Positions 1-31,275 of a DNA stretch of 31,275 nt are shown here, piece after piece (positions within the stretch are counted from its first letter, which is position 1; the number at the start of each line of letters is the position of its first letter). The notes beneath the pieces are model-generated. The model saw only the letters and a program-made list of their open reading frames with translations, was not told the DNA's origin and searched no databases. Made by a program: the position numbers and the translations under genes. Source of the DNA: a virus; IMG/VR virus record IMGVR_UViG_3300047191_000016, positions 1-31,275 of that record; one strand, written 5' to 3'.

Positions 1-340
1 TATAAACAGCTTTTGCACACAAAATTCCGTAAGCTACTTTTTGGTTGAGCGATATTTTAGGTAAGGGTAATTCTTTGATTAGCGTTACCTCTGTCCAGCC
101 CATTTTCAGACCATCATTTTTGCTTTTGCCACCAACTTTTATTTCCCACAATCGCGGGTCTTTAATATCTGCGTGAATGGGATTATGCAGCACCGCGAGT
201 AGCGGATGAGCATAACCGTGTATCCAACCAGGCCCACACAAATCACCTTTGCCGTTTGTGGTCACGCGTTTGCCGATTTCCAGCTGAAACCCGTGGTACG
301 TGCACAAATGTTTATCGGTTAGTTTGCAGTAAGCTGCCAT
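1..340 (-). CDS. Conserved phage protein, DUF7666-like (C-terminus cut by window edge)
   Basis: Read leftward from an ATG at 340, the protein runs off the window edge after about 113 residues. It has the pattern of a widespread small phage family that I recall as DUF7666: an early Y-H-G-F with a lysine-rich turn, a 'CGPGWIHGYAHPLLAVLHNP' core, then a 'LWE' strand. The function of this family is not known; conserved Cys, Trp-Ile-His and Asn-Pro-Ile-His residues are its hallmark. It overlaps the end of the gene at 312-548 by 29 bases, so the two are probably translationally coupled. The ribosome binding site is weak (GAAAGGGCAG). The family name is from memory and has not been searched. Confidence 0.7.
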   Translation of the reverse strand, partial: MAAYCKLTDKHLCTYHGFQLEIGKRVTTNGKGDLCGPGWIHGYAHPLLAVLHNPIHADIKDPRLWEIKVGGKSKNDGLKMGWTEVTLIKELPLPKISLNQKVAYGILCAKAVY

Positions 341-548
341 TATCTGCCCTTTCTTGTAGCATTTTCTTTTGGCTTAATTCATCGCAGGCATTACCGATAT
401 TTTCGCCATATCGACCAATTATTTTGCCTGTCCATCCGACTCCGCTCGCTAAATAATCAAGACCTATTGCCAAAATCAAGAAAACACAGCCAATAAGAAG
501 CATAAGTCCCGCCCAGCACCACAACACAATGCAGATTATCCACTTCAT
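312..548 (-). CDS. Small membrane protein, unknown function
   Basis: 78 residues. I chose the ATG at 548 because AGAAGGTGG lies just upstream of it; the longer ORF back to 611 would overlap the neighbouring gene and has no such site. Residues 3-30 are almost entirely hydrophobic (Ile, Leu, Val, Cys, Trp, Gly) and would form one long or two tightly packed membrane helices. The rest is a short polar tail. It is the fourth gene of a leftward five-gene cluster. A membrane protein of this size in an early phage operon could affect the host envelope or superinfection, but nothing in the sequence says which. No family recognised. Confidence 0.6.
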   Translation of the reverse strand: MKWIICIVLWCWAGLMLLIGCVFLILAIGLDYLASGVGWTGKIIGRYGENIGNACDELSQKKMLQERADNGSLLQTNR

Positions 549-568
549 TTTCCACCTTCTCTTTTTTA

Positions 569-886
569 TCAGCCTGGCAACGCTATTCTCGTAGCGCGAT
601 AACCACCCCAATAATATTGGTCAATGGTATCGAGTGTTCCGAGTTGGTGGCCTTTATTAATTACGCCGTAAGCTTTAATTCCGTAAATTTTGCCAGTGTC
701 ATTATCTATCATATATTTACCTGACCACTGGCTGGAGAACACATCGACTTTTGTATATTTCCTGCCAATAATAAGCCGAACATCGGTTAGTGGTAATTCA
801 GGATACTCTTTTGCGTAAAATGCGCGTTGCTGTTGTCGTAATAAGTTACAGAATTTTTCCGATTTACATAAAAGCTCTATTAACAT
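569..886 (-). CDS. Conserved hypothetical phage protein
   Basis: 105 residues, start at 886 supported by AAAGGTG about six bases upstream. The C-terminal half has a pattern I recognise from many unannotated podovirus proteins: a Y-M-I-D strand, 'TGKIYGIKAYG', 'GTLDTID' and a final W/Y-G-G-Y. This looks like a small beta-rich domain. Its function is unknown. The N-terminal 40 residues are helical and basic. It sits between the 50-residue gene at 958-1110 and the membrane protein at 312-548, 20 bases from the latter, so it is probably in the same transcript. Confidence 0.7.
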   Translation of the reverse strand: MLIELLCKSEKFCNLLRQQQRAFYAKEYPELPLTDVRLIIGRKYTKVDVFSSQWSGKYMIDNDTGKIYGIKAYGVINKGHQLGTLDTIDQYYWGGYRATRIALPG

Positions 887-957
887 TTTTCACCTTTTAA
901 TCTAAGGCCCTGTTTCAGTTTTTCGGCTCTTGAGTCCGAGCAATTCTATCCTGCTTT

Positions 958-1110
958 TTAAGTTATAGCAATCAACTGCTGCGACCGTCCTTGTTTTGTG
1001 GTGCTCCAAATACTTTTAACCTTTTTAACTGTTGGATACTGCTTTTTAATCGCAGCTACAATCGCCGGATTCAATTCATTAAGCCGATATGTTCTTTGTT
1101 TCGTGTCCAT
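958..1110 (-). CDS. Small basic protein, unknown function (50 aa)
   Basis: The ATG at 1110 is preceded by GTGAGGAATTT, a good ribosome binding site. The 50-residue product is basic, beginning with 'MDTKQRTYRLNELNPAIVAA' and continuing with many Lys and Gln residues, ending in Ile-Thr. The start contains R-T-Y-[RK]-L-N-E, also found at the start of the next gene upstream (1177-1434). No known domain. The size, charge and position in an early operon would fit a nucleic-acid-binding or host-takeover protein, but that is inference only. Confidence 0.5.
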   Translation of the reverse strand: MDTKQRTYRLNELNPAIVAAIKKQYPTVKKVKSIWSTTKQGRSQQLIAIT

Positions 1111-1176
1111 AAATTCCTCACTTTCTGCTAACCACCATATTTACTTGTCAGGCCATATCCCGGGTATCGCAGGCCG

Positions 1177-1434
1177 CTAAACGCAAAATTCGCCACAACT
1201 GCACATTCCCTTAACGAGTTCAGAATGCTCTTCGGCGAATAACTGCACCTTTGCTTCACCAGTCGCATTTAACTGGTCGCCGGCGGGGTCGTCGTCGGCA
1301 GCGTAATCGTAATCTTCACACGAAACTAACGAATCAATAGTCGTTAATTGAATTACCACGTCCCTTTCAATTTTGGCAAAGGCGGGACCACAACCCTTGT
1401 AACCCGCGTTTTCATTTAGCTTGTAAGTTCTCAT
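1177..1434 (-). CDS. Small acidic Cys-containing protein, unknown function
   Basis: 85 residues from the ATG at 1434. This start has a near-perfect ribosome binding site (AGAGGTGAT) seven bases away, so I prefer it. An in-frame ATG at 1554, also with a fair site (AAAGGA), would add 40 residues, but that stretch spans a terminator-like hairpin. The product begins 'MRTYKLNENAGYKGCGPAFA', has an acidic middle (YDYAADDDPAGD) and ends with a C-x-C-x3-C cluster. The cysteines could bind a metal. No family recognised. It is the first gene of the leftward operon driven by the promoter at 1585-1613. Confidence 0.6.
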   Translation of the reverse strand: MRTYKLNENAGYKGCGPAFAKIERDVVIQLTTIDSLVSCEDYDYAADDDPAGDQLNATGEAKVQLFAEEHSELVKGMCSCGEFCV

Positions 1435-1455
1435 CTTATCACCTCTTTCTCTAAA

Positions 1456-1521
1456 AAAGCCGGTTACGACTGGTGATTCCGTTGGGCTGTCGAGCGCAAG
1501 GATTGAGCCGCAACCGGCTTT
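1456..1521 (-). terminator. Terminator-like hairpin in the leader of the leftward operon
   Basis: Read on the minus strand, AAAGCCGGTT (1521-1512) and AACCGGCTTT (1465-1456) form a perfect 10-bp stem around a 46-base loop, and the 3' arm runs into TTTTTT. It lies between the promoter at 1585-1613 and the strong start at 1434, where an attenuator would sit. The large loop makes it weaker than a textbook terminator. An in-frame start at 1554 and a 16-codon ORF from an ATG at 1570 could act as leader peptides. Confidence 0.4.
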
Positions 1522-1584
1522 AATTCCCATTGTTTGATTTTCTCGACAACCCATAACCTAATCCTTTCATTTTTAACTATCGGC

Positions 1585-1613
1585 ATTATACGCAACAGAG
1601 TTGAGCCTGTCAA
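1585..1613 (-). promoter_or_regulatory. Consensus sigma70 promoter for the leftward operon
   Basis: On the minus strand TTGACA (1613-1608) is followed by exactly 17 bases and TATAAT (1590-1585), matching the sigma70 consensus at all 12 positions. Initiation is expected near 1578. It drives the five minus-strand genes. A promoter this strong is typical of immediate-early phage transcription by host RNA polymerase. Confidence 0.85.
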
Positions 1614-1687
1614 GTGTTTTTTTACTTATCCATCCATAAGCCTTTATATCACAAAGAATTAAGTGCACTGATTTATTTAAGATTATA

Positions 1688-1709
1688 TTCTGGGTAGATT
1701 TATCCAGAA
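1688..1709. promoter_or_regulatory. Imperfect 22-bp dyad in the divergent intergenic region
   Basis: The half-site TTCTGGGTAGA is followed directly by TTTATCCAGAA; 9 of 11 positions are symmetric. It lies between the leftward operon and the rightward gene at 1764, where an operator for a dimeric regulator would be expected. Only one copy was noticed. The whole gap 1555-1763 is AT-rich and otherwise holds only the minus-strand promoter; I see no convincing rightward promoter. Confidence 0.35.
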
Positions 1710-1763
1710 CCGTTTTGTAATATTTTACTAAACTTTCACCGGCGGACAGCCGATAGTGTATTT

Positions 1764-2090
1764 ATGCTTACAACCATTCTATGTATGCTGGCCCTAAACG
1801 CTCCCTCGAATGAGCAAATCGCGGACGCCATATACAAAGCTGAAGGCGGCGCGAAAGCAAAAGTCGCATACGGCATATTATCTGTGCGCGTTAAGAACGA
1901 GGCGGAGGCGCGTCAAGTCTGTCTTCGGACTATTCGCAACAATCGAGCTCGCTGGATTAAGGCGGGCAGGCCGGGAGAGTATATTAACTTCCTCGCCGAC
2001 AGGTATTGCCCGCCATCAGTTGATAAAATAGGTAATATCAACTGGAAGCACAACGTCAAATATTTTTTGAGAAAAAACTTTACAAGATAA
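1764..2090 (+). CDS. Small exported lysozyme/transglycosylase-like protein
   Basis: 108 residues. The first 13 are hydrophobic (MLTTILCMLALNA) and resemble a short signal peptide. The rest has the pattern of a small phage family with a likely lysozyme-type fold: 'IADAIYKAEGGAKAKVAYGI', where the Glu would be the catalytic acid, then R-x-V-C-L-R-T-I-R-N-N-x-x-R-W, and a C-terminal 'FLADRYCPP' and 'NWKHNVKYF'. Such proteins are thought to act on peptidoglycan. The assignment rests on memory of the pattern and is moderate. No clear ribosome binding site precedes the ATG. It is far from the presumed lysis genes at the right end, so it could serve DNA entry or regulated lysis instead. Confidence 0.55.
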   Translation: MLTTILCMLALNAPSNEQIADAIYKAEGGAKAKVAYGILSVRVKNEAEARQVCLRTIRNNRARWIKAGRPGEYINFLADRYCPPSVDKIGNINWKHNVKYFLRKNFTR

Positions 2091-2155
2091 AAGAGATAAG
2101 GTAGTTTGTGATTTATATGAACCGAACAGAAGCAATAATCAGATAGAGACCTTCG

Positions 2156-2211
2156 GGGCCGCTCGGCACTTTCCTCGCTTTTGGGTGGTTCATACGGGCG
2201 GCCCTATTTTT
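2156..2211 (+). terminator. Possible terminator or attenuator before the replication gene
   Basis: GGGCCGC (2156-2162) pairs with GCGGCCC (2198-2204), followed by TATTTTT. The stem is 7 bp with a 35-base loop, so it is weaker than a standard terminator. It separates the lysozyme-like gene from the replication initiator. Confidence 0.35.
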
Positions 2212-2228
2212 AGTGTAAAGAAGCACGG

Positions 2229-3047
2229 ATGGCTTCACCGCAAAAAGAAAATGGTTATACAGCCATAGCCAACGAAATTATGGATGCTCTCGCAAAAACC
2301 AGAATACCAGGCGAAGCCCGACAGGTGTTAGATTTTATCCTTCGGAAAACTTATGGTTGGTATAAGAAATCCGACCAAATATCTTTATCACAATTTGTCG
2401 CTGGCACGGGACTTACAAAAGTTCATATCTGTCAAGCAATAAGGTTATTATTAAGTAGAAATCTCATTACCAAAAAAGGTAATGCACTATCTCTCTTTAC
2501 CAAAAAAGGTAACGATGCTGCTGTAACTTATGAATTCCAAAAGGATTATGAGAAATGGAACGCTTTACCGAAAAAGGTAACGTTACCGAAAAAGGTAACG
2601 CACGTTACCGAAAAAGGTAATTTGACGTTACCGAAAAAGGATACCACAATAGTTACTATTACAAAAGATACTATTACAAAAGAGAGAAGGGCTGCGCCCT
2701 TTATCCCTCCCTCTCTTTTAGAAGTTTCTACTTACGCAAAGGAAATCAGCTTTCAGTTGGATGCACAGCAGTTTATTGACTTTTATACCGCCAAGGGCTG
2801 GATGATAGGAAAAAACAAGATGAAGGATTGGCAAGCTGCTGTGCGGACGTGGCGAAAGCGAGAGGCGCTGCCAAGTGTGATGACGGGGCAAGTCGCCGGT
2901 AGATTCTGCACCCGCTGCGGCTCTTCGGAGCGTTACGATGGCCGGTCAGGCGTTATCTGGCGGGAAAAGCTGCCATTTTGCGGCACTAATTGCTATGATA
3001 AGTGGTCAAAAGAAAGGAAATTGGATGATAAAGCAAGAACCAGTTGA
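2229..3047 (+). CDS. Replication initiator, lambda O-like, with C-terminal zinc-binding motif
   Basis: 272 residues. Residues 8-90 match the phage replication protein O N-terminal domain, a winged helix that binds origin iterons: 'GYTAIANEIMDALAKTRIPG', 'VLDFILRKTYGW', 'ISLSQFVAGTGLTKVHICQA', 'LLSRNLITKKGN'. The middle (about 80-150) is low-complexity and encoded by repeated DNA (see the iterons). Residues 165-215 resemble the helicase-loader end of such proteins (F-I-D-F-Y-x-x-K-G-W, then W-x-x-A-V-R-T-W). The C-terminus adds C-T-R-C and C-G-T-N-C, a likely zinc ribbon. By analogy with lambda O it would open the origin and recruit host helicase. No strong ribosome binding site precedes the ATG. 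Confidence 0.85.
   Translation: MASPQKENGYTAIANEIMDALAKTRIPGEARQVLDFILRKTYGWYKKSDQISLSQFVAGTGLTKVHICQAIRLLLSRNLITKKGNALSLFTKKGNDAAVTYEFQKDYEKWNALPKKVTLPKKVTHVTEKGNLTLPKKDTTIVTITKDTITKERRAAPFIPPSLLEVSTYAKEISFQLDAQQFIDFYTAKGWMIGKNKMKDWQAAVRTWRKREALPSVMTGQVAGRFCTRCGSSERYDGRSGVIWREKLPFCGTNCYDKWSKERKLDDKARTS
2467..2643 (+). repeat. Six iterons TTACC-N6-GGTAA inside the replication gene: probable replication origin
   Basis: Copies lie at 2467-2482, 2497-2512, 2565-2580, 2583-2598, 2605-2620 and 2628-2643 (the last degenerate: GGATA at the 3' arm). Each is a small palindrome around AAAAAA or GAAAAA. The same DNA word is read in two reading frames, giving ITKKGN, TEKGN or LPKKVT in the protein, so the conserved unit is the DNA and not the peptide. 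Lambda and related phages also place their origin iterons within the O gene. Confidence 0.8.
2654..2683 (+). repeat. Two tandem 15-bp AT-rich repeats next to the iterons
   Basis: TACTATTACAAAAGA occurs twice with no gap (2654-2668 and 2669-2683), coding for an in-frame repeat of Thr-Ile-Thr-Lys. It directly follows the last iteron, where an origin would carry its easily melted AT-rich segment. Confidence 0.65.
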
Positions 3048-3098
3048 TGCCGAAAATCACATAATTATAAGAAATTGGAAAAATTTTTAAAATTATGC

Positions 3099-3127
3099 TT
3101 GACGGCACAGAAAAGACTTCGTATAAT
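3099..3127 (+). promoter_or_regulatory. Near-consensus sigma70 promoter of the packaging genes
   Basis: TTGACG (3099-3104), 17 bases, TATAAT (3122-3127): one mismatch from consensus. Initiation is expected near 3134, next to the ATG at 3135, so the small terminase mRNA could be leaderless or nearly so. Confidence 0.65.
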
Positions 3128-3134
3128 GAGACCA

Positions 3135-3590
3135 ATGGCAGATTTAGCTCAAAAACCTTTAAAGCCTGGTAAAAAAAATCATCAAGGCGAAGGCGGAGGC
3201 CCGCCAGCTAAATATAAAACCCCCGAAGAATTGCAAATCGCGATAGATAAATACTTTATCGACGGCGTATCGCTAAAAAAAATCGTGACAGGCCCCCCAA
3301 ATAAGCGGGAAATAGAAGAAATAGCGATACCGAGTATCTGTGAACTTGCTTTGAATCTCGGTTTTGCCGATCGGCAAAGCTTGAGAGATTATGCGCTGAA
3401 AAATAGCAGGTTTGCTTTCGTGATTAAAAATGCCATTGGTCGATTGGAGGCGTGGAATGAGGTTAATCTGCTTGCAAACAGTTCGATTGGCTCTATTTTC
3501 TGGCTTAAAAATCACGGCTGGGCGGACATTCAGAAGTTAGAAATAGCCACTTTGTCCCCCATTCTAATTAAGCATCAGGGCGGAAGTTGA
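3135..3590 (+). CDS. terS: Terminase small subunit
   Basis: 151 residues from the ATG at 3135; ATG 3126 and TTG 3075 are in-frame alternatives but lie within or upstream of the promoter. The pattern is that of phage DNA-packaging small subunits: a Gly/Pro-rich lead-in 'GGGPPAKYKTPEELQIAIDK', a helix-turn-helix region 'PSICELALNLGFADRQSLRD', and the C-terminal 'IGSIFWLKNHGWAD', equivalent to the G-A-I-F-x-L-K-N-x-x-G-W signature of the family. It would bind the packaging site and stimulate the large subunit. It is separated from the large subunit by a 357-base repeat-rich gap and a small gene, which is unusual. No ribosome binding site is present. Confidence 0.85.
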   Translation: MADLAQKPLKPGKKNHQGEGGGPPAKYKTPEELQIAIDKYFIDGVSLKKIVTGPPNKREIEEIAIPSICELALNLGFADRQSLRDYALKNSRFAFVIKNAIGRLEAWNEVNLLANSSIGSIFWLKNHGWADIQKLEIATLSPILIKHQGGS

Positions 3591-3947
3591 GGCAGGTGGG
3601 GCGGTGATAGCGAATCCTGTGGTCTTTATTTAGCCCTGATAGTATTACCTAAACTTAAAAAAGCATACCAACAGAAAAAAGAAAAAGGAAAAAGAAAAAA
3701 GATAAGGTATGAGTATCAGGTCAAAAAGGGCAAGTCAAATAAATTCGGCTAATAGTAGTATAAGTTTTACTTATAGTAGTATAAACTATTGTAGTTTAAC
3801 GGTTTATATTGTGTTGTAGGGTGAAAAATCTTGGATATTTTTTATATACTATAAGTTTTTCTTATAGTAGTATAAGATTGGCTTATGATGATTACGGGAA
3901 ATTCAGAATAACAGACGAAAGAGTAACTAATGGCGAAGGAGTTCAGA
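3591..3947. other. 357-base AT-rich non-coding gap between small terminase and the next gene
   Basis: It contains a purine tract of A and G at about 3669-3706, three copies of a 12-base AT-rich word (listed separately), and inverted repeats such as ACTATAAG/CTTATAGT around a TTTTT loop near 3849-3868. A 36-codon ORF (3709-3819) has its AAGG only one base before the ATG and is mostly made of the repeats, so I do not call it. The region may hold regulator sites or the packaging initiation site. Confidence 0.5.
3752..3875 (+). repeat. Three copies of ATAGTAGTATAA with an inverted partner
   Basis: Exact copies start at 3752, 3773 and 3864. Two belong to longer 26-base near-repeats (3759-3784 and 3850-3875) differing at one base. 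Spacing of 21 bases between the first two equals two DNA turns. The inverted half CTTATA/TATAAG allows hairpins. The pattern fits protein binding sites more than a CRISPR array: the units are too short and irregularly spaced. Confidence 0.6.
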
Positions 3948-4163
3948 ATGGCGAAGAAAAAGGAAACAGAAAGAAAGATGTATGATGTAAGTATTCAGGT
4001 CAATGAATACAAAGAGGTTAAAAACAGTTCGCGTGTCCGGTTTATACGAACCAGCGGTCTTTATCCCTGTGCGATTGTATATAACAAAGAAACTGCTCAT
4101 CGTATAGTAAAGCAGATGATAAGAACGGCGAACAATCTTGGTTTATTTAGAAGGAGTTCGTAA
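3948..4163 (+). CDS. Small basic protein between the terminase genes
   Basis: 71 residues from the ATG at 3948, chosen because GAAGGAG lies seven bases upstream; an ATG at 3930 would add six residues but has no binding site. The product begins 'MAKKKETERKMYDVSIQVNE', is rich in Lys and Arg, and has an alternating pattern suggesting a strand-strand-helix fold. No family recognised. Its last bases carry the GAAGGAG that must serve the large terminase, so the two are coupled. Confidence 0.55.
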   Translation: MAKKKETERKMYDVSIQVNEYKEVKNSSRVRFIRTSGLYPCAIVYNKETAHRIVKQMIRTANNLGLFRRSS

Positions 4164-4170
4164 TACGGAA

Positions 4171-5586
4171 GTGGGTCAAATTATAGGTTGGGAGCCGGAG
4201 TTCACTGCGCGTCAATGGTTAGCGTGGTTAGAGTTACATAAGCCGGAGGTTGAGGAGCTTCTTTATGGCGGGGCCAAATTCGGGGGGAAATCGGTATTTG
4301 GCTGCCTCTGGATGTATCTCGAATGTTATGAGCTGGCCCGGGCTTACTTACCGCAGCAGCCATCCCGGCCTGTTTGTGTGGGTTGGATGGGGCGGAGGGT
4401 AGCGAAGCACTTTCACGACACCACCCTTGATACGTGGTTTCAACAGATACCAGCGAATATGTTTGTGGCCAAGGACGATCCGCCAACCATAATCATAGGG
4501 AATCGAGTGACGATACGCACTGGCGGGCTCGACAGCAGGGAGGACCTCCAGAAGCACCAAGGGGCCGCCTACGCCCGTGTATTCATCGACCAGGCAGAGG
4601 AGACCAATAGGGATGACGTAGCGGCCTTACGGACGGCTACACGGTGGCGTTTGAGGCTTGGCGGGCAGGCCGTCCAGGGCAAGATGCTCTTTACGGCCAA
4701 TCCAGCTCAGGGTTGGCTCAAGGAAGAGTTCATTCAGAATCCTCGGCCTAATCAGCGATTCATCCAGGCCCTGCCAAGGGACAATCCATACACGCCGGAG
4801 GAGTACTACCAGACGATTAAAGATGCTTATGCACATAAACCGGAGCTTATTGAGGCCTATTTGAATGGGTCGTGGGAGGCTTTCGAGGGCTCGAATCAGC
4901 AAATCAAGAGTGAATGGCTGGCAGCGGCCCGGCAGAGGGTCAACGCGGGAGTACCGACAAGGCGGTTTTTGGCTTGCGACCCCGCGCGATTCGGGGACGA
5001 TAAGTGTGTTATAGGGCTTATGGCTGATGCGGACATTGAAGAGAAGGTTATAATGCCTTACTGCCGAACGACGGAAATCTCGAACCGTCTGGCTCAAATG
5101 TCGAGGGCGAATGGCGGTTTGGTGTGTGTAGTGGAGTCGATTGGTGCTGATTTGGGGGCTGGGGTAATAGATGAGCTTATTCAGCTTGGGGTTGAGGTGA
5201 TTCAGTATAATCCTGCCGGCCAGCCGGAGGATACGCTGCACTACTACAATTTGCGGGCTGAGGCGTGGGACTTTGCGGCAAAATGTCTGATGAGAGGGGT
5301 TTTTCTCGATTCAAACGCAGTAATAACGCTTACGACTAAGTTCGTTGATGTTACTTTAATCAACCAGTTATGCACGCCATCTTATCAATATCGCGGCGAG
5401 AAACTCTTGATTGAGTCGAAGGATGAGATTAAGAAGCGGTTGGGATGCAGTCCTGATGAGGCGGATATGTATGTAATGGCTCTATGGGCGTGGCCGAGGA
5501 TAGAGGAGGGGCCTGTAATCAGGATACAGGACAGGGAACATATGCGTGTTTCGTCTTATGACCCGTTGCGATTGAGTAATTTATAA
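4171..5586 (+). CDS. terL: Terminase large subunit
   Basis: 471 residues from GTG 4171. ATPase: Walker A 'GGAKFGGKS' at residues 33-41, Walker B 'VFIDQAEE' at 137-144, coupling motif 'LFTANPAQGW' at about 173. C-terminal RuvC-like nuclease: Asp270 in 'LACDPARFGDDK', Glu322 in 'VVESIGADLG', and Asp429/Asp432 in 'SPDEADMYVMAL'. All expected catalytic residues are present, so it should cut and pump DNA into the prohead. There is no ATG start. The only ribosome binding site (GAAGGAG, 4150-4156) is 14 bases before GTG 4171; TTG 4138 lies upstream of it. The GTG is the best guess. Confidence 0.93.
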   Translation: MGQIIGWEPEFTARQWLAWLELHKPEVEELLYGGAKFGGKSVFGCLWMYLECYELARAYLPQQPSRPVCVGWMGRRVAKHFHDTTLDTWFQQIPANMFVAKDDPPTIIIGNRVTIRTGGLDSREDLQKHQGAAYARVFIDQAEETNRDDVAALRTATRWRLRLGGQAVQGKMLFTANPAQGWLKEEFIQNPRPNQRFIQALPRDNPYTPEEYYQTIKDAYAHKPELIEAYLNGSWEAFEGSNQQIKSEWLAAARQRVNAGVPTRRFLACDPARFGDDKCVIGLMADADIEEKVIMPYCRTTEISNRLAQMSRANGGLVCVVESIGADLGAGVIDELIQLGVEVIQYNPAGQPEDTLHYYNLRAEAWDFAAKCLMRGVFLDSNAVITLTTKFVDVTLINQLCTPSYQYRGEKLLIESKDEIKKRLGCSPDEADMYVMALWAWPRIEEGPVIRIQDREHMRVSSYDPLRLSNL

Positions 5587-5594
5587 TTTTTCTC

Positions 5595-5623
5595 TTGACA
5601 ATCGATAAACATATTGTTTTAAG
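5595..5623 (+). promoter_or_regulatory. Possible sigma70 promoter after the large terminase
   Basis: TTGACA (5595-5600) is a perfect -35; 17 bases later TTTAAG (5618-5623) matches four of six -10 positions. Initiation would fall near 5630, just before the ATG at 5633. It could start transcription of the fiber and head genes. Confidence 0.4.
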
Positions 5624-5632
5624 TATTGTGAT

Positions 5633-5797
5633 ATGTTAATAAATAGTTCGAAAAAGTCTATATCGAGCATTATCGAGAACCTCACAGGGATGTGGCCTAC
5701 GGTGTGCCTCGAACCGGGGGCGGACAAGGGCTTGAGGGCTGTCAATGGGCAGACAATAATGACAGACGATAATGCGACCGATAGAATCGATACATAA
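5633..5797 (+). CDS. Possible small protein of 54 residues
   Basis: ATG at 5633, stop TAA at 5795-5797. The product begins 'MLINSSKKSISSIIENLTGM' and ends with an acidic stretch (MTDDNATDRIDT). There is no ribosome binding site, but a promoter at 5595-5623 would produce an almost leaderless message. It overlaps the upstream extension of the beta-helix ORF. No family recognised; this may be non-coding leader. Confidence 0.3.
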   Translation: MLINSSKKSISSIIENLTGMWPTVCLEPGADKGLRAVNGQTIMTDDNATDRIDT

Positions 5798-7961
5798 AGG
5801 TTACGATAAACAAAGACTTCGCCTGAACTATCTTTTGGACAATTGCCCAATAAAATCCCTATTGGATATAGACTTGGCAAATTCGAACTATTTGCCTTGT
5901 GAGGTTAGGCCGGTAGAATCCCTCTGCCGGCCTTCTTTTTATTTAGCGGTTTTGTTTTTGTCTTCTCCGCTTTGGGCTTTGACATATTACGTGGACATTA
6001 ACGACAGTAACGGGTTGGACAGCCGGACTTCCACACAAGCGCAGGTGATTACCACGCCGTGGAAAACACTCACGAAGGCACAGTCTGTGGCAACGAGCGG
6101 GGACACGGTCATTTTGAAGAATGGGGATTACGGTGCTTATACAGAGACTACGACCGTTCGGACTGATTGGGTCACTTATAAAGCCGACACCGGTCATACT
6201 GATGTGAATTTTACGTCTATTTATCTGGGTCAATGGAACGGCCCGTTTAATAAATATCTGATTTTTGACGGGATAAGAGTTATTCCGGCTGATGTGGCTG
6301 TGTGCTACGGGGTCAAAATAATAAATGCCAGATATGTTAAGTTTAATAATGTTACTGTGATAGGCCCTTCGAGCAAATATGTTCCTGGTGATACGAAAGC
6401 CGGATTTTATATGACAAATGGTCCTAACTATATTGACATCAACGATTGCACGATTGACTCATCTTCTTATGAGCCGGACACGTCTTTTGATATTGGCATC
6501 AACGCTATGAGTCCGGGTGCATTTAATGTTACAGTGACAGATTGTAATATCCAGCGGGGCAGGGTAGGTATAAGTGCTAACGGCACTAACTGGACCATTG
6601 CGAATAATCACATACACAATACTGATAGCGATGGGATTTTTTGTATTGACCTTGCTCATAGCACGATTGAAGACAACATCATAGAAGACATAGGGGTCCG
6701 GGTCCCATATCATTCTTATTCCGGCGGGTGCTCTTACGTCAACGCGACAAAAACAATTACTGCTAATTCGGGCAATCCGTGGTCTGGAGTCCCAACGTGG
6801 GTGTCTATTCCCAGTTGGCGGGCGTTTGTGCGTATAACGCCGGAAGGCGGAAGTCCGACCGGTTGGTATCTCATCGATGCCAATACTACCAGCACTCTGC
6901 ATCTTATTACTGCGTTTGGTCAGGATTATCTGAATATTTCACTTGTCGAATTAAGGCACACTTGGCACTCCGATGGGATACAGGCATATAACGGTTCTGC
7001 TTCGCCGCCCAGAAATGTGGAGTATCTTACTATCAGGCGCAACATTATAGACCATATAGTGCACGGAGGTGTCTTTTTTAACGTCACTCTTGGCTCTCGT
7101 TATATCACGATGGAGAATAATTTCGTCCGAAGTATAAAGTCTCTTGGTATAGTACCTGCGGAGGTAATGCAGAACGCCGTGTCTTTTACGGGGACGCTGC
7201 ACCTTAGATTTATAAACAATACCATTCCAGGCGAGCAGGGAAGTGTATGGTCAACGGACAATGCCGGCAAGGTAATCATACGGGCACAAACAGTGCCAAC
7301 ACCTGATGTCAACAGTACTATAGATGTATTTGCCAATAACATTATTGATATGCTTGACTTTTACTGGGACAACGGGGAGGTAAACGACATCAACTATGAA
7401 AACTATAATATCATAAATAAAGTTTGGGCCCATATGAATACCTATACTCGCGGGTCTAATGACATTTATCTCAATGGTAATGTGTCAAGTTTCAAAGTTT
7501 TGTTTGCCGGTTATGACAATAACGATCTTAGTCTTTCTTCGGATTCGGCGGCTATAAATTCAGGAAATTCTACTTATGGTGGGGCAACTGATGTTCTTGG
7601 CCATATAAGGGCGGGAATTACTGATAGAGGTGCTTTTGAGTATGGAGGAGGCACGGACCCGCCTAATCATTCTCCGGTTCTTGGGGAGATTGGCAACAAG
7701 TCTGTCAATGAAAACGCCCTTTTGACTTTTACAGTTCACGCTACTGATGAAGATGCGGACCCCTGCACTTATTCTGTTGCGGGTTTGCCGGTGGGAGCGA
7801 CTATAAACTCATCGACGGGAGTATTTAGTTGGAGGCCGACTTATAGTCAGGGTGGGGTTTATAATAATGTTATATTTACGGCCGGTGATGGTTCAAATCA
7901 GGACACAGAAACTGTTGTGGTAACCGTCAATAACAAACCTCAAGGTTTTATAGGGAGATAG
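5772..7961 (+). CDS. Beta-helix (pectate-lyase-like) surface protein with C-terminal cadherin-like domain
   Basis: 729 codons from the first ATG; the true start is uncertain. A hydrophobic stretch near residues 55-70 (SFYLAVLFLSSPLWA) looks like a signal peptide, so TTG 5892 may be the real start. A transcription terminator (5908-5940) lies inside the ORF just before this stretch. From 'TYYVDINDSNGLD' onward the pattern is a right-handed parallel beta-helix: many short N-x-x-I/V-x-x-N turns and a 'W-K-T-L-T-K-A...G-D-T-V' N-terminal cap. The last ~95 residues ('VLGEIGNKSVNENALLTFTV' on) are a cadherin-like/Ig-like domain. It is likely a tail fiber or decoration protein binding or cleaving surface polysaccharide. 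Catalytic residues not identified. Confidence 0.75.
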   Translation: MRPIESIHKGYDKQRLRLNYLLDNCPIKSLLDIDLANSNYLPCEVRPVESLCRPSFYLAVLFLSSPLWALTYYVDINDSNGLDSRTSTQAQVITTPWKTLTKAQSVATSGDTVILKNGDYGAYTETTTVRTDWVTYKADTGHTDVNFTSIYLGQWNGPFNKYLIFDGIRVIPADVAVCYGVKIINARYVKFNNVTVIGPSSKYVPGDTKAGFYMTNGPNYIDINDCTIDSSSYEPDTSFDIGINAMSPGAFNVTVTDCNIQRGRVGISANGTNWTIANNHIHNTDSDGIFCIDLAHSTIEDNIIEDIGVRVPYHSYSGGCSYVNATKTITANSGNPWSGVPTWVSIPSWRAFVRITPEGGSPTGWYLIDANTTSTLHLITAFGQDYLNISLVELRHTWHSDGIQAYNGSASPPRNVEYLTIRRNIIDHIVHGGVFFNVTLGSRYITMENNFVRSIKSLGIVPAEVMQNAVSFTGTLHLRFINNTIPGEQGSVWSTDNAGKVIIRAQTVPTPDVNSTIDVFANNIIDMLDFYWDNGEVNDINYENYNIINKVWAHMNTYTRGSNDIYLNGNVSSFKVLFAGYDNNDLSLSSDSAAINSGNSTYGGATDVLGHIRAGITDRGAFEYGGGTDPPNHSPVLGEIGNKSVNENALLTFTVHATDEDADPCTYSVAGLPVGATINSSTGVFSWRPTYSQGGVYNNVIFTAGDGSNQDTETVVVTVNNKPQGFIGR
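5908..5940 (+). terminator. Rho-independent terminator
   Basis: GGCCGGTAGA, a 5-base loop, TCTGCCGGCC, then TTCTTTTT. The 10-bp stem contains a single G-T wobble. It lies after the large terminase but inside the open frame of the following beta-helix protein, so either that gene begins downstream of it or read-through is controlled here. Confidence 0.85.
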
Positions 7962-7965
7962 ACAG

Positions 7966-9186
7966 ATGAAAAATTTGATGTTCTTAATCATATTGTGTTT
8001 GGCGGGCGGGTCACAAGCAACTACGTATTATCTGGATGTAACAACTGGGAACGACACTGATACTGGATTGACAGAAGCCCTTGCCTGGCAAACTTTTGAC
8101 AAGGCGTGCAGAAGTTTGACGGCCGGAGATACCGTTTACGTCAAGGCATCAGCATCTTATACGGCAGTCGATACTAACGATGCTAATATTGATATAAACG
8201 AGATAGGTACTGCTACTGCGGCCAATAATTTTATTGGTTATTCTTCCACAATATACGATGGCGGGATTGTCGAGGTCAATGCGGCCACGACAACTAACGC
8301 TTATTGTATAACCTCGAATAACTTGGGCAATCTCTATTATAAGTTTAGTAATTTTCGTTTTACCGGTGCAACAAGTCACGGGGTTTATGCCGGCAAAACG
8401 GCGGGTGCGGATGACAACTTGACTTTTATAAACTGCAAGTTTGATAATAATGGCGGGGATGGATTCAATGGGGACACGAGTCATAGTTTTATCAACTGTT
8501 TGTTTATTGACAATGCAGGAGATGGATTACAGGTTACTTCAGGTCTTTTTATGGAAAGTTGCATATCTTTTTCCAACACGGCAACCGGAGTTACTGCAAC
8601 ATCAAGTGCTAACATAAACAATTCTTTGTTTGCCGAAAATCTCGGAGACCAACTTGTTGCTACATTAGCTGTAATTGCTGATGGTTGCACATTTGATGGT
8701 AATGATGTAGCAAACTCTGATGGTATGTCTTTTGCTGCTACTGGCGGCGATAGGATTATTAATTGTATCTTTTATGACTGTGCCAAAGGCGTGAATAACT
8801 CATCTAATAGAACATACCGCATCGACCGCAATAACTGTTACTGGTCCTGCGGAGCGGCAAATACCAACTGGCCTGACCCGGCTGATGCAGATGCTGCTTT
8901 GAGGAATACATTTACAGCATCGAGCGACCCGTTTGTTTCGGTTGGCAGTATAACGGCTTATGTTCTCGCCGCTAATACTCCAAATACAGGGGCAAAATAT
9001 GGTGCACTTGATGCCGGTCATTGTGCGACCTTCTGGAACTCTTACCTAACAACGAACCCGCCGACCGGAGCTAATGCTGCGGCGGGATATAACGACATAG
9101 GCGCGAAGCAAAGAGTTGACCCTGCGGGTGGAACGACAACTACAAACTATTACATTCTTTCAAACAAGAATGGAGGTAAGCAGTAA
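7966..9186 (+). CDS. Second beta-helix surface protein with signal peptide
   Basis: 406 residues; GGGAGATAG lies before the ATG. Residues 1-18 (MKNLMFLIILCLAGGSQA) are a textbook signal peptide with a likely S-Q-A cleavage. Then comes 'TTYYLDVTTGNDTDTGLTEA' and a cap 'A-W-Q-T-F-D-K-A...G-D-T-V-Y-V', matching the preceding gene, followed by beta-helix coils (SFINCLFIDNAGDGL, NINNSLFAENLGDQL). Similarity to the neighbours at 5772 and 15625 suggests duplication of a common adhesin module. It starts four bases after the upstream stop and overlaps the next start by one base (TAATG), so these genes are one operon. Probable fiber or capsid decoration. Confidence 0.75.
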   Translation: MKNLMFLIILCLAGGSQATTYYLDVTTGNDTDTGLTEALAWQTFDKACRSLTAGDTVYVKASASYTAVDTNDANIDINEIGTATAANNFIGYSSTIYDGGIVEVNAATTTNAYCITSNNLGNLYYKFSNFRFTGATSHGVYAGKTAGADDNLTFINCKFDNNGGDGFNGDTSHSFINCLFIDNAGDGLQVTSGLFMESCISFSNTATGVTATSSANINNSLFAENLGDQLVATLAVIADGCTFDGNDVANSDGMSFAATGGDRIINCIFYDCAKGVNNSSNRTYRIDRNNCYWSCGAANTNWPDPADADAALRNTFTASSDPFVSVGSITAYVLAANTPNTGAKYGALDAGHCATFWNSYLTTNPPTGANAAAGYNDIGAKQRVDPAGGTTTTNYYILSNKNGGKQ

Positions 9187-10322
9187 TGAAAAAGTCACTA
9201 ACAATCCTATTCGTGTTGCTGTTGTGTTCTTTGGTCTTGGCGACAAAGGCAATTCCTTATGGTGCAACCGAACAGCACTTCACGGTGGTAATGCACAAAA
9301 GTAGCGGTGCCGTGAATCCAGGGATTACGGTAACGACCCTCGACTTTTACGCCGTCAAGGATAACAATGCCGTTTCGACTAAAGTTGACCTGACGGCAGC
9401 GACTTGCAAGGACAGAGGCTATGGAATCTACGATGTCGACATTCCCGACAGCTGGACGAATGGAACGTGGGCCACTTATGGCGACTGCGTTACGTTTATT
9501 CTGGATGATGTCAATACTGCCAACCCATTTCAATATGCCTTCTATGAAATTCAGATAAGTCCTCCGGCAGATATAACCAGTATTGGCCAGAGTTCTACTG
9601 CTGCCGCTAATCAGAAGACAGTATATTATACCGATTTTGCAACTGATTATAATACCACTACCGATATGTGGAATACGGACGTGAAATATGTTCTTGGCGA
9701 GGCACCAATGGATGATAACGCCATAACTGCTGCTGTGCCTACAACGGCTGAAATATGGGCAGAAGCAACACGGGAGATAACCGGCGGCACGATAGATACT
9801 TACGCAGACAACACTCCACAGACAGGGGACGCTTATGCAGTAGTTGTCGATTCCAATAACAACACGGAAGCGCTGATGGCAGACCTCAAAGTTCTGATAC
9901 TTGCCGTCATTGCTGATACTAACGCGGTGGATACTGCTACAGAAATGAAAGCGCGGATTTTTGGCGCAGACCAAAATGGCATTACTGCGAATGTCTGGAC
10001 TTCAACGAAAGCGGGATACTTGACTGGTTCAGTAGCTTTGGCATCAAATCTCGACATAAAACTTTCTGATGTTAATACAGTTTCACACGCACATCTGACG
10101 ACAATGGATACTCGTATTTCTCAAACGATACCTTTTGGCAGTCTTGGCGGCGTCTATTATCCGAAAGTAGTTGACCCTAACGCAAAAGGCCCGATGGCTC
10201 ACGGGGAGTCTATAACGGCAAATGTTGACCCGAATACTATTGTGGATAAGTCATTGACCGGCCACGATACGGTATTTTCCCTGTCTTGGTGGCTCAAAAG
10301 AGCAGCGGCATTCAGGAGATAA
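9186..10322 (+). CDS. Exported or virion protein of unknown function
   Basis: 378 residues; GGAGG eight bases before the ATG. The first ~20 residues (Lys-Lys, then a Leu/Val-rich core, then V-L-A-T-K-A) form a clear signal peptide. The next ~110 residues look like a beta-sandwich ('FTVVMHKSSGAVNPGITVTT'). The centre contains 'PTTAEIWAEATREITGGTID', like the V-W-x-A-x-x-x-x-L-T-x-G repeats seen in phage baseplate and fiber proteins, then a region rich in V-x-D-x-N and A-x-x-I-A. No catalytic motif recognised. Its place between the beta-helix proteins and the portal suggests a virion or fiber-attachment role. Confidence 0.6.
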   Translation: MKKSLTILFVLLLCSLVLATKAIPYGATEQHFTVVMHKSSGAVNPGITVTTLDFYAVKDNNAVSTKVDLTAATCKDRGYGIYDVDIPDSWTNGTWATYGDCVTFILDDVNTANPFQYAFYEIQISPPADITSIGQSSTAAANQKTVYYTDFATDYNTTTDMWNTDVKYVLGEAPMDDNAITAAVPTTAEIWAEATREITGGTIDTYADNTPQTGDAYAVVVDSNNNTEALMADLKVLILAVIADTNAVDTATEMKARIFGADQNGITANVWTSTKAGYLTGSVALASNLDIKLSDVNTVSHAHLTTMDTRISQTIPFGSLGGVYYPKVVDPNAKGPMAHGESITANVDPNTIVDKSLTGHDTVFSLSWWLKRAAAFRR

Positions 10323-10336
10323 AAGGAGTTAAAATT

Positions 10337-10543
10337 ATGATGGGTGCTTTGATGAGTGGGTTATTCGGTAAGCCAAAAGCCCCGAAAGTGGTTCAACCGA
10401 CACCGGTGACGCAAGTTACTGCCAATGTCGGGGACGAGCAGAAGCAACAATTGCTTCAGATGCTTGCCAAACGTAGGCGGGCGACCTTAATGAGTGCTCT
10501 CACGGACCCGAACATTGCCAGAAGGAAACTTGGAGCAGGATAA
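10337..10543 (+). CDS. Small conserved protein preceding the portal
   Basis: 68 residues; AAGGAG eight bases before ATG 10337 decides the start (an upstream GTG at 10286 has none). It opens with Met-rich 'MMGALMSGLFGKPKAPKVVQ' and contains 'KRRRATLMSALTD'. This resembles a family of small phage proteins with a G-R-x-S/A-T-I-L-T signature that sit immediately upstream of the portal. Function unknown; possibly a head-assembly accessory. Its end overlaps the ribosome binding region of the portal gene. Confidence 0.6.
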   Translation: MMGALMSGLFGKPKAPKVVQPTPVTQVTANVGDEQKQQLLQMLAKRRRATLMSALTDPNIARRKLGAG

Positions 10544-10547
10544 GAAA

Positions 10548-12233
10548 GTGGATAAAACGGTCCAAAATATAATTGATGAGCAGGTTCGACTCGAAAGTGA
10601 CCGCAAAGTTTATGAGTCATTAAAAGAACTTTGCATTTCATTGGCTTATCCTGACAGGTCGGACCAATATAGTCTTTACGGCGGGATTCACAGGGAAGAA
10701 GGAGGCGAGGGTAAACCGAACAGAGGCAGGAGGATTTACGACGCTACCGCCATTAAATCGCGGGAGATATGGTCTGCGGGCATTATGAGTCATTTTATGC
10801 CTAAAGAGATAAATTGGTTCACTGAGGAGATGGGCGATAAGAAACTGATGCAGTCAAAGCGCGTTCGGAAATGGTTGCAGGACACGGACGAGCACCTTGT
10901 CAGCGTTTTGAATCGCAGCAATCCCAATTACTACGAGCAGAAATTGGTCCGTATAAATGACGCTGGGGTAATCGGTGATTCCTTTATGTATATCGACCAG
11001 GACCCCGAAAGCGACAGACTTATGTTCCAGTGTCCGCATCCGAGACAGTTTTGGTCCAGGAGAGATTATTGGGGCAGGCCCCTTGTCATACACGAAAAGT
11101 TTACAAAAACTATTGATGAGATTAAAGGCGAGTTCGGAGAAAATGGTCTTTCGGACGAGCAGAAACTTCAATTAGAGAAAAATCCGAATAATAAAATCGA
11201 GGTCATTCACGGCGTTTACAGGAACACCGATTATGAGCCGGATAAAATCGGCGTTAAGAATATGAAGTGGCAACATTACTATATTAACGTTGTCGCCAAA
11301 AAAATTATTCGCAGTACCGGCACGGAAGTTCTGAACCCCATTGGCTGGTCGCTTAACAGGCCATCACACGAGCTATATGGCCGTGGAATAGTATCTCAAA
11401 TGCTCATTGAGATAATAACGGCAAATTTCATATCGAAAGATATTTTAACGGCTTCTCAAATTGCCGTCAAGCCGCCGATGCTTATAACTTCCGCGATAAA
11501 GCATAAACTTGACCTGGGGGCGGGCGGAGTTACTTACGTTGGTTCGAGAGAGACGCAGGGACTAAAGATGGGTGATTTGATTGCCCGCCTGGTAGATAGT
11601 AGCGGCTATCCCTTCGGGATTGACCAGCAGCAAAAATGGCAAATTATGGTCGAGGAGAGGTTCGGCGTGCCTCTGTTTCTTGCCCTTAATTCGGATTCTA
11701 TCGCAAAGACGTATGGCGAGGTCAGAGAACGCAAGGCGGAACGTGCAACCTTGATGTCCCCATTTTTCGGCACTTTAACCAGCACAACCGATGAGGAGCT
11801 CGACAGAGTATATTCTCTCGAATTTCAGGCCGGTCGCACACCGGAACCGCCGATGGAAGTGTTCGAATCACAGAACAGGCACATTGACATCGAATACATC
11901 GGCCCTATAACTCAACTGTTGAAGCAATACTATGAGACCGGCAGTTTATTGAATACAATTATGAACATCCAGCAGGTCTTGTCGGTTGCCCCGCAGGCCG
12001 GTATAGTGGTTGAAGGCGACGAGTTAATGAGAAAGATATTGAAGTCGGGTAATTCGCCGGAAGAAATTATATTGACCGCCGATGAGGTAACGGAACTTCG
12101 GGCCATCGCTCAACAGCAGCAGGAAGGATTGATGCAGATGGAACTCGCGGAAAAGGCGGCGAAGGCAGTGCCGAATCTGGGCAAAAAGATAGAACGGGAC
12201 AGTGTATTAAGTAATTTGGCAAAAATGGCATAA
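10548..12233 (+). CDS. Portal protein (head-tail connector, T7 gp8-like)
   Basis: 561 residues from GTG 10548, with AGGA seven bases upstream; TTG 10530 is an alternative. The N-terminus 'SDRKVYESLKELCISLAYPD' plus 'GRRIYDATAIKSREIWSAGI' and 'INDAGVIGDSFMYIDQDP' match the podovirus head-tail connector family (Pfam Head-tail_con). The length is normal. Twelve copies would form the ring at one capsid vertex through which DNA is packed. The C-terminus is helical with a Gln-rich stretch ('LRAIAQQQQEGLMQMELAEK'). It is followed by tiny accessory genes and the scaffold, the usual order. Confidence 0.9.
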   Translation: MDKTVQNIIDEQVRLESDRKVYESLKELCISLAYPDRSDQYSLYGGIHREEGGEGKPNRGRRIYDATAIKSREIWSAGIMSHFMPKEINWFTEEMGDKKLMQSKRVRKWLQDTDEHLVSVLNRSNPNYYEQKLVRINDAGVIGDSFMYIDQDPESDRLMFQCPHPRQFWSRRDYWGRPLVIHEKFTKTIDEIKGEFGENGLSDEQKLQLEKNPNNKIEVIHGVYRNTDYEPDKIGVKNMKWQHYYINVVAKKIIRSTGTEVLNPIGWSLNRPSHELYGRGIVSQMLIEIITANFISKDILTASQIAVKPPMLITSAIKHKLDLGAGGVTYVGSRETQGLKMGDLIARLVDSSGYPFGIDQQQKWQIMVEERFGVPLFLALNSDSIAKTYGEVRERKAERATLMSPFFGTLTSTTDEELDRVYSLEFQAGRTPEPPMEVFESQNRHIDIEYIGPITQLLKQYYETGSLLNTIMNIQQVLSVAPQAGIVVEGDELMRKILKSGNSPEEIILTADEVTELRAIAQQQQEGLMQMELAEKAAKAVPNLGKKIERDSVLSNLAKMA

Positions 12234-12248
12234 AATGGAGAACCAATT

Positions 12249-12455
12249 ATGTTAGTAAAAGAAGTAACATTGGGCGTATCGACAGTCAACGACCACGAAA
12301 GAAGGATTACGGAGCTGGAGGAAAAAGTGAAACAACTTTTACCCGATTTGCAACAAGCGAAACCGACAGGACCGGAACCAGAACCAGTAGTAGTGGCGGA
12401 AGAACCGACGAAAAAAAGAGGTCGTCCGCCAAGACCTGTTGAGGAAGGAATGTAA
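12249..12455 (+). CDS. Small coiled-coil protein with AT-hook-like tail
   Basis: 68 residues; GGAGAACC lies before ATG 12249. Residues 13-36 (NDHERRITELEEKVKQLLPD onward) form a short coiled coil. A Pro/Glu linker leads to 'KKRGRPPRP', which matches the core of an AT-hook (R-G-R-P), a minor-groove DNA-binding motif. It could bind DNA during packaging or simply be a basic tail. No family recognised. Confidence 0.6.
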   Translation: MLVKEVTLGVSTVNDHERRITELEEKVKQLLPDLQQAKPTGPEPEPVVVAEEPTKKRGRPPRPVEEGM

Positions 12456-12457
12456 AA

Positions 12458-12625
12458 ATGCCCGCAGTTAAACCGAATGAAAGCCGTAACGATTATGTCG
12501 CGCGTTGTGTTCCTATATGTATGAAGGAAGGTCTTGACCAAAAGGCCGCAGTCGGAAAATGCGAGGGAATTTTTATGAGTCATCGTAAGACCGCTCGCAA
12601 AAGAGGTTCAAAAGGGAAAGGATAG
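12458..12625 (+). CDS. Small conserved phage protein (55 aa) next to the portal
   Basis: The product begins 'MPAVKPNESRNDYVARCVPI', then 'CMKEGLDQKAAVGKC', then a basic tail. This matches a common small phage protein of the form M-P-x-P-x-x-x-E-S-x-x-x-F-[IV]-x-R-C-[IV]-P-x-[VL]-x-x-E-G-x-x-x-x-Q-A-V-A-x-C, found beside portal or capsid genes in many phages. Its role is unknown. The spaced cysteines may bind a metal. GAGGAAGG in the end of the upstream gene is its ribosome binding site. Confidence 0.75.
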   Translation: MPAVKPNESRNDYVARCVPICMKEGLDQKAAVGKCEGIFMSHRKTARKRGSKGKG

Positions 12626-12630
12626 AGCAG

Positions 12631-12894
12631 TTGAGACAAATAGAGGCGGCGCAGGAATCAGAAGCGAAAGTAAAGGCGCTTTACAGGAGTGTTTTTGCCG
12701 ATGGTTCAGGACGTATCGTTCTCGAAGATATGCTTTGGGATTTATATTTTTTGCGTCCTTGTCAGACGCCGGAACAACAGGCATTGTCTAACTATGCGAA
12801 GGAGTTACTGGCTTTGATATATGAACCGCCGATAGAAAGCTGTATGATTTTCAGTTTAATCAGGAAACTTTTTAACAGAAAAGCAAAGAAATGA
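12631..12894 (+). CDS. Bbp19-like small phage protein
   Basis: 87 residues from TTG 12631. AAAGGA eight bases upstream supports this start and no ATG fits. Residues 15-65 (ALYRSVFADGSGRIVLEDML, then NYAKELLALI) match a small helical family I know as Bbp19-like: F-x-x-V-F-x-x-x-x-G-x-x-V-L-x-D-L. It is commonly found in podovirus head gene clusters; its function is not established. The C-terminus is hydrophobic then very basic (SLIRKLFNRKAKK). Confidence 0.55.
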   Translation: MRQIEAAQESEAKVKALYRSVFADGSGRIVLEDMLWDLYFLRPCQTPEQQALSNYAKELLALIYEPPIESCMIFSLIRKLFNRKAKK

Positions 12895-13058
12895 AATATC
12901 AAGAATTTATAAGACGGGCACAAGATGACCTTTTGGAACTTATTCGGACGGACCAAATAGACCCGAAGAAAAAGTCTGACCATATCAGAGTTTTGAATTG
13001 TCAATTATCGATAGACGTTTCTACCGATGAAATTGTCGAAGTTTGTGAGAAATTTTAA
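12891..13058 (+). CDS. Small protein of 55 residues, unknown
   Basis: It starts with ATGA overlapping the previous stop, so translation is coupled; there is no clear ribosome binding site of its own. The product begins 'MKYQEFIRRAQDDLLELIRT' and continues as an acidic helical protein ending V-C-E-K-F. No family recognised. The tight packing between the Bbp19-like gene and the scaffold supports it being real. Confidence 0.5.
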   Translation: MKYQEFIRRAQDDLLELIRTDQIDPKKKSDHIRVLNCQLSIDVSTDEIVEVCEKF

Positions 13059-13072
13059 CAGGAGAACCGAAA

Positions 13073-13831
13073 ATGAGTGAATTTGTTGACGAAAACGGGT
13101 TGCTAACTGATGAATTTCGGGAAGCGTTGCCTGAAATTCTCGGTGATGATTACTACAACGACCCAAAGACAAAACAGGAGCCGACAAAGATATTTGACCA
13201 GGTCAAGGACTTGAAAACTTTGACCAAAAATTACATCAATGGTCAGAGAGCTTACAGTAAAAAAATGGAAGGCACGGTCAAAGTTCCGACTGAAACATCT
13301 TCGCCGGAGGAAATCAAGGCGTTCAGAACGGCCTTGGGTGTGCCGGATTCGGAAAAAGGATACGAGCTGCCTATTCCTGATGACGAACTGGACAAAGAAG
13401 GGTTTAACGTTATTGCCGGTGAGGTCAGGAAAGCCGCTTTGGAGGCCGGAATGCCGTCTAAAATGGTCCGGAGTGTTTGGGGCAAGGTCGTGGCGGCCGT
13501 AAAAGCGCAGAATATGGAACTTGAGAAAAAAGGACTCGCACTGATACAGAAAGATGAAGATGACCTCAGGGCTGAATTGAAGGAAAAATACGAACCCTTT
13601 ATAAAGGATACCGATACGGTTCTTGCGAAAATCAAAACTGGTCCTGAAGTATCCAAGTTACTGGATACTTTTGGTATCCGTAATCATCCGGCTATTCGGA
13701 AAATGCTGGCCGAGATAGCGCCTCTGGTCCTTGAGGGCCATACGGTCGGCGGAACGGGTGGAGAACAAAAACTGACAACCGATGGATTTCCAACTTACAA
13801 GTATGATGCACAGGGAAAACCGATAGAATAA
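13073..13831 (+). CDS. Capsid assembly scaffolding protein
   Basis: 252 residues; AGGAGAACC lies before the ATG. It is acidic and helical with typical scaffold features: an N-terminal 'DEFREALPEILGDDYYNDPK', then 'FDQVKDLKTLTKNYINGQRA', 'EEIKAFRTALGVPDSEKGYE' with L-P-I-P-D-D, a coiled coil around residues 140-180, and a Gly/basic C-terminus. The V-P-x-x-x-x-G-Y-E-L-P signature and the position between portal and major capsid are diagnostic. It would guide prohead assembly and then leave. Confidence 0.85.
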   Translation: MSEFVDENGLLTDEFREALPEILGDDYYNDPKTKQEPTKIFDQVKDLKTLTKNYINGQRAYSKKMEGTVKVPTETSSPEEIKAFRTALGVPDSEKGYELPIPDDELDKEGFNVIAGEVRKAALEAGMPSKMVRSVWGKVVAAVKAQNMELEKKGLALIQKDEDDLRAELKEKYEPFIKDTDTVLAKIKTGPEVSKLLDTFGIRNHPAIRKMLAEIAPLVLEGHTVGGTGGEQKLTTDGFPTYKYDAQGKPIE

Positions 13832-13837
13832 CAAAAT

Positions 13838-13992
13838 CTGAAACCCGCAAGGGACAATTCAGTTTTTAAGTCGTTCAGACAACCCCGCAAGAGGACTGAT
13901 GCTTACCGAATAAAGCGTTCGGCGGCGCAACGGCCGTAAAGCGTCAGGGCAGACCGCAATGTTGCGGATAACTCCCGAATCGTTCAGGCAAC
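13838..13992 (+). ncRNA. Structured RNA element in the leader of the major capsid gene
   Basis: Several stems can be drawn directly. (1) CTGAA/TTCAG (13838-13862) with an inner CCC-GCAA-GGG tetraloop, followed by TTTTT: terminator-like. (2) A second GCAA-capped hairpin at 13876-13898. (3) A three-way junction: CTGATGCTT (13896-13904) pairs with AAGCGTCAG (13939-13947) and encloses hairpins CCGAA/TTCGG (13906-13922) and CGGC/GCCG (13923-13936). (4) CCGCA/TGCGG (13954-13967). A 13-base word, TCGTTCAG[A/G]CAAC, occurs at 13871 and 13980. No ORF spans the region. It could be a cis-regulator, a processed small RNA, or an attenuator between scaffold and capsid. No known class recognised. Confidence 0.6.
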
Positions 13993-14030
13993 AATGAAAA
14001 GTATGTTTCTGAAAAGAAAAGGAGTTATCT

Positions 14031-15065
14031 ATGTCAACATTTTATATCAATAATAAATACACCCTTTTGGACAGGGCCAAAGAGACCATTGACGGCAAAA
14101 CGGTTCTGCCTGTTATTCAGGTAATGAACCAGCTTGTCGATGATTTCTTTGCGGACGTACCTTTTGTCGAGGCCAATATGGGTCTCAAACACAAACTCAT
14201 TCGTGATACTGGTATGGTGGCCAGCACGAACAGGTCTTTCTACACAGGCGTTACCGCTTCGAAACTCAACAAGCAAACCGTCTATGAGGATGTGGCTCTT
14301 ATGGAGCGGCGCCGGGAAATTGACGAGGACGATATTGAAACCCTCTCGAATCCCGCTGAAAAACTGCGTCAGGAAGATGAGGCCCACGTTCGCAAGCTCG
14401 GCGAGGACATCGTCAATGTTTTCATTAACGGAACACAGGCGAGCGGTGGAGAATATATCAATGGTCTTCTTCAGCGACTCGATGCTCTCAATCCGACCGG
14501 ACTGAACAATGTTCTGTCTAACGGTCATACCGGCGACGGCTCGACTACGACATCAGTTCTTGTGGTCGAATGGAACACGGATGCAACAGGCGGCGCTTTC
14601 GGAATTTATCCTCCTGGCTGGATGAAGAATACAGTATTCGGCGTTTCTGTTAGAGATAAGGGCAAAGAGCCTTGTCTTGAAGTTGAAACAGATGTGAACG
14701 CAAAGTATTACGCTTATGTCGCACAGTTTAAGGCGTGGCTTGGTATGGCAGTAGGCAACAATCGCAAGATTGCCCGGCTTGCCAATATCAATCCGGTAAT
14801 CGGCGGGGCGAAGTCCTTTACGGATGTCGGTGTTGACAATCTGATTAAACTGCTCAATACCGGTCGATTCGACAGGGGCCGGACGCGCATCTATTGCAAT
14901 ACGACCGTAAAGACGCAGATGGATATTTACGCCAAAGACAAGGCGAATGTTCTCTGGACAACGGCCGAAGTTTTCGGAAGGCCGGTAACGACGTTTCAGG
15001 GTCAGATACCCATTCGCACCATTGACGATGTTGTTTTGACAAATACACAGGCAGTAGTCAGCTAA
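14031..15065 (+). CDS. Major capsid protein
   Basis: 344 residues; AAGGAG seven bases before the ATG. The sequence belongs to the podovirus capsid family with an HK97-type fold: 'LMERRREIDEDDIETLSNPA' in the long-helix region, 'TTTSVLVVEWNTD' followed by 'FGIYPPGWMKNTVFGVSVRD', matching the S-x-x-x-V-x-W-G-x-x-x-x-x-G-I-Y-P-x-G pattern, and a C-terminal 'GRPVTTFQGQIPIRTIDDVV'. It is present in hundreds of copies per virion. The unusually structured leader upstream suggests its high expression is controlled after transcription. Confidence 0.9.
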   Translation: MSTFYINNKYTLLDRAKETIDGKTVLPVIQVMNQLVDDFFADVPFVEANMGLKHKLIRDTGMVASTNRSFYTGVTASKLNKQTVYEDVALMERRREIDEDDIETLSNPAEKLRQEDEAHVRKLGEDIVNVFINGTQASGGEYINGLLQRLDALNPTGLNNVLSNGHTGDGSTTTSVLVVEWNTDATGGAFGIYPPGWMKNTVFGVSVRDKGKEPCLEVETDVNAKYYAYVAQFKAWLGMAVGNNRKIARLANINPVIGGAKSFTDVGVDNLIKLLNTGRFDRGRTRIYCNTTVKTQMDIYAKDKANVLWTTAEVFGRPVTTFQGQIPIRTIDDVVLTNTQAVVS

Positions 15066-15097
15066 TCGAGTAATTAGCTAATTGAAAGGAAATAACT

Positions 15098-15547
15098 ATG
15101 AAAGATTATCTTCTTAGTGATGCACAGGACATTACTACCTGTGATACCACAGGTAAGAAATCCACAAACATATTAGATATGGAACTGGTTGCCTCCGGTG
15201 GGGCAACAATTCTTACAAATGACCAGCTTGTTGGGGTTGTTAATATAATTATTCCTGCACTTGCTGCTCAGGCAGCAACCCAAGGTTTATACATCTATCT
15301 GGTATCCAGTGATAACTCTGATATGAGTACAGGAGCAATAAGACTGGGGATGTGTTTCGTATCAATGGCGGAAATGATTGCTGGATGCGTGAAGAACATT
15401 CAGGTTTGCGTCCCATTGACCCAATGCTTTGTAGGTCTTTGGTTTGCGGCACATACCACAACATTGACAACTGGTCAAACTGTTGACGCATACTTCAGTA
15501 TTGCACCGATAACATTAAATGATGCCGTGCAGAAAGTGCCGGCGTAA
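15098..15547 (+). CDS. Capsid cement/decoration protein, Bbp16-like
   Basis: 149 residues; GAAAGGAA before the ATG. It begins 'MKDYLLSDAQDITTCDTTGK', like the family of small capsid cement proteins that start M-x-D-x-x-L-L-S-D-A-Q-A-[IV]-T and follow the major capsid gene (Bbp16-like). The body is a predicted beta-sandwich, with 'GLYIYLVSSDNSD' equivalent to the L-x-L-x-x-S-x-D-N-S strand of the family. It would bind on the capsid surface at symmetry axes. A strong hairpin follows it. Confidence 0.75.
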   Translation: MKDYLLSDAQDITTCDTTGKKSTNILDMELVASGGATILTNDQLVGVVNIIIPALAAQAATQGLYIYLVSSDNSDMSTGAIRLGMCFVSMAEMIAGCVKNIQVCVPLTQCFVGLWFAAHTTTLTTGQTVDAYFSIAPITLNDAVQKVPA

Positions 15548-15562
15548 TCCATAACTTTTACA

Positions 15563-15598
15563 GGAGGCAGCCGGTTCTCCTGTTTTCCGGCTGCCTCC
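15563..15598 (+). terminator. Strong 12-bp hairpin after the cement gene
   Basis: GGAGGCAGCCGG and CCGGCTGCCTCC form a perfect stem around the loop TTCTCCTGTTTT. No T-run follows (ACTTTGAG), so it may act as an RNA-processing or mRNA-stability hairpin instead of a classical terminator. It shares the word GCCGGTTCTCCT with the hairpin at 30465-30523. Confidence 0.4.
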
Positions 15599-15624
15599 AC
15601 TTTGAGATTTAGAAAGGAAAAATT

Positions 15625-16644
15625 ATGAGAAAGAAAATTGTTTTAGGCGCGATACTTTTTATTGTGTTTGCGTCCTTGATTTTTGCCAGCACTTCCGCCT
15701 TCGACATTCAATGGTGGAACCAGGCGACTTATTCTCCATTACCATCCAATACTTTGCGTCAGTGGGCGGAAAATATGGAGGGTAGAGTTGGTTACAATCT
15801 TGGGATAGGTAAGATTTTCTATGTCAATTCTGCCGTGACGAATGAAGGTGATGGTTCATCGTGGACAAACGCAAGAAATACTATTGATGAAGCCATAGAC
15901 CTTTGCACGGCCAGCAAGGGCGATGTGATTTACGTCGCTCAGGGCCACGCCGAAACCATTATAAACGCTACTGGTTTGCTTCTTGACAAGGCGGGCGTTA
16001 CCATAATCGGTATCGGGACCGGCTCATTACGTCCCAAAATTACATTTACGACTGCTGCCGCTGCAACGGTAAGCATAACGGCTGCCAACTGCACATTCTC
16101 CGGCTTTGATATTTACAGTAATTACACCGGCGGCGTGACTGCTGCTATAACGATTTCCGCTACCGGCGATGGTGCTGTAATTGACAACTGCATATTTACA
16201 GAAGCAAGTGTTACAGAGGAACAGCTTACCTCGATTAGTATAGCAACGACAACGACTGATATAGTTGTTAAAAATTGTTCCTTCTACAATGCTGCCGCCG
16301 GGCACCAGGACAGTGTGATTTTGTTCGTGGGGTCAAATACGAACTGCAAGATTTACAACAACACCTTCTTTTCCGATGCTGAAACGGCGGTCATCCTGGG
16401 AACGACAGGTGCAGGAACGGGTCTCATTATTGAAGCAAACCGTTTCTATCTTACAGATACAGGACAGTTAGCCGCCAGTCTTAAATCAGATACGACGGGT
16501 TTGATTATTCACAACTTGGCTATGCCGGGTGCTGGAACTGACGATGCGTCCGCGTGGTCGGCAACTGTAATGGGTTACTTTGAGAATTACACAACGAATA
16601 CTTTCGTGAATTCCGGCAGATTAGACCCTGCGGTTGATTCTTAA
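15625..16644 (+). CDS. Third beta-helix virion protein with signal peptide
   Basis: 339 residues; AAAGGA before the ATG. N-terminal M-R-K-K plus a hydrophobic core to about residue 21 (ends S-L-I-F-A) gives a clear signal peptide. Next, 'QWWNQATYSPLPSNTLRQWA' and 'GKIFYVNSAVTNEGDGSSWT' lead into a beta-helix domain: 'GDVIYVAQGHAETI', 'LDKAGVTIIGIGTG', 'ITAANCTFSGFDIY', 'IDNCIFTEAS'. Proteins with the G-K-x-[FY]-Y-V-D...G-H-A-E-T-I pattern follow capsid genes in other podoviruses, normally without an obvious signal peptide. Probable capsid or tail decoration. A terminator follows. Confidence 0.75.
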   Translation: MRKKIVLGAILFIVFASLIFASTSAFDIQWWNQATYSPLPSNTLRQWAENMEGRVGYNLGIGKIFYVNSAVTNEGDGSSWTNARNTIDEAIDLCTASKGDVIYVAQGHAETIINATGLLLDKAGVTIIGIGTGSLRPKITFTTAAAATVSITAANCTFSGFDIYSNYTGGVTAAITISATGDGAVIDNCIFTEASVTEEQLTSISIATTTTDIVVKNCSFYNAAAGHQDSVILFVGSNTNCKIYNNTFFSDAETAVILGTTGAGTGLIIEANRFYLTDTGQLAASLKSDTTGLIIHNLAMPGAGTDDASAWSATVMGYFENYTTNTFVNSGRLDPAVDS

Positions 16645-16649
16645 CTAAT

Positions 16650-16678
16650 GGGGGCCTTTTGGCCCCCTTCTTTTCTTC
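16650..16678 (+). terminator. Rho-independent terminator before tail tubular A
   Basis: GGGGGCC-TTTT-GGCCCCC followed by TTCTTTTCTTC. The 7-bp GC-only stem, tetraloop and T-rich tail are textbook. It separates the capsid block from the tail block, so tail genes either depend on read-through or have their own promoter, which I could not identify. Confidence 0.9.
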
Positions 16679-16690
16679 TTTTGGTGGTTT

Positions 16691-17539
16691 ATGACTAATG
16701 CGGCGGATAAAGTGGCGATATGCAATATAGCCCTTTTGAGTGTAGGCCAGTCGTTTATAGTTTCTCTGACTGAAAATTCGGTATGGTCGAACAAACTCAA
16801 TTCCATATTCGAGAAAGTAGTCGAGGAATTATTGGCCGATGACTGGTATTTCAATCGAAAGAGAGTTTTGCTTTCAGACCTTACGCTGGTCTATAAACTG
16901 ACTGTCGATACCGCCCCCGCCGCCGCCGCGTTTGCCGTTGGAGCTACGCTTACCGGCGCGACAAGCTTAAAGACCTGCGCCGTTCTCGAAGTCTTGTCTA
17001 ATACGGTTTATTTGGTAACGGAACCGAGTGGTGATTTCACAGACGGCGAAGTGATAGGGGATGGAACTAACAGTGTTAATTGTGCCACAGGTTATCCCGA
17101 AATTTCCGAGGTATTAGCGTGTGGGACTTGGGATTATGGTTACAAATTGCCGACCGACCAACTTTTTATTCGCGGTGTTGGTGATGCGGATTATGACAAA
17201 ATCAAGTATCCGTATTCGCAGGAAGGTCGGATTTTACTGACTAATCAAACTGACGATTATCTGTTCTATAATAAATGGATTGGTTATACCGGAAGTGCAG
17301 CCGTGTCCGATGTGACTTTAATGCCTTTGTGGTTTCACAGACTCATTTCCGCGAAATTAGCATATATTCTTGCTACAAGCATTACAGACAATATGCGTTA
17401 TCGGCAGAAAGCGGAAGTGGAATGGGACAGGGCTTACCTGTTTGCGAAGGAACAGAATGGTTTGAGTGCATATTCGGAATACGAACAGAGTAATAACGAC
17501 TGGGCGGAAGGTGCTGGTCGTATCATAGGGACAATTTAA
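16691..17539 (+). CDS. Tail tubular protein A (T7 gp11-like) with an inserted beta domain
   Basis: 282 residues; GGTGG close to the ATG. 'KVAICNIALLSVGQSFIVSL' and 'VVEELLADDWYFNRKRVLL' (residues 8-61) and 'WDYGYKLPTDQLFIRGVGD' onward (147-282, with 'FHRLISAKLAYILA' and 'KAEVEWDRAYLFA') match the gatekeeper protein that caps the portal and joins the tail. Between them, residues 68-140 form an extra beta-rich, repeat-like module (F-A-V-G-A-T-L-T-G-A-T... and F-T-D-G-E-V-I-G-D-G-T) absent from T7 gp11. Removing it leaves about 209 residues, near the normal length. Confidence 0.8.
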   Translation: MTNAADKVAICNIALLSVGQSFIVSLTENSVWSNKLNSIFEKVVEELLADDWYFNRKRVLLSDLTLVYKLTVDTAPAAAAFAVGATLTGATSLKTCAVLEVLSNTVYLVTEPSGDFTDGEVIGDGTNSVNCATGYPEISEVLACGTWDYGYKLPTDQLFIRGVGDADYDKIKYPYSQEGRILLTNQTDDYLFYNKWIGYTGSAAVSDVTLMPLWFHRLISAKLAYILATSITDNMRYRQKAEVEWDRAYLFAKEQNGLSAYSEYEQSNNDWAEGAGRIIGTI

Positions 17540-17554
17540 CGAAAGGAAATTGCA

Positions 17555-18145
17555 ATGAAACGGAAAATTCTTATTTTGGTGGCTTTGTTATTGTCAGTGG
17601 GGGTTATATTGAGTCCTTCCTTCAGTGATGAAACAATCACAGTCCAAGAGACAGCCTTTTTGGTAGCTGTCGCCGATGCAAACGCTGCTGCTCTGACTGT
17701 TCTTACGACTTCCTGGGCTGCTACTGCTGCCTGGCCTGAAATACCGCAGAAAGCTAATTGTGTAAAGGTCAAGTTTTATGTCTATGACCCTTGCGGACCT
17801 GATGATAAGACTTTCACCTATCAGTTGTATATTGCTGATTATGGTTGCAACGCCGAAATAGCGGCAAGTGGAAGTGCAACTTGCGGGAAGGCAGAAATGA
17901 GTCATAACCCTATAACACTCGGTCTATTAAATAGTGGGGCTATTTCTACTTCTTATAGATGGGTCGATACGCTCGGAACGATAACTTCGGATTTGGCAAA
18001 TGCCATTTATCCGCAAAATGACGGTGGGGCGGACGAAGTCGCTTCTTTCATCTTCGACCGGCAGTCAGCGAAGAAAATCTGGTGCAGGCTTTACGGGCGC
18101 GCGACTACGACTATGGTCGTCTATTGTGTGGCCTACTATTTCTAA
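17555..18145 (+). CDS. Signal-peptide protein of unknown function between the tail tubular genes
   Basis: 196 residues; GAAAGGAA before the ATG. It begins M-K-R-K with a Leu/Val/Ile core to about residue 20 and a likely cleavage after S-F-S (about 24). The mature part is rich in Ala and Thr, with 'VKFYVYDPCGPDDKTFTYQL' and several cysteines, and would be an all-beta domain ('TTTMVVYCVAYYF' at the end). No family recognised. The position between tail tubular A and B suggests a tail or spike component. Its last 46 bases are part of the 64-bp direct repeat. Confidence 0.6.
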   Translation: MKRKILILVALLLSVGVILSPSFSDETITVQETAFLVAVADANAAALTVLTTSWAATAAWPEIPQKANCVKVKFYVYDPCGPDDKTFTYQLYIADYGCNAEIAASGSATCGKAEMSHNPITLGLLNSGAISTSYRWVDTLGTITSDLANAIYPQNDGGADEVASFIFDRQSAKKIWCRLYGRATTTMVVYCVAYYF

Positions 18146-18163
18146 ATGGAGTGATTAAAAATG
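18100..18163 (+). repeat. 64-bp direct repeat, copy 1
   Basis: Identical at all 64 positions to 22445-22508. It holds the last 46 bases of the gene at 17555, the intergenic ribosome binding site (GGAGTGATTAAAA) and the ATG of tail tubular B. Here the coding frame through it is natural, so this is probably the source copy. Confidence 0.95.
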
Positions 18164-21100
18164 CGAACATTCTCGTTGGTAATTACAGTATGTTTGTCGG
18201 CGGTTTGTATTGCCGCTCCGCTCTTCAATTCCTTCAATAGTGGCGAATTATCTCCTCTGATTAAATATCGAGTCGATATACAACAGCGACAAAGTGGCGT
18301 AGAAACTTTGGAGAATATGCTGGTTAAAGTGCCAGGCGCGGCGGCCAGGCGACCAGGCACGGAGTATATTGCCGGCACGAAAAACAACGGGCGGGCAAGG
18401 TTGGTTCCATTCGAGTATTCCACTGAAGATGCTTACATTCTGGAGTTCGGGGACAAATACATTCGTTTTTTCAGGGACGGTGGTCAGATTTTATCAGGTA
18501 TCGGCATAGAGAATTATGCAGGTCTTGATTGCGAAGGTGATTTGCTTGCACACTGGAATCTAAACGATGACGATGATAGTAATCGTGTTACGGAATTAAA
18601 CGAGATTTACAATGGCGTGATTGTTGATTCAAACAGTGAGGACATTCATTGGTTCGGCAAGGTCGGGGCCGGTTGTTTTGATTTTGGTCAAACTGATGCC
18701 GTTCTTATACCGGATAATGCCGTCTGGACTTTCGATGAAAATGATGATCCGTTCACGGTGGCCGCCTGGATTTACGTTACGGACACGGATGAAGTTCAAA
18801 CTATCCTTTCAAAATGGGATGCTTCCATTGGCAGGGAATGGCGATTTCAACTTTTGCCGAATGAGACGATTAGATTAGAGTTATATGATAATAGTTTAGA
18901 CATTATTGGTAATTGTATTTCGCAGTGGAAACTGAATGATGATACGAACAATGCGACGGTCGTTGATTCGCGGGGAGAGCAGGACGGAACAGTGGGCGTG
19001 AATACTTCCGTATTGGCCAACCCTGCGGGGAAAATCAACGGCTGTTTTGATTTCGATAATGCCTACGCGGTAACAGTAGACGATAACGCCGTCTATTCTT
19101 TTGGGAATAGTTCGACGGATGTTGCTTTTAGTATCGGATTATGGGCAAAAATCAGCGGGTCAGGAGGCGAAATTTTCATTTCAAAATGGGATTCAGCAAA
19201 CAAAAGAGAATGGTCTTTATATACTGAATATATTAGTCCCACTACATTTTCCATCAATACCCAGTTATATGATGAAAGTGTGGATAAATATATTTTCCAG
19301 ACAACGAATGCTTTAAGCAATAATACAAATTGGCATTTTGTTGTTATGACTTATAGCGGTAATGAATCATATACTGGAATAAAAATTTATGTTGACGGCA
19401 TTAATTCGACAGGTTCTTCAGGATATAAACAAACTGGTTATATCGCGATGGAAAATCTCGCCGCAAAAGTTGCGATAGGAGCATATTATACTTCTGGAGT
19501 CCTGAGTTATTTTTATGATTTAGTTATCGACAATGTAATGATATTCAATAAGGAATTATCTTTGGCTGAAGTTGCAAGTTTATATGTATTTGGTTCAGGA
19601 ACAGAATCCCTTATAGGCGATTCAGTTTATGCCACGTCAAACGAGCCATTGGAAGGGAGCTGGCATTTTGTCGTTGCCGGTTATGATTCAACCGGCGGGG
19701 CAACGGCAGCGAACGGGATAACTCTTTATGTGGATGGAAATGATGTTAATTCGACTGCCCACAATTATACGAGTTATGTAGCTATGGAGAATACCGCCTC
19801 TACTGTTTTAATCGGGGCACAAAAATCAACGTCCGGCAACTTGCAATATATTTATGCCGACAAGATTGATAATGTCGCAATATTTCAGGACGTATTAGAT
19901 GCGAATGAAATAGCCGACCTTTATACCATAGGCGAATATGAAATCATATCTCCTTATACTGTCTCGATGTTAAGGAATATTCATTATGTGCAAATCAATG
20001 ATATAATATATTTTGTTCATCCTGATATTCCGCCTCAAAAGTTGACCCGCTATAATCACGACTTATGGACTATTGAGCAGATAGATTGGTTATGGGGGCC
20101 TTTTCTCGAAGATAATATAACGGATATTACCATAACTCCTTCCGGTACAACGGGGACAGTTACCCTTACGGCCAGTAAGAAATTGTTTAAGCCGGACCAA
20201 GTAGGTGCTTTGTGGAAAATCACTGAAAAGCAGGACACGACTTATATCAAGGAAACAATAAGTTCAAATAAATCCACGTCATCTTTGCAAATACAGGGAG
20301 ATTATCTATTAAAACTTGTAAGCACTGGTCTTAATGCTCTTATTGTTCTCGAAAAAAGTGAGGATGATGGAACTACTTGGATACCGGTTTATCAAAGACC
20401 CGGCATAGATACGACTACGGATTTTGACGTGGAATACGCAGGCAATGAAGTTGAGAGGGGTTGGATATATCAGATTACAACCACTGATAGAACGGCAGGG
20501 AGTGTAAAGGTGACTTTAACGGCAAATGAAAATTATCTCGATGGTTATGTTAGGATTACTGATTATATCAGCTCTACTGTTGTTCAGACCCTTGTGATAG
20601 AGGATTTGGCCGGCACTTCCACCACGAAAAGATGGGCGGAAGGGTCTTGGAGCGATTACAGAGGATGGCCGCGTGCGATAGAATTGTATCAAAATCGTCT
20701 TGTTTTAGCAGGGACAAAATATCAACCAAACGGGATATGGTTTAGTTCCAGTTTGGATGGTGAAAATATGGAGGTCACCGGTCTTGATAGCGGGGCCATT
20801 GATTATGAAGTAGGTTCTGCAAAACAGAACCCTATCCTCTGGCTTCAGAGCAAAAACGGTGTGATAGCAGGAACGAGTGGCTCGATAATAAGGATTTTCA
20901 GTCAATCTTCCAATTCCACTTTGACCCTTTCGAGTATCGGTTCTGAAACTCAAAACCAGGCTGGAAGTTGTGATATGCAGGCGCAACTAATCAATGATTC
21001 CATCGTCTTTGTTGATAGGAACCATCGAAAAATAAGGGATATTGTATATGACCTTCAAAGTGATAGTTTCGTTTCGCCGGAACTGACCGTTCTTGCCGAA

Positions 21101-21919
21101 CATATAACGGACCCCTGCATTGTCGAGGTTGCTGTCCAGAACAGGCCGGAACCAATATTGTGGTATATCAGGGGAGATGGTGAAATGGTAAGCCTTACCT
21201 ACAATAAAGAACAAGCCGTTACGGGCTGGGCAAGGCATATAACGGAAGGTGGAGAGTTCGAATCTGATGCCGTTATACCATCGGCAACCGAAGACGAGTT
21301 ATGGGTCATTGTCGATAGGACAATAGATACCAACGAAGTCCGTTACATAGAAAGATTCAAACCACAGGACTGGGGGACTGACCCTAATAACTGCTGGTTT
21401 GTGGATTCGGGCTTGTCCTATTCCGGCATTTCGACTCATACGTTAACGGGTCTTGGCCATTTGGAAGGTGAGGAAGTCCAGATATTTTATGATGGTAATT
21501 CTTTCGAGACAAAAGATGTAAATGGAGGAGAAGTCATTCTTGACGTGAATGTAACAGGCGCTATTGTCGGGTTAGGCTACGCTTCGACTTTGCAAACTTT
21601 TCCGGTGGAATTAAATATGCAGAATGGTCCGACCGTCGGCCACAGTAAGAAAATATACGAAATTGTGGGATGCTTCTATCGAAGTATGTTTGGCGAATAC
21701 GGATATGTCGGGCAATGGAGCATTCCGACAATGTATGCAATTCCTTTTAGTGTATGGCCGGACAGTTCTATTGGTTCGGATGCCCCGTTCACTGGACAAA
21801 TAAGACTGCCGATAGACGGCGGTTGGGACGATGAAGGACGAATAAAATTCTATCAGAACGAACCTTATCCTATGAATATTACGGCTTTGGTGACAAAAAT
21901 TGAGGTCAGCGAAAATTGA
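18161..21919 (+). CDS. Tail tubular protein B (T7 gp12-like) with nested LamG domains and signal peptide
   Basis: 1252 residues. Residues 1-18 (MRTFSLVITVCLSAVCIA) look like a signal peptide. Then 'FNSGELSPLIKYRVDIQQRQ', 'GAAARRPGTEYIA' and 'IRFFRDGGQI' are the family start. At residue ~112 the family sequence is interrupted and resumes at ~591 ('YEIISPYTVSMLRNIHYVQ', 'VHPDIPPQKLTRYNHDLWTI'). The insert is one LamG/concanavalin-like domain (127-246 plus 483-590) itself split by a second complete LamG domain (about 248-479), marked by repeated 'F-x-[SI]-K-W-D', 'W-H-F-V-V' and 'Y-V-D-G' motifs. The C-terminal half is the usual tail nozzle. LamG domains bind glycans, so the insert probably projects for host attachment. 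Confidence 0.85.
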   Translation: MRTFSLVITVCLSAVCIAAPLFNSFNSGELSPLIKYRVDIQQRQSGVETLENMLVKVPGAAARRPGTEYIAGTKNNGRARLVPFEYSTEDAYILEFGDKYIRFFRDGGQILSGIGIENYAGLDCEGDLLAHWNLNDDDDSNRVTELNEIYNGVIVDSNSEDIHWFGKVGAGCFDFGQTDAVLIPDNAVWTFDENDDPFTVAAWIYVTDTDEVQTILSKWDASIGREWRFQLLPNETIRLELYDNSLDIIGNCISQWKLNDDTNNATVVDSRGEQDGTVGVNTSVLANPAGKINGCFDFDNAYAVTVDDNAVYSFGNSSTDVAFSIGLWAKISGSGGEIFISKWDSANKREWSLYTEYISPTTFSINTQLYDESVDKYIFQTTNALSNNTNWHFVVMTYSGNESYTGIKIYVDGINSTGSSGYKQTGYIAMENLAAKVAIGAYYTSGVLSYFYDLVIDNVMIFNKELSLAEVASLYVFGSGTESLIGDSVYATSNEPLEGSWHFVVAGYDSTGGATAANGITLYVDGNDVNSTAHNYTSYVAMENTASTVLIGAQKSTSGNLQYIYADKIDNVAIFQDVLDANEIADLYTIGEYEIISPYTVSMLRNIHYVQINDIIYFVHPDIPPQKLTRYNHDLWTIEQIDWLWGPFLEDNITDITITPSGTTGTVTLTASKKLFKPDQVGALWKITEKQDTTYIKETISSNKSTSSLQIQGDYLLKLVSTGLNALIVLEKSEDDGTTWIPVYQRPGIDTTTDFDVEYAGNEVERGWIYQITTTDRTAGSVKVTLTANENYLDGYVRITDYISSTVVQTLVIEDLAGTSTTKRWAEGSWSDYRGWPRAIELYQNRLVLAGTKYQPNGIWFSSSLDGENMEVTGLDSGAIDYEVGSAKQNPILWLQSKNGVIAGTSGSIIRIFSQSSNSTLTLSSIGSETQNQAGSCDMQAQLINDSIVFVDRNHRKIRDIVYDLQSDSFVSPELTVLAEHITDPCIVEVAVQNRPEPILWYIRGDGEMVSLTYNKEQAVTGWARHITEGGEFESDAVIPSATEDELWVIVDRTIDTNEVRYIERFKPQDWGTDPNNCWFVDSGLSYSGISTHTLTGLGHLEGEEVQIFYDGNSFETKDVNGGEVILDVNVTGAIVGLGYASTLQTFPVELNMQNGPTVGHSKKIYEIVGCFYRSMFGEYGYVGQWSIPTMYAIPFSVWPDSSIGSDAPFTGQIRLPIDGGWDDEGRIKFYQNEPYPMNITALVTKIEVSEN

Positions 21920-22338
21920 TAAACGTGCGTGATATGACGGTTGAGGACGTCGGGATTTTGAAAGTCCGCGAGGAATGGATGCGTCAGGCATATCAAAGAT
22001 ACCTTGAATCTCATAACGGTTACGCCTGGGTCTTGGAAGGTGAGGATGGTCCAATATGTGCTTTTGGTGGAGCGTTTTTGTGGGGTGGGGTATGTGAGAT
22101 ATGGTTTAATCTTATCTGTAAGAAACATACCATTGCCGTAATTAGAATAGCCAAAAGATATTTGGAAGAACAGGCCGGAAAAAATAACGTTCATAGATTA
22201 CAGGCAACGACCAAATGTGACTCCGTTGTGGGTAACAAATTTATAAAGTGGTTCGGATTCAAAAATGAAACGCCGGATGGTATGAAGAATTATAATCCCG
22301 ATGGTTCGGACGCCTATCTATATGCAAAAATTATATAA
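21916..22338 (+). CDS. GNAT-type acetyltransferase-like protein, gp13-like
   Basis: 140 residues from TTG 21916, overlapping the upstream stop; GAGG ten bases upstream supports it. 'VLEGEDGPICAFGGAFLW' and 'GVCEIWFNLI' followed by 'KRYLEE...HRLQATTKCD', 'KFIKWFGFKNETPD' and 'NPDGSDAYLYAK' match the small GNAT-fold proteins located between gp12 and gp14 in T7-like phages (T7 gp13, DUF2833). The acetyl-CoA loop R/Q-x-x-G-x-G/A is not clearly present, so catalytic activity is doubtful. In T7 this protein is needed for virion morphogenesis. Confidence 0.75.
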   Translation: MINVRDMTVEDVGILKVREEWMRQAYQRYLESHNGYAWVLEGEDGPICAFGGAFLWGGVCEIWFNLICKKHTIAVIRIAKRYLEEQAGKNNVHRLQATTKCDSVVGNKFIKWFGFKNETPDGMKNYNPDGSDAYLYAKII

Positions 22339-22567
22339 AGAAAAAATCAATCCTTTTTCAGAGAATATCTTTGTTGAAAGAAACGGCAGAATATACCATT
22401 TACACTGGCGATATAAATACGCCGATTTCGCAGCAATCGCCGCTCGCGACTACGACTATGGTCGTCTATTGTGTGGCCTACTATTTCTAAATGGAGTGAT
22501 TAAAAATGGGAATATCCGCGGTTGCCCTATCCTCGGTTGCCGTCGGGACGGGTTTATCTGCTTATAG
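22322..22567 (+). CDS. Possible small protein, fused to repeat sequence
   Basis: 81 residues from ATG 22322, overlapping the previous gene by 17 bases. The first 41 residues (MQKLYKEKINPFSENIFVER, then 'NGRIYHLHWRYKYADFAAIA') have a coding-like composition. From 22445 on the frame enters the 64-bp repeat and then overlaps the start of the gp14-like gene out of frame, so the natural C-terminus was probably lost or replaced. There is no ribosome binding site. It may be a broken gene whose tail was overwritten by the repeat. Confidence 0.3.
   Translation: MQKLYKEKINPFSENIFVERNGRIYHLHWRYKYADFAAIAARDYDYGRLLCGLLFLNGVIKNGNIRGCPILGCRRDGFICL
22445..22508 (+). repeat. 64-bp direct repeat, copy 2
   Basis: Identical to 18100-18163. 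It supplies the ribosome binding site and the ATG of the gp14-like gene at 22506. The gene tail carried with it (TTTMVVYCVAYYF) is here joined to unrelated upstream sequence, so this is probably the inserted copy. Confidence 0.95.
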
Positions 22568-23012
22568 TGCTTATGAAGAAGGCGAACAGGCTGCGGAAGA
22601 AGGTAAGATTGCCGGTCAGCAGTTCGAGGCCGAAGCGCAGGCGACTACCGAAACCGGCAGATATGAATCGCGCGAGAAACGCAAGGAAGCGGAAAGATTC
22701 AAGGCGTTGCAGATTGCTCAAATTTCCGGTCAGGGCGGCAAACTTACCGGCAGTTCGTTAGAACTGCTGGCGAACACGGCGGCCAATTTCGAGTCTGATG
22801 CCCGAATGATAATGCGGAATTATCAACTTAATGCCACTAATTTGCGTATGCAGGGTGCAATGGCACGTTGGCAGGGGCAAGTAGCACGCAGTGCAGGAAG
22901 AATAAGGGCCGTGGCAACTGTTTTGGAAAAGGCTGGTTCTGCATATTTTATGTCCAAGACTGGGTGGGGGTCCAACAGGTGGATATTCTATGATAGGATG
23001 ATAGGAAAATAA
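22506..23012 (+). CDS. Internal virion protein, T7 gp14-like
   Basis: 168 residues. A short hydrophobic start ([20 protein letters not shown]) is followed by a long Ala/Glu/Gln-rich helix: '[20 protein letters not shown]', '[20 protein letters not shown]', then '[20 protein letters not shown]' and '[16 protein letters not shown]'. This is the standard pattern of podovirus gp14-type proteins: a central turn with G-x-x-x-x-G-S-x-L-x-L-L between long helices. T7 gp14 is ejected first and forms an outer-membrane channel. The ribosome binding site and ATG lie inside the 64-bp repeat copy 2. Confidence 0.8.
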
Positions 23013-23013
23013 T

Positions 23014-24816
23014 ATGCCTGATGTGCCACAGTATTATGGACAAATAACACCAGCACCGACCGCCGGTAATGCCATAGTTAAGGTCGAGAACCGAGAAGAT
23101 TACAAGGCACTGGGCCGGCTCGGTAACGCGCTGACTGATATGGGTTTTAAATGTCTTGAAATGGAGGACAGAACAAAGTATAACGACCAGCTGAATAACG
23201 CCAAAATTATTGCTCTCAAAATATTTTCGGATGATGAAACCTCCCGTTTGACAAATCCCGATACCGAATCCTACGTGCCAAACGCGGAAAAAGCGTATAA
23301 AACAATCGATAATGTGGTCAAATTTACTCATTCTGAGGCACAGAAAGATTTTGGACCGTGGTTTGAAATCCAAAAAATCAATCATACGAGAGGTGCGGAA
23401 GTTGACAGATTTCAGACCAGTGCTTATCTTTTCAGACAGAATTTCAATGCGAACGTGGATATTACAAAAAACCTGATGGCCAAATCCAAAGATGATAATT
23501 CTTTCAAAGAAAAAGCAACTGTCCTGATGGGATTATATGGTCTGATTCCCGATGAAAAAGGCAGTCCGGTAATTGATAAAAACTGGGACAATCCGCTTCT
23601 TATGAGTACCAAACTTCGTCTCGACAAATATAATAAAGCGATTGACGAGGCGACTGGAAAGTATCAGATAAATCAACTGTCCAGAATGGGTATGGGAATG
23701 AGTCCCGATGATGCGCTTAAATGGTCGAATGTTGCTGAAAATGTAAAAGGCATAGACCCGAAAGTTATCAGTGAGTTCAGGACAGACCAGTGGGAAAGAA
23801 AAAGAATAGAAGCCGAGGAATTGATAAAATTACAGGAGCAAACAGCCAGTCAATTTCTTGTCAAAAGATGGTCTAATAAACTTACACTTTCTGAAATTGA
23901 TGATGCGGTTCTAAGGAAATATTTAACTACTGCCGAAGGGAAATATCTGCACGATTCGATAGTGAATCCGAAACCAATAGAAACAGATTTAGAAAGTTGG
24001 TCAAAAGGGTTAGATATTGTAAGGAATTACAGAAATGAAACTATATCGAAGCGAGAGGCATTAAGTGGCATAATTGCATTATCGGGAACTCTTGCAAAGG
24101 ATAAAGGGATAAGTTTAGTAACAGACCTCCAGTCCGATTACGACAAAGAAGATAGTTTCTGGGAAGGCGAAGCATATCAAACGATAGAAAAACGTCTTAT
24201 GACTATTGACCCATTATCAGGCAAATTGTTTGGTTCGACTGACCAGATAAATGCTACCGACCGTGCCAAAATCAGACTTGATGATGCGATAAAATCCGCC
24301 GCAAAAGTAGGCAAGCCGTTGAAGGGAACAGATTATCTGAAAAAGGCAGTGGAAATATCGAATCAGCTTATGCCCAAAGAAAAACTAATTATGTTTGGCG
24401 GCCAGAAATTACCTGCGGGTGAATTTGAGGAATTTGAGATAAAAGAAAAGGGTTTAATAGAAAAAGGCAACATTGATTTGTCTAATAGGCCGAGAGTTAA
24501 AAATAAAGATGGCTCTATTAGCACAGTGTTTTCAATATCTTTCGATGAGAATGGAATCGAAGTTTTAATTCCAACAGTAAGTGATGATGGGAAAATACTA
24601 ACAAACAAACAAGCTATTGACCTTTATAAGAAAACTGGCAAACATCTTGGTAAATTTGGAAGTATTGAAGAAGCCGATAGATATGCTGAACAACTTCATC
24701 AGGAACAAGCAAAGACAATTGATGGTTCGCCTTATTCTGATTATCCAGATGCCTTTTATGAGGAAGGTGAATGGCGAGTTATTAGAGATGGCAAAAAATC
24801 CAGGATTAGACCGTAA
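23014..24816 (+). CDS. Internal virion protein, gp15-like, with C-terminal phage domain
   Basis: 600 residues; AGGA eight bases before the ATG. '[20 protein letters not shown]' followed by a long helical body with few cysteines is typical of gp15-type core proteins, which line the ejection channel across the periplasm. Residues 484-575 are a separate domain: '[20 protein letters not shown]', '[20 protein letters not shown]', '[20 protein letters not shown]'. This domain recurs in many phage virion proteins; its function is unknown to me. The gene ends in TAATG overlapping the next start. Confidence 0.75.
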
Positions 24817-27800
24817 TGCCAACACTTGAACTTATAGAATCAAAACCTAAAAAGCCGACTCTGGAACTTGTTGACGAACAACCGTTAGTCAGTTTGAGTC
24901 CTGCACCTGTTATTGACTATAATTCCGTTCTCGATTTTTCCTTTCAATATGAACTGCCGCCGGAAGATGTGGAGGGAATTTATGGGCCGCTGAATACGAT
25001 GACGAGAGCAGTTACAGACCCACAAGAAATGGATTTCGGTCTTTCTACTTTGCCGCCACAAGAAAATCTGAAAATTGGAGAGCCAACAGGAAAAGAAAAA
25101 AAGACTTTTCTTGAATCTATACTTGGTTTTACATATCCTGCTCATCCGCCTGGCTGGGAATATGCCTCTCCGATAGAAAAATTCAACTTTGCAACATTAC
25201 CTATTGCAGATTTTCTTGGTCGTGCGGGCGGGAAAATGGCAAATGATTGGCGGTTATCTACAAAAGAAGAAACACAGAAAATACTGGTTTCTGAATATCA
25301 CGATACCTTGAAGTGGTATCAGAAATCGCCTGAAGTTGCGGGTTGGTCGGCGGAAAAGATTTGTGAATATGCCGCTTTGAAATTCGTCTTTGCTGTAAGC
25401 GGGTTATCTAATGTTCTTACGGGTGCAGGCCAGAAAATATCACAACCGTTTGTTTCCAAAGCTATAAGTGCCGGTGGTCCTGAATTGAAAACATTATCCG
25501 GTGCGGGGATACGGAATCTGCTGCGACAGGGATTAGTGAACTTTCTGCAAGCCGCACCTGAAAATACTACTTTTGTCAGTTCGTGGAGTGGATTAGATTC
25601 CGTCCTAAAAGGCAATCCGCCGAAACAAATTGCTCTCGATGCCGCTAAAGGTGGTGGATGGGCTTTGGGATTAACGGCAGGATTGGGATTTCTTGCCCCT
25701 CTCACAAAGACACCAGAAGTTCAAGGAGCGTTTCAGCGCTCGGCGGCATATCTGGCTCGAAAGTATCCTCGCACGATAGATTTTATAAGTAAGGACATTG
25801 AACCGGAGATTATTGACCGGACGGTTAAGTTGTATGGCGAACATATTGGTCAGGACATTCGATTTACGGAACTACCGGCGAATGTTCAGGCGGGAGTTAG
25901 AAATGCCGCCCGTGCATTGAAAAAAGAACTTATCAAGGCCGCACAAAAAGAAGAGGCGTTAAAAACGTATCTATCTGCGAAACTTACCAGAGAAGCAAGA
26001 GAAGCAGGTGCTATTATTCCTGGTTTTATATCTGAAGAAGCCAGACCATTTGGAGAAGCAATCAAAGAAGCACCAGTTGTTATTGCGCCTGTTGCAGAAG
26101 CAATTATAACGCCGCCGCCAATAACACCAGAACAGGAAGTATTCAATCGTATAGAAAGTCCTACTGGGAAGGTTAAACTGCCCCCCACAATCGCCGCCAA
26201 GCCCCCTGTGGAGGCCGTGGCTGCAATAACTCCCGCCGAGCCGATAGGAACTGCCCCTAAACAGTCAGAAGTCTTATATCACGCAAGCAAGGGGAAACTT
26301 GATTTAGCTAAAAAGTTTGATGTTTCTGATTACCCCGATGGTTTAGATTTGATGGATTATATGGGTGTTCATCTGGGAACTAAAAAGGCGGCCATACAGA
26401 GAACGAAGTCTGATTTATTTGAAGGTGAAAAAACCAAAATAACGCCTTTTGTGGCAGATATTAAAAAACCATTCGGTGATAAAATCTGGCAAGAGGATGA
26501 ATTGCGCCCAGTCATAAAAGAATATGGTCAAAGGCAAGGAATTACAAGCGACAAGAATACTGCCATAAGAGCAAAACAGGAAATGCAAAAAGAGGGTTAT
26601 GATGGGATTTTGTATTATAACAGCGAAGAAGACCCTGGCAGTATTTCAAAAATTGTCTTTAGTAAAGAACAACTTGCTCCCCTATCCGGAGAAGCCCCTG
26701 CCGGTGCGCCAGAGGAAAAAGGGCAAATTGTCCGCTTGAATGTTATTCATAAGCAAACCGCATTAGGCGTGCAAGCACCGTATCATTTGCCAGAAGGAGA
26801 ATATCGTTTTCGGGCAACAGAAAAAGTAAGTAAGAAAGGAACTCCTACCGTTAGTCTTCAGCCAATAGATAAAACCGGAAAACCTATTAAATTAACGAAT
26901 GTTGCTGGGCAAACTGTTGATATTATCGAATTATGGAAGCGAACACTTGATAAATTGCCTTCAGAATTTACTCTTGAAGCCAAGCAAGCCCCTGCTGTTG
27001 CGCCAGAAGAAGCCATACTTAAACCTACCAGAAAAGCACTTGTGGAATTGGAACAAGAGATTCAGAAATCCGATATTTATCAAATGGCAATGGAAGGGCA
27101 AGCTGTTAGTCTTGATGAAATAGGTGGTGGTGGGATTTATTATGTTCCTGAAAAGTTTCGGGGCGAAGTGGAAAATGCCATACAAAATCATCCAGCCTTA
27201 AGATTCCATATTTCTTATGACCCGACAGGAACAAAAGGAACACCATATGATACGACTCTCGCGGAAGCACTTGAGAAAAAAACAGGAGGTATTGGCGGCG
27301 AAATAGGTATTGATGAATTTTTGGATAGATTAGGAACTTCAATAGAAGCAACGCAAAAAGTTGGTAAGCTAAATGCCAAAGCTCTTGAATCAATGGTGAC
27401 CAGTAAAGACCCTTACAATATGATTTTGGCAGCCAAATATGAGATGATGAAATTAGGTTTCCCTCCTGACCAAATAAATGGAATTGTAAGGGAAATAGCA
27501 ATAGATGCCGAAATACCTGAAGAATACGTGAAACCTCTTTTAGTAAAGGAAGAGCAGTATGTTATCTCAAAAAAGCAAAAAGTGGTTAAAGGAATGGCGA
27601 AAGAAATACGGCCAACCGAAAAAGTTCGTCCCAAAGACCTTATCGGCAGACCAGTCCTCGAAGGTGGTGCGGTAGGAAAACAAGGAGAGTTTCTCGAAAA
27701 AGAACAGTATCGTTTACCCGAACCCGATATTGAAGGCCAGATGAAAATGCCTAGTATGAAACCTGGTTTTGTCGAATTACCGCCGCAACTTCAGGATATT

Positions 27801-30443
27801 GCCGATTCCGTTAAAGAAAATGTCCAAGCAATTGCTAAAGATATAGGGGACTTGGTTAAATCGCTGGAATTTTATCCAGATTTGCCCAACGACTTGCGAA
27901 ACGATATTCGAGTAGATGTTGTTGGTGCAATAGACAGGGCGAGGGATGATGTATATGATAAAATAGCCAATTACTTATGGGGCAAGATGAAGAACGATGA
28001 CGTTCAGAAATCAGTTGAAATCATTTTTGCCAGAGACCAAGTTTCCCGAACACAGTTAGGTAAAGGCAATCCCGAAATCGGATTAGAGGACGCTTATGCT
28101 TTTCTCGATATGGCAATGGAGGATGCCTCACCAGAAGTGATTGCTGCCGCCGACAGGTGGCGAACTATAAACCAGAAATTCCGTGATAAACTTATCGAGC
28201 GTGGTCTTCTCGATAAGGAACAACTTATAGAAGATTACGCGCCACATTATGTTCTCGATTATACACCCGACTGGAAATTTAATGTAGGTATTCCGACCCG
28301 ACTCAAAAGGCCATTCAGAGGATATATCAAGAAGGCACACGGGACGAAAAAAGAATATCAACAGGACAAAGATGCTTTACTTGGTTCTCTTTTGATTCAA
28401 CAACACGACAATATCATCGAGGACTTTATTAAAAAACAATGCGAAAAATACAATATCCTGACCACGTTATCTAAAGAGCAAAAAAAAGAACTTTTTGGAA
28501 CTGATGAAGCAGGCAAAACCAGACCGCCGAAACCAGGTAGAATCGTTGTTATCGAAAACAAACGATACCGTGCCTATACACCTGATATTCCATTTACCAG
28601 ACAGTTGTTCCCAACCGAAGAAGGCTTAATGGCATTAGGTCGATATAAGAACGTCTCTTTAATACCAGAAAATATCTACAATCTTTTCAAGGAATTTTCA
28701 GAACGGGGAAGTCGGTCGGTTTATCTTATAAATCGGGCAACGAGTATCTGGAAATCAATGGCTATTCTTTCGCATTTTCCTTCATTTAACATCAATAATA
28801 TAGTCGGCGATACCTGGATGGCGATGGTTCAACATCCAGACCCATTAAAGTTGGTAACTGAAATATCAACGGCGATTCAATATGTTTCAGGCAGAGGCAC
28901 GGGTCCTTATTTTGAACGACTTCATAAATTTATCGTGGAACAGAATATCTTATCCGGCACTTTTGCCGCTTCCGAAATGGCACAGATGCGCAGTTCGGGA
29001 AATCCTATTGCCTGGCTTCTCGAAAAGACGCAGGAATTCTCAAATGCACGTGAGGCGATAACGCGAACTGCTTATGCTTCGACCTTATTAAAGGCACAGG
29101 AAGCAGGCGAAGCGGTTGATATGATAAAAGCCCACGATTGGATTGATACCGAAGACCTTGCCGAAGATGCCGCTCTGGGCAAAATTGCAAGAGAAGTCCT
29201 TGTTGATTATCAGGCCACAAGTAAAACATTCAAAAGGTTTATTCGGGGCGCAGTTGCTCCCTTTGCTACTTGGTATGTCAAGGGGTCGAAACTAATGTGG
29301 TCGTGGGCGGCAAAACACTGGGGTAAGGCGCTTGCAGTATTTATGGGAGTTCCGATTGCGGCGGAAGTTTATAATCACCGCACTGATGAGATTAACGAGC
29401 TCGAAAAGCAATTGCCTGATTATGTTCGCAATCGGACACATCTTGTTCTGGGCGAAAATGCAGATGGCACAATTCGGGTCTGGAGTTTTCAATTTCCGCA
29501 GGATGCCTTAATTGGAACAAAGATATTTTCTATTCTCACGGATTATGCTAATAGAGTTTATAACAAGGAAATGACAGTCAAAGAAGCGGCCTTACAATGT
29601 TTGAGAATATGGGGTATAAAAGAGGCAAAAGGGTTAGCGTTTTTAACTGCGCCTCTTATTCGATATTTTGGCGGTCTTATGACGCCGAACCATAGAGACC
29701 CTTATGATGGTGCTCCGATTTATACCACCGACCCTGCAAAAATGACTTGGTTTGACAGGAAAAAAGACGAATCTTTATTTTTCCTTAAAACGATGGTCCC
29801 GTTTTTGTCTGTAAGTATAGGTGCTTATGAGAAAGGACAACCGACAGATATTGCTCTCAAGAACCTGCTTGATAGGTTTGCAGGCAAAGGCGCGTTGGGA
29901 ATTTATGATGTGAACAAACAAGGCAACCTTATTATTGAAAGAAATGGTCAGAAATTTGAGTTTGATTATGATGATGTCGCCCGAATCCAGTATATTGTCG
30001 CCAAAGAAGAACGGTATCTTGACAAAATTGAACGGTCTTTTATTGGAAGCGGATTATCGCCAGACAAATTTGTAGATACTTCTTTGTGTTATAATCAACT
30101 GGATAAAATATACGATTTATGGAGCAAGTTTGAACCGTCTTTGGAAAAAGAACAATGGGTATCTCCGCAAGAAAAAGCACGCGCGATGATGGGCAAATTG
30201 GGTGAAAGATTTACTAATCGTTTGGTGGATATGTCAGTTATTAAAAAATGGTATAATGTAAAACTCGCAAGAGCAGATACGGATGCTGAAAAAATCACCT
30301 TGCGAGAAGAATTGAAGATAGTTCAGTCGGTTCAAATGATAGAAACATTGAAAAAGTTACCACGGACTGCGAGAACAATTGGATTAAATACTATATTTCA
30401 AAAAAGTGAATTGCCTTGGGAATTGATATTGACTCTACCTTAA
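24816..30443 (+). CDS. Giant internal virion / polyvalent protein (gp16 position) with ADP-ribosyltransferase-like domain
   Basis: 1875 residues. The start overlaps the upstream stop; 'TLELIESKPKKPTLELVDEQ' is a short tandem repeat. Residues ~486-625 resemble a phage ADP-ribosyltransferase domain: 'VLYHASKGKLDL' (His489), 'MGVHLGTKKAAI' (~517), and 'GYDGILYYNSEEDPG' (~594, candidate Glu). Residues ~1000-1230 are helical. Around 1297-1500 ('FSERGSRSVYLINRATSIWK', 'FPSFNINNIVGDTWMAMVQH') it matches the C-terminal domains of large phage polyvalent proteins, with a hydrophobic helix near 1500-1515. In T7 this slot is gp16, which is ejected into the host and carries a transglycosylase; none is evident here. 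It may modify host proteins on entry. Confidence 0.7.
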   Translation: MPTLELIESKPKKPTLELVDEQPLVSLSPAPVIDYNSVLDFSFQYELPPEDVEGIYGPLNTMTRAVTDPQEMDFGLSTLPPQENLKIGEPTGKEKKTFLESILGFTYPAHPPGWEYASPIEKFNFATLPIADFLGRAGGKMANDWRLSTKEETQKILVSEYHDTLKWYQKSPEVAGWSAEKICEYAALKFVFAVSGLSNVLTGAGQKISQPFVSKAISAGGPELKTLSGAGIRNLLRQGLVNFLQAAPENTTFVSSWSGLDSVLKGNPPKQIALDAAKGGGWALGLTAGLGFLAPLTKTPEVQGAFQRSAAYLARKYPRTIDFISKDIEPEIIDRTVKLYGEHIGQDIRFTELPANVQAGVRNAARALKKELIKAAQKEEALKTYLSAKLTREAREAGAIIPGFISEEARPFGEAIKEAPVVIAPVAEAIITPPPITPEQEVFNRIESPTGKVKLPPTIAAKPPVEAVAAITPAEPIGTAPKQSEVLYHASKGKLDLAKKFDVSDYPDGLDLMDYMGVHLGTKKAAIQRTKSDLFEGEKTKITPFVADIKKPFGDKIWQEDELRPVIKEYGQRQGITSDKNTAIRAKQEMQKEGYDGILYYNSEEDPGSISKIVFSKEQLAPLSGEAPAGAPEEKGQIVRLNVIHKQTALGVQAPYHLPEGEYRFRATEKVSKKGTPTVSLQPIDKTGKPIKLTNVAGQTVDIIELWKRTLDKLPSEFTLEAKQAPAVAPEEAILKPTRKALVELEQEIQKSDIYQMAMEGQAVSLDEIGGGGIYYVPEKFRGEVENAIQNHPALRFHISYDPTGTKGTPYDTTLAEALEKKTGGIGGEIGIDEFLDRLGTSIEATQKVGKLNAKALESMVTSKDPYNMILAAKYEMMKLGFPPDQINGIVREIAIDAEIPEEYVKPLLVKEEQYVISKKQKVVKGMAKEIRPTEKVRPKDLIGRPVLEGGAVGKQGEFLEKEQYRLPEPDIEGQMKMPSMKPGFVELPPQLQDIADSVKENVQAIAKDIGDLVKSLEFYPDLPNDLRNDIRVDVVGAIDRARDDVYDKIANYLWGKMKNDDVQKSVEIIFARDQVSRTQLGKGNPEIGLEDAYAFLDMAMEDASPEVIAAADRWRTINQKFRDKLIERGLLDKEQLIEDYAPHYVLDYTPDWKFNVGIPTRLKRPFRGYIKKAHGTKKEYQQDKDALLGSLLIQQHDNIIEDFIKKQCEKYNILTTLSKEQKKELFGTDEAGKTRPPKPGRIVVIENKRYRAYTPDIPFTRQLFPTEEGLMALGRYKNVSLIPENIYNLFKEFSERGSRSVYLINRATSIWKSMAILSHFPSFNINNIVGDTWMAMVQHPDPLKLVTEISTAIQYVSGRGTGPYFERLHKFIVEQNILSGTFAASEMAQMRSSGNPIAWLLEKTQEFSNAREAITRTAYASTLLKAQEAGEAVDMIKAHDWIDTEDLAEDAALGKIAREVLVDYQATSKTFKRFIRGAVAPFATWYVKGSKLMWSWAAKHWGKALAVFMGVPIAAEVYNHRTDEINELEKQLPDYVRNRTHLVLGENADGTIRVWSFQFPQDALIGTKIFSILTDYANRVYNKEMTVKEAALQCLRIWGIKEAKGLAFLTAPLIRYFGGLMTPNHRDPYDGAPIYTTDPAKMTWFDRKKDESLFFLKTMVPFLSVSIGAYEKGQPTDIALKNLLDRFAGKGALGIYDVNKQGNLIIERNGQKFEFDYDDVARIQYIVAKEERYLDKIERSFIGSGLSPDKFVDTSLCYNQLDKIYDLWSKFEPSLEKEQWVSPQEKARAMMGKLGERFTNRLVDMSVIKKWYNVKLARADTDAEKITLREELKIVQSVQMIETLKKLPRTARTIGLNTIFQKSELPWELILTLP

Positions 30444-30464
30444 AAGTAAATTTTAGGATTTTTA

Positions 30465-30523
30465 TGGCGGGGCTGGCTACTCTCGCCGGTTCTCCTCCTC
30501 CTACGGCGAAGACCGCCCCGCCA
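30465..30523 (+). other. Long GC-rich hairpin after the giant gene
   Basis: TGGCGGGGC (30465-30473) pairs with GCCCCGCCA (30515-30523), and inside it TCGCCG pairs with CGGCGA (30483-30509) around a CT-rich loop with TCTCCTCCTCC, which resembles the anti-Shine-Dalgarno sequence. It is flanked by TTTTTA and TAAAAAA, which extend the dyad. A 26-codon ORF (30464-30544) crosses it. It may terminate the late transcript or regulate the next gene. Confidence 0.5.
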
Positions 30524-30540
30524 GATAAAAAAGGAATTAT

Positions 30541-30801
30541 ATGATGAACGAAGTTGTAATCAGTGTATCGACCGCTATAATAGTCGGTTGTATGGCAATT
30601 ATGACAAAACATATTATGAACACGGACAAACATCCCGACAGAAACGAGCTTATGCCTCGCAGTGAATGTGATACGCGACACAAAGGGCTTGAGGATTGTA
30701 TGGAGGGTAAGATAACTGCTCTTCACGACAAAGTGGATACCTTCAGAGAGGATGTCAAAACGGGATTCGAGGACGTAAAAGACCTGATACGAAATAAATG
30801 A
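30541..30801 (+). CDS. Membrane-anchored coiled-coil protein, holin- or spanin-like position
   Basis: 86 residues; AAAGGA before the ATG pair (30541 or 30544). Residues 3-21 (NEVVISVSTAIIVGCMAIM) form one membrane helix. The remainder is soluble and charged, ending in a probable coiled coil ('ITALHDKVDTFREDVKTGFE'). Small proteins with one N-terminal helix and a coiled coil are common in phage lysis modules, but a holin would usually have a more basic tail. Two Cys residues and the lipoprotein gene downstream would fit a lysis role. Function not established. Confidence 0.55.
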   Translation: MMNEVVISVSTAIIVGCMAIMTKHIMNTDKHPDRNELMPRSECDTRHKGLEDCMEGKITALHDKVDTFREDVKTGFEDVKDLIRNK

Positions 30802-30959
30802 GACGAAAATATCCTGAAAAAACTATTGACCGTAATCCGAATGAGCCGTATTATTGGAGATGCACCTGTGGAAAGCCAGGATTTGTGGATGTAAGTGATA
30901 AAGACAAGGTTAATCCGTATCCTTGTTTTGAATGTTACACCAAAAAGAAAAATGGATAA
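30798..30959 (+). CDS. Small zinc-ribbon protein (53 aa)
   Basis: It starts with ATGA overlapping the upstream stop. The product contains 'WRCTCGKPGFVDVSDKDK' and 'YPCFECYTKKK': C-x-C and C-x-x-C pairs 20 residues apart, typical of a zinc ribbon. Basic and short. No family recognised. It is part of a tightly overlapping set of four genes. Confidence 0.6.
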   Translation: MRRKYPEKTIDRNPNEPYYWRCTCGKPGFVDVSDKDKVNPYPCFECYTKKKNG

Positions 30960-31158
30960 CTGTCTGATATGCGGTTCTGTCGGCATTGAACAATTCTGCT
31001 GCACCTGCGGATTTTGGACGTGCCGTGTTTGTGCCCCTATTTGTAAAACGTGCCGCAAGGCAAAATGTCAGTATTGTTTTAACGATGAAGGTGTCTGTTT
31101 CGATTGTATTGTGAAAGAAGCTATGAATGATTCACTAAACTATTTGAAAGGAGACTAA
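30952..31158 (+). CDS. Cysteine-rich zinc-finger protein (68 aa)
   Basis: 68 residues from ATG 30952, overlapping the previous gene by 8 bases. It contains many C-x-x-C pairs: 'NCLICGSVG', 'CCTCGFWTCRVCAPICKTCR', 'KCQYCFNDEGVCFDC'. The spacing fits a B-box or RING-like cross-brace binding two or three zinc ions. Its function is unknown. Such domains are rare in late phage operons. Confidence 0.65.
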   Translation: MDNCLICGSVGIEQFCCTCGFWTCRVCAPICKTCRKAKCQYCFNDEGVCFDCIVKEAMNDSLNYLKGD

Positions 31159-31159
31159 A

Positions 31160-31275
31160 ATGAAGAAGTTCAAGTTGGTCGTGTTCGCCCTCATCTTGTC
31201 GATGGTGGGATGCACGCAGGCAAAGGATTTATCGGCGTGGTTACTGGGTGATGGTTCTTCACTGATGGTCCGAGG
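31160..31275 (+). CDS. Lipoprotein, possible outer-membrane spanin (C-terminus beyond window)
   Basis: GGAG lies seven bases before ATG 31160. The first 38 residues are visible. Residues 1-18 (MKKFKLVVFALILSMVGC) form a lipoprotein signal peptide with M-V-G-C as lipobox and Cys18 as the lipidated residue; 'TQAKDLSAWLLGDGSSL' follows. A small phage lipoprotein after a membrane coiled-coil protein fits an o-spanin, but the visible part shows no spanin-specific feature. Confidence 0.6.
   Translation, partial: MKKFKLVVFALILSMVGCTQAKDLSAWLLGDGSSLMVR

Follow-up and report, generated by a model that had tools for sequence, protein, structure and literature searches.

Gene content of the window

The window (the whole stretch of DNA that was analysed, an IMG/VR virus record of 31,275 bases) is a podovirus, and its genes follow the order of epsilon15/BPP-1-like podoviruses (portal phrog_332, capsid phrog_212, TTA phrog_394, nozzle phrog_376; Table 1). 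The order capsid-cement-TTA-nozzle-acetyltransferase-internal virion proteins is the same as in phiV10, BcepC6B, vir555 and HTVC010P. Two large genes lie downstream of the internal virion protein gene. The family search gave no match of its own for the probable cement gene, no phage homologue for gene 9186 and no match in named phages for the 17555 family, and the AlphaFold models of 9186 and of the 17555 family were unusable (pLDDT 33 and 37, respectively).

The nozzle family is shared over its full length with the known podovirus nozzles (phrog_376; 8ck1; epsilon15/phiV10, BcepC6B and HTVC010P types). The profile of this family matched the solved nozzle 8ck1_A with E=2.6e-210, and the L093 relative alone matched it with E=2.5e-82. 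The reference nozzles start 8-11 residues before the motif F..GELSP and have no hydrophobic extension, whereas the window nozzle has both a signal peptide and inserts of LamG-like type in addition. Its start lies 24 residues before the motif, hence outside the close start that is usual in the family (a common trait rather than a defining one).

Two copies of a 79-nt direct repeat flank the nozzle/acetyltransferase block, and the second copy lies within some 170 nt of additional sequence that L002 lacks. Two further repeat arrays are located upstream of the terminase gene (Table 1).

Table 1. Features of the window, in order of position (SP, signal peptide)
Feature	Position	Strand	Basis or remark
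Small gene, 108 aa, start MLTTILCMLALNA	1764-2090		may encode an exported lysis enzyme
Short direct repeat resembling ACCAAAAAAGGTAA, in five copies	2462-2620		inside gene 2229 (replication-initiator-like); possibly iterons or origin
Three imperfect ATAAGTTTTACTTATAGTAGTATAA repeats	3739-3886		intergenic, between 3590 and 4138; regulatory-looking array
Terminase	4138		window gene list
Beta-helix and Ig-like protein with apparent headless SP remnant (~5928-5978)	5772-7961	+	Beta_helix and He_PIG matches
Strong terminator-like hairpin with T tail	5907-5933		inside ORF 5772
Beta-helix-like protein, SP MKNLMFLIILCLAGGSQA	7966-9186	+	SP score 12.4; weak phrog_16653 hydrolase match
378-aa protein, no fold assigned, SP ~22 aa	9186-10322	+	SP score 16.3
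Portal / head-tail adaptor, without SP	10494-12233	+	phrog_332 E=5.6e-71
Scaffold-like gene	13073		window gene list
Major capsid protein, without SP	14031-15065	+	phrog_212
Probable capsid cement protein, without SP	15098-15547	+	position after the major capsid gene as in vir555/BcepC6B
Right-handed beta-helix protein after the cement gene, SP ~25 aa	15625-16644	+	SP score 17.4
Tail tubular A / adaptor (TTA), without SP; cytoplasmic partner	16691-17539	+	phrog_394 E=1.4e-25
196-aa predicted exported protein adjoining the nozzle, SP ~22-24 aa, 6 Cys in mature part	17555-18145	+	SP score 16.9
79-nt direct repeat (94%), copy 1	18097-18175		spans 17555 end, ribosome-binding site and nozzle start
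Nozzle SP, MRTFSLVITVCLSAVCIA	18161-18214	+	basic n-region, hydrophobic core, A-x-A-like site
Tail nozzle / tail tubular B with inserted LamG/ConA-like domains	18161-21919	+	phrog_376 E=1.1e-179 over residues 21-1251; Laminin_G_3
Acetyltransferase-like gene	21916		window gene list
79-nt direct repeat (94%), copy 2	22442-22520		just before 22506
Internal virion protein, without SP	22506-23012	+	phrog_418 E=3.9e-22

Prediction of signal peptides

Signal peptides were called with a home-made rule scoring the n-, h- and c-regions. We considered as Sec type I any start with a basic n-region, a hydrophobic h-region of 8-16 aa and small residues at -3/-1. All eight textbook signal peptides from E. 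coli were recovered by the rule, and within the nozzle family it had a false-positive rate near 1 in 250. In the window it calls five genes (7966, 9186, 15625, 17555 and 18161); precisely, they carry 1-4 basic residues, a hydrophobic core of 8-16 residues and a small-x-small site, and are mostly preceded by a ribosome-binding site (GGAG for the nozzle gene). We refer to such genes as tagged.

The initial annotation had placed signal-peptide starts on these same five genes, and all of them have complete n-, h- and c-regions. It had also reported a hydrophobic stretch ahead of the family start of the nozzle, where we found 18-19 residues. For gene 5772 it had pointed to a similar stretch: the hydrophobic residues are present (53-69), but none of the in-frame start codons would make them part of a signal peptide. 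The terminator-like hairpin of this ORF lies just 5′ of the hydrophobic core, so that 5772 looks like a signal-peptide gene with a replaced head; its annotated start is doubtful. The small gene at 1764 was not called by the rule because it has no basic residue.

For the genes upstream of the nozzle, the rule gave 17 calls among 904 genes in 163 control loci, versus 13 among 34 in the first six signal-peptide loci (Fisher P = 1.2e-12); one of these 13, the L193 adaptor, is probably false (weak score of 9.5, ordinary adaptor start). Chance hydrophobicity is ruled out by this comparison and by the nozzle and tailspike surveys described below.

Survey of nozzle homologues

In a first set of 257 nozzle homologues, only the tagged set and one weak false call scored. 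Among 267 distinct homologues of phrog_376, 11 were called by the rule (the window, L002, L003, L093, L192, L193, L290, L310, L370, L371 and L376). A twelfth, L291, has a clear signal peptide by eye, with a longer basic region; L377, whose hydrophobic segment is present and whose start is unclear, is not among the twelve. Hence 12 phages have a nozzle signal peptide, versus about 255 homologues without. Nearly all the untagged nozzles start 8-11 residues before F..GELSP, and the predicted sites in the tagged ones leave 5-9 residues ahead of this motif, so that cleavage would restore approximately the canonical nozzle start. For L093, L192 and L193 we considered, by eye, the small-x-small site nearest to the hydrophobic core, the top score of the rule being a few residues further on.

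A check proposed with the initial annotation was whether orthologues keep the hydrophobic start. They do so, in favour of that reading, in at least 12 phages, with low identity and with the signal-peptide character conserved, and the segment is present on every nozzle of the tagged clades surveyed. The tags vary widely in sequence while their layout is kept, a pattern that points to selection acting on their character as signal peptides. Near the canonical nozzle start we found no internal start codon conserved among the tagged nozzles. A start-codon error is thus ruled out, the tag being conserved in 12 phages and mostly accompanied by a ribosome-binding site. The complete circular genome of L093 (127-nt terminal repeat) holds one nozzle gene; in this genome an untagged spare copy is ruled out, and the tagged gene must supply the virion.

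Tailspikes and neighbouring genes

The alignment of the spike domain was too divergent for a scan of the collection, and this survey was done on the locus set instead. In nearly all 85 distinct homologues from the loci surveyed, the podovirus tailspike/tail fibre head-binding domain (phrog_1640/2234) has its canonical Met start (MTVSTT...). Four of the 85 (L093, L376, L035 and L235) have, by the rule, a signal peptide ahead of an otherwise canonical domain, and the L193 tailspike has a lipoprotein-type signal by eye. Spike and nozzle are both tagged in three of these five genomes (L093, L376 and L193); L035 and L235 have a tagged spike and an untagged nozzle. The tagged proteins include two indisputable virion families, nozzle and tailspike.

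The beta-helix gene after the cement gene is tagged in the window, L002 and L192; its homologue in MW202647 is untagged and starts downstream of the signal-peptide position. Orthologues of 17555 with a signal peptide are found in L002 and L093. At least one gene between cement and nozzle, or just 3′ of the nozzle, is tagged in L002, L003, L093, L192, L193, L290, L291 and L376. All the genes of this region except the adaptor are tagged in L290, the nozzle alone is tagged in L310, and the L003 gene at 2620 has a lipoprotein-type signal. In the first six genomes and most later ones, conserved signal peptides split the outer tail from the head and internal proteins: nozzle-adjacent genes are tagged, while the major capsid, portal, cement, TTA and internal virion proteins are untagged. 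The adaptor TTA, one gene away from the nozzle, has no credible signal peptide in the window or in any relative surveyed.

Signal peptides were also seen on two downstream tail-fibre-like genes in L201 (19653-22105), one with a DEDDMASNS..TQQS motif, in a locus whose nozzle is untagged. A signal-peptide-like gene lies upstream of the nozzle in the archaeal-virus relatives L009 (4872-5384, just before the adaptor) and L103.

Cysteine makes up 1.11% of the tagged and 0.39% of the untagged virion-region proteins, a comparison confounded by protein class; in nozzles alone the values differ little (0.85% versus 0.62%). The higher content in tagged proteins fits an oxidising compartment weakly. Acidity is likewise higher in tagged nozzles (net charge -7.4% versus -3.1%).

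Gain and loss of signal peptides and putative host

The nozzle tree (72 rows) needs six tag changes, at least three of them forced by well-supported branches. G512 is a complete circular phage and a close relative, whose nozzle is 55% identical to that of L093 and nested among tagged nozzles, although in this phage nozzle and spike alike are untagged and have canonical starts. This position, together with the canonical starts, indicates that both tags were lost together there. G512 still has tags on a beta-helix gene (13424) and on two genes encoding 228 aa (17798) and 485 aa (30078). Strictly all-or-none tagging is ruled out by G512, L035 and L235.

L093 is an unintegrated contig in a Phycisphaerae MAG, and G512 is one in a second MAG of that class, to which the search was limited. 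This binning of unintegrated contigs is the only lead to the host, which may be a member of the Phycisphaerae (Planctomycetota). Most Planctomycetota nozzles are untagged, and this rules out the tag as a general trait of planctomycete phages. Considering also that the contigs are unintegrated, the tag appears to be a trait of phage lineages and not of the host phylum.

Interpretation

In the textbook view, the assembly of tailed phages takes place entirely in the cytoplasm. The export tags found on outer tail proteins suggest that some of the virion is made beyond the host cytoplasm. Judging from the sequences, we give about an even chance to the reading in which the hydrophobic N-termini are working, cleavable Sec signal peptides and the outer tail is exported and joined to filled heads at lysis. 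From the tags we infer export, cleavage, and the place and time of joining, as follows. The cytoplasm would be the site where heads, with their portal, capsid, cement, TTA and internal proteins, are built and filled. Sec would export the nozzle together with the beta-helix proteins that resemble spikes or fibres, signal peptidase would remove their tags, and folding would take place in the periplasm. Heads and exported parts would meet once the inner membrane opens at lysis, and the tail would be completed in the periplasm or in the medium. The general form of this proposal, in which cytoplasmic heads with their adaptor are joined to Sec-exported nozzle and spikes after the breach and tags are gained or lost jointly on interacting tail parts, is tentative and stands a little short of an even chance.

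The initial annotation had already listed assembly linked to export among its possible explanations, beside uncleaved membrane anchors. The split between outer tail and head or internal proteins fits export after synthesis. Against the export reading, tagging is not all-or-none: G512 tags beta-helix genes and not nozzle or spike, L035 and L235 tag the spike and not the nozzle, and L310 tags the nozzle only. Moreover, the nozzle normally helps to seal the DNA-filled head; under the export model heads must hold their DNA without it, which is a point against.

It is somewhat unlikely that the signals are uncleaved anchors, with nozzle and spikes held in the inner membrane, heads docking there and the tail released at lysis. 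Anchoring is possible with a hydrophobic core of 12-16 residues, and signals of the lipoprotein type, which tether to a membrane, occur on one L193 spike and on the L003 gene at 2620. However, the cores are short for transmembrane anchors, and the small-x-small sites that close the nozzle tags lie where the family canonically begins; the position of these predicted sites favours a cleavable signal over an anchor.

We consider it unlikely that the tags are real and the exported pool has another role (surface coating, superinfection exclusion or depolymerase release), the virions using an untagged cytoplasmic fraction. The beta-helix, LamG and Ig-like domains do resemble secreted adhesins or hydrolases, and the tags of G512 are on beta-helix genes, but such a fraction is at odds with the lack of a conserved internal start near the canonical nozzle start and with the single nozzle gene of L093.

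There is a slim chance that the segment is a structural helix kept in the virion, for head-nozzle contact or for membrane insertion at ejection. The nozzle touches the host envelope during infection, and the segment sits on this protein throughout the tagged clades surveyed. Against this, the same n-h-c layout occurs on unrelated proteins (nozzle, spike, beta-helix and 17555), lipobox versions included, and the residues are poorly conserved while the signal character is kept. Finally, it is very improbable that the tags have no function, having been brought in by beta-helix genes for secreted host proteins and then passed on through recombination. The region is recombinogenic, with the 79-nt repeat flanking the nozzle/acetyltransferase block, and the beta-helix genes look host-like, but the tags have several origins, are retained over large divergence and were lost jointly from nozzle and spike in G512.

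Comparison with known systems and implications

A precedent for the proposed joining is the P22 tailspike, a tail part that adds to tailless, finished heads outside the cell. In P22 this joining is an in vitro laboratory result, and we know of no export signal on its tailspike. SAR endolysins, spanins, Lom and superinfection-exclusion lipoproteins are phage proteins using host Sec/Lsp export (spanins are treated as phage-encoded exported proteins in PMC3556154, and the signal peptide of Lom is mentioned in PMC12309495), but they are not virion parts, whereas here nozzle and tailspike are tagged. The protein families are known ones, and signal peptides on nozzle or tailspike are without precedent in the open literature searched, where we found no report of them.

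If the export reading is true, part of a Caudoviricetes virion would be secreted and joined later. Head completion, DNA retention and lysis timing would have to work differently in these phages, and disulphide-bonded tail parts would become possible.
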